This document shows, piece by piece, positions 1 to 64,000 of a stretch of DNA of 64,000 nucleotides (positions within the stretch are counted from its first letter, which is position 1; every line of letters begins with the position of its first letter). The position numbers and the translations under genes were made by a program. The notes below the pieces were generated by a model that saw nothing but the letters and a program-made list of their open reading frames with translations, made no database searches and was not told the DNA's origin. Location: assembly GCA_015698285.1 (NCBI GenBank), contig CP048685.1:992001-1056000 (forward strand), in the 5' to 3' direction. This DNA is from Candidatus Nitronauta litoralis (GTDB lineage: Bacteria > Nitrospinota > Nitrospinia > Nitrospinales > Nitrospinaceae).

Positions 1-609
1 GTTTTTGGGGTTCCAGGGCCTTGCAGCAGGGGTCAGGGTTTCTTCAGCCTTTAACGAATGATCGCCGGCAATGAATACCCGTTTTTTTTGTCCAGGGTTC
101 GCGGTCCCGGCCGTCAGTTCAAGACCAACCAGAAATGGAAACTGACCCGGCTCCTCCAATGCCTGGAAATCAAAATGAAACTCATCGAACCGGTTGAGCA
201 CCGGTGAATTTATTTCCCCGGAACTTAATGGCACCGTAAGCGTTTGTTCAAGCGCGCCAGGAGACCACCAGTATGTATCCTTCAACCGGGACCACCCTTT
301 TGATTTTTCAAACGTATTGTTTACATTTTCTTTTTCAGGTTGAAAGCTTAAGGAATGAGTCACACGGTTTTCTTTTATGATTTTGCTCACCATATGGGCG
401 CGTGCACTGTACTCACCCGATGGGAGTCTTGTTTCTGATGGAATATTTTGGAAACTCGGTACACTCTGCTTTCCGCGTTCCGCCAGAAAAAACAATTTTG
501 AAGGTTTTTCTTTTTGTTCATTTGCGCTACTTACTGAAACCGCCACCATATATAGGCCGGACAAGAGGCAAAAAAGAAGAACTCCATATTTTTTTAAATT
601 AGTCATCAT
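1..609 (-). CDS. Exported protein of unknown function, 3' end beyond the window
   Basis: An open frame runs from ATG at 609 to the left edge (203 codons, no stop), so the C-terminus is missing. The start sits in an ATGA overlap with the stop codon of the upstream DUF2079 gene; a second in-frame ATG at 606 is an equally good start. The product begins MTNLKKY, followed by a hydrophobic stretch to about residue 27 and a small-residue region (SVSSANE) that looks like a signal peptidase I site. The rest is polar, with aromatic residues around positions 105-115 (DTYWWSPG) and a later beta-rich stretch. No domain is recognised. The coupling says it is co-translated with the glycan-region operon; periplasmic location is inferred. 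Confidence 0.7.
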   Translation of the reverse strand, partial: MMTNLKKYGVLLFCLLSGLYMVAVSVSSANEQKEKPSKLFFLAERGKQSVPSFQNIPSETRLPSGEYSARAHMVSKIIKENRVTHSLSFQPEKENVNNTFEKSKGWSRLKDTYWWSPGALEQTLTVPLSSGEINSPVLNRFDEFHFDFQALEEPGQFPFLVGLELTAGTANPGQKKRVFIAGDHSLKAEETLTPAARPWNPKN

Positions 610-2225
610 ATTGCTGCCTGAAACTGGGAACTTAACTCTTTCCTGGATTCCAGATAACGAGTTCGCCTGAGAATCAGGAAACGATCCCTGTCATATAAAA
701 TTTCGTAATTTTTCAGAGTCTCCTCGAGTAATTTCAGGAATTTTGCTGAGACTTCTCCATCTTCACAAGCACCTAACCTCCACTTGCAGGTCTTATCTCC
801 CCAAAACAAGGGGCGGGTAAGGTCCAGCACAACAAAATCTGCCCAGATAAAACCGGGTTGGGAAGTTGAATCTGTACCACGGACGTCTACCGGGGAATCT
901 ACCCCCCTGGGAAAAACAAAAATATGACTTCGCTGAGACAGATATGCTGTGTTGATATTGTTTTGAACGCTCACCGGAACAGTGGCAGGTATATATTCCT
1001 CCAAGGCCTGTCGAACAGCGGCATCTCGTTGTGAAGGAGCATACGCACTTAAGTGATACGACCAATCGTTTTCCTGATAGAAACGCCAACTTAAAAATGA
1101 AGGGGCATAGCGAGCATGGCCTATCAATAATCCGGCTATCACCAGAATATAAAAGGCGGGTTCTTTTAAATCGACCCAGGATCCGATTTTTCTGGCAACA
1201 GGGATTCCCCCGGCGAAAGAAACTATCATCGGAGCCACCAGTCCAGAGGTGTAATGAAAAAACAAACCGAAATGATTTGGATTGCGTGAAAGCAGCGCCA
1301 GAAAAATAATCGGCAACGCTACAATTAGCGGGGCCGGGGAAAGCAGCGAAAGAAATCCCAGGCAACCGAACACGACAAGAAGGTAGGTTTCTTTTCCAGA
1401 GTGATTGACAATTTCATCGATCCAATTCGAGGGATTGGTAAATAAAGTTTCGACCACCCCGAACATATCCTTCCCCAACCAGGAAAAAGCCTGAGTGTTA
1501 GGCCCCAAACGATCTCCCAGCGTATACATGGGCAAAATAATCTGGAGAGCAATAATGAAATAACCGAGACCCACCCCCATCAAACAAAAACCCGCTTTCC
1601 ATTGTTTTCGTACCAACGCCAGATATAGACCGCATGCAGCGGTTTGCAAGGCATACGGTTCTTTGATTCCACAAAGCAAAATAGCCGCGAAACAGGCAGC
1701 AGAATATTTTTCCTTTCGCTCAAACAGGAAAAACGCAAACAGCAGTGGAATAACCAGATGATCCGGATGGAAATCAAACAGATTGTTGTACCAGATAGGA
1801 AAATAGAGCGCGTACGCAACGGCAACCAGGGGTCCCCATTCTTTCCACAGCCATCGCAAGGGAAGCGCAATCATCAAAGCCTGCAACGCTAAAAGGGCCA
1901 GTGGAACTCTGTCTGGAGTTACTACTTTATGCAAAAGTGCCAGGAGCCAAAGGACTGGTTGAGCATGCCCGGATAAGGCCACCTGCCATTGTCCCTCAGC
2001 GACAAGAAAAACCCGGTTCAAATACAATCCCAAATCCAGGAAGGTGGTGTGCAAAGTAAGGTATTTTGCTCCAGCCATCATGGCAAAAACAACAAACAGG
2101 ATAACCGTCCAGCACCATGCTGTCAGGCCTCCGGTGGATACCGTCTGTTGCGTCTCTTCAGCAGATGGAGCCACGTTTTCCGGAACCGGAGAAACGACTG
2201 GCTCCGATGCTTGCGAAACAGTCAT
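606..2225 (-). CDS. DUF2079-family polytopic membrane protein
   Basis: The 539-residue product has a polar N-terminal tail of about 35 residues, then many hydrophobic segments (roughly 36-400) and a soluble C-terminal part. The pattern FDFHPDHLVIPLLFAFF near residue 150 is typical of DUF2079, a family of predicted GT-C-like membrane proteins of unknown substrate. GT-C enzymes use polyprenyl-phosphate sugars at the outer face of the membrane; that role here is inference. It overlaps the upstream GT2 gene by 4 bases and the downstream exported-protein gene by 4 bases, so the three are probably translated in series. The context is a surface-glycan gene cluster. Confidence 0.8.
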   Translation of the reverse strand: MTVSQASEPVVSPVPENVAPSAEETQQTVSTGGLTAWCWTVILFVVFAMMAGAKYLTLHTTFLDLGLYLNRVFLVAEGQWQVALSGHAQPVLWLLALLHKVVTPDRVPLALLALQALMIALPLRWLWKEWGPLVAVAYALYFPIWYNNLFDFHPDHLVIPLLFAFFLFERKEKYSAACFAAILLCGIKEPYALQTAACGLYLALVRKQWKAGFCLMGVGLGYFIIALQIILPMYTLGDRLGPNTQAFSWLGKDMFGVVETLFTNPSNWIDEIVNHSGKETYLLVVFGCLGFLSLLSPAPLIVALPIIFLALLSRNPNHFGLFFHYTSGLVAPMIVSFAGGIPVARKIGSWVDLKEPAFYILVIAGLLIGHARYAPSFLSWRFYQENDWSYHLSAYAPSQRDAAVRQALEEYIPATVPVSVQNNINTAYLSQRSHIFVFPRGVDSPVDVRGTDSTSQPGFIWADFVVLDLTRPLFWGDKTCKWRLGACEDGEVSAKFLKLLEETLKNYEILYDRDRFLILRRTRYLESRKELSSQFQAAI

Positions 2226-3187
2226 GAGGGCTCCATTGAAATAATTTGCTCCCTATAAATTTGCCGGTATGGGGTAATCGACTTGAGTCCGCTGAAGCCG
2301 TCCCGCATTCCCCGAACAAGAGCTTTCATGCAGGCTATCCGTTCTTTCCTGTAAACCAGCAGCTTGAGCCCAAAGTAGGCCAACAACGTCGCAGTGGAAA
2401 ACGCGAGTGAGACATATTCCTGCAATTGACTACTGGACCAGAGCTTGCAGGTCAGCAGTTTGTTTTTTGCCGTCAATTCAAGCCGCCACGGGTGGTTGAG
2501 AAAAGCGCCCTGTTCATGGTCGTGATAAATATGTGCTGGAGAAACCACCAGTAACCGGTAGCCGAAAAATCCACTGCGGTTGAAAAAATCCATTTCTTCA
2601 AACTGAAAAGGGAATCTCTTTTCATCGAACACCCCGACCTCTTCCAAGCAGGAACGATCCATAAAAAAGGCGGTGACGATTGTGTCGGTCTCCAACGTGT
2701 CAGGTAATGGTCCGTACTCTTTAAGCGTTCTTCCCTGCCCCTCAAAAGTCCCAAAAGTCGTCCACATGTTCAACCGGACACCGGCATACCAGAGCACATC
2801 CGGTTTTTCGTATTCAAACATCAAAGGGGCAAGAATAACTTTTTGCCCTTCGAGGGATTGCCGGGCTTTATAAAGTTCCTGGAATGCTTCTTCATGAACA
2901 ACCACATCATCATCAATACAAAACAAAAAGCGACCACAGGAGGCGGCAATACCCCGGTTACGGGAATGCGAGGCCTTCGAATTCACTTCATTCTGAAGCA
3001 GTTTGATATCCAAATGTCCGGCATATTTGCTGTTCAAAAACTCAAAGGTTCCATCAGGTGAGCAATCGTCGACAACGATTATTTCGCGGGAAAGCCCTTC
3101 CCAGTTTGCCTTCAGGACAGACTGGATGAGTCGTTCGACCTTGTCTTTCCGGTTATAGGTGATGATCACGACACTGACGTCTATCAT
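2222..3187 (-). CDS. Glycosyltransferase family 2
   Basis: A 321-residue GT-A fold enzyme. The N-terminus DVSVVIITYNRKDKVERLIQ is the GT2 nucleotide-binding start, EIIVVDDCSPDGT follows, and CIDDDVVVHEE near residue 92 carries the DXD-type metal/nucleotide motif. A later FQFEEMDFFNRS fits the GT2 acceptor-side ED motif. The C-terminal 80 residues contain a weakly hydrophobic segment. It should transfer a sugar from a nucleotide donor in the cytoplasm. It overlaps both neighbours by 4 bases (ATGA-type coupling). Donor and acceptor cannot be told from sequence. Confidence 0.88.
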   Translation of the reverse strand: MIDVSVVIITYNRKDKVERLIQSVLKANWEGLSREIIVVDDCSPDGTFEFLNSKYAGHLDIKLLQNEVNSKASHSRNRGIAASCGRFLFCIDDDVVVHEEAFQELYKARQSLEGQKVILAPLMFEYEKPDVLWYAGVRLNMWTTFGTFEGQGRTLKEYGPLPDTLETDTIVTAFFMDRSCLEEVGVFDEKRFPFQFEEMDFFNRSGFFGYRLLVVSPAHIYHDHEQGAFLNHPWRLELTAKNKLLTCKLWSSSQLQEYVSLAFSTATLLAYFGLKLLVYRKERIACMKALVRGMRDGFSGLKSITPYRQIYREQIISMEPS

Positions 3188-4179
3188 TTGCCTACCCCTG
3201 AAATTTTTTCTTCCGGAGCTGTGTAAAACCCGCCATAGGAATTTCCCGAAATCAGGACCTTTAACGCTTTGGGTAATTTTTTTAATGGTTCCATGATCAG
3301 GCCCCGCTCAAGAAAAGCGGCGATTATATGGAACCTGGAAAAAGTTTTAGGCATCATGTATTCACCGCCCATCTCATCAAGCGGATTTTGGGAATCAAAA
3401 AAATACTCATAGAAATCGTCGAGGACCTTGAGGGTTCTGAGGTAAGCCCGTTCCCAGTGGTATTTTCGGGCCTGACCTCGACAATAATCTTTATCTGCTC
3501 CCTTCTCGATCGAGTGAAGGTAGACAAGTTCCGACAGGGTGAAATGCATGGGCTCATAATTCATGTGAGCAACGTGAATTAAATAGTCCATCGTTACATT
3601 TGGAATCGCGACGTCAACACCATTGAAATTTTCAATGCGTGGGTCCGACAGGATATCTGCATAATCCATATAATCGACGGCGACCCAGGAGCAACGCCCA
3701 TGCAGATGCAGCTTGAATTTTTCTTTGGAATAATAAACAGCCTTGTCTTCATCGTAGTCAATGTCCAGTGAAGGTCCCAGAAGCCCATCGAGAGCTTTCA
3801 TGGCTCCCGTAAAATCTGACACCAGAAAATCAAGGTCATTGGGTATTCGGTCATAATTTCGAAACGTTTTATGCAGCACAAAATCCTGCGGAAATTCGTT
3901 TTGCAAAAATCGGATTCCCGCCTGAATGTCTTGGACCTTTTTCTCACCCGAGGAAACAATCTCCTCAATACGTGAAAGCGCCGACGACTCAATATTTTTT
4001 CCATGCTCGTTTAAAGCATGACGGGCGACGTGAAACAACAGGTTATTGCCCTTGGCGTAAGCGAGCAAAAACTCCCAGTCCATATTTTCGATTTGACAGC
4101 CCCTTTCAGGCACGAGAGGAAAGGGGCCGCGCAGGGAATTTAGAACAAATTTTATTTCATTGGATCTATCCATTTTCAC
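3184..4179 (-). CDS. Nucleotidyltransferase-like protein (PF14907 type)
   Basis: The 331-residue protein resembles the uncharacterised nucleotidyltransferase family PF14907. The best sign is the motif RIPNDLDFLV near residue 116, an NTP-transferase strand-helix motif with paired acidic residues. It is followed by LHLHGRCSWVAVDY, and by HVAHMNYEPMHFTLSELVYLH in the helical half. Family members occur beside HPr-kinase-like genes in exopolysaccharide and peptide-modification clusters, as here: the adjacent gene upstream is HPr-kinase-like and overlaps it by 4 bases. The substrate is unknown. A role in modifying a carrier, sugar or protein of the glycan pathway is inference. Confidence 0.7.
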   Translation of the reverse strand: MKMDRSNEIKFVLNSLRGPFPLVPERGCQIENMDWEFLLAYAKGNNLLFHVARHALNEHGKNIESSALSRIEEIVSSGEKKVQDIQAGIRFLQNEFPQDFVLHKTFRNYDRIPNDLDFLVSDFTGAMKALDGLLGPSLDIDYDEDKAVYYSKEKFKLHLHGRCSWVAVDYMDYADILSDPRIENFNGVDVAIPNVTMDYLIHVAHMNYEPMHFTLSELVYLHSIEKGADKDYCRGQARKYHWERAYLRTLKVLDDFYEYFFDSQNPLDEMGGEYMMPKTFSRFHIIAAFLERGLIMEPLKKLPKALKVLISGNSYGGFYTAPEEKISGVGK

Positions 4180-5138
4180 TTCGCCATTTGAATGATTTGA
4201 TTGAGATAAAATTTTCCATGGCCTCTCAAGGTGACGGCCGGAATATCAAGACACTGATTGAAAGCCTCCCGGGTTTTTTCTTCAAGCCGACCTGAATACC
4301 CATATAAATAGTCCAGTGCCGCACTTATCCTTTCAAAACCATAGGGAAATGTTTTTTTGTTTATTGCGTTTAAACGCCTCATCGCCGTTTCCCGGTTCAA
4401 TGAAAAAGCATCATTGACCAGGCCCCTTTCCAGAAAAACGATCTGGTCTGGCTTAAACGAATCACAGATGGAATCGCCCATAACCTGATCGGGCGTCGTA
4501 TAGCGTTCCCTTGAATAAAACGCCGACCTCCCCAGTCGATTTCGTATCAACTGGGGATATCCAAAAACCCTTCCTTCGTTAAGAATGCATGTATCGTCAG
4601 AAAGGTAATCGAATTCTGCCGGATACTGTTTATGAGCCTCCAAAGTGAGACGTGTTTTCCCGATACCGCCAAATGAGGTAACCAGAAAGTTTTTTTCTTT
4701 CAGGCGAAATCCGGCAGCAAGAATCATGATGGCCTCTTTTTTAAACAGTGCTAATCCCACCATCAGCTTCATAAAATGCTCCAGAGGAAACAGGGAAGAC
4801 AGGGGAACCCGGACGATCTTCCTCAAAAACCTGGCGAAACGTTTGTTGATTAAAATTTTTGTACCCGAGGGTTTATCAAAATCACAGACTGCCAGGAAAA
4901 AATTAAACCCAAAGGGAGCCCATCGCGAAATCAACGTGTTTTGTTCGGTGTTGAAGAATACACCGGGCATCATTTCGGTTGTCGACCGCAACATGTTCTC
5001 AAACGCATTGTCCTGTTCAAATCTGAACGTCAAGTCAGCCTCCACCTCCGTTTCACCTTCAGTGCGGAAAGAAGGGGGCAACAGTGGAATTTCAGATTCC
5101 ACCGACAAAATACCGTGAATGTTATATCGTCGTGACAT
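4176..5138 (-). CDS. HPr kinase-like P-loop protein
   Basis: I take ATG at 5138 (MSRRYNIHG) as the start. An in-frame extension to 5207 exists but lies wholly inside the preceding gene. The 320-residue product has a P-loop FGGIGKT (about residues 156-162) and an acidic pair LSDDTCI (about 179-185), followed by a glycine/proline segment (GRVFGYPQLIRNR) of the HprK/PckA-type fold. It lacks the N-terminal sensor domain of true HPr kinase. Relatives are predicted small-molecule or protein serine kinases in polysaccharide and peptide clusters. It is sandwiched between a thymidylate-kinase-like gene (17-base overlap) and the PF14907 gene (4-base overlap), which suggests one functional unit. Confidence 0.7.
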   Translation of the reverse strand: MSRRYNIHGILSVESEIPLLPPSFRTEGETEVEADLTFRFEQDNAFENMLRSTTEMMPGVFFNTEQNTLISRWAPFGFNFFLAVCDFDKPSGTKILINKRFARFLRKIVRVPLSSLFPLEHFMKLMVGLALFKKEAIMILAAGFRLKEKNFLVTSFGGIGKTRLTLEAHKQYPAEFDYLSDDTCILNEGRVFGYPQLIRNRLGRSAFYSRERYTTPDQVMGDSICDSFKPDQIVFLERGLVNDAFSLNRETAMRRLNAINKKTFPYGFERISAALDYLYGYSGRLEEKTREAFNQCLDIPAVTLRGHGKFYLNQIIQMAK

Positions 5139-5745
5139 TTGCCTGAGACCCGGGATCGCATTGTTTGAGTGCCTGTTCCAGCACGTTTTTCTCTGGCTGT
5201 TCTGCATCCAGAATCGAAATGTTTAAGACTTCTGCCATTTCCCGATAAAGGGAACGGTAAAGTTGGGCAGACTCCAAAGTGTGTTCCGGCTTTCGCGCAA
5301 TAACGGTTTCCGGTTTTGCATCCAGAAAGAACACATGATCCGGGCGAGGCAGACGCCGACCAACTGCGTAGGCCAACGATTTTTTTTCCGGGAAGTCCCG
5401 AATAACAGCCAGCAGGACATCGTAGAAATAGCGATCGTATAGAATGACATCCAACGCCAGTTGATTGTTTCTCCGTTGGGTGATGTACGAATCGATGATG
5501 ACATTAATAAATCGTGCCCAGAATTTGAGTCCGCGTCCGAAAAACCCATCTTTGCGCCCCCGTATCCATTTAACGAGGCCGCGCAGCAAGCCTGAATCCT
5601 GAGCGCGAGCCATTACCGTTTGACCTTTTGAAAACAGGTGAAACATCTTTACCCGCTTTCCCTGTTCTTTAAAGTGTTTCTCCAATTCACTGACCAGGGT
5701 CGATTTCCCCGTCCCGTCCAGACCAGAGAGCGCGATTCGCATCAT
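5122..5745 (-). CDS. Thymidylate kinase-like P-loop kinase
   Basis: The 207-residue protein starts MMRIALSGLDGTGKSTL, a clear Walker A in the thymidylate-kinase style. It has LYDRYFYDVL near residue 104 (the DR[YH] motif) and DHVFFLDAKPETVIARK near 136. It is about the size of Tmk, but its place between a GT-C-like membrane protein and an HPr-kinase-like gene in a glycan cluster makes a housekeeping dTMP kinase unlikely. A specialised kinase for a sugar, lipid or nucleotide is more probable (inference). It overlaps the upstream gene by 4 bases. Confidence 0.75.
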   Translation of the reverse strand: MMRIALSGLDGTGKSTLVSELEKHFKEQGKRVKMFHLFSKGQTVMARAQDSGLLRGLVKWIRGRKDGFFGRGLKFWARFINVIIDSYITQRRNNQLALDVILYDRYFYDVLLAVIRDFPEKKSLAYAVGRRLPRPDHVFFLDAKPETVIARKPEHTLESAQLYRSLYREMAEVLNISILDAEQPEKNVLEQALKQCDPGSQANVTTI

Positions 5746-8027
5746 TCCGGCCTCCTGACTGGTCTGATCAATAACAGATAACCCAGTGCAATCGCTACCA
5801 GCAGGCAGGTGGTTAAATAAATCAATGTCAAAACCCGCTGAGCTTCCAGTTCAACAATGACCGTCTGCTCCCCATCAGAAAGAGACAGACTGGATGGATC
5901 CACAAGCCAGCCGTTAAAAATTCCGTTCACTTTGATCTGCTTCAGCTCTTCACCATTCAAATGGGCTTTCCATTGAGGTGAAAAATGAATCCGGGAAGCC
6001 AGGATCGCCGGGTTTTCGTTGTTGGGATCCAAATGAACTTTTACCTGATACTTGCTACGGTTCAATCGGGACAGGCTGTTGATTTCAAGTTGCCCGGGGC
6101 TCTTTATTTTTTTATCAACAAAATCTGAAAAATCCCTGTCCGTCAATAACCAGTAGACATCGTTTGGAGATTGGGTTTCAAAGGAGTTGACCTTATCTGG
6201 AGAATAGATAACATCCTCACCTATTCGTGCTTCATATAAAGTGTGCTCTCCAAATTTCCGCGAATTTAAGAAAGGGAACTTTTCCAGGAAGGATTTGACA
6301 TCACCGACTGGTGTCCGCATTTCGGGGAATGAGGAAGGCGTGACAAGAAAATCTTCTGTGAAAATTACGTAACGAATATTATAGAGCTTTAATATATTCT
6401 GAAAGGCCTGCTCATTCCGTGAAACAATCGCATTTTTTAAAAATTGATTGAGTGAAAAAACAGGATGACGGGCACTGAAATTAGAATTCACAGGATGTCT
6501 CAATAAAAATGCGTAAGGATCAAATCCAAAATATCCTCCTCCATATTGACTCCAGTCATACCCTTTGGTCTCTCCCGATGTTGGGAGAACCAGAACACCA
6601 AAATCACCCTCTTTCTGATTTAAAAAACTGGACAGCTCTTTAACATGCGGAGGAATGGTAAAAGCTGCCGAAACATGATGCCGGTCTTCAACATTGTCTT
6701 TTAATAAAACCATAAAAGCCGGGGATCCGATCAATCTTGGAAAGTTCACGATACAAACGCTCACTATCAATGCCGTCGGAATTCCCCATTTCCAGATTTT
6801 TTTTAAAGTTCTCGATTCCAACATCCACAAGATCAACCCACCAGCAAAGATTGCGTACATGAAATGAATGATAAACATATAGGTGGGTGGGCGTCTGAAT
6901 ACGTACAGAGGAAAATTCCTCATTAAAAATTCGATCACTCCCCCAAAGGGAGCTCGTAAAGCGGCAAATATCGGGATCGCTAACAAAAACATGAGGCCCA
7001 ACGCCAGGAAAGATGAATTTTCTTTTCGGCGTACAACCAGCACAAAAAATGCACATGCCGCCAGAAGAGGAACGCAGGACAGCACCCGCATGGCGGGACT
7101 TAGCTGAAGTGAGGAAAATCGTGTGTATTTCAGGTTAACTCCAACTTCCATTTGAGGGATAAAATATCCCTTACCCGTCAATATCCTGTTGTAGCGGGTT
7201 GTTGGATATTCTGAAACAAACCGCATGGACTGAATGGTGTCCTCCATGTAGCCGCCCTTACGGGAAAGCGCTTCCTGTGTCGCAGAATTTAAAAAATTGG
7301 GAACAACCCACCAAAGATGGAACACCACCGCGCAGACGCCCAAAAGCAAATAACGAACTACCAACCGTTTAAAAGGAAATCGGTCAAGAATACCCTGAGC
7401 AAAATAAAACAAACTCAACATCAAAAGAACGAACGCAGCGACAGGTAGGTTTCCAAGCCCCGTCACCATCAGCAAACTGAGTAGACAGGGGATCAAAATC
7501 CAACGTATCGTTTCGCTTGAGCCCTGGGCTCGAATGAGTTTATCCAGACAAATTAATAGAAACGGGAAATAGGCCAGAATGAAAATAATATTAAAATTGT
7601 AGTGGCCCCGCAAAAACCAGTACTCGTTAAACATGTACATGAAGGCAGCTATCAAAGCGGTCACTTTTACAGGAGCGCCTGTTTTATTTTTATACAGGTA
7701 GCGCACCAGGCAATACATGGAAAAACCCGCCAGGAAATAGTGCAGGTAAAATACCAGCGAATTTGCAACGTTAAGGGGAAAGATCCAGCTCAGAACAAAC
7801 GTTTCGAGGATCAATGGGAAATAGGAGAGGAGATTAAAAAAACGTCCGCCAATACTGCTCGGGTCCCAGGCAGTCAACAGGTTGGAAAGCTGAAGGGAAG
7901 GATTGATCGGTGGCAGATTGATATCCCAGATTGAATAGAACCCACCCCTCAGCACCACCAGAATTGGCAGCGAAAAAACCAACAATAACCCGAGAGGTCC
8001 CCGGTTCTCTTTAATGAATCTGGCCAT
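5742..8027 (-). CDS. GT-C / YfhO-like polytopic membrane protein
   Basis: The 761-residue product has about a dozen hydrophobic segments between residues 10 and 410, a large soluble region, and a last membrane helix before IRPVRRPE. The N-terminal loop YSIWDINLPPINPS carries acidic residues where GT-C enzymes keep their catalytic base. The C-terminal region has the YfhO-like pattern FSPQWKAHLNGEELKQIKV...GIFNGW. YfhO and the related arabinofuranosyltransferase-type proteins glycosylate lipids or polymers on the outer side of the membrane; that activity is inferred. It overlaps the SGNH gene by 17 bases and the kinase gene by 4. Confidence 0.75.
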   Translation of the reverse strand: MARFIKENRGPLGLLLVFSLPILVVLRGGFYSIWDINLPPINPSLQLSNLLTAWDPSSIGGRFFNLLSYFPLILETFVLSWIFPLNVANSLVFYLHYFLAGFSMYCLVRYLYKNKTGAPVKVTALIAAFMYMFNEYWFLRGHYNFNIIFILAYFPFLLICLDKLIRAQGSSETIRWILIPCLLSLLMVTGLGNLPVAAFVLLMLSLFYFAQGILDRFPFKRLVVRYLLLGVCAVVFHLWWVVPNFLNSATQEALSRKGGYMEDTIQSMRFVSEYPTTRYNRILTGKGYFIPQMEVGVNLKYTRFSSLQLSPAMRVLSCVPLLAACAFFVLVVRRKENSSFLALGLMFLLAIPIFAALRAPFGGVIEFLMRNFPLYVFRRPPTYMFIIHFMYAIFAGGLILWMLESRTLKKIWKWGIPTALIVSVCIVNFPRLIGSPAFMVLLKDNVEDRHHVSAAFTIPPHVKELSSFLNQKEGDFGVLVLPTSGETKGYDWSQYGGGYFGFDPYAFLLRHPVNSNFSARHPVFSLNQFLKNAIVSRNEQAFQNILKLYNIRYVIFTEDFLVTPSSFPEMRTPVGDVKSFLEKFPFLNSRKFGEHTLYEARIGEDVIYSPDKVNSFETQSPNDVYWLLTDRDFSDFVDKKIKSPGQLEINSLSRLNRSKYQVKVHLDPNNENPAILASRIHFSPQWKAHLNGEELKQIKVNGIFNGWLVDPSSLSLSDGEQTVIVELEAQRVLTLIYLTTCLLVAIALGYLLLIRPVRRPE

Positions 8028-9117
8028 CCTGCTTTAAACGTTCATGCAGTGCGCGGGCTGCAATCGATTGTGCCAGTGGATTTGGATGCGCGTCATCCTG
8101 AAACCTCAATCCCCTGGGTTCGTATTCCCTGTAGGCCGGGAACAAATCAATGACGTTGAAACCTCTATCCTGTGCCATCGCTTTAATTTTTTCCAAAACA
8201 TCGACCTGATAGCTTTCATCCCAATCCCTGCTGTTTTCCAAATTGGGAAACAATAAAAGGTAACCAGGAATTTTTCTCTGCTTCAAGTATTTGGAGAATT
8301 GATCATAAGTCTCCGTAAGCTTGTTCCAGGAATCAGTGTGATTAAAATACAAATGCCTTGGATAATGCCATTGCACTGTTTCCTTGAGGTATCGATCTGC
8401 CAGGAAATTTAAAAACTGAAAGGGTTGACCCAGCTCCCGAAACGCTGAAACTTTTTTAAACAACCCATTTGATTGCAACAGATCTTCACGGATCAAATCC
8501 ATTGCCTCCCCTGATGACATCCGTCGCTTTCTAGACGGGTGCTTTTGCAAAATGTCGTTTAACACATACCCGATCACCAGAAGATCCGGTTGGAAATGAC
8601 GACCCAGGGTTTCCAGCATATTCAATTCTTCCCAGGCTGTGTAACCGCAATAGGAAAGAGTGAGCAGGTCTACATTTTGATTTTCCAATTTTCTTTGCAG
8701 AATTTTTGGATACGCAAGATCGAAACTATGCAAACCATGCCCCTTGGTATAGGAGTCACCAATAATCAGTATTCGTTTTTTATTTTTACTTTTTTGGTAC
8801 CTCTGTTTTAATTGTTTAGGCGTGTAGTTTTTAGACAGCCCCTCTCCAAGACAGGTCCAGTTAATTTTGACCGGTTGTCCACTGGCATCCACCGTTCCGG
8901 TTTGATTCAACTCCATTCCCTTTTTCAATCCACTACCGGAAGCACTCTCCAGAGCTGGAATCAGCTTTCCCAGCGACCCCATCCGGAAAAGAACTTCAAT
9001 GGCCAGCAGGCACAACCCGAGGGAAACAATTACCAGAAAAAAATTGACCAGGGCCGAACCCCGCTTCTCCGGTTCCCCCTCCCCGTGAGGAGCCATTTTT
9101 TCGTAAGTCAGTGCCAT
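8011..9117 (-). CDS. Membrane-anchored SGNH/GDSL hydrolase
   Basis: A 368-residue protein with one N-terminal membrane helix (about 24-45), then an SGNH fold. Block I is ILIIGDSYTKG near residue 118 with the nucleophile serine, a GYVLND segment supplies the Asn block, and DDAHPNPLAQ near the C-terminus gives the catalytic Asp-His pair. Such proteins in polysaccharide loci remove or transfer acetyl groups on the exported glycan. The anchor suggests that the catalytic domain faces the periplasm. Spacing to the FkbM methyltransferase gene upstream is 35 bases, and it overlaps the GT-C gene. Confidence 0.83.
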   Translation of the reverse strand: MALTYEKMAPHGEGEPEKRGSALVNFFLVIVSLGLCLLAIEVLFRMGSLGKLIPALESASGSGLKKGMELNQTGTVDASGQPVKINWTCLGEGLSKNYTPKQLKQRYQKSKNKKRILIIGDSYTKGHGLHSFDLAYPKILQRKLENQNVDLLTLSYCGYTAWEELNMLETLGRHFQPDLLVIGYVLNDILQKHPSRKRRMSSGEAMDLIREDLLQSNGLFKKVSAFRELGQPFQFLNFLADRYLKETVQWHYPRHLYFNHTDSWNKLTETYDQFSKYLKQRKIPGYLLLFPNLENSRDWDESYQVDVLEKIKAMAQDRGFNVIDLFPAYREYEPRGLRFQDDAHPNPLAQSIAARALHERLKQDGQIH

Positions 9118-9152
9118 CAGTTAACCAGCCGCCTGTTGTAACGTTCAAAGGT

Positions 9153-10115
9153 TCAGGCCGGTTGCTGAGCCAATACCGGCTGCGGCGCTATCACAATGTC
9201 GCAATAATTGTTTTGGCCAAGCCCCACCCTATTGGAAAGATTAAAAAACTCTTCCCGTGTAGAAAGCGATTGCAACTCTCCTTCATCCTTAAAAAAATAA
9301 AACTGTTTTCCCTCAAACTTTTCATAGACACGTTCCAGAAACTTATCCGGGTCTTCCCCCTGCTGAACAATCGAGTAGGGCCAGAACTCCATAATGACAC
9401 TCATGTTTTCGGGCAGGCTTGTCTTTTCAAACATGCCCCGCAGGATAAAAGGCTCTGCTCCCTGGCAATCCATCTTGAGCAGGCGTATGTCACCAGACTC
9501 AATGCCTTGAGCTTGTAAAAAGCCATCAAGAGTATCTGTGCCCACAACTTTTTTATGGATTTTTTCAGGATTCCGGTCCTGCCATTCCTCATCCAGGTAG
9601 AGTCTCGAATCGACAATACTTTCATGGTAGGTAAACAGGGTCATCTCCCCCTTCCTGTCCGCCATGGCCAATTCCTGGGGAAAAACACAATTGTCGTTGC
9701 CAGTTTTTTTTAAATTTTCCCGCAGGTATTTAATTTGATCACCTGGTTCAAAAGCAAAAACGCGGGCATGGGCGGGTTTTGCAAATTCCGCCATGACGAT
9801 AGCTGTCAGTCCTATATTGGCACCGACATCCAGCAACACTGCACCTTTTTCAAGGGGACTCTGTCCCAGCAAGGTTCGAATAAGCCGGTAAATCCCCTCA
9901 TCCTTGGTTCCTTTTACGAAACGGATGTTGCCCACGAGCGAATGACCTTCGAATTTAAAGGAGTAAAATTCCTTGTTCCCCAACGCTAGTTTGGTCACCG
10001 CATCGTCTAGATCGTTAAGAAAATAAAAAAGCTTGCTGAACCAGCCGTATTTCAACATGCGCGACAATGCTCTTCGAATCGAAACCGGAATTAATTTAAT
10101 CAGAAAATTGAACAT
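9153..10115 (-). CDS. FkbM-family methyltransferase
   Basis: A 320-residue SAM-dependent methyltransferase. Motif I is LLDVGANIGLTAIVMAEF (about residues 95-112), AFEPGDQIKYLRENL follows, and LLKMDCQGAEPFILRG near 215 is the FkbM signature (D-x-EGxE-like, here DCQGAE). It would O-methylate a sugar or other glycan constituent. The N-terminal 60 residues are basic and hydrophobic and may associate with the membrane. It is followed after 44 bases by another methyltransferase gene on the same strand. Confidence 0.87.
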   Translation of the reverse strand: MFNFLIKLIPVSIRRALSRMLKYGWFSKLFYFLNDLDDAVTKLALGNKEFYSFKFEGHSLVGNIRFVKGTKDEGIYRLIRTLLGQSPLEKGAVLLDVGANIGLTAIVMAEFAKPAHARVFAFEPGDQIKYLRENLKKTGNDNCVFPQELAMADRKGEMTLFTYHESIVDSRLYLDEEWQDRNPEKIHKKVVGTDTLDGFLQAQGIESGDIRLLKMDCQGAEPFILRGMFEKTSLPENMSVIMEFWPYSIVQQGEDPDKFLERVYEKFEGKQFYFFKDEGELQSLSTREEFFNLSNRVGLGQNNYCDIVIAPQPVLAQQPA

Positions 10116-10159
10116 CGCTTTCCGCGCTTAATTGATTATTGACCTGCATACACAACTAT

Positions 10160-11173
10160 TCATGCCTTTGCCGGGCTTTCTTCGACTACTCTTGTTGCCA
10201 AAACTTTATTCACTTTCGATGGACGAGCCAGAACCCTCAGGTTATCCCCCAATCCCGACCAGGTGGCCTTAAGATCCAATCGCTCCATGGAGTCTCCAGA
10301 CATCAGGTTGCGCCAATTCAAATGCAAAACGCCGGCGAACACCGTCAGGATTCCCTTTAAATTTTTTTCCACTAATTCACCCTTCATAAGAGTGTTCGCA
10401 AGCTGGTAACTTGAGGATTGCAGAAATGCCGGGATGCTGTAAAAGAATCGATCGATCTGAACCGACTGGAGACCTGCCTGTTCGATAAGTCGTGCCAGAG
10501 ATTTTGAACGGAAATCGTAAAGATGGGTTGTATGAAAATACCTTGAATAGTCGTCCTCTGGCGCCTCATGTTTTAAAGGCGATTGAGGCAGTTCAATGAA
10601 GATCATTCCGCCGGGTTTTAACAGCCTCTGGCAATGTTCCAGAACTTTCACGGGTTCCCTCATATGCTCAAGGACATGGGGAAAGGCAATGACATCAAAG
10701 AGACCTTCATCCGGCACCAGTTCCATCACATCTTTTTTCTGGAGATGCAGACCAAACCGTTTGAGGGCACTGGCAATCATGAAGTCATTGAACTCAAGCC
10801 CCAGAGTTTCCCAGCCTCGATTTTTAAAGCGGGACAAAAAGGTCCCATCGCAACTACCTGCCTCAAGAATCCGGCCTGGTCCCTGCCCTTCATATCCTGA
10901 CAATATAAAACGTGCCTGACTGTTCGCCCGCATTTTTGCGAAGGAACATTTCAGCCGATATCTCCAGGAGTCCGTCTCGAACTCATCAAAATATTCACCA
11001 GAATAATATTCCTGAAGAGCATCAGAGGATGGGAGCCCGGTTAAATAGTAAAGTTCGCATCCGCCACAAAATGCCACTGTTAAAGATTCTCCAAACACTG
11101 CATGATGTGTTACTGCTTCAATAGTCGGAGCCTCTTTACACAGCGGGCAATGTTCTTGTGGTTGGGTATCCAT
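10160..11173 (-). CDS. Class I SAM methyltransferase with N-terminal zinc-binding motif
   Basis: The 337-residue product begins with four cysteines in CPLCKEAP and FCGGCELYY, a small zinc ribbon common in glycan-pathway methyltransferases. It then has an SAM fold: RILEAGSCDGTFLSRFKNRG (about 105-124) is motif I, FDVIAFPHVLEHMREP is the post-II motif, and LLKPGGMIFIELPQS is motif III. The order resembles sugar C- or N-methyltransferases of deoxysugar pathways, but the substrate is unknown. It is separated by 2 bases from a doubtful small frame and sits in the same transcriptional direction as the rest of the cluster. Confidence 0.84.
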   Translation of the reverse strand: MDTQPQEHCPLCKEAPTIEAVTHHAVFGESLTVAFCGGCELYYLTGLPSSDALQEYYSGEYFDEFETDSWRYRLKCSFAKMRANSQARFILSGYEGQGPGRILEAGSCDGTFLSRFKNRGWETLGLEFNDFMIASALKRFGLHLQKKDVMELVPDEGLFDVIAFPHVLEHMREPVKVLEHCQRLLKPGGMIFIELPQSPLKHEAPEDDYSRYFHTTHLYDFRSKSLARLIEQAGLQSVQIDRFFYSIPAFLQSSSYQLANTLMKGELVEKNLKGILTVFAGVLHLNWRNLMSGDSMERLDLKATWSGLGDNLRVLARPSKVNKVLATRVVEESPAKA

Positions 11174-11175
11174 GG

Positions 11176-11373
11176 CTATTTAAGGAGACCTCTAAAAATT
11201 CGAAAACCCGTGTTCCCGCATAACGCAGGCCCTGAAAAACCAAAACCTGGAAACGGCAAATTGTAATTTTCAGATGTTCCCTTAAGAGACTCTTCGCAGT
11301 TTTCTGTGGTGGCTACCACAAGGACTAGAGGTGGGTTCGGCAGCGATTCGAATTGTGGAGAGTTCTCGGTCAT
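11176..11373 (-). CDS. Possible small ORF, doubtful
   Basis: A 65-codon frame fills most of the gap between the radical SAM gene and the methyltransferase gene and ends 2 bases before the latter's ATG, the spacing expected in this operon. Against it: no convincing Shine-Dalgarno sequence (nearest GGA is about 12 bases from ATG), no recognised motif, and a proline- and glycine-rich sequence with no clear fold. It may be spacer sequence or the decayed end of a longer gene. Confidence 0.25.
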   Translation of the reverse strand: MTENSPQFESLPNPPLVLVVATTENCEESLKGTSENYNLPFPGFGFSGPALCGNTGFRIFRGLLK

Positions 11374-11420
11374 TTTTTAAATTTTCCAGGAGAGACATCC
11401 GGCTTTTACCTGTTTCCTTT

Positions 11421-12929
11421 TTACGCCGGGCTTCCTTCGTGCCGTGTCAGGTTGAACACATGCTGGTTTACGCGGCGTACGGCACGAGTCCCATAAGTAA
11501 ATAGAAATTGCCAATCAGACTTTCGCATCCGGCTCAAAAACTGCACCTGTCGACCAACAAATTTTGGGTGAAACGCAACTCCGTATATATCCCGGATCGC
11601 CGCATAGTATTCGTCGTGCGGGATCGGTGTTTTGACAATCAGTTTGCTCATGTCGAAATCATCATAATCATCCGTAAGCAACACCCCTTCTTCAGAACAC
11701 TCCTGATGGTAGGGGGTGAAATCCAATGGGGTACACAAGGTAACCTGAAGGGTCCGCGCCACTCCTTCGAACATGAGCCGCTTTACCGTATCGACAGTCT
11801 GCTGCAGTTGTTTTCGAGTTTGCCAGTAGTACCCCACCATGATTGTCAGGTGAGGGAACAATCCATATTTTGTGAACAGTTTTAAATTCGCTTCCACATC
11901 TTCCAGGCTGTACCCTTTATTCAGTCGCGCCAGAGTTTCCTCATCACTGGCCTCCATACCGATTAAAAGAAACCGGAAGTTGGCCTTGGCCAATAGCGCT
12001 ACCGTTTCCTCATCCATGTAGCCGAAGCGGGTATTAAATCCGAAGTAACAATCTTTTTTATGAAGGCCACGGTCAATGATGCCTTTGGCAAACTGCCGTG
12101 CCTCAGCCCCGCGATACCAGACCCCTGAGTCATCAAAAATTTCGCGTACCCCGTAATCTTCGACAAGCCGCTGGTATTCATCCAGACTCTTTTCAACACT
12201 GCGCATCGAAAAGGTGAGGTCGGGTCCGTTGTAACGGCAGAAGGTGCATTTTCCAAACATACAATCGCGGATGACACTGGTTGCATAGGTTCCCGGTACC
12301 TGTAAATAGTTTCCGTTTTCGTAGGCATAGTCTTTCCAGCGAACCAGGTCCCTGTCAACATCAGGGGAAAGGTCCAGCGGTTCAATCTGTTTAAAGTTAC
12401 CTGTGTCCAGATAATCTTTTTCATCGCGCCGGATTACCAACCCTTCTATCGGGCAATGATCTCTCCAGTTGGAATGCTCATCGATATATGGCACCAGCTT
12501 TCTCAAAACGAAGTCTATGTGATTGCTTCGAAGAATGATGTCCGCCTGGCAACGATCCAGGGTCTCTTCCGGACGACGCATGGAATGGTAACCCGTCATG
12601 ACAACGATACAATTCGGACATGCTGATTTGAGTTGATCCACCAGCTTCCAATAAAATTTCATCACCGGAGTGGTGCTTTCGAAGACCACCATGTCCGGTC
12701 TCCACGCAACCAGATCGCGAAACCATTGATCAAAATCTTTTAATTGTGCGTTGCCATCGTCCCACAAAACGTCGTAACCAAGATTCTTTAACCAGGATGC
12801 CGCCTGACCGTGCACCACAGGCAGCAGATAAGTCGGTTTTTTAAAAAACTGAACGTTGCGATTCTGCGAGACCATGGCCTTCTGGCCCTGATCGTTGACA
12901 ATGGGTGGATAGGAAATTGCTATTTTCAT
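11421..12929 (-). CDS. B12-binding-type radical SAM enzyme
   Basis: The 502-residue protein has an N-terminal Rossmann-like cobalamin-binding region (about 1-150; VVMTGYHSMRRPEETL resembles the G-rich B12 loop, without the DxHxxG motif of base-off binders). The radical SAM core has cysteines C223, C228 and C231, spaced CX4CX2C. This spacing is known in the GCWWGKC-type subgroup rather than the classical CX3CX2C. GMEASDEETLARLNKGYS near 310 is a usual radical SAM segment. Members methylate unreactive carbons, rearrange rings or modify lipids and sugars. Neighbours are glycan genes on one side and a ferredoxin-reductase-like flavoprotein gene 41 bases upstream, a possible electron donor (inference). 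Confidence 0.85.
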   Translation of the reverse strand: MKIAISYPPIVNDQGQKAMVSQNRNVQFFKKPTYLLPVVHGQAASWLKNLGYDVLWDDGNAQLKDFDQWFRDLVAWRPDMVVFESTTPVMKFYWKLVDQLKSACPNCIVVMTGYHSMRRPEETLDRCQADIILRSNHIDFVLRKLVPYIDEHSNWRDHCPIEGLVIRRDEKDYLDTGNFKQIEPLDLSPDVDRDLVRWKDYAYENGNYLQVPGTYATSVIRDCMFGKCTFCRYNGPDLTFSMRSVEKSLDEYQRLVEDYGVREIFDDSGVWYRGAEARQFAKGIIDRGLHKKDCYFGFNTRFGYMDEETVALLAKANFRFLLIGMEASDEETLARLNKGYSLEDVEANLKLFTKYGLFPHLTIMVGYYWQTRKQLQQTVDTVKRLMFEGVARTLQVTLCTPLDFTPYHQECSEEGVLLTDDYDDFDMSKLIVKTPIPHDEYYAAIRDIYGVAFHPKFVGRQVQFLSRMRKSDWQFLFTYGTRAVRRVNQHVFNLTRHEGSPA

Positions 12930-12970
12930 ATGGGTTCCTTAAGAGCCTTCCGTCGAAAGTTTTTCGACGA

Positions 12971-13663
12971 TTAAAAAAAGGCTTCCGTGAAAATTTTATC
13001 GCCAGAAACGCCGCCCTGCCGCAACAGATCATAAACATCGTAGATCATGGCCTGATTGCCGCACAGGTAATAAAAACTTTCCGTTTCCAGACTGGTTTCT
13101 TTCAAATAATCCGTTACCCGGCCTTGCCTGCCTTCCAAAGGTTCGCGAGACACACAGGTGACCAGGCGATCAGAATCGAAATCTTCAATGTCGCATCGAT
13201 CAACCGCGTGACGGATTCCGTGAATAATCTGGCAATCCAACTCCGGGTAGCTGGTTACAAATGAATGAAACGGCGCGATGCCCGTCCCCGAAGCAATGAA
13301 AACAAACTTGCTGTTAGTTATTTTTTGAGGATCCAGTACAAAGCTACCGTAAGGTCCGTGCAGATCCACTTCAGTTCCAGGAGTTGCTGCTCTTAATTTG
13401 GGTGACACCGTTCCCTCGGGCACTTCCTTGATGAGAAACTCCAAAAACTCCGAACCCGCTCCGGAATAGGTCGAGTATTCCCGATTCACCCCGGTGCCCG
13501 GAAGACCCAGATTGACGCATTGCCCTGGGGTAAACTCAAAACCGTTACGCTCAAGCCTGAGCACATAAGTCGTCGGGGAAATATCACGAACACTTAAAAC
13601 TTTATGGCGCATATTCCTCTTCCCCGAAAAAATGGTTTGTTCAGTTGTAGCGGCATGTACCAA
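12971..13663 (-). CDS. Ferredoxin-NADP reductase-like flavoprotein
   Basis: A 230-residue FNR-family protein. REYSTYSG (about 79-86) is the FAD-binding RxY[ST] motif, VFIASGTGIAPFHSFV (about 139-154) the NAD(P)-binding loop, YYLCGNQAMIYDV (about 199-211) the CG motif, and the C-terminus ends FTEAFF with the stacking aromatic. The start is TTG at 13663 with AAAGGA about 8 bases upstream; the alternative ATG at residue 18 (13612) follows GAGG very closely. There is no iron-sulfur or globin domain, so it should pass electrons from NAD(P)H to a separate ferredoxin, flavodoxin or enzyme. The adjacent radical SAM enzyme is the obvious candidate partner, by context only. Confidence 0.85.
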   Translation of the reverse strand: MVHAATTEQTIFSGKRNMRHKVLSVRDISPTTYVLRLERNGFEFTPGQCVNLGLPGTGVNREYSTYSGAGSEFLEFLIKEVPEGTVSPKLRAATPGTEVDLHGPYGSFVLDPQKITNSKFVFIASGTGIAPFHSFVTSYPELDCQIIHGIRHAVDRCDIEDFDSDRLVTCVSREPLEGRQGRVTDYLKETSLETESFYYLCGNQAMIYDVYDLLRQGGVSGDKIFTEAFF

Positions 13664-13677
13664 TTTTTATTCCTTTA

Positions 13678-14673
13678 TCAACGACCCAGGGAACTTTTCA
13701 ATTCTCTGGAGGTGAGTCCCTGCATGAATTTGGTTCCGTACCACAAATGAGTCAGAACAATATGAGGCAAAGCCCCCAGGGCTACTTTCCAGGATTCAAA
13801 TTTTCGGATATCAAACCAGGAAATCCCCAGCGTTATGACATAGGCCAACCAACCCGCGAGGTAAAGGAGACCCGCTGTTTTTGATAAAGCGCTGAGCCCT
13901 GCGCCGACCAGAACGAACAACACCCACAGGGTCGGAATGAAATATTTGAACCGGCATGAGGTCTCCGGATAACGTTTCACAAAGAAACCACGGTGCAATC
14001 CATAATTGCCAACCTGCCTCAGGTGCTTTTTTAACCCCTTGCGCCGGTGATGCCAGACAATCATGTCCGGTACATAGAGGATTTTCATATTGGTTTGTTC
14101 GACTATCTTGAGACAAAACAAAGTGTCTTCCCCCGGCCAGTAATCAGAATCAAACCCTTCAACCTTTAGAAATAGATCACGACGCACCAGCAGGTTGACA
14201 CTGGGCCAGTCGTCGACATGGCGGATGGGAGGATTCGACACATAGCGTTCAGGAAAACCACCGGAAGCGCGACTGAGATAAACTGCGCCTGAAACACGAG
14301 CCCAGAACGGATCACTGCTGGGAGTGATGCCGGGTCCACCCACAGCACCCACATCCGGGTCCTTAAAAAACTTAAAGGCAACTTCCAGCCAGTCAGGCTC
14401 GGGGTACGCATCGTCATCGATGAATGCCAGAAACTCACCTTGTGCTTTTTCAGCACCGGTATCTCGCTTGACTGCGGGGTTGACCTCACCCGTTGGTATT
14501 ATCTTTACTGGCATCGAGGAGAACGCTTCCGGTAATTGCTCCTCTCCGTCGGGTAAAAGTATTACCTCGTAACCACTGAAAGACATCCGGTTGATGTGAG
14601 TGAGGGATTCATCCAGATCCGGCGACCAGGTTTTAAACGGAATGATGATCGAAAAGATGACGGGTTCACTCAT
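13678..14673 (-). CDS. Glycosyltransferase family 2 with C-terminal membrane helices
   Basis: I choose ATG at 14673 (MSEPVIFSIII), which overlaps the upstream stop in an ATGAGTGA arrangement; longer in-frame starts lie inside the upstream gene. The 331-residue product has IFSIIIPFKTWS, then AFIDDDAYPEPDWLE (DXD-type, about 87-101), GGPGITPSSDPFW, and PGEDTLFCLKI (acceptor ED). Two hydrophobic segments occupy about 240-290. It is an inverting GT2 of the rhamnosyl/galactosyl-transferase kind. Substrate unknown. Confidence 0.88.
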   Translation of the reverse strand: MSEPVIFSIIIPFKTWSPDLDESLTHINRMSFSGYEVILLPDGEEQLPEAFSSMPVKIIPTGEVNPAVKRDTGAEKAQGEFLAFIDDDAYPEPDWLEVAFKFFKDPDVGAVGGPGITPSSDPFWARVSGAVYLSRASGGFPERYVSNPPIRHVDDWPSVNLLVRRDLFLKVEGFDSDYWPGEDTLFCLKIVEQTNMKILYVPDMIVWHHRRKGLKKHLRQVGNYGLHRGFFVKRYPETSCRFKYFIPTLWVLFVLVGAGLSALSKTAGLLYLAGWLAYVITLGISWFDIRKFESWKVALGALPHIVLTHLWYGTKFMQGLTSRELKSSLGR

Positions 14674-15664
14674 GGTTGAACCCCACTCGCTTGTCCACAA
14701 TATAAAGTGGCCGACGGGCAACTTCCGTATGAATGTTGCCAATGTACAGGGCCATCATTCCAAGAGCGGCCAGGACCACACCGGTCAACACGGTGTTGAA
14801 CACGACGAAGTAGGCCAGTGCCGTGTAGTGAGTCAGGTGCAATACAGGTCCCGTGATCACCATGAAGATCAAAGTGCCCACCCCGAAAGCTAAAACGATC
14901 AGGCCCAGCCACCCGGTAATACGAAGCGGAAGCAGTGAAAACGAAGTGAAGGAATTGATTGCAAGGTCAATTAGGGCTCGCAGAGAAAACGATGATTCAC
15001 CACCTGCACGTGCCGGTGCAACAAACTGGATATAGGTTTTTTTGAACCCCATCCAGTCGACCAGCCCACGGAAAAACCGGGTACGCTCCTGAAAGTTTCT
15101 GAGCACTTTCAATACTTCGCGATCGAGCAGGCGGAAGTCTGCCGCCTTGGGCTGAATCTTGACCTCGGAAAATTTATTGAGCAGGTAGTAGAAGGCGCGT
15201 GATCCCCATTCGCGGAACCAGGAATATTCGATAGCCGAGCGCTGGGTTGCAACAACCTGGAAACCTTCCTCCCATTTGGCGACCATTTCCTCAATAAGCG
15301 GAGGCGGATGCTGTAGATCGGCATCCATTAAGATCACGGCGTCAATATTGTCCAGGGCCTCAACTCCGGCAGTCAGGGCTATTTCTTTCCCAAAATTACG
15401 GCTGAGCGAAACTCCCTGGATACGGCTGTCTTCAGTCGCCAGCTGCTGAACAACGGCCCAGGTATCGTCAACACTGCCATCATTGACGAAAACAAATTTC
15501 CAGTTGTATTGGTCCAGATCCTTGATGACCGTATGGACAGCATCCCGAAACTGTTCAAGGTTTGTCGATTCGTTATAAGCCGGGACAACGATGGCAATTT
15601 CCCGTTTTTTCGCCCGGGGTTCGGTCTCTTTTACCATTTCCTGTTTGAGCGACGCTGTGGTCAT
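14666..15664 (-). CDS. Polyprenyl-phosphate glycosyltransferase (GtrB/DPM1-like GT2)
   Basis: The 332-residue product has a GT2 domain with IAIVVPAYNESTNLEQF, FVFVNDGSVDDTW, LSRNFGKEIALTAGVE and ILMDADLQHPPPLI, all hallmarks of the dolichyl-phosphate-mannose synthase / GtrB subgroup, plus two C-terminal membrane helices (about 240-305) and a cytosolic tail. Such enzymes move a sugar from NDP-sugar to undecaprenyl phosphate. That would feed the GT-C-like proteins downstream (DUF2079 and YfhO-like), which use polyprenyl-linked donors. ATG at residue 10 is an alternative start. It is the first gene after the promoter at 15789-15817. Confidence 0.88.
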   Translation of the reverse strand: MTTASLKQEMVKETEPRAKKREIAIVVPAYNESTNLEQFRDAVHTVIKDLDQYNWKFVFVNDGSVDDTWAVVQQLATEDSRIQGVSLSRNFGKEIALTAGVEALDNIDAVILMDADLQHPPPLIEEMVAKWEEGFQVVATQRSAIEYSWFREWGSRAFYYLLNKFSEVKIQPKAADFRLLDREVLKVLRNFQERTRFFRGLVDWMGFKKTYIQFVAPARAGGESSFSLRALIDLAINSFTSFSLLPLRITGWLGLIVLAFGVGTLIFMVITGPVLHLTHYTALAYFVVFNTVLTGVVLAALGMMALYIGNIHTEVARRPLYIVDKRVGFNHE

Positions 15665-16068
15665 CGAATTAGATAAATGGTTGCAAAAAATCGAAATTTC
15701 AGCGTGAGAAACTTTACAAAAAACGCCTATTCCGCATTAGGTTATTTAGCGGATTTTTTTTAAAAAAACTTGATGACTTATACCAATCATTATAGGTCTC
15801 CCTTAACTCAATGTAAATAAAAGAGTTATTTCTTTTCCAGGGCGCAAAAACAGCTCTGATTTCGAGCCTGATCAACCCCTTTCCAGGTAGGAAAAAGACG
15901 GAATTGTGATTGTTAGCACTATTGGGAAAGCGGGCGGAACATGATCTTTAGAATCAGGGATTTCCCCATTTGTTCGGAGAATGGATATCCATCAGGAACT
16001 GAATAAAACAATTGAGGAACTGAGGACAATGATTTTTCAATAAATTGGCATTGAACATACTGAGAATT
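15665..16068. other. Gene-free 404-base stretch
   Basis: Lies between the glycan operon and the next GT2 gene. Besides the promoter at 15789-15817 it holds a short hairpin followed by a T-run on the plus strand (TCCGC, loop, GCGGA, then eight T, about 15736-15767). That hairpin could block transcription coming from the left. No convincing coding sequence is seen; the longest frames are about 20 codons. Confidence 0.5.
15789..15817 (-). promoter_or_regulatory. Sigma-70 promoter for the glycan operon
   Basis: Read on the minus strand: -35 TTTACA (15812-15817), 17-base spacer, -10 TATAAT (15789-15794), predicting transcription from about 15782 and a leader near 118 nt before the GtrB-like gene. 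The hexamers match the consensus at 5/6 and 6/6. All genes from 15664 down to the left edge point the same way with short gaps or overlaps, so one transcript could cover more than 15 kb. Confidence 0.65.
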
Positions 16069-16941
16069 TTATTTAGAGCTGTTTTTTAATAAATAAATCA
16101 CACCGACCCGGAAACGGAGAAAATACATCCCCAAAGTAAGCAAGGGGTGCGCTAATAACTTTTTCCATTTTCCATTCTCCAGGAAAACCCCAAAATACCG
16201 ATAGCCGATTCCAAACTGTTTTTTTATATCAGGGTCAGATTTGCCCCATTTGGCAATATAGTTGTCAAAGGTGCTGGTGTATTCAGATTTTTTCTTTAAA
16301 TACGTTTTCAAATCCAGCCATTCTTCATGATGATATTTTTTATTCGTTGTGATCTGGAAATGGGCCCCCTGTTTTTTAAATTTTTTGGCCAAATCCCAAT
16401 CGTCAGGGGCAAAGGCAATTTCTTTTTCATCGAATCCCTTCACCTCTTCGTATAGCGTTCGCCTGACCAATCGGGGGGCATCGATACAGGTCATCTCATA
16501 AAAACTGCGTTCAAAGTTCCTGATTTTTCCCAACCAGCCCTTTCCCATGATAATTTCCGGAATATACAAGGCGCTATAGGTCTTCAATTGTTCCACCGCT
16601 TCGGCCAGCAATTCTTTATCAAAAGTCATGTCGGCATCCGGGAAAAAAAGATACTCGCCGGTACTCCTGGAGACCCCGAGATTTACCTGGGCTCCTCTGA
16701 AATTCAGGATTCCATCCAGGTTGATATGGTCGGGGAGATTGAGAACAGGGACCTGGTACTCTTTTGCGATTTCTCTTGTGCGATCCTTCGATTGATTATC
16801 AACGACAATTATTTCGATATCAGGATGAGTTTGCTCAAGCAGACTATCCAGACAGCGTCCAATATTGCTCTCCTCATTTCGAGTGGCCAGAACAACCGAA
16901 ACGCGATTTTTTTGGAGGTGTGAGGTCAATTTGAATGCCAA
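16069..16941 (-). CDS. Glycosyltransferase family 2
   Basis: A 290-residue GT2: RVSVVLATRNEESNIGRCLD at the start, IEIIVVDNQSKDRTREIA, YLFFPDADMTFDKEL (DXD-type, about 91-105), and FAPDDWDLAKKFKKQG as acceptor motif. The end is hydrophobic (about 262-285). It starts inside the last 16 bases of galE, indicating co-transcription with that gene and probably use of a UDP-galactose-type donor (inference). It follows the 400-base break from the larger operon. Confidence 0.87.
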   Translation of the reverse strand: MAFKLTSHLQKNRVSVVLATRNEESNIGRCLDSLLEQTHPDIEIIVVDNQSKDRTREIAKEYQVPVLNLPDHINLDGILNFRGAQVNLGVSRSTGEYLFFPDADMTFDKELLAEAVEQLKTYSALYIPEIIMGKGWLGKIRNFERSFYEMTCIDAPRLVRRTLYEEVKGFDEKEIAFAPDDWDLAKKFKKQGAHFQITTNKKYHHEEWLDLKTYLKKKSEYTSTFDNYIAKWGKSDPDIKKQFGIGYRYFGVFLENGKWKKLLAHPLLTLGMYFLRFRVGVIYLLKNSSK

Positions 16942-17897
16942 TCCCAGGCGCTTTGAATGATTTCCTGCAAAGATTTTTCAGGACTCCACCCTAACATTTT
17001 ATTTGCCAGTTGATAATCAGCCGCCAGAACAGGTGGATCGCCCTCACGTCGAGGCTTGATCTCGATCTTGACTGGTTTTTTGCCAACCTGTTGGACCATA
17101 TCGATTACTTCCTTCACACTGGTTCCCCGTCCTGTCCCTAAATTGACAACAAGACTTTCTTTTTTCTCGCGCAAATAGTTTAAAGCCCGGAAATGTGCAT
17201 CTGCCAGATCCGTAACATGGATGTAATCTCTTATACAGGTGCCGTCGGGTGTTTCAAAATCGTCGCCAAAAACTTCCAGGACAGGTCTTTCCCCCATTGC
17301 GGTCAATATACACAAGGGAATTAAATGGGTTTCGGGATCATGCTTCTCTCCAATACCGAAATCCGCACCGGAAGCGTTGAAATATCTCAATGCCGCATAG
17401 TTGAATCCATAAATCCGCTTATACCATTCTAGTATTTTTTCAAACATCACCTTACTTTCTCCATAAGGAGAAATCGGGTTCAAGGGGTTTGATTCGTTGA
17501 TGGGAATACTGGCGGGTAAACCGTAAGTAGCACAAGTGGAGGAAAAGACTATATTCGAACAATCATATTTTCTCATCGCCTCTAAAAGATTGAGTCCGCC
17601 CTGCACATTATTTTCAAAATATTTATTCGGGTTTTTCATCGACTCACCTACATAAGCATAAGCCGCAAAATGAATGACAGAGTCGAACTGATGACTTTTA
17701 AAAACCTGATCAAGCTCTATGGGATTCAACAAGTCTCCCTGGACGAGTTGAACTTTAGCTGGCAGGTGTTCCCGATTTCCTAAAATTAAATTGTCGAATA
17801 CGATGAGGTCTTGTTCATCGACTCCCTTAGAAATCAGGAAATTCACAACGTGAGACCCCACGTAGCCGGCTCCGCCGGTGATCAGAATTTTTTTCAT
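16926..17897 (-). CDS. galE: UDP-glucose 4-epimerase
   Basis: A 323-residue extended short-chain dehydrogenase. ILITGGAGYVGSHVVNFL is the NAD-binding glycine motif, VIHFAAYAYVGESMKNP, SSTCATYG and YGESK (Tyr and Lys of YxxxK) form the active site, and LRYFNASGAD and TPDGTCIRDYIHV are GalE signatures. It interconverts UDP-glucose and UDP-galactose in the cytoplasm, supplying galactose for the surface glycan. Length is normal for GalE. It heads a two-gene unit with the GT2 gene downstream and is divergent from the GT4 gene. Confidence 0.95.
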   Translation of the reverse strand: MKKILITGGAGYVGSHVVNFLISKGVDEQDLIVFDNLILGNREHLPAKVQLVQGDLLNPIELDQVFKSHQFDSVIHFAAYAYVGESMKNPNKYFENNVQGGLNLLEAMRKYDCSNIVFSSTCATYGLPASIPINESNPLNPISPYGESKVMFEKILEWYKRIYGFNYAALRYFNASGADFGIGEKHDPETHLIPLCILTAMGERPVLEVFGDDFETPDGTCIRDYIHVTDLADAHFRALNYLREKKESLVVNLGTGRGTSVKEVIDMVQQVGKKPVKIEIKPRREGDPPVLAADYQLANKMLGWSPEKSLQEIIQSAWDWHSN

Positions 17898-18077
17898 AAT
17901 GATTTAGGACTATAATGACGACCAGTCGTTTATTTTTCAGTAACATTCGCACCGTTCACCCTACTCTGAGTTAGCGGATAATTTGAAAAAATACTTGAAG
18001 CATTGCACCAGAGCACCTGAAGCCATAGGTCACCCCATGCAATTACCCCAATTGTTTCCGGCAGATCAAGAGTTCCC

Positions 18078-18093
18078 TTTATCGTCCGATAAA
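18078..18093. promoter_or_regulatory. Perfect inverted repeat upstream of the GT4 gene
   Basis: TTTATCG, 2 bases, CGATAAA lies about 35 bases before the start of the GT4 gene, in the 229-base interval shared with galE. It could be an operator or the top of a hairpin. No regulator in the window can be assigned to it. Confidence 0.35.
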
Positions 18094-18126
18094 ATGGCAA
18101 TAGCGAACAACATGGCAACGGAATAA

Positions 18127-19266
18127 ATGACACTTAGAATAGGAATAGATGCCCGCCCTATCGAGTCTGCGGCATGGGGAGTGGGTCGCGTTCTCGATAA
18201 TCTGGTACGGCAATGGAGGAAGGATTCCCGGGGGCACCAGTTTTTTTTATATTTCAAGAATCAAATTCCCGATCGCCCGGAACTCCAGACCCCTCCCTTT
18301 AAAAGTAAAATTGTTCCACCGCCCTTCATCTTTAAATCCCACCGACTGTGGGAACAGATCAGTCTGCCCCGGCAAATTGAACGGGATGAATTGGATGTAT
18401 TCCTTGCGCCATCCTATATCATTCCGTTAAAGGCCTCCTGCCCAACGTCGGTGATTATTCATGATGTTTCATTCGCTCGATTTCCCGAATGGTATTCTCT
18501 TAAGGAAAGGATCGAACTGGCCTGGCTGATAAAACGAACGGTGAGAAAAGCCACCCACATTGTCTGCTGCTCAGATGATGGCAAACAAGAACTGCTTTCC
18601 CTTTATGGCAACCGGTGGGAACGAAAAATTCAAGTTGTTCCCTGGGCTGCGGATGAACGCTTTAAACCTGCAACCGGCCCGGCTGACACGATACAAATTA
18701 AATATAAAATTAATGGACCTTACTTCCTCTTCGTCGGCTACTTGTTCCAGAGAAGAAACCTTCCTTTACTGATCCGGGGATTCCATTCCATTGCCAGAAA
18801 TTTTCCGGACGTATCCCTGGTAATAATCGGGCGTGACAAGGATTACGGTGGGAGTCTTCCGAGTATGATACGTGACTTAAAGTTAGAGCAACGAGTCAAG
18901 ATTATTGACTACGTTCCCGAAGTAGACTTGCTGTCGTTTTACCAGCAGGCTTTTTGTCTGGTACACCCATCTACGTATGAAGGGTTTGGTTTGCCGGTGA
19001 TCGAGGCATTGGCCTGCGATGTCCCGGTATTACTGGGTCCTTCAGGAGCCTTGAAGGAAGCTGCGGGAGACGCTGCTTATGTTATCGACCCATTCAATGA
19101 AGAGGGCCTCGCCAACTCCATGACCTCTCTTTTGGAATCCGAGACATTGCGTCAGGAACTAAAAGAAAAAGGACGACTTCAAGCGGACGCATTGAACTGG
19201 AAACGAACCGCATCGGAAATCCTGGATGGCCTGGAACAAGCAGCCGGTTCTGAAAAGTTGACTTAA
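18127..19266 (+). CDS. Glycosyltransferase family 4
   Basis: A 379-residue GT-B enzyme. The start LRIGIDARPIESAAWGVGR and the C-terminal donor site VHPSTYEGFGLPVIEALACD (EX7E motif, about residues 285-300) are typical of GT4 mannosyl- or rhamnosyl-transferases. FLFVGYLFQRRNLPLLIRGF marks the beginning of the second Rossmann domain. It is the only plus-strand gene of the glycan region and diverges from galE. A GGA precedes the ATG by about 5 bases. The acceptor is unknown. Confidence 0.9.
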   Translation: MTLRIGIDARPIESAAWGVGRVLDNLVRQWRKDSRGHQFFLYFKNQIPDRPELQTPPFKSKIVPPPFIFKSHRLWEQISLPRQIERDELDVFLAPSYIIPLKASCPTSVIIHDVSFARFPEWYSLKERIELAWLIKRTVRKATHIVCCSDDGKQELLSLYGNRWERKIQVVPWAADERFKPATGPADTIQIKYKINGPYFLFVGYLFQRRNLPLLIRGFHSIARNFPDVSLVIIGRDKDYGGSLPSMIRDLKLEQRVKIIDYVPEVDLLSFYQQAFCLVHPSTYEGFGLPVIEALACDVPVLLGPSGALKEAAGDAAYVIDPFNEEGLANSMTSLLESETLRQELKEKGRLQADALNWKRTASEILDGLEQAAGSEKLT

Positions 19267-19295
19267 CCATCAGGAGTTATTACTTAAAAATATTT

Positions 19296-19466
19296 TTACG
19301 TCTGGGATGCTTTGCCAACCGCGACCGAATCAGAAAATGAGTCGTTGTCCTGTGCTTTTATGTTTAAGAAAATGGGATACAAAACCGGTGTGAGAACCAA
19401 GATAAGAAAAGTGGAAACGATCGATCTCCCCATGACGGAAACCGCCATGGGTCCCCAAAATGGTAA
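19296..19466 (-). pseudogene. C-terminal remnant of an RND efflux pump
   Basis: Read on the minus strand, codons from 19466 to the stop at 19296-19298 give a peptide with PFWGPMAVSVMGRSIVSTF and then LVLTPVLYPIF. This matches the last two membrane helices of AcrB/CusA-type RND transporters (the usual pattern is a GP-M/L-AVA-I start and a TLLTL-VVPVLY end). An in-frame TGA at 19467 and missing upstream sequence show that it is a fragment. The intact pump is not in the window. Confidence 0.65.
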
Positions 19467-19488
19467 TCAGGGTAATGAGCATTTTTCT

Positions 19489-19567
19489 CCCTCCCCTTTC
19501 AAGGAAAGGGTGCAGGAGGGATTATCAATACAACCTCCCCTGTATCCCCTCCTTTGTTGAGGAGGGG
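19489..19567. repeat. Twin-hairpin intergenic repeat
   Basis: Two adjacent hairpins. The first spans 19489-19520 (CCCTCC with GGAGGG, plus an inner CCCTTTC/GAAAGGG). The second is a perfect 8-base stem, CCCCTCCT (19546-19553) with AGGAGGGG (19560-19567). The layout resembles REP/MITE-like dispersed elements that carry two C-rich palindromes. It directly abuts the RND remnant. Confidence 0.5.
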
Positions 19568-19656
19568 AAGGCGCATCGAGTTCTTTCAAATGTTTGATCC
19601 TGGTTTTACAAAAATGTTTTTAACAAGGGGAAGGAAATTTCTATAAAAAAAATACT

Positions 19657-19890
19657 TCAATCTTTACCTGGTAAAAGGTTTTCTCGTGCATCATTTAGTA
19701 ATTCATCATAATTTGGTTTAAAAGGTTCGGCCAATTGCTTTTCAAGCAGGCATAGTAATCTCCATAGCGCTATTTTTTCTGATTCATGGGTAACCGATAA
19801 GCTTTCAGAATCACAAAACCTGGATAGCATCTCAAATAAAACCAATCCTTCATCTTTAGTTAGTGAAATATTTATGCTTTCTTTACTCAT
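19657..19890 (-). CDS. Small conserved-type protein of unknown function
   Basis: The 77-residue product (begins MSKESINISLTKDEGLV) is mostly helical and acidic, with a pattern (hydrophobic heptads, LLCLLEKQLAEPFKPNYDEL) that I have seen in small bacterial proteins of unknown role. A weak GGGG precedes the ATG by 8 bases. It lies between the RND remnant and a metallo-beta-lactamase remnant, so it may be part of decaying foreign DNA, but the frame is intact. Confidence 0.6.
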   Translation of the reverse strand: MSKESINISLTKDEGLVLFEMLSRFCDSESLSVTHESEKIALWRLLCLLEKQLAEPFKPNYDELLNDARENLLPGKD

Positions 19891-19899
19891 TTTTAACCC

Positions 19900-19959
19900 C
19901 TACATTACCCGCCTTTTGAAAAACGGGTTGTGTGTTTTCTCCTGTTCCGCAGTGACGCA
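19900..19959 (-). pseudogene. C-terminal remnant of a metallo-beta-lactamase-fold gene
   Basis: Twenty codons ending at TAG (19900-19902) read VTAEQEKTHNPFFKRRVM. The intact XRE-MBL gene at 25956-26786 ends TTVGQEKNHNPFFKGRVG. The match is close at both DNA and protein level, so this is the tail of a related gene, 6 kb away. Nothing upstream of it continues the fold. Confidence 0.6.
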
Positions 19960-19967
19960 GGCTAGGC

Positions 19968-20066
19968 AATGCAGAAAAAGCGGCGAAGAATCGTTCACGC
20001 CTGTCCGTCAAATGGGATGGGGACAAACTGAAAGAAATGAAAGTTGTTAAGAAAAAGGGACGTTAG
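19968..20066 (+). repeat. Degenerate repeat copy 1 flanking the Fic gene
   Basis: This copy encodes in one frame AEKAAKNRSRLSVKWDGD and then KLKEMKVVKKKGR before TAG. Copy 2 at 21454-21546 encodes QKKTSKNRSRLSV, a TAA, then WDGDQLKEMKIIN. Conservation at the protein level across diverged DNA suggests two decayed paralogues of one small gene's 3' end, lying either side of the Fic gene. The family is not recognised. Confidence 0.5.
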
Positions 20067-20175
20067 TTGTTGAGTTCTGTTTCGATAAAAAATTGTTTGG
20101 TTGAAAGACTTTTCCAGGAATAGAAAAAAGTCAGGTGAGTTTTTTAAATTTGCCCGCCTCCCAAAGACTGTTGAT

Positions 20176-21276
20176 TTACATTATTATTTCATACCGTGTG
20201 CTGCGGCCCCCTCCGGAAGCTGAAAGAATATTTTTTTCTACCAAACCCTGTAAATCCCTTGTAGCGGTTGCTTTTGAAGTCTGGGTGATCGCCATGTATT
20301 TTTTCGCACTCATGCCACCGGTAAATCCCTTGGGGCCTTCCTCCAGCATTCGTTTTATAGCTTTTAATTGACGGTCATTTAATTCGTTTTTGAATTTGTC
20401 AAAGAACCGGGCTTTTCTCAGGGTGAAGTTGATTTCCTCTTCCGCCTGGCATTGGGATGCAAGAACCAGATTTGCAAAATAAACAATCCAGGATGTGATT
20501 TTATTCGATTTTTGTCCCTGCTTTAAATTTTCATAATAGTCCTTTTTGTTGGCCTCGATGGTTTTGGACAAACTCATGAGGACAGGGCGGTCTATCCCCT
20601 GTGCTAGGGCCTTTTCAGAAAGGGCGCGCCCGACCCTTCCATTGCCGTCTTCAAAGGGATGGATTGTCTCAAAGTAAAGATGGGTGATGGCAGACCGTAC
20701 CACCGCCATTTTGATTTCGTTTTTCCTGCCGGGCGCAGTTTCATTAAACCATTTAATGAAAGCAGTCATTTCTTTCGGAACCCTGTTAGAGGGGGGAGCT
20801 TCAAAATGAATTTTCTCCTTCCCAACGGGACCTGAAATAACCTGCATGGGTTCTTTGTGGGTGCGCCATTTCCCGGCTTTTATTCTTTGTGCTCCCTTCA
20901 TAATCATGGAGTGCCAGGAAAACAGCTTTTCTTTTGTCAGTTTTTCAGCATAACTGTTCCTGGTATCAACCATAAGCTCTGCGATGCCCTGGGCTCTTTT
21001 ATCGCGGGATTGCGGGGCATGCCCCAATCCCAGATTATTCCTGATCGACGACAGGACATCCTGGCGGCTTAAATATTCGCCTTCAATTTCGGATGTTTTA
21101 ATGGCTTCTGCGACCATGATATTAATCGTGGCCTCGTTGCGATCATCTTCTGGAAGACCCTCCAGTAGACCACTGACCCTTCCGACCCGTTCTGCGTAAG
21201 CAAAGAGGATGTCTTCAATTTCCTTGAGGTTGTATTTGAAGTGAGGCCAGTCAGATTGTTGCCAGTTATAAGTCAT
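20176..21276 (-). CDS. Fic-domain AMPylase-type protein with inhibitory motif and winged helix
   Basis: The 366-residue protein has, in order: an N-terminal region like PF13776 (YNWQQSDWPHF), the inhibitory helix motif TSEIEG at 61-66, the Fic catalytic motif HPFEDGNGRVGR at 206-217 with all key residues, and a C-terminal winged helix (about 315-366; ITQTSKATATRDLQGLVEK). Fic enzymes usually transfer AMP from ATP to hydroxyl side chains of target proteins. The inhibitory Glu keeps them off. The winged helix suggests self-regulation through DNA binding, supported by the repeated CGGCTCA boxes at the promoter. There is no separate antitoxin gene. ATG at 21276 appears to coincide with the transcription start. 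Confidence 0.9.
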   Translation of the reverse strand: MTYNWQQSDWPHFKYNLKEIEDILFAYAERVGRVSGLLEGLPEDDRNEATINIMVAEAIKTSEIEGEYLSRQDVLSSIRNNLGLGHAPQSRDKRAQGIAELMVDTRNSYAEKLTKEKLFSWHSMIMKGAQRIKAGKWRTHKEPMQVISGPVGKEKIHFEAPPSNRVPKEMTAFIKWFNETAPGRKNEIKMAVVRSAITHLYFETIHPFEDGNGRVGRALSEKALAQGIDRPVLMSLSKTIEANKKDYYENLKQGQKSNKITSWIVYFANLVLASQCQAEEEINFTLRKARFFDKFKNELNDRQLKAIKRMLEEGPKGFTGGMSAKKYMAITQTSKATATRDLQGLVEKNILSASGGGRSTRYEIIM

Positions 21277-21348
21277 GAGCCAAATATAGCATATAATCGG
21301 CTCATTATCAATTTAAATTTGAGCCGAATAATCCGGGTTTTCGGCTCA
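21276..21348 (-). promoter_or_regulatory. Fic promoter with repeated operator boxes, probably leaderless
   Basis: Minus strand: -35 TTGATA (21306-21311), 17-base spacer, -10 TATATT (21283-21288). Initiation 7 bases downstream would fall on the A of the ATG at 21276, and no Shine-Dalgarno sequence precedes it. The box CGGCTCA occurs at 21298-21304 and 21342-21348, and in inverted form at 21320-21326; a partial copy covers the start codon (21276-21281). One box lies between -35 and -10. The pattern fits repression by a winged-helix protein, perhaps Fic's own C-terminus. Confidence 0.6.
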
Positions 21349-21453
21349 AAAACGAGAGGTACATGGGAACAATCGGGTTCAAAAAGGATGGGGGGCTGCA
21401 GGCCACACTTTGTCGAGCCCAGCGTTTCACTGCCACTTATTGCAGGTTATGGG

Positions 21454-21546
21454 GTGCAGAAAAAGACATCGAAAAACCGCTCCCGCCTGTCCGTATAATG
21501 GGACGGGGATCAATTGAAAGAAATGAAGATCATCAATAAAAATACG
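21454..21546 (+). repeat. Degenerate repeat copy 2 flanking the Fic gene
   Basis: Partner of 19968-20066: the shared stretch includes GTGCAGAAAAAG, CGCCTGTCCGT and TTGAAAGAAATGAA. The copies have about three quarters of bases in common by eye. This copy has an in-frame TAA after RLSV, so it is not a functional gene. It lies between the Fic promoter and the IS481 element. Confidence 0.5.
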
Positions 21547-21643
21547 CGCTTGATATTAAGTCTTCCGTTTTTCACAGCATTTCGTTTGTGGGGAAGAAAA
21601 GATTTTGTTGTTTTGTCGATTATTTGAAGAGTGCTAGTAATAG

Positions 21644-22858
21644 TCTGACAGTTGATCATTTTTGAAAAGAAAGTGGTCATTGGCCCTTGATTGGGTAAAT
21701 TGTAAGTGTCTAACGCTTACGAACCTACTCGACAAGGAGAATCCAATGACCACCGTGAACAAGGTAGCACGAAGGAAACTGTCCATGCTAGAACTGGCAG
21801 GTGAACTGGGCAATGTCAGCAAAGCCTGCAAAATCATGGGCTATTCCCGCACCCAGTTCTACGAGATTCGCAGGAACTACCAGACCTATGGAGCCGATGG
21901 GTTGATTGACCGTCTGCCCGGTGCCAAAAGTCCTCATCCCAACCGGGTTTCTGAAACAGTAGAACAGGCGGTTCTCGATTATTCCCTGAAACATCCTTCC
22001 CATGGATGTCTTAGAGTTGCCCAGGACCTGGTCCTTACAGGAATCAACGTTTCCTCGGGCGGCGTCCGGGGTGTGTGGAGCCGTCACAACCTCTTGCAGA
22101 AACATCAACGATTCCTGAGGCTGGAACAATCGATCAAGAGCAAGAAGATCGACCTGACCGAAGATCAGATACGCGCGTTAGAAAGGTTCAGTCCGGAGTT
22201 CCGTGAACGCCATATCGAAACCCGGCACACCGGTGACCTGGTGGCGGTGGACACCTTCATGGTCGGAACCTTGAAAGGCGTAGGCCGTGTGTACCTGCAA
22301 AGTGTCATCGATTGCTACAGCCGATACGCCTGGGGAAGGCTCTACACCAGCAAGTTGCCGATCACCGCAGTCCAGACGCTTAACAACGAGGTACTCCCGT
22401 TCTTTGAATCTCACGATGCCAGGATCGCGACCATCTTGAGTGACAACGGCAGAGAGTTTTGTGGACGAAAAGACCGCCACCCTTACGAACTGTTTTTGCA
22501 GTTAGAACAGATCGAACACCGCACCACAAAAGTCCGTCGCCCCCAAAGTAACGGCTTTGTCGAACGTCTCCATCGAACACTACTCGATGAACACTTCCGC
22601 ATCATGGGAAGAAAGAAGTGGTACGAGTCCGTTAAGGAAATGCAGAAGGACCTCGACACCTACTTCATCCACTACAACACTAAGCGTCCTCATCAGGGCA
22701 GAAATATGAACGGCAGGACACCGGAAACAGTCTTCAAGGAAGGTCTTCCAAAACCAGATAAAATACAGGAGCAAAAAATAAAAAAGACGGCTAAAATAGC
22801 CGCCTAAATCCAATACCCAACAAGGGCCTCTGTTCGGCAAATACTAGCTTTGTACAGA
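21644..22858 (+). mobile_element. IS481-family insertion sequence
   Basis: One transposase gene fills the element. Inverted motifs flank it: GGCCCTTGATTGGGTA at 21682-21697 on the plus strand and GGCCCTTGTTGGGTA on the minus strand ending at 22828, each about 30-40 bases inside a TCTG-starting end (21644; 22858 on the minus strand). The exact tips and any target duplication could not be fixed by eye, so the borders are approximate. The element separates the Fic gene from the ABC-3C system. Confidence 0.65.
21746..22807 (+). CDS. IS481-family DDE transposase
   Basis: ATG at 21746 is chosen because AAGGAG lies 6 bases before it; an in-frame extension to 21662 has no such site. The 353-residue protein has an N-terminal helix-turn-helix (about 12-60, GNVSKACKIMGYSRTQFYE), a second HTH region, and an rve integrase core with D169 (AVDTFMVG), D233 (LSDNGREF) and E273 (NGFVERLHRTLL). 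All catalytic residues are present and the frame is intact, so the element could be active. The tail is lysine-rich. Confidence 0.92.
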   Translation: MTTVNKVARRKLSMLELAGELGNVSKACKIMGYSRTQFYEIRRNYQTYGADGLIDRLPGAKSPHPNRVSETVEQAVLDYSLKHPSHGCLRVAQDLVLTGINVSSGGVRGVWSRHNLLQKHQRFLRLEQSIKSKKIDLTEDQIRALERFSPEFRERHIETRHTGDLVAVDTFMVGTLKGVGRVYLQSVIDCYSRYAWGRLYTSKLPITAVQTLNNEVLPFFESHDARIATILSDNGREFCGRKDRHPYELFLQLEQIEHRTTKVRRPQSNGFVERLHRTLLDEHFRIMGRKKWYESVKEMQKDLDTYFIHYNTKRPHQGRNMNGRTPETVFKEGLPKPDKIQEQKIKKTAKIAA

Positions 22859-22878
22859 TTATTCCGCTATTTATAGAT

Positions 22879-24597
22879 CTAAGATAGCTCTTGATAGTCT
22901 ATATTTAAAAAGCGGTTTTCTTTTGTGAAAGTTGCTCTTACATGATTATTAAATTCTAATTTAATTTTTTTTAAATCATCCGGGGATAACATGTCTTTGT
23001 TAAGGGTTAATATATACTGTTTGTCCGAAAGGATATTTAGAGAGTCGTGAATATAGTTTAGATTCTTAATCAGCGTATCTCTGTCTACTTCAAAGATATT
23101 GTCATGTATTAACAAGCCAGGGTGTTTGTTATTCGATTTCAATGAATTGAGCAAGGCGAAGTCATAGAAAAATACCTTTTCTCGGTCAATACTATGGCTT
23201 CCATCATCATGTATGCGCAAATCATATTTTACTATTTCTCTGTTTTCTCTAATATCAACTTCAAACGAACATTGTTTATTTCCATATACATACTCATGCA
23301 TATTTAAAATATATTTTTCAATTTTTTCTACTGAACTTATTGCTTCTATAACATAGGAGTCAAGCAAATGGATTTGGTTCTTTCTTTCTATGCTTTTATC
23401 TCTGCGTTCTTTTTCTTGAACTGTATATGCATCAAGGAAAGAATTTAAAGATGAGTGCTCCTCGAATTTCCGTTGATGAATCGCGATGGTCTTTTTTAAA
23501 TTTTTTAGTACACCTTCTTGGTCTAGTAATGCTGTTTTTTCTTTGTACCTATGGTCAAGATGCTTTAAATCTGAGCTAATCGACTTGATCTCATTGAGTA
23601 CTTGATCCTTTCTTTCATTTATCAAAGATCGCTGGAAATCATCTATTTTCTTTTTAAAGGCTGTAACTTCGGCAAGTTCTTTTTTAATTAAATCGCCCAA
23701 ACCATCCTTGAATTGGTTGTAGAGATCAGCGACCTCTTCCTCATTGATATAGTTATCACCTTTAAATAGTTGAATTTTTGAGAGTTCATTTTTTAAGATT
23801 TCTTGCAATGCGCGCTTATCATCTATTTTCTGTTCCAGGGCAATTATTTCAGATTTGACGATCTCAAAGCCTTCAAGGTTTTCAAGCCTATCGATGTCTT
23901 TCTGGGTTTTTTCAACCTGACTCTTTAAGTCGTTAAGGTCTGCCTTAGCTTCTGAGATGTTTTTTCCAGTCAAAGTTTCGATATTACTCTTTATCTTTGA
24001 TTTTGCAGCCTTGATTTTCGTTAATTGTTTGTAAAGGTTAATAGCCTCTTTATATGGTGCCGGATTTACTCCTAACAAATATAGGTGAGGCTCATAATCT
24101 GGGGGAATAGTTTTATCAGTATCAAAACATTTTATTATAGATTTGAATTCAGATTTTTCATCACGTATTAGAGGTCCTAATACTGACCGAAAAGAAGGGG
24201 ATTCGCTTGTGCTAGCCGTGCCAAAGGTCAATAATGTCAAATACTCTAAAATTTGAATTTTATCTGATATTGGTTTCTTCTTGCCGTTAACAAATAGCTC
24301 AGGAAAATTTTCATTGAACACATTTCTTCGAATAGTTAATTGCTTCTCGCCTATTTCGAAATCTAGGATTATCTCAAAATCATCAGGTAACTCATTTTTA
24401 GGTATTTTTGAGACACGACTCTTTGAATGATCTTTTAATAGGGCGTAATTGATAAACTCAATGCATAGAGATTTTCCGACACCGTTAGTTTTTACAGTTT
24501 TTTCTGTTGTTTCGCCAAATATTAAATTGAATCCATTTTTAAATTTAATGGGATTAAAAAGGGGCGGCTCGCTGTATAATTTTTTAATTTTAAGCAT
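22879..24597 (-). CDS. ABC-3C system ATPase (SMC-like, DUF2326 type)
   Basis: The 572-residue protein has a P-loop GETTEKTVKTNGVGKS (about 28-43), a long coiled coil (about 195-420), and a C-terminal part with HPGLLIHDNIFEVDRD (about 490-505) as the Walker B/D-loop region followed by YILTLNKDML. This is the layout of the RecN/SMC-like ATPase that anchors ABC-three-component systems, with a DUF2326-like C-terminus. Such ATPases are thought to sense invasive nucleic acid and license an effector. It is the last gene of three, overlapping the small middle gene by 8 bases. The cluster is much more AT-rich than its neighbours, indicating recent transfer. Confidence 0.8.
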   Translation of the reverse strand: MLKIKKLYSEPPLFNPIKFKNGFNLIFGETTEKTVKTNGVGKSLCIEFINYALLKDHSKSRVSKIPKNELPDDFEIILDFEIGEKQLTIRRNVFNENFPELFVNGKKKPISDKIQILEYLTLLTFGTASTSESPSFRSVLGPLIRDEKSEFKSIIKCFDTDKTIPPDYEPHLYLLGVNPAPYKEAINLYKQLTKIKAAKSKIKSNIETLTGKNISEAKADLNDLKSQVEKTQKDIDRLENLEGFEIVKSEIIALEQKIDDKRALQEILKNELSKIQLFKGDNYINEEEVADLYNQFKDGLGDLIKKELAEVTAFKKKIDDFQRSLINERKDQVLNEIKSISSDLKHLDHRYKEKTALLDQEGVLKNLKKTIAIHQRKFEEHSSLNSFLDAYTVQEKERRDKSIERKNQIHLLDSYVIEAISSVEKIEKYILNMHEYVYGNKQCSFEVDIRENREIVKYDLRIHDDGSHSIDREKVFFYDFALLNSLKSNNKHPGLLIHDNIFEVDRDTLIKNLNYIHDSLNILSDKQYILTLNKDMLSPDDLKKIKLEFNNHVRATFTKENRFLNIDYQELS

Positions 24598-24826
24598 TGG
24601 TAATTATATATGGTTCATCAAATTCTATAATGTCTAACGAATAAAGAAATAAGACCCCGTAATAAAGGCTTTTTGCGCCAATTTTTTTGGTTTTTCTCAA
24701 AGATCGTGCCGCATCAAAGATGCTAAGCGTATTGGTTTCAGAAGCATTTAAAAGTTTTAAGATTTCAGCCCCAATAACTGGAGCTGATTTTTTAAGATTT
24801 TCGTTTTTTGACACTAAATTAGCCAT
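24590..24826 (-). CDS. ABC-3C middle component (small winged-helix type)
   Basis: ATG at 24826 (MANLVSKNENL) is preferred: AGGTG lies 5-8 bases upstream, and it overlaps the effector gene by only 8 bases. An upstream in-frame ATG at 24853 would overlap it by 35. The 78-residue product has ILKLLNASETNTLSIFDAA, then YYGVLFLYSLDIIEFDEPYI, a compact helix-helix-wing pattern seen in ABC-3C middle components (MC6-like). It is thought to bridge the ATPase and the effector. Assignment rests mainly on position between the other two genes. Confidence 0.7.
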   Translation of the reverse strand: MANLVSKNENLKKSAPVIGAEILKLLNASETNTLSIFDAARSLRKTKKIGAKSLYYGVLFLYSLDIIEFDEPYIITNA

Positions 24827-25784
24827 TTTGCACCTGTTTATTTGGAAAGACATTGCATTTAATTAATTGATCCACAATGTAGAACTCAGCCGCACCCGAA
24901 TCAAATGAAAATCCATTGCTTGAAAGATGGTTCTCAAAATTCTTTACTAATAGCTTTAAAGCTTCTTTAGGATCTCCATGGCATTTGTTCAAAATATCGT
25001 CGCTATAACCCTTTAGGTATGTTCCGGCTTTCCGTAAAGCTTGCGCGCCAATGTCACTTTGGTCGTAAATAGTACTTAATATTTTTCCATATTCAATATA
25101 AAGATCACAGTACCTGTTAGTTAAAAACTCAGAGTAATCTGAAAATCGATCATATATTTTATTTTCAGGATCAGGGTCCTCTAAAAATCCACTTCCAGCA
25201 TCTGGGTGCTTTCCATTACTTAGCATTTCAATCATTGCTAAAATTGTGTTGACTTCATTAGGCAGTGTCGAGGTTGCTTCGTCTTGTAGTTCTTCGACTA
25301 AAAAGTCTCGAATGCTTTTGATCTTTTCCAGGTCAGATAAAAACTTTATATCTTTTAGTAAGGTATCTATATCCCAAATATCCTCTTTGGTATTTATAGC
25401 AAAATTATCATCGCCAATTGTTTCGTCTTTATGTTGACTCCTCTTAACAATATTAAGGATAATCAGTCGGTTATATTCATCAAATAATTTATGCTCAATA
25501 AATTTTTGAACAGTTTTCTTAGTTTTTTTTAGGCTAGAAGTTGAGGTTACTTGGATAGATAGTTTTTGTGCCTTGTCACTGAGGTCGATAGCCGCTGCAT
25601 TTGGATCAAAATTATTCTGATTTTCTAAATTGTATCCGTAAATTAAATTGAGTAATTTTTCGTAGAAATCTTCTGAAAAGTTATTAACGTCAGTTAAGTT
25701 CAATTTATTACTGGATTCTACAAGCTTAGGTAATCTAGTAAGCAATTTTATTATCTTGGTTATATACTCTTGTTTCTTGCTCAT
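24819..25784 (-). CDS. ABC-3C effector: SMEK-like domain plus ABC-3C C-terminal domain
   Basis: The 321-residue protein has an N-terminal region with DPNAAAIDLSDKAQKLSIQV followed by TSTSS (about 62-86), the pattern of the SMEK domain, which resembles a restriction-endonuclease-like core (acidic residue, then QVTS). The C-terminal part, KIYDRFSDYSEFLTNRYCDL to YIVDQLIKCNVFPN, matches ABC-3C C-terminal domains that tie effectors to the ATPase. It is the first gene of the operon, preceded by GGAAAGAG 5 bases before ATG. Action on nucleic acid when the ATPase is triggered is the family hypothesis; no catalytic proof is visible. Confidence 0.72.
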   Translation of the reverse strand: MSKKQEYITKIIKLLTRLPKLVESSNKLNLTDVNNFSEDFYEKLLNLIYGYNLENQNNFDPNAAAIDLSDKAQKLSIQVTSTSSLKKTKKTVQKFIEHKLFDEYNRLIILNIVKRSQHKDETIGDDNFAINTKEDIWDIDTLLKDIKFLSDLEKIKSIRDFLVEELQDEATSTLPNEVNTILAMIEMLSNGKHPDAGSGFLEDPDPENKIYDRFSDYSEFLTNRYCDLYIEYGKILSTIYDQSDIGAQALRKAGTYLKGYSDDILNKCHGDPKEALKLLVKNFENHLSSNGFSFDSGAAEFYIVDQLIKCNVFPNKQVQNG

Positions 25785-25955
25785 ACTCTTTCCATAAGCA
25801 AATTAAGTCATTGTATTGTAGGGCCTCATGCCTATTTTGAGTCGCTTGCGGACTTATGACTATTTTGGTCCCCAAGAAATGCACATCTTGTCATGTTCCC
25901 TCTGGATTCTACCTGAAATATCGGAAAAGGGAATAGGTGGGTATTCTTTCCCTCC

Positions 25956-26786
25956 TCACCCCACCCGCCCCTTAAAAAACGGATTGTGGTTTTTTTCCTG
26001 GCCCACGGTGGTGGCGGGACCATGCCCCGGGTGAATGCCGGTGGCATCGGGCAGGCGCAAGACTTTCTTCGTTATGGAATTGAACAGGTCTTCGTAAGAA
26101 GAATTGGCTCGACCCATCGACCCGGCGAAAATCACATCCCCGGAAATCAACGTCTGGTTAATCATATAAGACACCCCACCTTCTGTATGACCGGGTGTTT
26201 CGATGCACTGGATGCGCAATTTGCCCAGGATGATTTCATCTCCTTCTTTAATAATTTTAAAGTTGTCGCTTCCTCTGGGCCTCGGCTCTTTATGGTCTAT
26301 GTAGGTGGGACAATCAAACGCTTCACTGAGTTCTCCCAGGCCGCCGGCGTGGTCCGGATGGGCATGCGTCAATAAAATCTTGCTGGGCTTTACGCCCATT
26401 TCTTTTGCTTTGCTGATGATGGTTTTCGGGTTCGCCCCCGTATCCACCACCGCCGTTTCCCCTGTTGCCTTGCAACGCAGCAGGTAACAATTGACCGGGT
26501 ACTCCCCCATAAAAACATTCAGGCAGACCAGATCAAAATCCGGATCATCGGCGGGTTCATCGGGTTCCCAACGTTCCCTGGCGATATCGGTCAGGGCCGG
26601 GGCATCCAGATCCAGAGCCGTCGCAAGCTTTAATAACTCCGGTTCCTCCGGAATCAGTTCGTAACTTTCGATCCGTTGCAGGTCGCCCGGCGAGAACCCA
26701 CTTGCGCGCGCCAGATCGTCCCGGGACCACGCTTTTCCGTCCCGGGCCTTTTCTACAATATCTCCTAATTCATCTTCAAGTGACAC
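25956..26786 (-). CDS. XRE-type HTH fused to metallo-beta-lactamase-fold hydrolase
   Basis: The start is GTG at 26786: GGAGAAG lies 5-6 bases upstream, while an in-frame ATG at 26861 lies in repeat sequence. In the 276-residue product an N-terminal HTH (about 18-60; SRDDLARASGFSPGDLQRIE) precedes an MBL fold with THAHPDH at 140-146, a later PGHTEGG, SGDVIFAG and HPGHGP. The metal ligands are complete, as in glyoxalase II-like hydrolases. The fusion suggests a transcription factor that senses or processes a thioester-type metabolite, which is inference. A remnant of a related gene lies at 19900-19959. Confidence 0.85.
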   Translation of the reverse strand: MSLEDELGDIVEKARDGKAWSRDDLARASGFSPGDLQRIESYELIPEEPELLKLATALDLDAPALTDIARERWEPDEPADDPDFDLVCLNVFMGEYPVNCYLLRCKATGETAVVDTGANPKTIISKAKEMGVKPSKILLTHAHPDHAGGLGELSEAFDCPTYIDHKEPRPRGSDNFKIIKEGDEIILGKLRIQCIETPGHTEGGVSYMINQTLISGDVIFAGSMGRANSSYEDLFNSITKKVLRLPDATGIHPGHGPATTVGQEKNHNPFFKGRVG

Positions 26787-26839
26787 AGTCTTCTCCTTAA
26801 ATTTATTTGAGACCCTTTCAAACTTCAAAAACAAAGTCC

Positions 26840-26872
26840 AAGGCGAGATTCTTCGTTTCACTCAGAATGACA
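26840..26872. repeat. Intergenic repeat, copy 1
   Basis: This 33-base core is identical to 27995-28027 (it starts AAGGCGAGATTCTTCG and ends CAGAATGACA), with looser similarity on both sides (GAGACC upstream; GTGTC[AG]CGC downstream). It fills the gap between the XRE-MBL gene and the dehydrogenase gene. A weaker partial match (AAACAAAGGTGGGATTCTTC) lies at about 62201-62220. It looks like a dispersed extragenic repeat. Confidence 0.65.
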
Positions 26873-26983
26873 TTGCATGGATTTAACGTGTCACGCTGAG
26901 CTTAGAGCCTGTCTTAGGCGCAGTCGAAGGGAAGTGCGGACTCCTTACTTACCCCTTAAATAGTTCTAACGCAAAGGTCTTGT

Positions 26984-27877
26984 TTATTCCATTCTTCCTT
27001 TAAAAACCAGTTCGGCCACACCCGATTTATCCAGCTCGCCCTTGCCCGCATCCGTGAGACGACGGTATTGATCGAACGTCGTCTGCGCCACCGGCAGGGA
27101 CAATCCTTCGGCCTTCGCCAGGTCGAGGGCGATCCCGGAATCCTTGGCCGCATGGGCGGCAGAAAAATAGCATTCATGATCGCGAATCTGCATGTCCTCA
27201 CCGTCCGTTTCCAGAACACGCGAAGCCGCGCCGGTCTGGCCGAACACTTCGCGCAGCATCGTCAGGTCCAGCCCAAGCGCATCGCCGAGTCCCAATCCCT
27301 CCGCCAGCGCGGCGGTGTTGCTGTTCATGACCATATTGACGAGAGCTTTCACTTTTGCCGCGTCACCCGCGGGGCCGACATAGCGAAGTTGAGAGCTGAG
27401 TGCTTCCAATATAGCTTGAGCCTGATCAAAGGCCGGTTTTTTGCCACCACACATGAGGTAGAGCGTGCCTTCACGCGCCTGGGTGATGCTGCTCGCCATC
27501 AACGCTTCGAGATTGGTTCCGCCATTGCTTTCGACGCGGGTTTCGGCTTTGATGTGGGCTTCCGGGCTGACCGTGGCGAAATTGATGAACAATTTGTTCT
27601 GGGCATGGCAAAGCAGGCTGGTCGGTTGATCCTCCGCGAATATTTCATCCATCGCCGCGTCATCGGTGACCACGGTCAGGACCACATCGCTTAATTCCGC
27701 AACGCGCGCCGGGGTGGCTGCCGCCTCGCATGAAAGTTCTTCAGCTAAAGATTTCGCCGCAGGAGCGTGGCGGTCCTGCACCGCAGAGATGGTGAATCCC
27801 TGTTCCTTGAGACGCCGCGCCATATTGGCCCCCATACGCCCCACACCCACCATACCGATTCGCCTGTTTTCTGTCAT
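26984..27877 (-). CDS. Beta-hydroxyacid dehydrogenase family (HIBADH / glyoxylate reductase-like)
   Basis: The 297-residue protein has GMVGVGRMGANMARRL (NAD(P)-binding GxGxxG), a segment NFATVSPEAHIK in place of the family DxST motif, ASSITQAREGTLYLMCGG, and the catalytic-lysine helix AAKVKALVNMVMNSNTAAL. It probably reduces a semialdehyde or glyoxylate with NADPH, or runs the reverse oxidation. The exact substrate is not clear. Repeats flank it on both sides. It may form a detoxification group with the MBL and alcohol dehydrogenase genes. Confidence 0.85.
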   Translation of the reverse strand: MTENRRIGMVGVGRMGANMARRLKEQGFTISAVQDRHAPAAKSLAEELSCEAAATPARVAELSDVVLTVVTDDAAMDEIFAEDQPTSLLCHAQNKLFINFATVSPEAHIKAETRVESNGGTNLEALMASSITQAREGTLYLMCGGKKPAFDQAQAILEALSSQLRYVGPAGDAAKVKALVNMVMNSNTAALAEGLGLGDALGLDLTMLREVFGQTGAASRVLETDGEDMQIRDHECYFSAAHAAKDSGIALDLAKAEGLSLPVAQTTFDQYRRLTDAGKGELDKSGVAELVFKGRME

Positions 27878-27994
27878 ATTTAAAAATTTCCTTTCTTAAT
27901 GAAGAAAATTATTTTCTGAAGATTTAGCTCTGCTTTTACACAATTGCTCTTCCTTAAATTGGAGACCTTTGTATAACTCCAAAAACCAAAAGCA

Positions 27995-28027
27995 AAGGCG
28001 AGATTCTTCGTTTCACTCAGAATGACA
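27995..28027. repeat. Intergenic repeat, copy 2
   Basis: Identical 33-base core to 26840-26872, in the same orientation, between the dehydrogenase and alcohol dehydrogenase genes. The flanks are also related but diverged. The two copies bracket the 26984-27877 gene, so recombination could delete it. Confidence 0.65.
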
Positions 28028-28086
28028 ATTCCTTCGTTTTATGTGTCGCGCCTAGCTCATAGAGGTTTGGCGTACTTGCCCGTCCC

Positions 28087-29145
28087 TTACAAAGTTTTCA
28101 TATCAATGACGAAGCGGTATTTCACGTCGCCTTCCAGTATGCGTGAATAGGCTTCGTTTATTTTCTGGATCGGGATCAGTTCAATATCGGAGGTGATTCC
28201 TTTTTCAGAGCAGAAATCCAGCATCTCCTGAGTTTCGGCAATGCCACCAATCGCGGAGCCTGCCAATGACCTTCTTCCCAGAATCAGATTAAAAACTTCC
28301 GGCATCGGGTGCGGGTGTTCCGGCGCACCGACCAGGACTAACGCGCCGTCACGTTTCAATAGACCAATATAGGGATCGAGGTTGTGCGAAGCGGCCACGG
28401 TGCTCACGATCAGATCAAAGCTTCGCGCATGCGCCTGCATCTCGTCTTCGTTTTTTGAAATGACCACCGCATCGGCACCGAGTTTTTTACCATCCTCTAC
28501 CTTGGAATCCGATCGTGTGAACAGCACGGTCTCGGCACCAAACGCATGCGAAAAATTCACGCCCATATGCCCGAGTCCGCCAAGGCCAACGATGCCGACT
28601 TTCTTGCCCGGTCCAGCTTTCCAGTGCCGAAGCGGCGAGTACAGGGTGATGCCCGCACACAGCAGGGGGGCGGCGGCGGCCGGATCGAGACTTTCCGGTA
28701 CGCGCAGAACAAAACGTTCATCGACCACAATTGTTTCTGAGTATCCGCCGTAGGTTGCCGGTGCGGTGTTGTGTGGATCGGGTGAGTTGTAAGTGAAAAC
28801 GGTTTCTCCCGTATCGCAATATTGTTCAAGATCATCCTGGCAGCTTGCGCATGTTCCGCAGGAGTCCACCATGCATCCTACAGCGCCGCGGTCTCCTTGT
28901 CTAAAGGTGCTGACTTTGTTGCCAACTTTGGTGACCCTTCCCACGATTTCGTGTCCCGGTACACAAGGGTACACGGTAGGCCAGGCCGCCCATTCGTTTC
29001 TTGCCGTGTGCAGATCGGAATGGCACACGCCGCAATACTGGATCTCGATTTCGACATCACTGAGGCCGACCTCGCGTCGCTCTATGGAAGCGGCGGCAAG
29101 TGAATCCGTTGCGGACGGAGCGGCAAAGGCTTTGGAAGTGGCCAT
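28087..29145 (-). CDS. Zinc-dependent alcohol/aldehyde dehydrogenase (YahK/CAD type)
   Basis: The 352-residue MDR-family enzyme has catalytic zinc ligands in YCGVCHSDLH and GHEIVGRV, the structural zinc cluster CGTCASCQDDLEQYC, and the cofactor loop VGIVGLGGLGHMGV. TRSDSK at the end of the next strand fits NADP preference. It reduces aldehydes to alcohols, typical of YahK and cinnamyl-alcohol dehydrogenases. The full length is normal. It lies divergent from glnD with a 351-base interval between them. Confidence 0.92.
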   Translation of the reverse strand: MATSKAFAAPSATDSLAAASIERREVGLSDVEIEIQYCGVCHSDLHTARNEWAAWPTVYPCVPGHEIVGRVTKVGNKVSTFRQGDRGAVGCMVDSCGTCASCQDDLEQYCDTGETVFTYNSPDPHNTAPATYGGYSETIVVDERFVLRVPESLDPAAAAPLLCAGITLYSPLRHWKAGPGKKVGIVGLGGLGHMGVNFSHAFGAETVLFTRSDSKVEDGKKLGADAVVISKNEDEMQAHARSFDLIVSTVAASHNLDPYIGLLKRDGALVLVGAPEHPHPMPEVFNLILGRRSLAGSAIGGIAETQEMLDFCSEKGITSDIELIPIQKINEAYSRILEGDVKYRFVIDMKTL

Positions 29146-29496
29146 AGCGGTTCTCTTTTTATATTTGTCTGAACACCTGCGCGTGCGCTGGAGAGGATTT
29201 GAAAAAAAGATTTATTATAGACCATTCAGGTTGATTTACCGATGATGTCTCTCCGGGATTTGTCCTGAATTATTCTCACGGACAAAACATCAGTCATTTG
29301 GGCTAGTGGTTGAAAAGATTGGGGGTTTGGTCTACCCTGATCGTTTGGCGGGCTTGAAAATCCTTGTTTTCCCTTATAATGGAGATCACAAAGGAAAAAT
29401 CTCAAAAGCCCGGCAATTCATCTGGTATTCCCCATTGCCTTCTCAGTTGCACTGAATCAACAGGCCCCGGTTACATAACCATTCAATCGGCTCAAC
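29146..29496. other. Intergenic region between the alcohol dehydrogenase gene and glnD
   Basis: A 351-base stretch without a supported gene. It contains the likely glnD promoter at 29354-29380, giving an untranslated leader of roughly 110 nt. No hairpin or conserved leader motif stands out, and no Shine-Dalgarno sequence is visible before the glnD ATG. Confidence 0.5.
29354..29380 (+). promoter_or_regulatory. Probable glnD promoter
   Basis: A perfect -10 TATAAT at 29375-29380 is preceded by TTGAAA at 29354-29359. The 15-base spacer is short; shifting to CTTGAA gives 16. Initiation is expected near 29387. A sigma-70 type start is likely, but the spacing lowers confidence. Confidence 0.45.
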
Positions 29497-32208
29497 ATGA
29501 CCCCAACCACCACATCCCGATTTCGAATCGAGTTCAGTCAGCTAGGTCCCTTGCCGGCTGATGCCCGTGAGCGTCTGGAGTATTACCAGCAGTTCAAAAA
29601 GCTGGTGCAGGAGGGAAAAGACAAGATCCGCAACTGGCATCATGGAGGCGCCGGGGGGCGTGAGGTGGTGCAGGCCCATACCGCATTGATCGACAGTGTC
29701 CTTCGATACGTGATTAAAGAGGTTAAAGCTCTGGACACTTATAAGGAAGAGGATTTGCTGGACCAGTTTGTGCTGGCAGCGGTCGGGGGCTATGGTCGCG
29801 GCGAACTGAACCCGGCTTCGGATATTGACCTTCTGTTTTTGCTCGGTAAGAAAATGAGCAAGGTCCTCGACACTTTCATCCAGGAAGTGATCTCGGTGTT
29901 GTGGGGGATTGACCTTGAGATCGGACACAGTTGCCGGACCATTCGCGAATGTCAGGCTCTGGCTGCGGAAGACCCGACCGTGCGCACTTCAATGATCGAA
30001 ACCCGCCATCTCATCGGGAACAAGTCGCTTTACGAAAAGCTGGTGACCTCGGTTCGAAAAAACGTCCTGAAAAAACGTGCCCGGGAATTCCTCGATGAAA
30101 AGCTCAAGGAAAAATACGACCGCCATGAAAACGGTGAACATGTTTCCAGTAATCCGGAACCTAACCTGAAAGAAGGTTTTGGGGGCCTGCGCGATTATCA
30201 TGTTGCTCTCTGGGCAGTGGCAGTACGTTTCGGGGTTTTATCTTTCAGCGAAATTAAAGACGGCGAAGTGGTCAGCCCGCAGGAAATAAGTCGATTGGAA
30301 CAATCGGTCAACTTCATACTCCGTGTTCGCAACGAACTGCACTACCAGACCGGTAAAAAAGGCGATGTGCTCACTCTCGATCTGCAGGAAAAACTGGCGC
30401 ATGAATTGGGTTATCGGGGGGAAGCAGGGCAGTCGGCTGTTGAACAGTTCATGCGCGAATACTTCCTCCATGCCACGACCATCTACCAGGTTTCGGAATC
30501 AATTTTTCAGCGTTGTCTGGAAGCTGGCCCTTTGCTGACCAAAGTGATTTCAAAATTCAAAAGCCGTGACCTGGGTGATGGGTTGCTTGCCAGAAAAACG
30601 GACCTCGGGATAAAGGGCAAAGCTGAAACCCTGTTCGAAAACGATCCACTGAAACTGTTAACTGTTTTTGAGCTTTGCCTGGAGCACGGATTGAAGCCCG
30701 ACATTCATCTCAAGCGGCTTATTAGAAAAAATGAATTCCGACTGGATTTACAATTTCTAGAAAAAGAGGAAGTACGGGCTTTCATCGACAAGTTACTGGG
30801 GCACCCCCAGGCGGAGCCTGTTTTAAGACAGATGCATGAAGTTGGGCTGCTCGGTCGGATCCTTCCAGAGTTTGGTATCACCCACTGCCGCGTGCAGTAC
30901 GATTTTTACCATCGGTTCACATCAGACGAACATGCCCTGCGAATGGTTCATTTCCTTGAAGAACTGGAAACGCCGCGGGAAGAGGGTCTGGAAAAACTGG
31001 CCCAAAATTATAAAGAACTGAAACATCCGGCGACCATCAAGCTGGCCTGTCTGTTGCACAGCCTGGGAGAGGACTCAGGCACGAATGGTGGAAACGAATC
31101 CTGTTCCGAGGCGCTGAAAAATGTTTGCCACAGGTTGCAACTGGATGAGACGCAATCGGACCACCTGACCTTTCTGGTGAACAACCTCAATTCGATGAAC
31201 GAGGCTGCTTTTCATAAGGACATTCACCAGCCCGATAACATTCGCAGTTTGGCGGAGCGGGCGGCCACTCCGGAACGGATCGATTTGCTGGTGTTGTACA
31301 GCTATGCAGAGTTGAAAGCTGTTGCGCCGGATACCTGGACGGCCTGGAAACGGCTTCTTTTAATTGAACTGTTCCATCGTACCCGAAATTATCTGGTCAA
31401 TCCTTCAGGACTCGATAATAAACCGGCAACGACCAAAGCGTCGGTTTACCAGGCGCTCGATGGCAAGGTCCCTAAAGAAGAAATTGATCATCATTTATCT
31501 CTGATGCTAGAAGATTATCTCATCACAGCAGGATCGCACGACATCATCGAACATATTCGACTATTGGGAGAAATGAAAGACAAGCCCGTAGTGATGTCAC
31601 GTCGTTATGATTCCAATGCGGGATTTTACGATCTGGTGATGGCGGCAATTCAATCACCGGACATGTTTGCCAATATTATTGGGGCACTCACCGCAAAAGC
31701 GATGAACATTCATGGTGCCCAGATCTATACGCGGCAGGACAACCGGGCACTGATTCATCTACAGGTGGATGGCGGCGAAACTTTTAAAATCCATGGAGAA
31801 CAGGACGAAGTGTGGAATTCATTCGAGTCCGACCTGAGCGACCTCATGGAAAAGCGGAAAGATTTACCAACCCTGATGGCTTCCCGAACGCGCCTGACTT
31901 CTCAAACGGACTCCAAAGCGGCCATTGTGCCTAAAATTGAAATCGACAATCTTCTCGAAAACCGGTTCACCTTTATCCGGATCGAGGCGCGCGATCATCC
32001 GGGAATGCTTTATAAAATCGCGCAGGCGTTTGCAGATTTCAATATCCAGATTCACCGGGCCAAGATTGCCGTCCGTGGCGGACGTGGAATCGACGTGTTT
32101 TCCATTTCCCAGCACGGCGAAAAAGTCTACCAGCTAGTACTTCAGAGAAAATTGAAAGAGCGTATAATTTCCAACCTGTTCGTTGAACACCTCGAAGACC
32201 TCCAGTAA
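29497..32208 (+). CDS. glnD: [Protein-PII] uridylyltransferase with degenerate HD domain
   Basis: The 903-residue GlnD has normal domain order: nucleotidyltransferase with GGYGRGELNPASDID at 97-111, GlnE-like helical linker, HD domain, and two C-terminal ACT domains (about 705-770 and 827-895). GlnD uridylylates PII when glutamine is low and removes UMP through the HD site when glutamine is high. Here the HD dyad is replaced: canonical LFHD is LLHS (H521, S522), the GGDHS segment reads GGNES, and the later V-x2-HLxMS reads VNNLNSM. The upstream His (HRFTSDEH) remains. Deuridylylation may therefore be lost while transfer is kept. Divergent from the alcohol dehydrogenase gene; followed by a terminator. 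Confidence 0.9.
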   Translation: MTPTTTSRFRIEFSQLGPLPADARERLEYYQQFKKLVQEGKDKIRNWHHGGAGGREVVQAHTALIDSVLRYVIKEVKALDTYKEEDLLDQFVLAAVGGYGRGELNPASDIDLLFLLGKKMSKVLDTFIQEVISVLWGIDLEIGHSCRTIRECQALAAEDPTVRTSMIETRHLIGNKSLYEKLVTSVRKNVLKKRAREFLDEKLKEKYDRHENGEHVSSNPEPNLKEGFGGLRDYHVALWAVAVRFGVLSFSEIKDGEVVSPQEISRLEQSVNFILRVRNELHYQTGKKGDVLTLDLQEKLAHELGYRGEAGQSAVEQFMREYFLHATTIYQVSESIFQRCLEAGPLLTKVISKFKSRDLGDGLLARKTDLGIKGKAETLFENDPLKLLTVFELCLEHGLKPDIHLKRLIRKNEFRLDLQFLEKEEVRAFIDKLLGHPQAEPVLRQMHEVGLLGRILPEFGITHCRVQYDFYHRFTSDEHALRMVHFLEELETPREEGLEKLAQNYKELKHPATIKLACLLHSLGEDSGTNGGNESCSEALKNVCHRLQLDETQSDHLTFLVNNLNSMNEAAFHKDIHQPDNIRSLAERAATPERIDLLVLYSYAELKAVAPDTWTAWKRLLLIELFHRTRNYLVNPSGLDNKPATTKASVYQALDGKVPKEEIDHHLSLMLEDYLITAGSHDIIEHIRLLGEMKDKPVVMSRRYDSNAGFYDLVMAAIQSPDMFANIIGALTAKAMNIHGAQIYTRQDNRALIHLQVDGGETFKIHGEQDEVWNSFESDLSDLMEKRKDLPTLMASRTRLTSQTDSKAAIVPKIEIDNLLENRFTFIRIEARDHPGMLYKIAQAFADFNIQIHRAKIAVRGGRGIDVFSISQHGEKVYQLVLQRKLKERIISNLFVEHLEDLQ

Positions 32209-32257
32209 CCCCCCACTGGAGAGGCAACCAGCCGATACTTTTACAGTCAGTCTTCCA

Positions 32258-32298
32258 GCACCCGCCGTTAGGGAGTGCCCGCGTGGTGCCTTTTTTTT
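32258..32298 (+). terminator. Rho-independent terminator after glnD
   Basis: GCACC-CGC pairs with GCG-T-GGTGC (one bulged T) around a GC-rich loop, followed by a run of eight T. It lies 50 bases after the glnD stop and before the mnmG promoter. Confidence 0.7.
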
Positions 32299-32369
32299 GC
32301 TTCCCACCAAAAAACTAACTCTTCACAAATAATGGAAATTTTTAATATTCACTATTAGTGGAGAACTTT

Positions 32370-32397
32370 TTGTAGATCAAGAGGTTTGAGTTACAAT
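32370..32397 (+). promoter_or_regulatory. Probable mnmG promoter
   Basis: TTGTAG (32370-32375), a 16-base spacer and TACAAT (32392-32397), 35 bases before the mnmG ATG and after the glnD terminator. It would serve mnmG and the small DUF4911 gene. Confidence 0.5.
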
Positions 32398-32431
32398 AGC
32401 TTTTCATTTCAATATCGATTTCAGGAAAATA

Positions 32432-34309
32432 ATGCCGCAATACGATGTCATTGTAATTGGTGCCGGTCATGCCGGATGCGAGGCCGCTCTGGCAGCCTCC
32501 CGTATGGGGTCTGCTACGCTTTTACTCACCCTCGACTGGGAGAAAATCGCCTTGATGCCCTGCAACCCTGCCATAGGCGGAGTCGGCAAAGGGCACATGG
32601 TCCGGGAGATCGATGCTCTCGGTGGACAGATGGCGCAGGTCATTGACCGCACCGGTATCCAGTTCCGCATGCTCAATGCATCCAAGGGACCCGCAGTCCA
32701 GGGCAACCGCGCCCAGGCCGATAAAGACCGATACCGCCTCGAAATGCGTCGTGTTCTTGAAGCGCAACCCGGACTCGACATCGCCATGGAAGAGGTGGAA
32801 GACCTTCTTGTTCACGACAATGTGATTCAGGGTGTGCAGACAAAACCGGGAAATGAATACCATGCCCCCTGCGTTATTGTGACCACAGGAACTTTCCTGC
32901 GTGGACGCACCCATGTTGGCATGACCACCCGGGAAGCCGGGCGAGTCGGTGAACCGCCGTCTACAAAACTCGCCGAAACATTCCGCCGCCTGGGGTTTGA
33001 AGTCGGGCGTTTGAAAACGGGAACACCCCCGCGTCTTCTGGCAAGCACGATCGATTTTTCGCGTTGCGAACAGCAGGACCCGGATGACAACCCGCGTCCC
33101 TTTTCATTCCGCAATACGCGCATCAATGATTTGCCGCAAGTGCCCTGCCATATCACCTACACGAATGACCGCACGCATTCGGTGATTCAAAAGAACCTCC
33201 ATTTGTCACCGTTATATAGCGGAAAGATCGAAGGCGTGGGTCCGCGATATTGCCCTTCGATTGAGGACAAGATCGTAAAGTTTTCGGACAAGACCGAGCA
33301 TCATATTTTTCTGGAGCCGGAAGGGCTGGACACCGACTGGGTTTACCCGAACGGGATTTCCACCAGTCTTGATGAACAAGTGCAACGCGATCTTGTCCAT
33401 ACCATCCCCGGTCTGGAAAACGCCGAAATCGTGCAACCGGGTTATGCGGTCGAGTACGATTACATTCCGCCGACACAATTGCACGCCACGCTGGAAACCC
33501 GGCGCGTTTCCGGCTTGTTTCATGCCGGGCAGCTCAACGGAACATCGGGCTATGAAGAAGCGGCGGGACAAGGGCTGATTGCAGGAATCAACGCCGCACT
33601 CAAGGCGCAGGATCGACCACGACTTGTACTCACCCGCATGGACGCTTACCTCGGTGTGATGATTGATGACCTGGTGACCAAAGGAACCGAAGAACCGTAC
33701 CGAATGTTCACCTCGCGCGCGGAGTATCGTTTGATCCTGAGGCAGGACAATGCAGACCAGCGCCTCATGCATCTTGGACACGAAATGGGTTTGATCGACA
33801 AAGAGGCTTTTGAGCACAGTGTTGAACAATCCAAAAGAGTGGAGCAAGAGGTGGCACGTCTAAAACAAACCACCGTAGTGCCCAATGCCGAACATCTGCA
33901 AAAACTTTCTTCACTGGGTATTGAGGAGTTGAAAGGACCGACCAGCCTTGCCGGAATTTTACGGCGACCTGATGTCCGCTATGAATCACTCGCCGAAAAG
34001 TATGGAGAGGTGGAGTTGAATTTCCTGGAACGTGAGCAGGTCGAAATTCAGATTAAGTATGAATCATTCATTGACCGGCAAAACCAGCTGGTTGAAAAGC
34101 AAAAGAAGCTGGAGAATTATGTCATACCAGCAGACTTTGACTTCAAACAGCTTTCCGGGTTGTCGCGAGAAGTTGTTCAAAAACTGGATAACATCCGCCC
34201 GGCTACTCTTGGCCAGGCATCGCGGATTTCCGGGATCACTCCAACTGCAGTGCAACTCATAATGCTCCATCTCGAAAGGGTGTTGCGTCGTCGGGGTTCT
34301 GCCGCATGA
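32432..34309 (+). CDS. mnmG: tRNA uridine-5-carboxymethylaminomethyl modification enzyme
   Basis: The 625-residue MnmG (GidA) begins YDVIVIGAGHAGCEAALAAS with the FAD-binding motif. It has NPAIGGVGKGHMVREIDALG, GPAVQGNRAQADK and TGTPPRL, and the C-terminal helical domain with SRAEYRLILRQDNADQRL. With MnmE it installs the cmnm5 group on wobble uridine of several tRNAs in the cytoplasm. Length is standard. The stop overlaps the next gene by 4 bases (ATGA). Confidence 0.97.
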   Translation: MPQYDVIVIGAGHAGCEAALAASRMGSATLLLTLDWEKIALMPCNPAIGGVGKGHMVREIDALGGQMAQVIDRTGIQFRMLNASKGPAVQGNRAQADKDRYRLEMRRVLEAQPGLDIAMEEVEDLLVHDNVIQGVQTKPGNEYHAPCVIVTTGTFLRGRTHVGMTTREAGRVGEPPSTKLAETFRRLGFEVGRLKTGTPPRLLASTIDFSRCEQQDPDDNPRPFSFRNTRINDLPQVPCHITYTNDRTHSVIQKNLHLSPLYSGKIEGVGPRYCPSIEDKIVKFSDKTEHHIFLEPEGLDTDWVYPNGISTSLDEQVQRDLVHTIPGLENAEIVQPGYAVEYDYIPPTQLHATLETRRVSGLFHAGQLNGTSGYEEAAGQGLIAGINAALKAQDRPRLVLTRMDAYLGVMIDDLVTKGTEEPYRMFTSRAEYRLILRQDNADQRLMHLGHEMGLIDKEAFEHSVEQSKRVEQEVARLKQTTVVPNAEHLQKLSSLGIEELKGPTSLAGILRRPDVRYESLAEKYGEVELNFLEREQVEIQIKYESFIDRQNQLVEKQKKLENYVIPADFDFKQLSGLSREVVQKLDNIRPATLGQASRISGITPTAVQLIMLHLERVLRRRGSAA

Positions 34310-34566
34310 CGGCTCCTTCCTCGTTAAACTCCCCTCTTCCTGAACCACCAATGGATGCAGTTCATTGGGTTCTCGAAATAGACAAGCAGGATATTGCTTA
34401 TATCGTGGGATTGTTTGAAGCTTATGATGATATCGCCATCGTCCGGACCCTGGACGCGGCGCGCGGAAGGATAGAACTGATCATTGCACCCGATTATCTT
34501 GAAGATGCAAGGCAGGTTGTTGACGCTTTGAAGGAAGAAATTCCGGTGAGTGTGGTTAGCACTTAG
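34306..34566 (+). CDS. DUF4911 domain protein
   Basis: The 86-residue protein has the DUF4911 pattern (DKQDIAYIVGLFEAYDDIAI, then VRTLD, RGRIELIIAP and a C-terminal helix), an alpha/beta fold known mostly from deltaproteobacteria and relatives. Function is unknown. It is translationally coupled to mnmG through a 4-base overlap, which hints at a link to tRNA modification or simply to growth genes. Confidence 0.8.
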   Translation: MTAPSSLNSPLPEPPMDAVHWVLEIDKQDIAYIVGLFEAYDDIAIVRTLDAARGRIELIIAPDYLEDARQVVDALKEEIPVSVVST

Positions 34567-34664
34567 TATGGTTTGAGTTATTGGTTTTATTTTCTGACAA
34601 ACCCCCTTACCCTGTTTAAATTGAAAAGTTTCAATCGCGGTTATCTCCTGTCTGGATCTGGTCT

Positions 34665-36563
34665 ATGGAGAAAAATGACAAGAACACGTTAAAAGCCAGG
34701 ATTGGACGGCTGGACTCCATGGTCAATGACCTGAGAAATCTGGCCGCGAAGATAGACCGTGAAATGATAGCGATTAAACAGGAAATAAAAAAACCCCTCC
34801 CGCAATCCAAAAAGAAAACTGTTCCAGCGAAAAAACCACCTGAAGGATTAACTCAAGAGCCCGAATTAAAACCCACCTCTTCTACGAAATACGAAAATCC
34901 GGTCCCCTTGTTTTATGAAAAAGAAAAGGAAGTTAAAGTCCATTACCCTGACCTGGACGACCCAAAAGAGGATGCAAAAGAGAAGCCGGAACCCGGACCT
35001 TCCTCAAAACCTGTTGCCACAGGTGAAACCTGGTTGAGTCGAATCGGAATCACTCTCCTGCTGCTTGGGGTTGTTTTTCTGGTCAAGTATTCTATCGATC
35101 AGGGTTGGATCAATCCGGCCGTGCGCTTAATGGGGGGATTTTTAATAGGTGCCGTTCTGGTGCGTATCGGTTTTCAAAACCGTGAATCGCGAGATAAATT
35201 CAGTCAGATTTTGCAGGGGGGCGGCATTGCGGTTTTCTACATTGTCGGGTTTGCAGCCTATCAGATATATGAACTAGTTCCTCACACTCTGGCCTTCGCC
35301 TATATGGTAGCCGTAAGTGTGACCGGCGTGGTCCTGTCCCTTCGCCAGGAGTTTTTGTCGCTTTCGATGGTTTCCCTTCTGGGAGGTCTGGCGACTCCAT
35401 TTTTGCTGCGCTCCGGGTCGATGAACCTTTCCGGTTTAGTCGGATACAACTGTTTGTTACTGGCAGGCACCCTTTGGGTTTTTTATCACAAAGGCTGGAA
35501 GGCCCTGTTTATCACTTCAATTATCGGGGGCTGGCTGGCGCAATACCTTGCCGTCAAGGGGATACATTTATTACCAAGGAATGCTCCGGATCACCGGATG
35601 GCCATTCAGGCAGGGCTTGCATTCACCTGGCTCGCGTTTTGGTGGGCGCCCCTGTTACAGATTTTGAGGGATGAAATAGGAATCGCGAGTCCGTCGGAAA
35701 AGGAAAAAGACCCTGCCTTACCTTTCCGCTGGAATCAGGAGGTCTCTCATCTTTCCCTGTCACTTCTGGGGAATGCCATACTTGCCTTTTTCTTTACCAC
35801 TTTAGTATGGCAGCTGCATACACCGGATTCGGGATGGATACCTTTGGGAGCGATGTTTTGTTACGCGATGGCTTCATGGAAGTTATACCCGAAAGATACG
35901 ACCCTGGGATGGTTGAATGCCATGATGGCAGTCACTATGGGAACCCTTTCACTTGTTTTTCTCCTTGATGGAGACACTCTGATTTTTTCACTAGCCCTGG
36001 AAGCGACGGCGATGCATTGGCTGGCGCATCGTCTTGAAGCGAGACTGCCCCACAATATTGCACACGGCCTGTTTGCGTTGGTGTTTGTCTGGCTGGCGGG
36101 AAGACTCCTGTTAATGGGAATGGAACCTCCGCCTGTTCTGAACCAGCTGGCCCTGACTGATCTTGCTGTCCTCGTTTTTATCTCTATATCAGCTTTTAGA
36201 TTAAAAGAAGGACAGGGACGCCTGCCTTATCTGGTTATGGCTTATCTGGGAATGATGGTCTGGTGGGTTCGGGAAATTGCCTCACTTCCCAATGGAGATG
36301 GTTTTGTTTCGATTGCCTGGGGCGTTCAGGGCGCGGCACTTTTTATCATCGGTCTGCAGCGCAACACCCCCGCAGTATTCAGGGTGGGTTTTGCTACGCT
36401 GGTGGTGGTTGCGTTGAAACTGCTCATTGTTGATCTGTCTGACCTGGATACCATCTGGCGCATCCTGCTATTTATGGGTATTGGCGCAGGGTTCCTGGGT
36501 CTCAGTTACAAGGTTCAGGATCTGTGGAAACAACCGGAAGGTGCCGGAAAGGCCAAGCCCTAA
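34665..36563 (+). CDS. DUF2339 polytopic membrane protein
   Basis: The 632-residue product has an N-terminal coiled coil (about 8-40), a Lys/Pro/Glu-rich linker to about 120, then some 17 hydrophobic segments to the end. ITLLLLGVVFLVKYSIDQGW near 127 and LQGGGIAVFYIVGFAAY near 180 are DUF2339 signatures. The function of the family is unknown; an envelope role is assumed. It overlaps the end of apt by 4 bases in a tail-to-tail arrangement. Confidence 0.88.
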   Translation: MEKNDKNTLKARIGRLDSMVNDLRNLAAKIDREMIAIKQEIKKPLPQSKKKTVPAKKPPEGLTQEPELKPTSSTKYENPVPLFYEKEKEVKVHYPDLDDPKEDAKEKPEPGPSSKPVATGETWLSRIGITLLLLGVVFLVKYSIDQGWINPAVRLMGGFLIGAVLVRIGFQNRESRDKFSQILQGGGIAVFYIVGFAAYQIYELVPHTLAFAYMVAVSVTGVVLSLRQEFLSLSMVSLLGGLATPFLLRSGSMNLSGLVGYNCLLLAGTLWVFYHKGWKALFITSIIGGWLAQYLAVKGIHLLPRNAPDHRMAIQAGLAFTWLAFWWAPLLQILRDEIGIASPSEKEKDPALPFRWNQEVSHLSLSLLGNAILAFFFTTLVWQLHTPDSGWIPLGAMFCYAMASWKLYPKDTTLGWLNAMMAVTMGTLSLVFLLDGDTLIFSLALEATAMHWLAHRLEARLPHNIAHGLFALVFVWLAGRLLLMGMEPPPVLNQLALTDLAVLVFISISAFRLKEGQGRLPYLVMAYLGMMVWWVREIASLPNGDGFVSIAWGVQGAALFIIGLQRNTPAVFRVGFATLVVVALKLLIVDLSDLDTIWRILLFMGIGAGFLGLSYKVQDLWKQPEGAGKAKP

Positions 36564-37078
36564 TACTGAATTAAAGAATGTACTGAAAGGCCTGGTAATT
36601 TTTCGCGTCCATTTAGAAATCCCAGTTCCATCAGGAAAGTCACTTCCACCACATCCGCTTTGAAATTATTCTGCACCAGTTCCGCTGCCGCAGCCATGGT
36701 TCCTCCCGTTGCCAGCACGTCATCTATCAGGACAACTTTTGATCCGGGATGAACAGCATCCTGATGGATCTCTACGGAATCGGTTCCATATTCCAGGGAG
36801 TAGTCTTGCTGGTAGGTTTTATACGGAAGTTTCCCGGGCTTACGAATCATCACGCAACCGGCTCCCAACGCGTAGGCCAAAGGTGCTGCGAAAATAAAAC
36901 CACGAGCTTCAATTCCTACAATATGATCAATTTTTTTTCCTTCAAACCGGCCTTTTAAATGATCGACTACTTTACTGAACAACTCGGGATGCCCAAGCAG
37001 AGGGGTGATGTCTTTAAAAATGATGCCCTGCTTCGGAAAGTCAGGGACGTCACGAATGATCTTTTTTATTTCTTCCAT
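36560..37078 (-). CDS. apt: Adenine phosphoribosyltransferase
   Basis: A 172-residue PRTase with PDFPKQGIIFKDITPLL at the start, GIEARGFIFAAPLAY, the flexible-loop KPGKLP, and the PRPP-binding VVLIDDVLATGGTM (about 118-131). It converts adenine and PRPP to AMP in purine salvage. Length is typical of Apt. Downstream, its 3' end meets the DUF2339 gene; upstream is the LysM/M23 gene in the same direction after a 105-base gap. Confidence 0.95.
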   Translation of the reverse strand: MEEIKKIIRDVPDFPKQGIIFKDITPLLGHPELFSKVVDHLKGRFEGKKIDHIVGIEARGFIFAAPLAYALGAGCVMIRKPGKLPYKTYQQDYSLEYGTDSVEIHQDAVHPGSKVVLIDDVLATGGTMAAAAELVQNNFKADVVEVTFLMELGFLNGREKLPGLSVHSLIQY

Positions 37079-37183
37079 AGTAACTCACTTAATTTCGGTT
37101 GGTATTTCCGGGCAACCTATCAGTTTTTTCGTCGGGCCGCAAACGTTTTACGCAAACACCCTCCAAGCAATCCAAAGTCAATG

Positions 37184-37942
37184 TTAATTGCGTGGGAGGT
37201 ATTTCAATGGGTTTTTCGGATGAGTGTGGTTGCGCACTTCAAAATGGAGATGGGGGCCTGTTGACCGGCCTGTTGAACCGACCAATCCTATGATTTGGCC
37301 TTTGCCCACCTTTCTCCCTTTGGGTACCAGGTTCCGGTCATTATGAGCGTAGACCGTGGTCAGTTCATTCGGATGTTTGATGATGATCATCTTGCCGTAT
37401 CCTGTGGGTCCCCAACCGCTGAACTTGATTACCCCACCTGCAGATGCGCGAATCGGTGTGCCGGCTTTTGCACCGATATCGATACCTTCATGCTTTCGTC
37501 CACGTCGCTTGCCATAGTTTGAAGTCAGCACTCCTTTGACGGGCCACATCAGGTAACCCGGCCGGACGACTGCAGGTTTTTGTGCACGTCTTTTGGTAGT
37601 AGACTTTTTTGTTCGGCCTGGTGTGCGTCTGGGAACACGGCGTGCCACACGCGGATTCTCTGGGCGCAAAACGGGAACTTCCAGTACCCGGACAGCATGG
37701 GGAATCCAGATACGCTGTCCTGGAAAAATCTTGTGGGGATCGCCGATGCCATTGACAACCTGTAGTAGCCTCTGGTCGCTGGCATAAGTTTCGGCAATGG
37801 CCGATAAGGTGTGCCCCTGTTTGACGGTATGGTAAACGCCAGGGCCTGTGTGCTGCGGCCTTTTATACTCAAAACTCTGACAGCCTGTGAGAACCAGCAC
37901 CAACAGCAGGAACCAGACTGGAATATATTTTGGACGAAACAT
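37184..37942 (-). CDS. LysM-M23 peptidase lipoprotein (NlpD-like)
   Basis: The 252-residue product has a lipoprotein signal (LVLVLTGCQS, lipidated Cys at about 21), a LysM domain (YHTVKQGHTLSAIAETYAS, about 37-85), a basic linker rich in Arg/Lys/Thr, and an M23 peptidase domain with HEGIDIGAKAGTPIRASAGG and a later HLHFEVR. The zinc-ligand pattern H-x3-D and HxH is present, so it may cleave peptidoglycan cross-links, unlike degenerate NlpD. Lipidation implies membrane anchoring in the periplasm. Confidence 0.9.
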   Translation of the reverse strand: MFRPKYIPVWFLLLVLVLTGCQSFEYKRPQHTGPGVYHTVKQGHTLSAIAETYASDQRLLQVVNGIGDPHKIFPGQRIWIPHAVRVLEVPVLRPENPRVARRVPRRTPGRTKKSTTKRRAQKPAVVRPGYLMWPVKGVLTSNYGKRRGRKHEGIDIGAKAGTPIRASAGGVIKFSGWGPTGYGKMIIIKHPNELTTVYAHNDRNLVPKGRKVGKGQIIGLVGSTGRSTGPHLHFEVRNHTHPKNPLKYLPRN

Positions 37943-38136
37943 GCCTACCCTATCATAACTTATTGATTATTAATGAATTATATCAGTGCCGGCAGGGGTG
38001 TCAAGGGTGGCGTTGCGTCTTTCAGCTGGAACAGGTAAGGTGTTTGTTTTGACTTTTATGCCTTTAAGCAGGATTTTAAATTCACAACCAATTCGATGGA
38101 TCAATTTCCATTGAATAAGGATTGGATCTGCCAGCA

Positions 38137-39321
38137 ATGAACGTCCGAAGATTTCAAATTAGAATCTCTTCAATTCTCCTGTTGACGGCTTTCCTCGTTC
38201 CCGTATTGACGGGATGTGGTGAACAGGCCGAGATGAAAAGTTTTGAGCCGTTCGCTCTTCCCTCGTCTTATCCCGTGGGTAAAAAACCAGCAGCATTACT
38301 GGCGCACGATATGAACAACGATGGTTTTGCCGATCTTCTGGTTCCCAACACAGACAACAACAACCTTCTGTATTTTGAAAGCAATGGTAATGGATCTTTC
38401 AAGGATTCTCTGGAAATGACTGCGGGCAGGGAGCCGGTTGGTGTGGCGGCTGCAGATTTCAGCAACGATGGCATTCCGGACATTGCGGTGATCAATTACG
38501 GGGACAACAACATCAGCCTGATCCTAGGGCAAAAAGACGGTATGTTCAAAAAGCTGGGAACCGTGTCTTTGGGCAACCTGCGCCTGCCCATCGCAATTGG
38601 TACAGGAGATTTCAATAATGACCGCATTGCCGACCTGGTGGTCACCTTCCGCTTCGACAAGCTGGTCATATTACTGGGCAATGGAGACGGATCTTTTAAG
38701 CTGGCTGAATCTTATCAGGCTGCAAGTAACCCGGCCTCTCTAGTGGTCGGCGATTTCAATCACGATAAATTCGACGATTTTGTCGTTGCGTTTAATGGCG
38801 TCCGTGCGGATTACATCCGGGTCTATATTTCAAATGGGGATGGAACCTTCAAGTCGCCAATCAAAGTCAGTGGTGGCAAACAGTCGACTTCCATCGCTAA
38901 AGGTGACCTCAACCTGGACGGCCACCTCGATTTGGTGGTGACGAATCCCCTGGAGGACAGTCTCACCCTGTTTCTTGGTGACGGTACCGGGCAGTTCAAT
39001 GTGCAAAAGGATTTTGCTGCGGAAAAAGGGCCAGCGTCCATTGTGGTGGGTGATTACAATAACGATCAGACACCTGACCTGGTTGTCACCAACAGACGCG
39101 ATGGCAGTATTTCCGTTCTGGAAGGAAAGGGAAACGGTACCTTTGTATTCCCTCACTATAATTTTGCAGTGGGGGTGGGTCCGCGTGCCATGGTAGGAGC
39201 CGATTTCAACAACGATGGTTTACAAGACATCGCTCTCCTGCTCTACGAAAAGTCCATCCTGGCAGTCCTGATGCGCAAGATAGAAGGCGTGTCCACTATC
39301 GGCACCCGGGACGACAATTGA
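38137..39321 (+). CDS. FG-GAP/VCBS-repeat lipoprotein
   Basis: ATG at 38137 is used (GGA 9 bases upstream); a TTG 15 bases earlier is in frame but lacks a spaced site. The 394-residue protein has a lipobox LVPVLTGCGE, then about seven repeats of some 47 residues with calcium-loop motifs such as DMNNDGFADLLV, DFSNDGIPDIAV and DFNNDRIADLVV, as in integrin-type beta-propellers. It should form a seven-bladed surface or periplasmic propeller binding calcium. The ligand is unknown. A probable outer-membrane protein gene follows after 45 bases, perhaps co-transcribed. Confidence 0.88.
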   Translation: MNVRRFQIRISSILLLTAFLVPVLTGCGEQAEMKSFEPFALPSSYPVGKKPAALLAHDMNNDGFADLLVPNTDNNNLLYFESNGNGSFKDSLEMTAGREPVGVAAADFSNDGIPDIAVINYGDNNISLILGQKDGMFKKLGTVSLGNLRLPIAIGTGDFNNDRIADLVVTFRFDKLVILLGNGDGSFKLAESYQAASNPASLVVGDFNHDKFDDFVVAFNGVRADYIRVYISNGDGTFKSPIKVSGGKQSTSIAKGDLNLDGHLDLVVTNPLEDSLTLFLGDGTGQFNVQKDFAAEKGPASIVVGDYNNDQTPDLVVTNRRDGSISVLEGKGNGTFVFPHYNFAVGVGPRAMVGADFNNDGLQDIALLLYEKSILAVLMRKIEGVSTIGTRDDN

Positions 39322-39366
39322 TTCTCGGCTACTTTTGAACTGATTAAATTTTATTGTCCCTGCCTC

Positions 39367-40209
39367 ATGAGGCGCTCGGTCTTTTTCCTGGTTTTAAGTT
39401 TCATTTTAGTTCTTGTTCTTTCCAGGATCTCTTTAGCGGATACAGAAAATTCACGTAAAGTTCCTCAGCCTATTCAGGAAGTATTTCAGTCCGATCTTTT
39501 ATATCCTCAGGAAAAAAACGAAATCCAGTTCAGTTTATTGCCTGTGTTTAAAAGCCAAAATGGGGAGAATCGTTATCAAACAGAATTTGAACTGGAGTAT
39601 GGTTTTACAGATGCCTGGCAATTACAGTTGGAATGGGATGGTTTAATTCACCGTGAGTTATTTCGCTCACCGGATCAAACAGAAGCAGGAGATTTTTCTA
39701 TTGGTACGCAATACAGCTTTATGGGATTGCAGGATGGATACAGTCATGCTGCGTTGGGTTTGAATCTGGGTGTTCCTGTGGGAGATGTAGACAGGGGAAT
39801 GAGCGATGGATTTTTTGGAGTTGAAACCTATTTCACTCTGGCACGTGATTTTCCAGAATTTAACGGTGCGCAGTTGTTTTCACAGATGGGTGTGGAATGG
39901 GTCAGCCGCGTCCGAACGCCCAATAACCTTGCGCCATTGCCCAATGCTGCCCATACGTTTTTCTGGAATGCAGGAGGATTTTTGCCGGTCGGGGATTTTC
40001 GCGGAACCCTGGAAATCAACTGGAAAAATAATGAGTGGAACCAATCTGGCAACAATAATGTATTGTTTCTGACGCCGGGTGTCATTTGGAAAATATCAAA
40101 AGAGTGGGAATTGGGTGTGGCGGCACCGGTCGGTCTGACTGACGATGCCGATGATGTCCGGGTGATCGGGCTGCTGGTTTACGAAATTGAACTTGATGAT
40201 CTGGATTGA
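39367..40209 (+). CDS. Predicted outer-membrane beta-barrel (MetA-pathway transporter-like)
   Basis: The 280-residue product has a signal peptide (about 1-24, ending SLADTEN), then alternating amphipathic strands with aromatic girdles (FELEYGFTDAWQLQLEWDGL, then ALGLNLGVPVGD), resembling PF13557. That family is annotated as phenol-degradation transporters but is best read as a generic barrel. The terminus is not the classical Phe. Its last 31 bases overlap the end of the transglutaminase gene on the opposite strand. Confidence 0.7.
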   Translation: MRRSVFFLVLSFILVLVLSRISLADTENSRKVPQPIQEVFQSDLLYPQEKNEIQFSLLPVFKSQNGENRYQTEFELEYGFTDAWQLQLEWDGLIHRELFRSPDQTEAGDFSIGTQYSFMGLQDGYSHAALGLNLGVPVGDVDRGMSDGFFGVETYFTLARDFPEFNGAQLFSQMGVEWVSRVRTPNNLAPLPNAAHTFFWNAGGFLPVGDFRGTLEINWKNNEWNQSGNNNVLFLTPGVIWKISKEWELGVAAPVGLTDDADDVRVIGLLVYEIELDDLD

Positions 40210-42239
40210 CTACCACTAAAATCTTCCTGCCTGCCAAGCCAATCGTCGACTTCTTCCTGAAGCCGTTTTTCGTTGTCAGTTTTATCAAAAGCCGGATCAA
40301 AACGCATGCGGTAATGTTCATTGAGCATCCTCTCAAGCTCTTCTTGTAACCTTTCATTTCCTGCTTCTTCGGATACTCGCTCCAGCCAGATTCGATAGGT
40401 TTCATCGGGATGACGAGGGCCTACCTTGTTTTCCAGATAATTTTCTATCCTTGAAAATGGTGTGCGCTTGATTTGTTGAGAGCTTGTGTTGTTTTGAGAT
40501 GATGTCTTGAGCTTCCGGTTAAACCGAACGCGCCTTGCTATTTTCCAACCCAGATAAAATATGAAAGCAGTGAACATCAACAGCCAGGGCTCATGACCGT
40601 TATTTTCTTTTTCCTGAAACCATCGCCAGTCGACAAGAGCCATTTTTAGTCGTCCGAATAGATCCCCGACCCATTCCAGTGATGAGGCCTGTTCATTTTC
40701 AAACGCAATCCATGAAGGTGGAGTGGTATCCACCTCTACCCACTCACCTTCAATCCAGGCCAGTGCCCAACTGTGCGCATTGCGTTGCCGCACGATAAAC
40801 TGGTTGTTAACCGGATCGCGTTCGTGAACCGAGTAGCCCACCATATAGCGCGCAGGAATTCCTGCGGCGCGTAGCAGCAAAGTGGTGGCAGTTGCAAAAT
40901 ATTCACAATGCCCGGCACGCGTCCGATTTAAAAAGTTGTCGAGAGGATCGACTTGTTCCGGTGCTCCGGTTCCTTTTAATTGATAAGTAAAACCTGCTTT
41001 AAAAAATTTTCTCAAATGTTCGGGAACAGTGGAAACCGGAACCCTATTCAACTGCAACTGGTCGAGAGCAGGTTTCAGAATACCCATTAAATAGGGGGGA
41101 ATCGAAAGGTCCGCGTCCGTTGGCGATCCTATAAGATTGTTTTCGTCCCCGGCCTTGATTGTATATTTTGTCCATTCCGGACCACTTTGCACCAACAATC
41201 CTCCCTGTTGATTTCTTAATAGCGATCCGGCCGGCAGGTTTCCCAGAAATGATGTGTTTATGGGCAGGGGAAGAAACCCGGATCCGTTTTCCAGCGGCCT
41301 TGTGACCTCCAAAACCTGACGGAAATCGGTGTTAGGTCCGAAGCGCCAATCCCATCCGTTGGCTTCCGGGTAAATGGGGCGGAAACCTCCCCGAGGTGAA
41401 AACCAGTTGGGGGATCTGTATACGGTATAACCGTTTTGGGCCAGCAAAAACTGATCGTCCTCTCCTTTAAATTGCTTTACACGAAACACGATGCGTCCGT
41501 AAAGTTTCAGTTCCCCCAGTCGGCCAATAGCAGTGGACGTTTTATAGGGATCCAGGTTTTGCTGCATTTTCTTCATCATAAACTGGATCACTTCGCGGTC
41601 GATAATTTCCTGCGCGGCGTGGATGCCAAGATTGCCCATCACCCCCATGGCTCCGGATATCAGAAAGAGAACAACCCAGAGGACGGGTGAGGTTCCCCTG
41701 GGTCGAAATTTCCAGAGCGCGACTGAAAGCAGGATGGCGGCTCCCAAATAAAAACGCGAACCACTGGCAAGCGAAGTCAAACCTCCTCCAAGAGTTGCCG
41801 GACCTCGGGCCTGCAATCCGGTAGAAATCAGAATCAGGATCAGATACAGATACAACCAGTTAACGGCGAGAGGCCTGCTACCCGTGAGACTTAGATGTTC
41901 TTTTGATTTCAGGAACAGGGTTTTGAATTCCAGAGCGGATTTGGCATGAAACGCCTGGACCAGGGCCAGCGGAAAAAAAATCAATGGACTGTAAAGCGAT
42001 GCTCTCGAAAACATTAACAACCCGCCCAGCTCGACAAAAGAAAACACCATTACCGACAACAGGATCAGGCAGGTCAGTAACCAAACCCGTCGAACTTCCG
42101 GTTCGGAAATCTGGAGTCTCCAACCGGTCCATCTTGGTGATTCAACGATAATTGCGCAGAGGGCAGCGGGAATGATCATTTCCGCGTACAAGCCCCAGAA
42201 CAATAAAGCGCCACCGATTAATAAGGGAGGTGGTGTCAT
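40179..42239 (-). CDS. TgpA-like membrane transglutaminase (DUF3488)
   Basis: The 686-residue protein has about six N-terminal membrane helices (to about 205), a periplasmic transglutaminase domain with CEYFATATTLLLRAAGIPAR (Cys of the triad), NAHSWALAW (His) and VDTTPPSW (Asp), one further helix near 550, and a cytosolic tail. This is the third gene of the MoxR-DUF58-TgpA set, which acts on the envelope in stress or assembly. The stop is 31 bases inside the convergent barrel gene; the start overlaps the DUF58 stop by 4 bases. Confidence 0.9.
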   Translation of the reverse strand: MTPPPLLIGGALLFWGLYAEMIIPAALCAIIVESPRWTGWRLQISEPEVRRVWLLTCLILLSVMVFSFVELGGLLMFSRASLYSPLIFFPLALVQAFHAKSALEFKTLFLKSKEHLSLTGSRPLAVNWLYLYLILILISTGLQARGPATLGGGLTSLASGSRFYLGAAILLSVALWKFRPRGTSPVLWVVLFLISGAMGVMGNLGIHAAQEIIDREVIQFMMKKMQQNLDPYKTSTAIGRLGELKLYGRIVFRVKQFKGEDDQFLLAQNGYTVYRSPNWFSPRGGFRPIYPEANGWDWRFGPNTDFRQVLEVTRPLENGSGFLPLPINTSFLGNLPAGSLLRNQQGGLLVQSGPEWTKYTIKAGDENNLIGSPTDADLSIPPYLMGILKPALDQLQLNRVPVSTVPEHLRKFFKAGFTYQLKGTGAPEQVDPLDNFLNRTRAGHCEYFATATTLLLRAAGIPARYMVGYSVHERDPVNNQFIVRQRNAHSWALAWIEGEWVEVDTTPPSWIAFENEQASSLEWVGDLFGRLKMALVDWRWFQEKENNGHEPWLLMFTAFIFYLGWKIARRVRFNRKLKTSSQNNTSSQQIKRTPFSRIENYLENKVGPRHPDETYRIWLERVSEEAGNERLQEELERMLNEHYRMRFDPAFDKTDNEKRLQEEVDDWLGRQEDFSGSQSRSSSSIS

Positions 42240-43588
42240 AATCGATTCAGCCCTTCCTGAATCGCGCCTACGGTGGCAACGTGAAACCTTTCGGTCAGAT
42301 CCTGCATGGGGCCGGGCTCGAGTGGGGTCTCGGGAGCGTTTTCCTGAACAACCACTACGGTGACGGGAATGTATTTCGATCTTATAAAGCGGACCAGCTC
42401 CTGCCGCTGATCATCCCACGACAATAAAACAAGAATACAACCACTCATCATTCCGGTTCTTTCCTGAACCTGCCGGGTCAGTGAAGAAAATTTTTGTGAA
42501 GAGCAACTTTCAACCGACGCAAGTATTTCCAGCATGCGTTCGGCACTGCCCAGGTTTCGGCCGGATGTAAAACAGTAGGCCTCGGTGCCGATGAACATTA
42601 AATCGAGCAGTGAATCCTGCAAGTCGATATTGTTTACAAAGGATGCTGCAATCGAAACAGCGTCTTCGAAGACAGGTGATTCTTCGTCTTCAGTGAAGGT
42701 GTCCAGAATGAGGGCCTGCCTCGAGAAAAATTCGTCCTGATACTGTTTGACCACCGGTTCACCGGACTTGGCCCAGGATCGCCAGTGGATATCGCGCAGT
42801 GGATCTCCAGGACGGTAATCGCGCAAGCCGACAAACTCCTCGCTTTCACCCACGTGGGATGCCAAAGTAACTCCACGTGGTTGATGATGCCGTTTTCCTG
42901 GAAGCTGTATCGGGGGAATGCGATACAACTTTGGAAGGATCAGCAGGGATTGCTTTTGTTCGAAAGGTTGCAAAAATCTTAAAAGCCCAAAAGGGTCGCG
43001 TTGGGCAAGATAAAGTTTTTTAAAACGATGGTAGCCTCGTTTGATCGCATTGAGTTCCATGCGAACCTCGGCTTCCTCTCCTCCTTGTAATTCCGGGGCA
43101 AAGCCTTCCCCGACTAGTACGCGTCGGTTCTTACGTAGTTTTTGAAACCATTTTTCCAATCCACTGATGTTTTTTGTTTTCTTTGAACCATGTTTGATTT
43201 GTATATTGTCTTTTAAGTAATCTTTTTGTTCTGGTAGCAAATGCGACTGGTCTTCCAGCAGGGAAAGCCCGGAAACAGGGGCTTTGGAGAGGTTTTGAAT
43301 TCGTACGGGGTATTGAATGGTTTCGCCGGCGGTAACCCAGCGGGGCAGCTTCCGTTTTACATTAAAATTTTTGCGAAAGGTGAACCGGCTTAACCAGGCT
43401 ACGAAGAACAGGACGGAAAGAAGCGAAAACACCTGGTACATTTGAGTCGATCCCGGAGCGAGTCCCAGGTTACCTGCCATGGCCCATCCACCCAAGGCGA
43501 CAAGGCCCACGGGTGTGAAATATTTTTGCATCCAGAGGACAAAAACCCCCACCTGATTGCATATACGGTAGGTGAGTTTGTGTGACAC
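42236..43588 (-). CDS. DUF58 domain protein
   Basis: The 450-residue product has one or two membrane segments (about 25-65), then a beta-rich region and the DUF58 signature YRPGDPLRDIHWRSWAKSGE (about 260-280). A vWA-like fold follows (ALILDTFTEDEES). DUF58 proteins work with MoxR ATPases, probably as their adaptor. It lies between the moxR-type gene (10-base gap) and the transglutaminase gene (4-base overlap). Confidence 0.9.
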   Translation of the reverse strand: MSHKLTYRICNQVGVFVLWMQKYFTPVGLVALGGWAMAGNLGLAPGSTQMYQVFSLLSVLFFVAWLSRFTFRKNFNVKRKLPRWVTAGETIQYPVRIQNLSKAPVSGLSLLEDQSHLLPEQKDYLKDNIQIKHGSKKTKNISGLEKWFQKLRKNRRVLVGEGFAPELQGGEEAEVRMELNAIKRGYHRFKKLYLAQRDPFGLLRFLQPFEQKQSLLILPKLYRIPPIQLPGKRHHQPRGVTLASHVGESEEFVGLRDYRPGDPLRDIHWRSWAKSGEPVVKQYQDEFFSRQALILDTFTEDEESPVFEDAVSIAASFVNNIDLQDSLLDLMFIGTEAYCFTSGRNLGSAERMLEILASVESCSSQKFSSLTRQVQERTGMMSGCILVLLSWDDQRQELVRFIRSKYIPVTVVVVQENAPETPLEPGPMQDLTERFHVATVGAIQEGLNRL

Positions 43589-43598
43589 GGAAAAGGGA

Positions 43599-44549
43599 TT
43601 ACACAGGAACTGGGATGGTTTCCAGAATGTTCTGGACGATCTCCCGGTTTTCCCGACCGGAAAAGCGCGCCTGAGAATTCAAAACCAGGCGATGTGCGAT
43701 CACCGGTATGGCCATGGTGTGTATATCCTCCGGCCTGACGAATGGAGAACCCTCGATCAAGGCGCGGGCCTGAGCCGTTTTCATCAACGCCAGGGAAGCA
43801 CGGGGACTGGCTCCCATCTGCACCCCCTCTGCCGTTCGGGTGGCCGTGACCAGATCTACTGCGTAGCGTTTCAGTTCATCGCTGATCCGGATCAATTTGA
43901 CCTGCTGCTTGATTTGAAGAATTTCGTTGCGCGTGATGCAGGGGGTAAGATTTTCCAAGGGATGTCCAAGCAACTGATCGCTCAACATTCCTGTTTCATC
44001 TTCGGGCGAAACGTATCCGAGGTTGAACTGAATCGCGAAGCGGTCCATTTGGGCTTCGGGCAGAGGGTAGGTGCCGTGAAACTCCACCGGGTTTTGCGTC
44101 GCGATCACAAAAAACAGTTCTCCAAGAAAACGTTTTTTACCATCTACCGTCACATGGCCTTCGCCCATCGCTTCCAGCAAGGCCGATTGTGTTCGCGGTG
44201 AAGCGCGATTGATTTCGTCTGCAAGAACGATGTCGCCAAACACCGGGCCCTCGTGGAAGTGAAACTCCTGGTCCGATTGACTGAATACCGAAACTCCGAC
44301 GATGTCGGATGGCAACAGGTCAGGAGTGAACTGGATGCGCTTGAAAGAAGCGTCGATGGATTGCGCGAGGGCTTTTGCGAGAGTGGTTTTTCCAGTTCCT
44401 GGGAAATCTTCGAGCAGCACATGCCCTCCGCTAATGAGGGCCACCAATAGCTTTTGAATGGAGTCCGATTGGCCACGCATCACCTTTTCAATGTTACTGG
44501 TGATCCGTTCGAAAGATTGCAGTGTATTTTCTGGAAGAACCGGGTCCAT
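43599..44549 (-). CDS. MoxR-family AAA+ ATPase
   Basis: The 316-residue AAA+ protein has Walker A DFPGTGKTTLAKALA (about 58-72), Walker B IVLADEINRASPRTQSALLE and sensor region VIATQNPVEFHGTYPLPEAQ. MoxR ATPases act as chaperones that activate or assemble partners with vWA-like folds, here the DUF58 product. It is the first gene of the three-gene operon. All motifs are intact. Confidence 0.95.
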   Translation of the reverse strand: MDPVLPENTLQSFERITSNIEKVMRGQSDSIQKLLVALISGGHVLLEDFPGTGKTTLAKALAQSIDASFKRIQFTPDLLPSDIVGVSVFSQSDQEFHFHEGPVFGDIVLADEINRASPRTQSALLEAMGEGHVTVDGKKRFLGELFFVIATQNPVEFHGTYPLPEAQMDRFAIQFNLGYVSPEDETGMLSDQLLGHPLENLTPCITRNEILQIKQQVKLIRISDELKRYAVDLVTATRTAEGVQMGASPRASLALMKTAQARALIEGSPFVRPEDIHTMAIPVIAHRLVLNSQARFSGRENREIVQNILETIPVPV

Positions 44550-44736
44550 TGCGTCATTTCCTTTTAGAGAAAATAATTTAGCACAATCGGCATGAATCCA
44601 GAATAACGGGTGAATTGTGTTCTTTCAATAGACCAGATTTCAAACAAATTCATTTTAAAAATTTGGCTGGCTTGTGCCAGAATAGAGGGGACGGAGTTTT
44701 TCAAAAAACAAACCTCATAAAGCAGGAATAAATATA

Positions 44737-45285
44737 GTGACTAAACGAGCCCTGGTGATAGTTGATTTGCAAAACGATTATTTTCCTAATGGTAAATGGA
44801 CTCTTGATGGTATCGAAGATGCCGCAGAAAATACGGCGAAGCTCATTGCAAAGTTTCGTGAAGCGGGAGAACCGGTGATCCACATCAGGCATGAATTCCC
44901 TGCCGATGGTGCGCCCTTCTTTGCCGAAGGATCAGAAGGCGCAAAAATTCATGAGAAAGTTCAGCCGATAGAAGGTGAGCCGGTCGTCCTGAAACATCAG
45001 GTCAACAGTTTTCTGGAAACGAATTTGAAGGAAGTTCTGGACGATAACAAGATAGAGGACTTGGTGATTTGCGGTGCCATGAGTCATATGTGTATCGATG
45101 CGACTGCACGTGCGGCGAGCGACTTTGGTTACAAGTGCACATTGATTCACGATGCCTGTGCGACGCGCGCTCAGGAGTTTAATGGTATGGAAGTTCCCGC
45201 CGAGCAGGTCCACGCCACTTATATGGCGTCGCTTGGCTTTGCCTATGCCAAAGTAGTTTCAACAGATGAGTTTGCTAACGAATAA
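44737..45285 (+). CDS. Isochorismatase-family cysteine hydrolase
   Basis: GTG start at 44737 (GTGACTAAACGA). The 182-residue protein begins ALVIVDLQNDYFPNGKW with the catalytic Asp, has LKHQVNSFLETNL with the Lys region, and ICGAMSHMCIDATARAA with the nucleophile Cys. This is the nicotinamidase/isochorismatase/YcaC fold. The substrate is uncertain; small amide hydrolysis is likely. The gene ends at a small hairpin (AAGGG AGCTAG CCCTT, 45286-45301) without a T-run. Confidence 0.9.
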   Translation: MTKRALVIVDLQNDYFPNGKWTLDGIEDAAENTAKLIAKFREAGEPVIHIRHEFPADGAPFFAEGSEGAKIHEKVQPIEGEPVVLKHQVNSFLETNLKEVLDDNKIEDLVICGAMSHMCIDATARAASDFGYKCTLIHDACATRAQEFNGMEVPAEQVHATYMASLGFAYAKVVSTDEFANE

Positions 45286-45353
45286 AAGGGAGCTAGCCCT
45301 TATAAGGAGTGACTTAAAGGCAGTAATTATAATTTAAATTCAAATGAGAAACC

Positions 45354-45623
45354 TCAAATAAGGGAAAAAGCCACATAACAAAATAAAACTATTTCGACTT
45401 TACGCACCTGGTCACTCATCTTAATGACTTCTGGGTTGTATGAATCTAAATATTTTTTGACAATAAAGTACAATCCGCCACCAGGAGTCTGGATATTTAT
45501 AACTAAATCCGGAAATTTCGAGTTTATTTTTTTAAAAAACCTGAGCTTGAACCAAGTAACAAGAAAAATAAAAACTAATAAAACTACGATTCAAATATTA
45601 TAGACAGTACCAGTTTGAAGCAT
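45354..45623 (-). pseudogene. Small membrane-protein gene interrupted by UGA at codon 11
   Basis: On the minus strand, ATG at 45623 (GGA about 7 bases upstream) opens MLQTGTVYNI, then TGA at 45591-45593, then 77 further sense codons to a stop at 45354. After the TGA the product reads IVVLLVFIFLVTWFKLRFF, then KFPDLVINIQTPGGGLYFIV and a hydrophobic end (VEIVLFCYVAFSLI). The reading is clearly protein-like: one strong membrane helix, a basic flank and a soluble loop. TGG to TGA is the simplest cause. No start codon directly after the TGA has a ribosome site. Confidence 0.55.
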
Positions 45624-45731
45624 TTTTTATCCATCATACAAAAATTAATTTTTTCAAACCCCCATCCCAGATAGAATAAAGATTAATTGAGATGATGTCG
45701 AGCCATTCCTCGTATGAGGGGAATAGCTTAA

Positions 45732-45857
45732 CTATTTGAAGTCAGGTGTTGCAGTGGGCGAATCTGCAGGTGGGTCGAACATGGCGTTGAGTTTGTCCTA
45801 GGCAAAGACGACGCCATCCTTGATGTCGCCATGGTTATCAGCAAAGTGGATGAAACT
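45732..45857 (-). pseudogene. Decayed duplicate of the 3' end of the 46331-47125 gene
   Basis: The minus-strand reading is DIKDGVVFA, TAG, then DKLNAMFDPPADSPTATPDF and K before a TAG. The intact neighbour ends GIKDGVVFVWNKLNDLIDPP, then ADSPAATPASK. Upstream, SFIHFADNHG matches SFIDFVENLG, with about five codons missing between. The TGG (Trp) of the intact gene is TAG here. This is a partial duplication that has lost function. Confidence 0.7.
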
Positions 45858-45893
45858 AATTATTTGTCTGGAGCTTTCTGAATGGAGAATTCT

Positions 45894-46265
45894 ATGAAAT
45901 TGATTCATAGCGGTGAAAAACTAGTATCTTACCTTAGCGGGGATAATAGTTTACTTGATGCAGAAATTGAGAAGTTTGAGGTTTATCAGAAAGACTGGGT
46001 TGTTAATGTGGATGTTCATATGGAAATGAGACCGTCTTCAGAGTTTAATAAGATTCTTGTTCGGTTTTCAGGTTGTAAGGAATACTGTTTCTATTTTAAC
46101 GATAGTCATTATTTTTATAATGTGGAGAGGGTAAAGTTTTTCCAAACTGAAGAAAATTATTTTTATGTTTCGTTTGATCCTTATGATGAAACAGAGATTT
46201 GCAATGAAGATGATCAGGATATTATTTTAGCTAAAGAAGTCAGCGCTTTCCTTCTAGATAGTTGA
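45894..46265 (+). CDS. Orphan AT-rich gene of unknown function
   Basis: ATG at 45894 follows GGAG by 6 bases and is preferred over the ATG at 45882. The 123-residue product (MKLIHSGEKLVSYLSGD...) is acidic, with alternating beta-type residues (DWVVNVDVHMEMRP, KYCFYF-like aromatic runs, EENYFYVSFDPYDE). It has no signal peptide or membrane helix. I do not recognise the family; the size and composition resemble immunity-type proteins, which is only a guess. It lies between the intact gene at 46331 and its decayed copy, so it was inserted or trapped during that duplication. Confidence 0.6.
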   Translation: MKLIHSGEKLVSYLSGDNSLLDAEIEKFEVYQKDWVVNVDVHMEMRPSSEFNKILVRFSGCKEYCFYFNDSHYFYNVERVKFFQTEENYFYVSFDPYDETEICNEDDQDIILAKEVSAFLLDS

Positions 46266-46330
46266 ACGGATAATTAAATATAAATAACTTGTCTGAATTG
46301 GGCAGCTGGCGTTTATTGGGCAAAAATATA

Positions 46331-47125
46331 TTATTTTGAAGCAGGTGTTGCAGCGGGGGAGTCAGCAGGTGGGTCGATCAAGTCGTTCAGTTTATTCCAG
46401 ACGAAGACAACACCATCTTTGATGCCGTCGATCACGATAGCCCCGAGGTTCTCTACAAAATCAATGAAGCTTTCTTCGGGATTGAAGTCGTCTGATCCAT
46501 GAGCTTCTGGTTCATGGGTTTCGGGCTCAGCCTCTTCAACTTCCTGTGGCTCTTCTTCCGGTTCTTCTGGTTCTGGTTCTTCCTGTTTGGCTGGAGGTGC
46601 GCTCTTTACCTTTTCCAGTTCCCCTTTTACCCAGTTGACCGTTTCCTGTTGTTGATCGCGAGTTGTGTTGACCTGCCCCTTTAATTCCTGAATTTGAGAA
46701 GAGAGATTGTCGATGGCGCTCTGGATTTCCGCAGAGGGTGCTGAGGGGGAGGAGGGTTTTCTGTTTTCCAAGGACTGAATGCTTTGTTCTATTTTTGTAA
46801 ATCGATCATTCAGAAAACGTTGCTGGGCTTTCTGTCTTTCAACGAAGAGGTATTCGCCAACGCCAAGCCCTGCCAGTACCAGCACGACCAGGACATCAAA
46901 AAACCCTCGACCGGGTCTGCGACCGGGAGGCGTCTCCTTCTTCTTATCTGTTGGTTCCGAGTCCTCAGGATTGAAATCTTCTTCTGTGAGGTCAGGGTCA
47001 AGGTCAGGATCAGGTTCTTCGGGGGCCAGTGCGTGAATGGCATCATCCAGTTCCTGTCCCGGTTCGGCCGTTTTTTCGCTGGGTTCTTCCGGCGGAGTCT
47101 CGTTGTTTTTTTCTTCCTCACTCAT
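46331..47125 (-). CDS. Acidic single-pass membrane protein with coiled coil
   Basis: The 264-residue protein has a very acidic, proline-rich N-terminal part (about 1-68), a basic stop (GRRPGRGFF), one membrane helix (about 75-95), a coiled coil (about 98-172; LNDRFTKIEQSIQSLENR, then IDNLSSQIQELKGQVNTT), a Glu/Pro-rich linker and a conserved-looking C-terminal domain (ESFIDFVENLGAIVIDGIKD). Function unknown. The C-terminal domain is what was duplicated at 45732-45857. Topology: acidic tail in the cytosol, coiled coil outside, by the positive-inside rule. Confidence 0.8.
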   Translation of the reverse strand: MSEEEKNNETPPEEPSEKTAEPGQELDDAIHALAPEEPDPDLDPDLTEEDFNPEDSEPTDKKKETPPGRRPGRGFFDVLVVLVLAGLGVGEYLFVERQKAQQRFLNDRFTKIEQSIQSLENRKPSSPSAPSAEIQSAIDNLSSQIQELKGQVNTTRDQQQETVNWVKGELEKVKSAPPAKQEEPEPEEPEEEPQEVEEAEPETHEPEAHGSDDFNPEESFIDFVENLGAIVIDGIKDGVVFVWNKLNDLIDPPADSPAATPASK

Positions 47126-47177
47126 GACCGATGCCCTTTAGTTATTGAAAAGAATTCCAAAGGGATTAAGCACATCA

Positions 47178-48056
47178 TCAGTGGATGATTTTATTGAGAG
47201 GAAACTCTGCAATGTCTTCCGCGCCGGCTTTCTTGAGATTCGGTACGATATCGCGCACCATTTTTTCTTCAAGAATCACAGTGAGGTCGACCCAACCCTT
47301 ATCCGAAAGTTCTGCGACGGTGGGCTTGGTTCCCGGTGGCAGGATATTCTGGATCGCTTCACAGGCGGATTTGGGGGCGTTCATCATGAGGCCCACTTTT
47401 TTGTTCGCATCCATCGCCCCTTTCAGCATCATGACCAATCGTTCCACCTTGTCGCGTTTCCAGGGATCGTTATACGCTTCCTTGTTCATGATGAACTTGG
47501 TGTTGGATTCCATCAATGTTTCGACGATGCGCAGGTTGTTGGCGCGCAGTGAGCTTCCAGTTTCTGTCACTTCCACGATGGCATCGGCGAGTTTCGGAGG
47601 TTTCACTTCCGTTGCACCCCAGGAAAATTCTACTGAGGCGGTGACGCCGTGTTTTTTCAGGTAGTCGACCGTCATATTCACCGCTTCTGTTGCAATGCGC
47701 TTACCTTCAAGGTCTTTCACCGATTTAACAGGGGAATCGTTTGGAACTGCCAACACCCAGCGTACCGGGCGCGATGATGCTTTGGAATAGACGAGGTCCG
47801 CGATTTCAACCACGTCCACGCGGTTCTCCATTATCCAGTCTTTCCCGGTGAGTCCGGCATCCAGTAAACCGTCGGCAACATAACGTGCCATTTCCTGTGC
47901 ACGGATGAGCATGCACTCGATTTCATCGTCATCGATAGTGGGGAAGTAGGACCGGCTGCTGACTTTAACATCGTATCCGGCCTTGCCGAAAAGGGCGGCA
48001 GTGGCATCTTGCAGACTGCCTTTTGGAATTCCCAGTTTGAGTACGTTTCCGCTCAT
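47178..48056 (-). CDS. hisG: ATP phosphoribosyltransferase, long form
   Basis: The 292-residue HisG begins [20 protein letters not shown], has [13 protein letters not shown] and the PRPP loop region ([30 protein letters not shown]). The extra C-terminal ~75 residues ([20 protein letters not shown]) are the regulatory ACT-like domain of the long, HisZ-independent form, so histidine feedback is expected. It catalyses the first step of histidine synthesis. hisI is 22 bases upstream in the same direction. Confidence 0.96.
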
Positions 48057-48078
48057 GTAAAGGTGCCTTGGTTATGGG

Positions 48079-48450
48079 TTATTTGTTATAAACCTTGTCG
48101 GGGTCAAACTTGCGTTCGCCCACTATTGTGGTTTCGCCATTCAACTTCCGGAAGAAACAGCTTTCGTAGCCTTTGTGGCAGGCGGCGCCACCAATTTGCT
48201 CTACTTTAAGGAGGACCGTGTCATCATCACAATCGACAAACACTTCCTTGACCACCTGGACATGTCCACTGGATTCGCCTTTCATCCATTGTTTGTCCCG
48301 GGAACGACTGTAAAACCAAGCCTTTCCGGTTTCCAGGGTTTTCTCCCAAGCGATTTTGTTCATGTAGGCCAGCATCAGAACCTTTCCCGTTTCGTGGTCC
48401 TGAATTATAGCGGGAACCAGCCCGCCCATTTTCTCGAAATCGAGTTCCAT
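48079..48450 (-). CDS. hisI: Phosphoribosyl-AMP cyclohydrolase
   Basis: The 123-residue enzyme has [40 protein letters not shown], the zinc/magnesium site [13 protein letters not shown] and the terminal cysteine region [13 protein letters not shown]. It opens the adenine ring of PR-AMP, step three of histidine synthesis. It is the monofunctional form, without a HisE domain. It forms a two-gene unit with hisG. Confidence 0.95.
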
Positions 48451-48617
48451 GATTTCTCCCAGTAAAACTGCGAAATTTAGTTTAAGATTGATTTTCTGTC
48501 AACAATATAATAGCCTTTTAGCGTCCAAACACTCTATTTTTAGAGGTTTTACGCCTTTCAGCCCGTTTTCATGCGGGTTGGCGGTGAATGTCCGCATTAT
48601 AACAAAAGAAGCCATTT

Positions 48618-49244
48618 ATGCCATCACTCAGTGGATACCGTATTTACGATACGGCCGAACCGTGCAATTACACCGGCCAGAAACTCATCGATGCGATGAA
48701 AAAGATTGTCGACGATCATCTCATCGACAACGGCAAAGAATTGAACCTGCGAGGATGTTGCGTCGGCGCCAACGGACTCAGCGTAATTCTGGAAGACAAG
48801 CGTATCCAGGAAGCAGACCTGCGTCGTGTCAATATGGGAGGTAATAAAATCGGGGATGCAGGAGCCGATCTTCTGGCCAGATGCGAAGCAATGGCTAAGG
48901 TCAAGTGGCTCGAGATGGGCGGCAATGATCTCGGGCCGGAAGGTGTCCGTGCTCTGATCCGCTCACCTCATCTTAGCAAACTCAAGACGCTGAATTTTTA
49001 CAGGAACTGGATCCGGGACGATGGAGCCATTATCCTTGCTGAGGAGAATGAGCTTGAGAAACTGGAAGACCTGGACCTGGCGCAAAATGAAATCGGGGAT
49101 CCCGGTATGCTGGCTTTATCGAATTCAAAACGCCTGCCCAATCTGGTTGCCATCTCTATGGATAACAATTTTGGTACCCGGGAAGGCCGTGAACAGGCAA
49201 GGGTTGGTTCTCTTTTTTCCAAGCTGGAGTCCCTTAACCTCTAA
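48618..49244 (+). CDS. Leucine-rich repeat protein (RNI-like)
   Basis: The 208-residue protein has about five repeats of 25-29 residues of the ribonuclease-inhibitor type (LNLRGCCVGANGLSVIL, VNMGGNKIGDAGADLLAR, LEMGGNDLGPEGVRALI, LNFYRNWIRDDGAIIL, LDLAQNEIGDPGMLALS). No signal peptide or enzyme domain is seen, so it is likely a cytosolic protein-binding scaffold. It is divergent from hisI and upstream of yqgE. The partner is unknown. Confidence 0.85.
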   Translation: MPSLSGYRIYDTAEPCNYTGQKLIDAMKKIVDDHLIDNGKELNLRGCCVGANGLSVILEDKRIQEADLRRVNMGGNKIGDAGADLLARCEAMAKVKWLEMGGNDLGPEGVRALIRSPHLSKLKTLNFYRNWIRDDGAIILAEENELEKLEDLDLAQNEIGDPGMLALSNSKRLPNLVAISMDNNFGTREGREQARVGSLFSKLESLNL

Positions 49245-49311
49245 TTGGGATCTTTTTCAGGTTCCGTATTGTTTTAATTCTGCCCGCTTCCTTTGTCTAC
49301 GGAAAATCACT

Positions 49312-49878
49312 ATGGAAACCCCCGAGTACGGAAAAGGATCATTCCTGATTGCCAATCCGGTATTGCCCGATCCCAACTTTTCAAGGACGGTTGTTTTGCT
49401 TTGCAACCACAATGAAGAAGGTTCCTTCGGGTTGGTGGTCAATCGTACGGCCGAGCTTGGTGCCAGCGAGCTGTTTCCGGAAAGTGACTTACTGAAAAAC
49501 TATGATGCAGAGATTTATATTGGAGGTCCGGTTCAGCAATCTCAGGTTTTCTATCTGGTAAAACACCAGGGTGATCTTCCGGGATTGGAACAAGTATGCG
49601 ATGGCGTGCATCTTGGTATGAGCTGGGAGCATCTTGAGGAGATATTTTCTGAAATAGAAAATCCGGAGCACGACCTGAGATTTTTCCTGGGATATTCAGG
49701 CTGGGCTGGTGGGCAATTAGCCGGGGAGATGGACCAGCGCAGCTGGCTGGTTCACGATGCCAGTCAGCACCATGTGTTTTCTACCGTATCTGATCACCTG
49801 TGGCATGAGGTGGTGCGTTCGATGGGTAAGGAGTATGAATATCTGTTGAACGCTCCGGTCGATCCACGAATGAATTAA
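49312..49878 (+). CDS. yqgE: YqgE/AlgH-family protein (UPF0301)
   Basis: ATG at 49312 (METPEYGKGSFLIANP) is the family start; longer in-frame starts lie inside the LRR gene in another frame. The 188-residue protein has PNFSRTVVLLCNHNEEGSFG, LVVNR, IYIGGPVQQSQVFYL, and FFLGYSGWAGGQL, all conserved. The fold is known but its function is not; in some bacteria it affects alginate or stress regulation. Confidence 0.92.
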   Translation: METPEYGKGSFLIANPVLPDPNFSRTVVLLCNHNEEGSFGLVVNRTAELGASELFPESDLLKNYDAEIYIGGPVQQSQVFYLVKHQGDLPGLEQVCDGVHLGMSWEHLEEIFSEIENPEHDLRFFLGYSGWAGGQLAGEMDQRSWLVHDASQHHVFSTVSDHLWHEVVRSMGKEYEYLLNAPVDPRMN

Positions 49879-49948
49879 GGACTCCATATTTAACCAGGGT
49901 CCCAAAATGCAACATACCGGGTTAGACCACCAACCGGATTGAGTTCCA

Positions 49949-50860
49949 ATGACCAAACTTTTCCGTCCTCCGCCAACAGAACAAATCTATCGCTCTCATT
50001 TGCCGGGTCGCTATAGCGGTTTCCAGATTGAGAAATATTTTGCCGACCGCTTTCCCTATCAAAGTGAGGAATGTTGGCAGAAAATGCTAAACGCAGGGAA
50101 AATCACAGTTAACGGTGTTGCGGCCAAACCCGGCCTGAAAGTTTACTTGCACGATTTTATTGTGACCCGCATGGCCCCCCGGCAGGAACCGGCCGCGAAT
50201 TGTAACCTGAACGTTATTTTTGAAAATCCCCACCTGCGTGTTTTTAACAAGGGAGCCCCGCTACCTGTTCATCCGAGTGGCCGGTATTTTCAAAACAGCA
50301 TGACCGAAATTTTAAAAAAGAAATACCCGGGCGAAACCCCGAGACCGGTTCAGCGTCTTGATGCGATGACCACAGGGGTAACCGTTTTCGCAAAGACGAG
50401 AAAAGCGGCCCGGTATTTAATGAAAGCCCTTCAAAATAAAAAAATTGAGAAGGAATACTGGGCATTGGTTGAAGGTGTGCCAGCTCAGAATAATTTTATT
50501 GTGGACCTGCCCATCGGCAAGGTGTACGGTTCCGCCAGAAGCTGCGAACCGGATGCGATGAACAAAAAACCGGCACAAACACGCGTTGAATGGATTGCAA
50601 GCCGCGATGGAAAATCCCTGTTGCGGGTAATTCCTCTCACAGGAAGAACAAACCAGATTCGGGTCCATCTGGCAGCTTGTGGTTTGCCTATTACCAACGA
50701 CGGCGTTTATGGTTCACATCTGAAATCAGAAGCCGAGGGTCTTGGATTGCATGCATATCGGATGCGGTTCAATTGTCTGGGCAGAAACTACCAATTCAAG
50801 GCTCCCCTGCCGGGGCATTTGATGGACTTTAATGAATACGTCTACGATCGGTTATCCTGA
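49949..50860 (+). CDS. RluA-family pseudouridine synthase
   Basis: The 303-residue protein has an S4 RNA-binding domain (about 25-80; WQKMLNAGKITVNGVAAKPG), then the RluA catalytic core: PRPVQRLDAMTTGVTVFAKT with the catalytic Asp (about 136), KEYWALVEGVP, and GRTNQIRVHLAACGLPITND. It isomerises uridine in rRNA or tRNA. The 3' end overlaps the dihydrouridine synthase gene by 29 bases, so the two RNA-modifying enzymes are co-expressed. The target position cannot be told. Confidence 0.92.
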   Translation: MTKLFRPPPTEQIYRSHLPGRYSGFQIEKYFADRFPYQSEECWQKMLNAGKITVNGVAAKPGLKVYLHDFIVTRMAPRQEPAANCNLNVIFENPHLRVFNKGAPLPVHPSGRYFQNSMTEILKKKYPGETPRPVQRLDAMTTGVTVFAKTRKAARYLMKALQNKKIEKEYWALVEGVPAQNNFIVDLPIGKVYGSARSCEPDAMNKKPAQTRVEWIASRDGKSLLRVIPLTGRTNQIRVHLAACGLPITNDGVYGSHLKSEAEGLGLHAYRMRFNCLGRNYQFKAPLPGHLMDFNEYVYDRLS

Positions 50861-51884
50861 AACTAATGAAACAATAGCGGGAACGGGGTTATTCGCGCGT
50901 GCCCGCAACCGTTTCTGGCTTGCGCCCATGGCCGGGATCACCCATGCGCCTTACCGGCAGTTAATGGATGAGCAGGGAGCCGGGGTTATCATTTCGGAAC
51001 TGGTTTCGACCAAGGGTTTAAGGTACGGGTCGGTTAAAACAGTTCAAATGATCCGGGTGCACGAAAACCCCGAAACAATAATTGGAATCCAGTTGTTTGG
51101 TGAAGAGGCGCTCGATTACATCGCGGTTACGGATCAGGTGGCGCAGGCGGGGGCAGACTTCATCGATATCAATCTGGGTTGTCCCGTCAAAAAAGTGGTG
51201 AAAAAGGGTTGCGGAGCCGCCTTGATGCGCGACCCGTTACATTTGGAAAAGTTCCTATCGCAAATCAGGAAAAATATCTGCTTGCCGCTCACGGTCAAGA
51301 TGCGTACCGGCTGGAATCAAAAAGAATTGAACATAAGGGATTGTGTCAAGGCAGCAGAAAATGCTGGATGCGAATGGGTGGCCATTCACGGTCGTACCCG
51401 TGAGCAGGCTTATGCGGGAAAAGCGGACTGGGAACTGATCGCAGACGTGAAGCAGGGAGCCTCAATTCCCATCATTGGCAACGGGGACATCCGAAGTGCT
51501 GAAAAGGCGCAAACCCTGTTGGAAGAAACAGGAGTTGACGCCGTGATGATTGGGCGTGGGGCATTGCGAAACCCCTGGATTTTTCGACAATGCCTCGGTG
51601 AAACCATTAACGGATTTTCATTGGCGGCACCGCTGCTCCACAGGTATCGTGATTTACTGGCGACGACATTTGATAACCGGCTCAAGGCAATGTTCCTGAG
51701 GAAACAGGCCATGTGGCTGGCCCATGGCTATCCCGGTGCTGCTCAATTCCGGCGAGGTGTTTTTCAATTGCCAACAGCGGATGAAGTGATTGCGTTGGCA
51801 GAAGAATTTTTTAATTCGGTGGCTCATCTTCCGACACCGGTTTTTGAGGAATCGGAAGCGTTTATGATGGGCGGTCATGGTTGA
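50832..51884 (+). CDS. tRNA-dihydrouridine synthase
   Basis: A 350-residue FMN-dependent Dus: WLAPMAGITHAPYRQLMDEQ, INLGCPVKKVVKKGCGAALM (catalytic Cys in the second GCG), KMRTGWNQKELN, AIHGRTREQAYAGKADW and IGRGALRNPWIF. It reduces uridine to dihydrouridine in tRNA with NADPH. The sequence is DusB-like, but I do not fix the paralogue. ATG at 50832 lies within the RluA gene's last codons. Confidence 0.93.
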   Translation: MNTSTIGYPETNETIAGTGLFARARNRFWLAPMAGITHAPYRQLMDEQGAGVIISELVSTKGLRYGSVKTVQMIRVHENPETIIGIQLFGEEALDYIAVTDQVAQAGADFIDINLGCPVKKVVKKGCGAALMRDPLHLEKFLSQIRKNICLPLTVKMRTGWNQKELNIRDCVKAAENAGCEWVAIHGRTREQAYAGKADWELIADVKQGASIPIIGNGDIRSAEKAQTLLEETGVDAVMIGRGALRNPWIFRQCLGETINGFSLAAPLLHRYRDLLATTFDNRLKAMFLRKQAMWLAHGYPGAAQFRRGVFQLPTADEVIALAEEFFNSVAHLPTPVFEESEAFMMGGHG

Positions 51885-51967
51885 ACTTGAGATTACAATT
51901 TCGATGGCAAATAGCTGGGTAGATAAGTAAATTTTTTTAACTTAATTTGTTTTCAGGTGAAAATCCT

Positions 51968-52414
51968 ATGACTCACAAAGAAATTTTAGCATGCATGAGC
52001 GATCTTTCTTTTTTCAATGCCATGAATGTTGAAGAACGGGAAGAATTAATTTGCATGAGCGGTCATGTTAAGGAATTTGAAGAAAAGGAAACAATTGCGC
52101 GTCAGGGAGAAGTGGATAAGGCATTTTTCGTTGTCCTGAAGGGATCTCTCAGTGTTACTCGGGATAAACCACCCGAAGTATTTTTGGCGCAACTGGTTCC
52201 AGGTTCTTTGTTTGGCGAATTGACCCTCCGCGGGGAACGGGTGCGCTCCAGCTCTGTTACGGCAGATGGACTGGTTGTTGTGTTGAAAGTCAATCAATCC
52301 TTACTGGACAATGTATCTGCCTCAGTTTCGACGAAAATAAAAGACAAGATCATCGACCATCTGGTCAACCGCCTTGACCAGATGAGCCTGAAGTTATCCA
52401 GCGTCATTCGATAA
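51968..52414 (+). CDS. Cyclic nucleotide-binding domain protein
   Basis: ATG at 51968 follows CAGGTGA by 7-8 bases; a TTG in frame at 51947 is less likely. The 148-residue protein is a single cNMP-binding domain (ETIARQGEVDKAFFVVLKGS, then the phosphate-binding cassette PGSLFGELTLRGERVRSSSV) with a C-terminal helix. It has no HTH, so it is not a Crp-type activator. The Glu and Arg of the cassette are both present, so real ligand binding is possible. Confidence 0.87.
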   Translation: MTHKEILACMSDLSFFNAMNVEEREELICMSGHVKEFEEKETIARQGEVDKAFFVVLKGSLSVTRDKPPEVFLAQLVPGSLFGELTLRGERVRSSSVTADGLVVVLKVNQSLLDNVSASVSTKIKDKIIDHLVNRLDQMSLKLSSVIR

Positions 52415-52433
52415 ACCCTTTACAAGAGATTTT

Positions 52434-53228
52434 GTGCCCTCCAACGAACCGCAGAAACCCGTCACATCGTATAACAAGCGTCCTTCCCGAAAGAAAACCG
52501 AATTCACCATATACGGTTTGAATGCCTGCCGCCGGGCTTTTACCTCACGGCCACATGATTTACTACGCATGTTTTTCGTTAGGGAGCGATCTCGAGATGT
52601 CATGAACATCAAAAAATGGTGCGCCGACCACAAGCTTCCTTATCGCCAGGTGATGTTGAAAGAAATGGAGAAGATTTCAAAAAGCGTCCACCATGAAGGG
52701 GTGGTGCTCGTTATGCGGCCCCCCGAATTGCAATCGGCCTACAAACTGTTGGACAGGGGGTTGAATTCAGACGATCTGGTGGTTGCATTTGACAGAATTG
52801 AAAACACGCATAACCTGGGAGCTCTTTTACGATCCTGCGCTTTTTTTGGAGTGACCGCGTGCCTGGTCAGCAAGGAGGAAGGACAGGCAGCCCTGGCTCC
52901 TTCTGCCGTGCGAATGGCGGAGGGTGGGCTGGACTCGATTCCGCTTTATGAATGCTCGGATCTTGCGTCCATTTTGCGCGACCTGCAGAAAAAAAATGTA
53001 TATGTTGTCGGGACCGATCCGGCCGGAAGTGAGAGTTTATATACTATAGAAGTTAAGCGTCCATGTGTGGTGGTCGTTGGAAATGAGCGCACAGGTTTGT
53101 CCGACAAAGTCAAACGTCGTTGCAATGCCGCAGTGCACATCCCGGGATCGGGTGCGGTCCAGTCCTTAAATGTATCTGTGGCCCTGGGTGTTGTGTTATC
53201 TGAACTCGCCCGTCAAAAGAAAAACTAA
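52434..53228 (+). CDS. SpoU/TrmH-family RNA 2'-O-methyltransferase (RlmB-like)
   Basis: GTG start at 52434 with AAGAG 6 bases upstream. The 264-residue protein has an L30e-like substrate-binding N-terminal domain (about 20-100) and a SPOUT domain with ENTHNLGALLRSCAFFG (motif 1), VVVGNERTGLSD (motif 2) and IPGSGAVQSLNVSVALGVVL (motif 3, knot). It methylates a ribose in rRNA or tRNA. RlmB (23S G2251) is the closest guess. It follows the cNMP gene by 19 bases. Confidence 0.92.
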   Translation: MPSNEPQKPVTSYNKRPSRKKTEFTIYGLNACRRAFTSRPHDLLRMFFVRERSRDVMNIKKWCADHKLPYRQVMLKEMEKISKSVHHEGVVLVMRPPELQSAYKLLDRGLNSDDLVVAFDRIENTHNLGALLRSCAFFGVTACLVSKEEGQAALAPSAVRMAEGGLDSIPLYECSDLASILRDLQKKNVYVVGTDPAGSESLYTIEVKRPCVVVVGNERTGLSDKVKRRCNAAVHIPGSGAVQSLNVSVALGVVLSELARQKKN

Positions 53229-53236
53229 TATCATTT

Positions 53237-53668
53237 ATGTTCTTTGCTCAACTCCATCCTTTACTAGTTCATTTTCCAGTCGGTTTACTGGTCAGCGGTG
53301 TGGTGTTTGAGTTTTACGGTAGCCTGCAAAAGGAAGAGTCGGCCAAAGAGGCAGGCCGTTTTAACATCCGATTTGGCACCTGCTGGGCTTTGCTTACGGC
53401 AGGAATCGGGTTGCTTGCCCTTTGGGGCCTTGAGTTAAAGGACGAAGCCAGGCAGTTCGTGGGATATCACCTGATGCTCGCCTCGTCCACCATGATTATA
53501 TTTGGAATCGCCATTGGAGTGACACGGTGGTTTCGAAGCCAACCCTGGTGCCGCGTGCTTTACCTCGGATTGATTCTGGTGGGTCTTGCCGGTGTACTGT
53601 CCACTGGATACTTTGGCGGGGAGCTGGTGCATCGGTTTGGAGTGGCCACGCTTCACCCGGCAGAATGA
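53237..53668 (+). CDS. DUF2231 membrane protein
   Basis: A 143-residue protein with four membrane helices. LHPLLVHFPVGLLVSGVVFE at the start is the DUF2231 motif with two histidines, and YFGGELVHRFGV near the end is the second motif; conserved histidines may bind heme or metal. The function of the family is unknown. It is convergent with, and overlaps by 16 bases, another DUF2231-like gene on the other strand. Confidence 0.82.
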   Translation: MFFAQLHPLLVHFPVGLLVSGVVFEFYGSLQKEESAKEAGRFNIRFGTCWALLTAGIGLLALWGLELKDEARQFVGYHLMLASSTMIIFGIAIGVTRWFRSQPWCRVLYLGLILVGLAGVLSTGYFGGELVHRFGVATLHPAE

Positions 53669-54123
53669 AATACCAACAAGTATCCTGAATAATAGGTGGC
53701 CCCCAGAAACAGAAGATTGATTGCGTAGATCCATTTTGCAGCAACGGAATATTTACTTGTATAGGAATAGACAGTGCTGGCGACGTAGGTCAGCATCATC
53801 GCGAAAGCATATCCCTGATGACCTTCCACCTCCGTTACCTGCCTGAGACCCAAATCTGAAGCCAACATACCTGTGAGTACGGCAAGTGCGGTTGCCAGAA
53901 GACCAAAAGTGAAATTGAGAGATGCCGCACCGGCCAGAACTGGTTTTGAATTTTTCTTGCTGAGAAAAAGCAACACGATTCCCCCGATAAACAATGCGAG
54001 AGGGAAATGCGAAAAAAAAGGATGCAGGCTTGGTGTGCTTATCATTTGGGTTTTACTGACAGGTTGTTCGGTACGCGGTTTCTCATGATGTCCGGCAAAA
54101 TCACTATATAAGGATAATGCCAC
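53653..54123 (-). CDS. Second DUF2231-like membrane protein
   Basis: GTG start at 54123 is the first possible in frame. The residues around it (LKVALVALSLYSDFAG) look like a signal segment, and ATG at 54045 is an alternative. The 156-residue product carries LHPFFSHFPLALFIGGIVLL and later GHQGYAFAMMLTYVAST and a YYSGYLLVFH end, a DUF2231-like pattern with four helices. The pairing of two relatives tail-to-tail suggests that they form one membrane complex or arose by inverted duplication. Confidence 0.65.
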   Translation of the reverse strand: MALSLYSDFAGHHEKPRTEQPVSKTQMISTPSLHPFFSHFPLALFIGGIVLLFLSKKNSKPVLAGAASLNFTFGLLATALAVLTGMLASDLGLRQVTEVEGHQGYAFAMMLTYVASTVYSYTSKYSVAAKWIYAINLLFLGATYYSGYLLVFHSAG

Positions 54124-54238
54124 TAAAGCGACTTTTAAGAAAAGAGAACCGTTTTAAAAAATGAAAAAATTCAGGATATGCAGGGGGGATAAACCGGATA
54201 TTGCAAAATGCGGCGAAAACTGTGGGAACTAACCAAAA

Positions 54239-54520
54239 CTATTCTGGTTTGATGTCGTTGCCTTCGTTGAGATCGAGGTTAACATCCACATCCACCTTGG
54301 TCGCGGCGGAGACCTCCTGTTCGAGCTCTTCCAAGCCGGCTGTTTTTTTCACGTTGTCTGTTTCGTCCATTACTTCCTGCTTCAAATCATCGAAGGTATT
54401 CTGAAACTCACCCCAGCCTTTACCCACGGAACGTGCCAGACGCGGCAGGTTTTCTGGACCGATCACCACAACGGCGATGCCCATGATGATCAGCAGCTCG
54501 AAGAATCCAATATCAAACAT
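54239..54520 (-). CDS. tatB: Twin-arginine translocase protein, TatB-like
   Basis: ATG at 54520 (MFDIGFFELLIIMGIAVVVI) gives the exact TatA/B start; an in-frame extension to 54580 is not needed. The 93-residue protein has one membrane helix, GPENLPRLARSVGKGWGEFQ amphipathic helix and an acidic tail. MFDIGF and the GP turn are TatB features, while TatA usually has FG. It helps recognise and export folded twin-arginine substrates. tatC is not in the window. Confidence 0.75.
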   Translation of the reverse strand: MFDIGFFELLIIMGIAVVVIGPENLPRLARSVGKGWGEFQNTFDDLKQEVMDETDNVKKTAGLEELEQEVSAATKVDVDVNLDLNEGNDIKPE

Positions 54521-54638
54521 GAAAGCTCTTTTTTGAGTGGATAGTGCTGTCATTATAACCCACCCCAATGGCAGGAGCAACTATCCGAAATGGTATCGCT
54601 TTATACAAAATCCCGATAAAACCCGCCCGAATCCATAG

Positions 54639-55211
54639 TTACGGTGTTGCCCTGGAATTTTTTATCAACACCCTTGCTGCGTTTTTGGCCTGTTTTGCAC
54701 TGATGGGTGAATTGTTGATTTGAGCCATGGTGATAGCGCCTTCAAGTAACAGTAATAACTGCTCGGCTAGAGAGCGGGGGCGTTCCAGTTTGGCTTGATT
54801 GGCCAGCGTTTCAATATAATCCAAAAGTACGGCTTTAAATTCTCTGCATATATTGCGAATCGCCGTTCCTTCTTCCGGAAATTCTCCAGTTGCCCCAACA
54901 AACATGCAGCCAAAAAAATCCCCCTGACCAAACCATTCTTCAGCCACATCATAAATTGCAAGCAGCCTCCCCTGGGGTGTGGATGATCTTTTCTCAATTG
55001 ATTTGATGAATTGATTCCGAAACCGTTCATCGTAATAACGCAAAACAGCAAGGATCAAGTCATCTTTGGAGCGGAAATGATTGTACAGGGTCCTTTTAGC
55101 CACTCCTGATTTTTCCAGAATGGTGTCAATACCCACCGCATGAAATCCATTTCTGGAAAACAGCTTTTGGGCCGTACCGATTAGTTTTTCGCGTTTGGAT
55201 AAAGCTGGCAT
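54639..55211 (-). CDS. TetR/AcrR-family repressor
   Basis: A 190-residue regulator with the HTH GIDTILEKSGVAKRTLYNHF (about 27-46) and an all-helical ligand domain with LAEQLLLLLEGAITMAQ. It is divergent from the YHS gene, and the palindrome at 55356-55377 in the shared interval is a fitting TetR operator. The inducer is unknown; the regulated genes (YHS, DUF4383, cytochrome P460) point to nitrosative, metal or redox stress. Autoregulation is likely. Confidence 0.9.
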   Translation of the reverse strand: MPALSKREKLIGTAQKLFSRNGFHAVGIDTILEKSGVAKRTLYNHFRSKDDLILAVLRYYDERFRNQFIKSIEKRSSTPQGRLLAIYDVAEEWFGQGDFFGCMFVGATGEFPEEGTAIRNICREFKAVLLDYIETLANQAKLERPRSLAEQLLLLLEGAITMAQINNSPISAKQAKNAARVLIKNSRATP

Positions 55212-55335
55212 CGTTAAACACAGTTCAAATAATAGACAGATCCGTTCCTGAATATATTCCCGGGCTAAAAAGCAAACCCCTGTAAATCCTTATTCTATCA
55301 CCGCTTAATAAAGGTCGTGAAAAATAAAAAATAAA

Positions 55336-55377
55336 TTGTAAGGATTCCCCATGTTAAGTATACAGACCTGTATACTT
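55336..55377 (+). promoter_or_regulatory. Promoter with perfect palindromic operator before the YHS gene
   Basis: The operator is AAGTATACAG, 2 bases, CTGTATACTT (55356-55377), with perfect 10-base arms. A promoter TTGTAA (55336-55341), 17 bases, TATACA (55359-55364) places the -10 inside the operator, so a bound TetR dimer would block polymerase. The YHS start is 58 bases downstream of the operator. Confidence 0.75.
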
Positions 55378-55435
55378 TTTTCGGAAAAATAACCTGAAAA
55401 ATCAACTAACCATAGAGAAAAATAAGGAGTGAATC

Positions 55436-55960
55436 ATGAAATCCATTTTTGCAAACCGTCTTCGTTTCTTTTCCATTCTGGCCCTCGTTATGGCCTTAAC
55501 CGCGAATATTGCCTGTGCTGGCCAGAACTCCACGATGAAAAAAGAAGGAAGCATGAAGGGTCATTTTCAAATTTCGATGGCCGCCAATAGCATTGTGGGG
55601 GTTCAGGGGTATGACCTGGTGTCTTACCGGACCAATGAAAAACCATTGAAAGGGAATGGAAACCATGTTGTGGAACATCACGGCATCACCTATCTGTTCA
55701 TAAACAAAGAAAATCAGCAAAAATTTGCGGCGCACCCTCATAAATACCTTCCTGCCTTTGGTGGTTACTGTGCCTATGGTGTTGCGGTTGGAAAAAAATT
55801 CGTCGGAGACCCGGACGTCTGGAAAATCGTAGACAACACCCTTTATCTGAACCTGGACAACAAGATTCAGGGAATCTGGAACAAAGATATTTCCGGAAAT
55901 ATCCAAAAAGCCGAGAACAACTGGGTCAATATCAAGGACAAAAATGCGGCTGATCTTTAA
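55436..55960 (+). CDS. Exported YHS-domain protein
   Basis: AAGGAG lies 7 bases before ATG. The 174-residue protein has a signal peptide (about 1-28, ending NIACAGQ) and a YHS domain: VQGYDLVSYRTNEKPLKGN and FGGYCAYGVAVGKKFVGDPD with the single Cys near 112. Exported YHS proteins of this type are thought to bind metal or redox ligands in the periplasm. It is the first gene after the TetR operator; a hairpin (56006-56033) separates it from the DUF4383 gene. Confidence 0.88.
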   Translation: MKSIFANRLRFFSILALVMALTANIACAGQNSTMKKEGSMKGHFQISMAANSIVGVQGYDLVSYRTNEKPLKGNGNHVVEHHGITYLFINKENQQKFAAHPHKYLPAFGGYCAYGVAVGKKFVGDPDVWKIVDNTLYLNLDNKIQGIWNKDISGNIQKAENNWVNIKDKNAADL

Positions 55961-56005
55961 GCAAACCCACTTTTAAATAACAAATCAAAATGGGTTGTGG
56001 TGCCT

Positions 56006-56033
56006 GTGATCCCCGGGTTTGAAAAGGGATCAC
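56006..56033 (+). other. Stable hairpin between the YHS and DUF4383 genes
   Basis: GTGATCCC pairs perfectly with GGGATCAC around a 12-base loop. No T-run follows, so it is more likely an RNA-processing or mRNA-stability element than a full terminator. It would raise YHS mRNA relative to the downstream genes. Confidence 0.5.
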
Positions 56034-56085
56034 GGGTATCAAACATCCATTCAATCATTAAAGAGAATATTGAAGGAGCGGTCCA

Positions 56086-56481
56086 ATGAATACGTTTGCC
56101 ACAAAGCTGGCCTGTTTTTTTTCTGCAGCTTTTTTGTTAGCCGCCGTGGTCGGTTTTTTTCCAAACCCGGTGGTGGGAGCCAATGGGGTATTTATCACCA
56201 ACGCGGCGCATAACCTGGTTCACCTTGCGACCTCCCTTGGATTTGCAGCCGTGGCCATTCTGGGTAATACAGCATCTTTGGCCTTTTTGAAGGGGTTTGG
56301 TGCGACGTACCTTCTGGTCGGAGCTGTTGGATTTTTTGTGACAGGTATGGGGTCAGAGGGAATGTTGCTGGGATTTATCCATATCAATGCAATGGATAAC
56401 TTTCTTCATCTAGCCCTGGGAACAACTATTCTGACCTCCGGAATTCTGTCGGGAGTTGTTTTGAAAACCCAGGAAGCTTGA
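56086..56481 (+). CDS. DUF4383 membrane protein
   Basis: GGAG lies about 10 bases before ATG (AAGGAGCGGTCCA). The 131-residue protein has four helices with the DUF4383 pattern NAAHNLVHLATSLGFAAVAI and HINAMDNFLHLALGTTIL; the His-rich motifs NLVHL and DNFLHL may bind a metal or heme. Function is unknown. It sits between the YHS and cytochrome P460 genes, probably in one regulon under the TetR operator. Confidence 0.83.
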   Translation: MNTFATKLACFFSAAFLLAAVVGFFPNPVVGANGVFITNAAHNLVHLATSLGFAAVAILGNTASLAFLKGFGATYLLVGAVGFFVTGMGSEGMLLGFIHINAMDNFLHLALGTTILTSGILSGVVLKTQEA

Positions 56482-56536
56482 GGGAGGTTTTTTAAAACCC
56501 ATTCCCCTAATTTTTTATCTATATAAGGAAAACAAA

Positions 56537-57136
56537 ATGAAATGTTCAAACTATGTACTGGGCTTTTTGGTTTTAACCTGGGTTTTTCTAAGCTCCACAG
56601 GGCTTGCAAACAGCCTGGAGAACAAACCCTTTGCTCCCAATGTGGATATTCATACAGGAGAAATCCGCGTCCCGGAAGATTACACCCTGTGGCCGACACT
56701 GGGTACCTGGTCACATGCCAACAGCGGGGACCCGGCCGGGGCAAAGGAATACCATACGGTTTACACACAACCAGAAACGATCAGGCATTACCAGAAGTAT
56801 GGCCAATACCCTGACGGCGCCGTGTTGGTGAAGGAACTTTTAAACACAGACACCATGCCAATGACCACTGGGTCGGCGGTGAGCCACGCAACAACCATCA
56901 AGGGCTGGTTCGTTCTGGTGAGAGATACCCGGAACCGTTTCAGCTCTTCTCCGTTATGGGGTGATGGATGGGGATGGTCTTTGTTCAATGCAGAAAATCC
57001 CAAAAAAACGGTTTCCAAAGATTACAAGGAAGACTGCCTTGCCTGCCATTTGCCTGCAAGAGAGCTGGCTCCCAGTGATGCTGTTGACGCGGACAAATGG
57101 ATTTACTCATTCGGCTATCCAGTACTGCGTAATTAG
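56537..57136 (+). CDS. Cytochrome P460-family c-type heme protein
   Basis: AAGGAAAACAAA precedes ATG. The 199-residue protein has a signal peptide (about 1-24) and one heme site C167-L-A-C170-H171. TLGTWSHANSG, EYHTVYTQPETIRHY, the G-W-rich WGDGWGWSLFNA and the C-terminal heme site match cytochrome P460, in which a Lys cross-links the heme. P460 oxidises hydroxylamine and NO to N2O in the periplasm. Here it probably detoxifies reactive nitrogen; whether the cross-linking Lys is present cannot be settled by eye. Last gene of the TetR set. Confidence 0.88.
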   Translation: MKCSNYVLGFLVLTWVFLSSTGLANSLENKPFAPNVDIHTGEIRVPEDYTLWPTLGTWSHANSGDPAGAKEYHTVYTQPETIRHYQKYGQYPDGAVLVKELLNTDTMPMTTGSAVSHATTIKGWFVLVRDTRNRFSSSPLWGDGWGWSLFNAENPKKTVSKDYKEDCLACHLPARELAPSDAVDADKWIYSFGYPVLRN

Positions 57137-57162
57137 AACTATCCCCTGGATTAGCCTATCGG

Positions 57163-57213
57163 GATCCCGGCAGGAGTACTTTTTTATGTCCTCCTTATTC
57201 TCTTGCCGGGATC
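57163..57213 (+). terminator. Probable terminator after the cytochrome P460 gene
   Basis: GATCCCGGCA (57163-57172) pairs perfectly with TGCCGGGATC (57204-57213). An inner AGGAG/CTCCT stem may form too. It is followed by TTGTCCTCCCC rather than a clean T-run. It separates the TetR-regulated set from ribF. Confidence 0.5.
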
Positions 57214-57275
57214 TTGTCCTCCCCCCTTTCAAGTTCATGATTCCAAGTGATTCCCATATGCGTTAGAATTTCGTT

Positions 57276-58208
57276 ATGAAGATTGTTCGGGATTTATCCA
57301 GCCTGCCAAAGAATATTAAATACCCCGTTGTCGCCCTGGGAAACTTTGATGGGGTGCATATTGGGCACCAGATGATTTTTCGTCGGGTTGCTGAAATTGC
57401 CCAGCAGAAAAAAGGAACAGGGTTGGCATTCACCTTCCAGCCACATCCCATAACAGTTCTCAATCCTGGTTCTGCACCTCTCCTGCTCACGACATTTCGG
57501 AAAAAGATGGAACTCATAGAGCAAAGCGGGATCGACCTCGTGTGGTGTGCCAGATTCAATCGGAACCTGGCGAAGCTTGAGCCACGCGAGTTTGTGAAAA
57601 AATTTCTCGTAGACAGTTTGAATGCGAAAGAAGTTGTAGTGGGTTTCGATTACGCCTTTGGACGTGGCCGCCAAGGGACTATCCCGTTTCTTAAAAAACT
57701 GGGACAGGAGTTTCAATTTCAGGTTCATGTTATTGAGCAGGTAAAAATTGATGGTCAGGGGGTAAGCAGTTCCTATGTAAGGGAATTGCTTGAAGAGGGC
57801 AGTGTGGAAAAAGCAGCGATATTTCTTGGACGGCCCTATTCCCTGTTGAGCCCCGTGGTACACGGACACAAAACCGGTCGGAGTATCGGGTTCCCCACAG
57901 CCAATCTGGACACCAGTCGGGTGCAGATTCCCGCCACCGGAGTTTATGCTGTCCGGGTGCAGTTCAAGGAAAAATCATTTAATGGTGTCGCCAACATAGG
58001 GTTCAATCCGACTTTTAACCGTGATCGTTTAAGTGTAGAGGTTCATATCTTTGATTTTGAAGAACAGATTTATGGACGACACATCAAACTGTCGTTTATT
58101 GGCCGGATTCGTGGCGAGAAAAATTTTGATTCGGCCGAGGTATTGGTTGAGCAGATCAAACACGATATTGAAACAGCACGCTCGATCCTTTCCGGATGGG
58201 CCACGTGA
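57276..58208 (+). CDS. ribF: Bifunctional riboflavin kinase / FAD synthetase
   Basis: The 310-residue protein has an FAD-synthetase domain (VVALGNFDGVHIGHQMIFRR; FTFQPHPITVL; VVGFDYAFGRGRQGT; VSSSYVRELLEEG) and a riboflavin kinase domain (VVHGHKTGRSIGFPTANL; NIGFNPTF; EVHIFDF). It makes FMN and FAD from riboflavin. Length is normal. The stop overlaps the start of the UPF0104 gene by 13 bases. Confidence 0.96.
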   Translation: MKIVRDLSSLPKNIKYPVVALGNFDGVHIGHQMIFRRVAEIAQQKKGTGLAFTFQPHPITVLNPGSAPLLLTTFRKKMELIEQSGIDLVWCARFNRNLAKLEPREFVKKFLVDSLNAKEVVVGFDYAFGRGRQGTIPFLKKLGQEFQFQVHVIEQVKIDGQGVSSSYVRELLEEGSVEKAAIFLGRPYSLLSPVVHGHKTGRSIGFPTANLDTSRVQIPATGVYAVRVQFKEKSFNGVANIGFNPTFNRDRLSVEVHIFDFEEQIYGRHIKLSFIGRIRGEKNFDSAEVLVEQIKHDIETARSILSGWAT

Positions 58209-59230
58209 AGAGATCGGGACAACTTGTTATCGGGTTGGTAATCGCAGCACTGGCAGTAGCTTATACGATTCGAAATATTTCTGTCGATGATCTTCTGAAT
58301 TCGTTTACCCAGATTGAGTTTCAATACCTTGCGATGACCACGCTCTTGATGGTGGCGACTTACTGGGCCCGGGTTTATCGCTGGCAGGCCCTGGTAAGCC
58401 CTATCAAACCGGTCAGGATTCGTGAATTGTTGTCCCCGTTGATGGTTGGTTTTATGGCCGCTGTATTGCCAGCCCGGGCCGGAGAATTTGTCCGGGCCTA
58501 TCTTCTTGGAAAATCACAAAATATCTCGTTCGCCAGTTCTTTTGCCACCATTGTGATTGAACGCCTGTTCGACATGCTCATGCTGCTATTAATGTTAACC
58601 TGGGTGTTGATGTTCCAGGGAGAAGTTTTTGAGAGTGGTGCATCCTGGTCGGGAATCACAATAGAAGACCTGGCTTTTCAATTCGGCCTGTTGAGTCTGG
58701 TACTGGTATCTACACTTGTCGGATTTATTTTCCTTTTGACCTGGAAGCGCGACCTGGCGATGGACCTTGTTGGCCTGTTTCTGAAACCGTTTCCCGAAAA
58801 TTGGCAGGAAAAACTTTCAGGCCTGATTCGGTCTTTCGGTGACGGACTTGAAGTGGTGAGGAATCCCCGAGCTCTCATCATTATTTCATTGTCTACGGTG
58901 TTGGTGTGGACACTTATCGTTCTCGCTTATTACCCTCTTTATTTTGCCTACGACCTCAACAACACCTCGATTATTTCCCCAATCCTGCTGACTCTCATGA
59001 TTTGTATTTTGATTACTGTTTTGCCCACTCCGGCTTTTCTGGGATCGTTTAACGCGGGGGTATTGATAGCGCTCCATGAAATCATGAATGAAGCGGAACT
59101 GGCTGCAGTGAGTTTTGGATTTGTGGCGTGGGGATTGAATATGCTGGTGGTGACGATCGGTGGGGTTTACTTTATCGTGCACGACCATATTTCACTTAAA
59201 AAAATTGCGGAAATGGATCCGGAAGTCTGA
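58196..59230 (+). CDS. UPF0104 / lysylphosphatidylglycerol synthase-type membrane protein
   Basis: The 344-residue product has about eight membrane helices and the family motifs YWARVYRWQALVSPI, PARAGEFVRAYLLGKSQNIS, and FATIVIERLFDMLMLLLM. It corresponds to the flippase-like part of MprF without the aminoacyl-transfer domain. Lipid or polyprenyl-lipid translocation is the likely role (family-level). It starts inside ribF and is followed by tRNA-Leu. Confidence 0.88.
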   Translation: MGHVKRSGQLVIGLVIAALAVAYTIRNISVDDLLNSFTQIEFQYLAMTTLLMVATYWARVYRWQALVSPIKPVRIRELLSPLMVGFMAAVLPARAGEFVRAYLLGKSQNISFASSFATIVIERLFDMLMLLLMLTWVLMFQGEVFESGASWSGITIEDLAFQFGLLSLVLVSTLVGFIFLLTWKRDLAMDLVGLFLKPFPENWQEKLSGLIRSFGDGLEVVRNPRALIIISLSTVLVWTLIVLAYYPLYFAYDLNNTSIISPILLTLMICILITVLPTPAFLGSFNAGVLIALHEIMNEAELAAVSFGFVAWGLNMLVVTIGGVYFIVHDHISLKKIAEMDPEV

Positions 59231-59310
59231 AGAAAAAGGTCCGAAATATTCTCAAAAAAAGAGTTTCACAGTCGCTCCAGCCTGTGCTATTTTTAGGGTC
59301 CTCTTGATAT

Positions 59311-59397
59311 GCCGAAGTGGCGGAATTGGTAGACGCGCATGGTTCAGGACCATGTGGGGGCAACCCCGTGGAGGTTCAAGTCCTCTCTTCGGCACCA
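59311..59397 (+). tRNA. tRNA-Leu (CAG)
   Basis: The acceptor stem GCCGAAG pairs with CTTCGGC, followed by A and an encoded CCA (59395-59397). The anticodon loop TTCAGGA (59343-59349) has anticodon CAG at 59345-59347, on a CATGG/CCATG stem. A long variable arm (GGGGGCAACCCC) and the T-arm GTTCAAGTC confirm a class II leucine tRNA. The 87-base length is normal. Confidence 0.97.
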
Positions 59398-59731
59398 CCT
59401 AGCGGTGGGCAACGTACAACCTGGCAGGCAGTATTTTTCGGGTATGAACCCTCTCCGTCCATTCGCACCACCCTCCGGTAAGACATTGGGAAACCGGTCA
59501 GTCATATAACCGGGATCTAATTACAATTTCCTTTCAGAGAGCAACGCACACTATAGGCTTGCAGTTATTATTAGATTTATAAAAAAAGCGGGAAAGTCCA
59601 GGAAATATAGGGACTTAGAGGGCAGGGGAAAAAATTTCTCGTTTTAAGTGAAAAACCAAATCGGCAAAAAACAGGGTATTTTTACAGTTATATCAAGATT
59701 TTTTTTGAGAGTGAAAAGGGCACATATAAAC
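59398..59731. other. Gene-free stretch after tRNA-Leu
   Basis: Begins with a small hairpin (CCACC TAGC GGTGG) right after the tRNA; otherwise AT-rich and without a supported gene or clear promoter. I looked for a second copy of the tRNA 3' end that would mark a prophage attachment site and saw none downstream in the window. Confidence 0.45.
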
Positions 59732-59866
59732 CTAGTTTTTGCGGAGCTCGTAACAATCTTTAATTTCATCCCACGCAGGCTCTCCTACATATTTGACGCA
59801 ATACTTTAGCTCAGGTGTTCCCTTCGCACCAGCCTTGGTCAATTCGTTATCAATCGCCTCAATTGG
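59732..59866 (-). pseudogene. Truncated host gene, 3' end only, cut by prophage DNA
   Basis: Read from about 59866 leftward, the minus strand codes for PIEAIDNELTKAGAKGTPEL, then KYCVKYVGEPAWDEIKDCYE and LRKN before TAG (59732-59734). The sequence is strongly protein-like (two cysteines, alternating charged and aromatic residues), but its beginning is missing. Just to the right (59866 on), the plus strand becomes homologous to Mu gpF. The junction is therefore at about 59865. The family is not recognised. Confidence 0.5.
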
Positions 59867-60783
59867 ATTACTGCACCGCCCACGCGGCAGGTGCAGAAGC
59901 GCAGATGCAACGCACTAAAGCGCGAAGGCCCTATGCCCGATACATCGCCGGACTTTCAGTTGAGCCCAGGCCGGAACATCTTGAATGGCACAACACCGTT
60001 TTGCCGCTCGATCACCCCTGGTGGCACACCCACACCCCGCCCAATGACTGGGGCTGCAAGTGCAAAAAAGTTTCGGTGTCAAAACGTGAAGCGGAACGCG
60101 ATGGCTTGCAAATTTTAGACGACGCGCCAAGAAACGGCACCTACAAATGGAAAGATCCCCGAACCGGTAAAGAGCACACCTTTCCCAGCGGCATCGGCAA
60201 ATTTTGGGACTACAATCCAGGTCGCGCCGCCTGGGGACAGGTAGAAACAAAACGCCTGGCAGATGGCGCTGCAGCCGGGAAATTTACAACACTGCCATCT
60301 GGCGGCCCAGGTGATTGGGCACGGCCCGCAACGGTTCCGGTCGACGCGCCCAGGCGGTCAGCAGGACCGGCAGTTGATCGCGCGCCCGAAGTGCGCCAGG
60401 TATTGCGCGATGGAATTGGCGGTGAAGAGGCAATGTATCAAGACCCGTTCGGAGATTTTGTGAACGTCAATCAGGGGATTGCCGATCACATCATCGAAAA
60501 CCCAAAAAGAATTGATGGGCGGGAGCGTTTCTTCCCGTTCATCCAGGAAACAATTGAAGATCCTTATGAGGTTTGGGTGTCGTTTGCTCGGGAAGACGCG
60601 ACAGGAAAGGTGTCTTTGCGCCGCCGTTACGTCAAGTCGATTCAGCTCGATAAAAACAGAACCATGACACTGGTTGCTAATGTTGAAAAAGGAAAATGGA
60701 TCGGGTTTGATTTTTTTTCAAGGTCCAAAAAGTCGAACCTGAATCACATGCGAACGGGGGTACTAGTGTGGGGGAGGGAATGA
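59866..60783 (+). CDS. Mu gpF-like head protein, 5'-truncated, with PBECR2-like nuclease domain
   Basis: The frame opens at ATG 59815, but its first 17 codons are host sequence; homology starts near 59866 (TAHAAGAEAQMQRTKARRPY). The C-terminal part of a Mu gpF minor head protein follows: RPEHLEWHNTVLPLDHPWWH and PPNDWGCKCKKVSV. Residues about 207-305 (DPFGDFVNVNQGIADHIIEN; YEVWVSFARED; RRRYVKSIQL; IGFDFFS) match the PBECR2 domain, a predicted RNase-type toxin fused to phage head proteins. The N-terminal two thirds of gpF are absent, so the head function is lost; the toxin domain is whole. Confidence 0.7.
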   Translation, partial: DYCTAHAAGAEAQMQRTKARRPYARYIAGLSVEPRPEHLEWHNTVLPLDHPWWHTHTPPNDWGCKCKKVSVSKREAERDGLQILDDAPRNGTYKWKDPRTGKEHTFPSGIGKFWDYNPGRAAWGQVETKRLADGAAAGKFTTLPSGGPGDWARPATVPVDAPRRSAGPAVDRAPEVRQVLRDGIGGEEAMYQDPFGDFVNVNQGIADHIIENPKRIDGRERFFPFIQETIEDPYEVWVSFAREDATGKVSLRRRYVKSIQLDKNRTMTLVANVEKGKWIGFDFFSRSKKSNLNHMRTGVLVWGRE

Positions 60784-60930
60784 TGGCTTCGCCTGTGAAC
60801 AGCCACGCCTGTCACGGCTTGTGCCGGAGCTTTTGGAACGTGGTCCTGCTCTGCACAGTTCAGGCTTGCGCCCTACATCCGGGGTGCCAAACCCGAACCC
60901 ATGCAAATATTTTAACGCCGGGGACAAAAG

Positions 60931-61494
60931 ATGGCAAGTGAGTCTGAATTTATTGACGTTGTGGTCGATGACAACAGCCTGAATGAAAAGCTGGAACGGC
61001 TTCACGCCAGACTTTTAAACCTGACTCCAGTCATGCAGGAGTTCGGGGAAATCGGCCTGGCTTCGATCACCAAAAACTTTGAGGTTGGTGGCAGGTATTC
61101 CGAAGCGGGTTCATGGCGCGGCGGCGATAAAAAATGGAAACCACTCTCTATTGTCACCCTGCTTGGTGGTGAAGCGTTTGGTGAAAAAGGCAAAGGAAAA
61201 TTCAGAAAGAAAAAAGACGGTTCTTTGACCAAGCGTGGTCAGAAAAGACTGGATGGAAAAAAAATCCTGATCGGTCAGGGCAACCTTTTGAATTCGATCA
61301 GCTCAAAGGCCGACATTGATTCGGTTCAATGGGGAACCAACATGATCTACGCAGCTATCCACAATTTTGGAGGTAAGGCAGGACGCGGGAAAAAGGTCGA
61401 CATTCCCGCAAGACCTTACCTGGTGTTGCAGGATCAGGACCTCGATGAAATGACCGCAGTACTGGACGATTACCTGACAGGAGATTTTCAATAA
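60931..61494 (+). CDS. Phage virion morphogenesis protein (Mu gpG-like, Phage_tail_S)
   Basis: The 187-residue protein has the N-terminal helix DNSLNEKLERLHARLLNLTP, then FGEIGLASITKNFEVGGRYS, WKPLSIVTLLGG and GQGNLLNSISSKADIDSV, and the final IPARPYLVLQDQDLDEM, all typical of PF05069. It acts in tail completion or head-tail joining. The frame is intact. The stop overlaps the start of the next gene (TAATGG). The 147 bases before it code for nothing recognised. Confidence 0.83.
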   Translation: MASESEFIDVVVDDNSLNEKLERLHARLLNLTPVMQEFGEIGLASITKNFEVGGRYSEAGSWRGGDKKWKPLSIVTLLGGEAFGEKGKGKFRKKKDGSLTKRGQKRLDGKKILIGQGNLLNSISSKADIDSVQWGTNMIYAAIHNFGGKAGRGKKVDIPARPYLVLQDQDLDEMTAVLDDYLTGDFQ

Positions 61495-61922
61495 TGGATG
61501 AACTATACGCTCTTAAAATTTCTCAACTGGGTTCAAAGGCTCCTGAATTTATCCAGATCGCACCCCTCGGAATATTGCAGGATGGACAGGGCCGGAAGTT
61601 TGAAATAACTCCGGAAGTCGTTCAGAAAATTATTGATGTTTACAGCAATCGTGAAAATGATCTCGTTATCGATTACGAGCATTAGACGAAGGTAGTTGTC
61701 ATTGAAACGATCCCAATGACTCTGGCCACTGCTCTTGATCTGAATGAAAGCGCAACCATCTCCGAAGCCGAAGCGACTGTATTAGCTCTGAAGCAAAAAA
61801 TGGAAACGGGTGAAAGTGCCCGTGTCGAAGAGCTCGCCAGTGAATGTTCCCCGTCGGCCAAATCTGGTCCGGCACCTCAAATGAGAAAAGTTGCTCGTTC
61901 TAAAAAATACCCCCCCTGTTAA
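61494..61922 (+). pseudogene. Mu gpI-like protease/scaffold gene with amber stop and internal deletion
   Basis: The frame begins MDELYALKISQLGSKAPEFI and reaches NDLVIDYEH, then TAG at 61683-61685 where the family has Gln (DYEHQT). The same frame then continues from 61686 to 61922 through TKVVVIETIPMTLATALDLN, ESATISEAEATVLALKQ, the C-terminal part of the scaffold. The middle (protease core, GWI segment) is missing, so a large in-frame deletion is combined with a C-to-T nonsense change. Non-functional. Confidence 0.7.
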
Positions 61923-62032
61923 CCTTTAATAAAAAAAGAATAAAGGGGTAATAAAACCGCTGTCTCGCAACCTGCCATTTTTCGTAACTCTAGTGCTGGT
62001 TCGCACAAGTGCAAGTAAGCGGCAAGATTTTA

Positions 62033-62060
62033 CCTGCCGGGCAAAACTTGCAGGCTTTTT
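62033..62060 (+). terminator. Rho-independent terminator
   Basis: CCTGC and GCAGG enclose a 12-base loop, followed by CTTTTT. A wider inverted repeat (GCAAG-ATTTT with AAAA-CTTGC) overlaps it and offers an alternative fold. It isolates the flagellar promoter from prophage transcription. Confidence 0.6.
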
Positions 62061-62130
62061 CCTCCCCACCCCCACTTCCCTGTCTCTATAAATCGCTAAT
62101 TTTTAATGCGTTACAAAAGGGCGCCGGTTT

Positions 62131-62146
62131 TGGCACGAGCGTTGCT
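62131..62146 (+). promoter_or_regulatory. Sigma-54 promoter for the fliK operon
   Basis: TGGCACGAGCGTTGCT contains the conserved -24 GG and -12 GC dinucleotides at the correct spacing (TGGCAC, 5 bases, TTGCT). Initiation is expected near 62157-62158, giving a leader of about 220 nt. Sigma-54 control of hook and rod genes is common in polar-flagellated bacteria. The enhancer-binding activator (FlrC/FleR type) is not in the window. Confidence 0.8.
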
Positions 62147-62151
62147 TATTA

Positions 62152-62182
62152 GGTCGCAGGAGACCCGGCTAAAGTACCGGGT
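62152..62182 (+). other. Tandem small hairpins at the start of the fliK leader
   Basis: GGTC, 6 bases, GACC is followed directly by ACCCGG, CTAAAGTA, CCGGGT (62163-62182). They lie at the very 5' end of the predicted transcript and could stabilise it. I compared the layout with the c-di-GMP riboswitch pattern and it does not match. Confidence 0.4.
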
Positions 62183-62379
62183 ACCCTTTTTAAAAGACAA
62201 AAACAAAGGTGGGATTCTTCAGGAGTCTTAAATATTTTTAAAGTTGAAAAATTTCAAGAGTACGAGTGACACGTCAAAAGCATTAAGCAAAAAGGTTTCA
62301 GGCCATAAGTCGTCCTTGAAAAGGGCGCACGAATTGCCCTTAAAGAAAACTTTAGAATAACGAGTGGCACATTAAAAAT

Positions 62380-63960
62380 ATGAACAACCCGAGCCAAATT
62401 CAGTTTCCGCTTCTCGCGCCTCAAAAGGCGGTGGACTCTCCAGACCGGTTGATTAAACCGGACAAGCAGGGTCAGCCGAAGTTTGATCATTACCTTGATC
62501 GCGAGGTCAACCAGCCGCATCTGGAGCGTTCGACCCGTAAGGAACGTGCCTCGGATACCAAGCCGCGTGATGTTGAACGGTCGGAACGTCTCAACGATAC
62601 CCTCGCCCGCTCGCGTGAATCGCAACATCCTGCGGAAACAACGAATAATACCCGTCCTGAAACCCAGCCTCGTGAAGCGGTGGGTAATCCGGAGACGGGG
62701 CCGGCCATTGCGTCTGCAAAAGCGAAACTTCCAGAAGAACACCGCGCTCTCGGCACGGGTGAAAAACCGGCTTCTCCTGAAGAGAAACTGGTGAAAGCGT
62801 TGAAGGATCTCAATCTCGACCAGGAACGCATCGACACCATCCTGAGCACGATCAAACAGGGACCAAATGCGGAAGACGTCATCAAAGCGTTGGGCGGACT
62901 GCTCAGTCAACTCGCCAATGTTGAAGGTCTGGCCGATGCGGCAACCAAATCCGGTGCTGGCAAAGGTGAAGATCCTTTAAAGACGCTGGCTTCCCTGTTC
63001 CAGCAAAAAACCAGCCTGACAGACACGGCCACCAAATCCGGCGAACAGCAACTCAAGTTGCAGGGCATTCTGGAAGAAGCCGGCCTGAGCCCGGAAGAAG
63101 CGAAGAAACTGCTGGCTTCGGCGCGTCAGGGTAACGTTTCAAAAGATTTTAACGAACTCAAAACACAGATCGCCCGCGCCACGGAAGACAAAAATTTAGT
63201 CAAGGAAGGCCCTGCAAACTCATTGGAGAATAAATCTCTGAACCAGTTGCTGGGCGGGCGCTTGCAAAACGCCAACGCGTCTACCGGGCAGGAAACCGCC
63301 ACCAACCTGGCGCAGCAGGCTGCAACAAATCCACTACTCGCGAAATCTCCAGCAGTCGCACTGCAATTTGTTTCCAACACACCACAGACCGGAGGCCTGC
63401 ACGCTCAACCGTTGACGGACAGCGGATCAACTCAACCGATCAGCAGTGTGAGTGAAGCGTCGTCCCGCACGACGGAAACGGTACGTGTGAACAACCCGGC
63501 TAACGTTACACCGCGCGGCCTGGTTGAAAAACCGATTGCCCAACAGATCATCGACAAGTTTGCGATCCGCGGAGCGGGTCAGCAGAAAGAAATTTTCATC
63601 AAACTCGATCCACCGTCGCTCGGCACCGTTCGCATGAACGTTTCGACTTCCGGTGAGAACGTAAAGACCACGCTGGTTGCGGAAAACCAGGTGGTCAAAC
63701 AAACAATTGAAAGCAACCTGACACAGTTGAAAGATGCTCTAAACACTCAGGGCATCAAGGTCGACAGCTTCACTGTACTGGTTGGCGGAAACCAGGGACA
63801 GCCCATGCCGCATCAGCGTCATGAAGGCCAGAGCCAGGCGCGTTTCTTTGGTTCCCAGCACGGTAACGAATTAAATCTGAATCTCGTTCCAGAAGATATT
63901 CCTCCGGGACGTTCACCCGTTTTCATTCATCCATCGCAATCCATCAGCCTGTTTGCATAA
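62380..63960 (+). CDS. fliK: Flagellar hook-length control protein
   Basis: The 526-residue protein has a long, low-complexity, Gln/Thr/Arg-rich N-terminal part (ruler) and a C-terminal Flg_hook domain (about 390-475: IAQQIIDKFAIRGAGQQKEI, FIKLDPPSLGTVRMNVS, and a later DALNTQGIKVDSFTV). LDPPSLGTVRM is the FliK signature. FliK is secreted during hook building and switches the export gate when the hook is full length. It is transcribed from a sigma-54 promoter and followed by another flagellar gene after 27 bases. Confidence 0.93.
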   Translation: MNNPSQIQFPLLAPQKAVDSPDRLIKPDKQGQPKFDHYLDREVNQPHLERSTRKERASDTKPRDVERSERLNDTLARSRESQHPAETTNNTRPETQPREAVGNPETGPAIASAKAKLPEEHRALGTGEKPASPEEKLVKALKDLNLDQERIDTILSTIKQGPNAEDVIKALGGLLSQLANVEGLADAATKSGAGKGEDPLKTLASLFQQKTSLTDTATKSGEQQLKLQGILEEAGLSPEEAKKLLASARQGNVSKDFNELKTQIARATEDKNLVKEGPANSLENKSLNQLLGGRLQNANASTGQETATNLAQQAATNPLLAKSPAVALQFVSNTPQTGGLHAQPLTDSGSTQPISSVSEASSRTTETVRVNNPANVTPRGLVEKPIAQQIIDKFAIRGAGQQKEIFIKLDPPSLGTVRMNVSTSGENVKTTLVAENQVVKQTIESNLTQLKDALNTQGIKVDSFTVLVGGNQGQPMPHQRHEGQSQARFFGSQHGNELNLNLVPEDIPPGRSPVFIHPSQSISLFA

Positions 63961-63987
63961 CGCCCGGCAGGCCTGAAAGGTAAGATC

Positions 63988-64000
63988 ATGATCGCAGGAC
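63988..64000 (+). CDS. Start of the next flagellar gene, probably flgD
   Basis: ATGATCGCAGGAC runs off the right edge. AAAGG sits about 8 bases before the ATG. Only four codons are seen; the flgD guess is from the usual fliK-flgD order. Confidence 0.4.

Follow-up and report, generated by a model that had tools for sequence, protein, structure and literature searches.

The window, a 64,000-nucleotide stretch of the genome of Candidatus Nitronauta litoralis EB, a cultured marine nitrite oxidizer of the Nitrospinota (PMC8026999), carries a compact gene cassette arranged around a predicted regulatory site. A TetR-family repressor gene encoding 190 amino acids occupies positions 54639–55211 on the minus strand (TetR_N match, E 8.9e-15), in agreement with the divergent TetR gene of the initial annotation. 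On the plus strand follow a -35-like element TTGTAAGGA (55336–55344), the palindromic predicted operator AAGTATACAG-AC-CTGTATACTT (55356–55377, strand not applicable), the gene of an exported protein of the YHS (seleno)protein family in its cysteine form (55436–55960; NF041384), a DUF4383 membrane protein gene (56086–56481; PF14325 match) and a gene for an exported protein of cytochrome P460 fold (56537–57136; PF16694 match, CLACH heme site). The latter three bear out the earlier proposal of three envelope proteins including a P460 heme protein. A perfect 8-bp hairpin read from the sequence (GTGATCCC/GGGATCAC, 56006–56033, plus strand) lies between the YHS and DUF4383 genes, where it might possibly set their relative expression, and a second hairpin with a 17-bp stem (57160–57216, plus strand; z-score -4.6) 3' of the P460 gene probably marks the end of the operon. 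In the window, the flanks of the cassette hold a TatA-family gene, a pair of DUF2231 genes and ribF. The DUF2231 membrane-protein genes (53237–53668, plus strand; 53653–54123, minus strand) overlap at their 3' ends, and the TatA-family gene (54239–54520) adjoins them. Farther along the window, tRNA-Leu(CAG) (59311–59397) is followed by phage genes at 59815–64000, including a minor head protein (phrog_220) and a tail completion/Neck1 protein (phrog_26); this is a prophage edge, with integration possibly at tRNA-Leu(CAG).

The operator had been described as a 22-base perfect palindrome. Both 10-base arms, AAGTATACAG and CTGTATACTT, are indeed perfect, but the symmetry extends to 20 of 22 positions because the AC centre is asymmetric. 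A genome-wide search for further copies, as had been proposed, returned 55356–55377 as the sole site with three or fewer mismatches in the 3.92-Mb genome, and no shuffle of the window sequence contained a match at that threshold. Across the 65 genomes of the group there are three such sites, all at cassettes. A chance palindrome was considered and is ruled out by the shuffles, the single genomic site and the linkage to cassettes and TetR. This operator is also found ahead of the Nitrospirota cassettes, in the form AAGTATACAGATCTGTATACTA, with a self-complementary AT centre, and a motif search found AAGTATACAGATCTGTATACTA-like sites at 10/10 Nitrospirota TetR loci (score 343.6 vs. 174–183 for shuffled sequences). 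Compared with AAGTATACAGATCTGTATACTT, the best upstream site matched at 14–21 of 22 positions in all 21 TetR loci, whereas it reached only 10–13 of 22 in 19 of the 20 loci without TetR; the exception, L072, has an operator site upstream of YHS. The association of operator with TetR is significant at a stricter cut (Fisher 1.3e-7), with the sites of the Nitrospinota loci L060, L088 and L090 being weak when taken singly. As the palindrome adjoins the divergent gene and travels with the regulator, the two are predicted to form a TetR-family operator–repressor pair.

The placement of the palindrome over the -10 element is plausible in that TTGTAA-17-TATACA overlaps it, but a consensus scan gives no sigma-70 promoter there. 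The cassette promoter is a poor sigma-70 fit, and a second conserved element lies upstream of the operator (the -35-like TGTAAGG in 12/12 Nitrospinota cassettes; TGTAAC in Nitrospirota). ECF sigma genes occur near some loci, and the reading of the promoter by an ECF factor is speculation. In the regulator itself, C102 and C122 are invariant in 21/21 cassette TetRs from two phyla. A role of these cysteines as sensor is a guess, since C102 sits in a GC motif that also occurs in structurally solved TetRs unrelated to this one (3jsj, 3g7r).

In a survey of the window genome and its 64 nearest relatives (65 genomes), a close P460 relative of at least 63% identity was present in 15. The TetR-YHS-P460 set occurs in 12 of the 15 Nitrospinota P460 loci, often with DUF4383 and/or DM13; one of these 12 cassettes is split between contigs and one has P460 on the other side of TetR. 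Within the order, YHS was found in 14 of the 15 genomes with P460 vs. 2 of the 50 without it (Fisher 2.8e-11, kinship ignored). The flanks of the cassette vary between genomes, and the idea of a fixed locus in the genus was rejected on finding ribF and the cassette on different contigs in G001. A wider scan, combining a P460 alignment with exact peptide patterns over one genome per species (84,980), yielded 43 loci in Nitrospinota, Nitrospira and other Nitrospirales, plus single Nitrotoga, Nitrosospira-labelled and Methylotenera records (the last at 50% identity). The record labelled 'Nitrosospira' (L074) groups within Nitrospira in the P460 tree and is probably mislabelled or misbinned. Among the Nitrospirota loci, nine have the complete TetR-YHS-P460 set, six more have YHS and P460 without TetR, and four have DUF4383 behind P460. 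The initial annotation had named a lack of co-occurrence in other genomes as the outcome that would speak against such a set; that outcome did not arise, because the association is conserved at 12 Nitrospinota and 9 Nitrospirota loci. Comparison shows that TetR, the predicted operator, YHS and P460 belong together as a single conserved unit, to which DUF4383 or DM13 is often added.

In the P460 tree, the Nitrospirota sequences form one supported group, and the nesting of the Candidatus Nitrotoga sequence inside it suggests that the latter was acquired by transfer. Matches were found in 18/296 sampled Nitrospirota genomes (one at just 41% identity) and in 1/150 genomes of the Nitrotoga family; the gene is thus patchy, and its presence in Nitrotoga points to a single transfer and not to a family trait. 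At that locus (L076, Ca. Nitrotoga sp. MKT, 1100–7884) P460 lies amid two MsrA genes, two MsrB genes, a DsbD-thioredoxin fusion and a lactonase-type beta-propeller, in what looks like a protein-oxidation repair island. P460 relatives above ~57% identity belong almost exclusively to lineages that are nitrite oxidizers by taxonomy. Strict restriction to nitrite oxidizers is ruled out by proteobacterial plasmid relatives found by tblastn at 40–52% identity in Rhizobium, Sinorhizobium, Paraburkholderia, Pseudomonas and Alicycliphilus, the wide scan having used exact peptide patterns. A further plasmid, from Comamonadaceae OS-4 (L106, 1999–6023), encodes a YHS protein 52% identical to that of the window, followed directly by a UDG-superfamily gene; an AhpD-like gene and ResA are close by, and there is no P460 match.

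The P460 protein scores 80.4 bits against PF16694 (cut-off 27), and its heme-site residues C167, C170 and H171 are invariant. Its structure model has a pLDDT of 85.6; the 25 best PDB matches are all P460 or c'-beta, and the matches at E < 0.001 are exclusively of these two kinds. K99 aligns with the cross-link Lys70 of Nitrosomonas europaea P460 and is invariant in 42/42 relatives, so that, judged from the alignment, the cross-link lysine is predicted to be retained. In contrast, the distal carboxylate (Glu96/Asp102) of hydroxylamine-oxidizing cytochrome P460 is missing: F125 aligns with the proton-accepting Glu96 of N. europaea, and the position is F in 42/42 relatives. Both K and F are also kept in the aligned plasmid proteins of Sinorhizobium, Paraburkholderia, Pseudomonas and Alicycliphilus. 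The protein further carries an LWGDGWGW insert. In ten of the 42 relatives, position 124 is Y or F, which places them outside the F125-containing scan pattern. Three more P460-fold genes are present in the same genome (G000:C1:3109347, 1865273 and 2372149; loci L002, L004 and L005); their products look like cytochromes c'-beta because Phe or Met replaces the cross-link Lys. At seven loci (L055, L059, L075, L081, L083, L084 and L098) from Nitrospinota, Nitrospirota and Pseudomonas, a P460 of the Lys+Phe type lies near a second P460 that has Lys and Glu/Asp by homology, perhaps as a two-protein arrangement.

Hydroxylamine oxidation by P460 requires the distal carboxylate (PMC11928373, a 2025 review), and hydroxylamine, which had been suggested alongside NO as the compound handled by the system, is accordingly disfavored as a substrate of this protein, with Phe at that position in 42/42 relatives. 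The P460 of Nitrosomonas sp. AL212, with Ala at the carboxylate position, is cross-linked yet inactive on hydroxylamine, and variants with Gln, Leu or Asp there are inactive too (PMC11928373). The same review describes 'halfway house' P460s with a nonpolar pocket, listing their functions as yet to be resolved, and the window protein groups with these since the cross-link Lys is kept and the carboxylate replaced by Phe. A detoxification system in which P460 oxidizes hydroxylamine leaked by ammonia oxidizers, with TetR responding to hydroxylamine, would fit the family assignment with its CxxCH and cross-link Lys, the inhibition of nitrite oxidizers by hydroxylamine (PMC11928373) and the second, carboxylate-bearing P460 at the seven paired loci. 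We nonetheless judge it improbable: besides F125 and the inactive AL212 variants, the three other P460-fold proteins of the window genome are without the cross-link Lys, and nitrite oxidizers do not transform hydroxylamine (PMC11928373).

The YHS protein scores 133.8 bits against NF041384, 'YHS domain-containing (seleno)protein' (cut-off 70), and 21.1 bits against Pfam YHS (PF04945), below the gathering score of 30.3. It has a single invariant cysteine, C112, in the motif GGYCAYG (26/26). We found no solved structure of an NF041384 member, the only matches being weak ones to YHS-like repeats in two eukaryotic proteins, and structure prediction failed (pLDDT 47.7); a function as thiol or metal partner is a guess. 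The DUF4383 protein exceeds the gathering score of PF14325 (36.6 vs. 27 bits), with H42, H46 and H108 invariant in nine relatives. Its suggested role as a P460 partner holds insofar as the association is frequent (nine loci), but it is not obligatory, as DM13 replaces or joins it elsewhere. A hypoxia gene table from M. avium, in which a DUF4383 gene is little changed without DosR, is uninformative here. Electron transfer as the function of DUF4383 and DM13 is likewise a guess. Extended to the whole cassette, it would make P460, DM13 and DUF4383 a redox chain unrelated to stress, with TetR sensing a metabolite. DM13 ('electron transfer') does lie beside or within five cassettes and the DUF4383 membrane protein has conserved His; however, DM13 and DUF4383 come and go between loci, YHS and TetR being more constant, and the patchy occurrence (15/65 genomes) with differing flanks is unlike that of core energy genes. 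Such a side branch is, in our estimation, quite improbable.

Neighboring genes offer additional clues, with the limit that damage-repair neighbors are found mostly at loci other than that of the window, mainly in other lineages. MsrA/MsrB, SelO, AhpD-like and UDG proteins repair or remove oxidized methionine and peroxides, with deaminated cytosine as the lesion addressed by UDG. A UDG-superfamily gene adjoins the cassette or YHS in six Nitrospinota genomes, at three Nitrospirota loci and on two proteobacterial plasmids. The adjacency alone is strong, the genome-level co-occurrence being weak (Fisher 0.04); the link was picked after viewing many neighbors, and other activities are also represented in the UDG superfamily. 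MsrA or MsrB lies near P460 at Nitrospira, Nitrotoga, Methylotenera and Paraburkholderia loci, SelO at three Nitrospira-type loci, and a peroxidase-related AhpD-like CMD protein at Nitrospira and Pseudomonas-type loci; DsbD-thioredoxin is also among the neighbors. An alternative reading is a defense against reactive chlorine or general thiol/methionine oxidation, induced by hypochlorite or by chlorite, which nitrite oxidoreductase can form from chlorate, with repair by MsrA/B, AhpD-like and RclA/MerA-like enzymes. The MsrA/MsrB and AhpD-like neighbors would suit it, as would a pyridine nucleotide-disulphide oxidoreductase–VTT fusion next to two Nitrospinota cassettes (L052, L060), the presence of DUF417 at the Pseudomonas locus and the match of the TetR alignment profile to NemR (4yze, E 2.9e-13). 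Yet the oxidoreductase scores under every curated cut-off shown (RclA, 203 vs. 740 bits), the window cassette has none of these genes, and UDG suggests base deamination, a nitrosative lesion; we regard this explanation as rather unlikely. Cytosine is deaminated by N2O3 arising from NO, a form of damage against which Ung protects Salmonella (PMC2680585). In Nitrospinota, NirK is present in most members and norBC in none of those analyzed (PMC10839748), so that NO may form without NorBC to remove it. Taken with the nonpolar pocket, the neighbor genes make NO or related reactive nitrogen a plausible target.

Our preferred explanation, to which we give about an even chance, is that the cassette is an envelope stress module under TetR repression, directed at reactive nitrogen or oxygen species and built around a P460 of the 'halfway-house' type to which NO or a related oxidant binds. 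TetR would bind the promoter-overlapping palindrome and keep the operon off until released by one of these reactive species, perhaps via C102 and C122. The induced operon would then export YHS and a lysine-cross-linked P460 with a nonpolar distal pocket, which most likely would bind and turn over NO or a related oxidant (peroxynitrite, peroxide) in the periplasm and would not oxidize hydroxylamine; membrane-bound DUF4383 or DM13 may supply or remove electrons. The need for such a module in nitrite oxidizers would stem from their handling of nitrite and of the reactive species derived from it. The broader proposition, that the cassette constitutes a dedicated nitrosative or oxidant defense of nitrite oxidizers in Nitrospinota and Nitrospirota, once passed to Nitrotoga, which combines a distinct Lys+Phe P460 class of non-hydroxylamine chemistry with a cross-phylum TetR-operator switch, is put forward more tentatively, at somewhat less than even odds. 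Under either wording, the cassette is a concrete inducible candidate for how nitrite oxidizers cope with the reactive products of nitrite, and it presents a natural P460 family with the cross-link lysine present and the carboxylate absent. It also calls for caution: not every 'cytochrome P460' gene of a nitrifier counts as a source of N2O from hydroxylamine. As several hosts are in culture (Ca. Nitronauta litoralis, Nitrospira moscoviensis), the function of the cassette is testable.

P460 with YHS and DUF4383 partners had been thought not to be an established pathway, and our literature search likewise found no paper joining P460, YHS and TetR; the Nitrospinota genome papers PMC10839748 and PMC8026999 make no mention of P460. 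Each protein family is already known, and what is new is the regulated cassette around a carboxylate-free P460 class. With the cytochrome P460 of Nitrosomonas europaea and AL212 (2je2, 6amg), the window protein shares the fold, CxxCH, the position of the cross-link lysine and the character of an exported single-heme protein. It differs in that F125 replaces Glu96 of the N. europaea protein, a position at which the inactive AL212 protein has Ala, and in its extra LWGDGWGW, its low identity (~20–28%) and its linkage to YHS and TetR. The A131E variant of AL212 P460 gains activity on hydroxylamine. Cytochromes c'-beta (6hih, 7s5o) resemble it in fold, in having no distal carboxylate and in the predicted hydrophobic pocket, but they are without the cross-link lysine, whereas the window P460 has K99 and is on that count set apart from them. 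Similarly, the window TetR has the TetR_N DNA-binding domain of regulators of the DicD/YjdC, AcuR and NemR kinds and matches them in part at the C-terminus, yet it scores far under all equivalog cut-offs (best 70.2 vs. 240 bits) and differs by its second invariant cysteine, C122. Finally, the window YHS protein is like the NF041384 family in score and in the conserved GGYCAYG, and differs from it in having Cys in place of selenocysteine.
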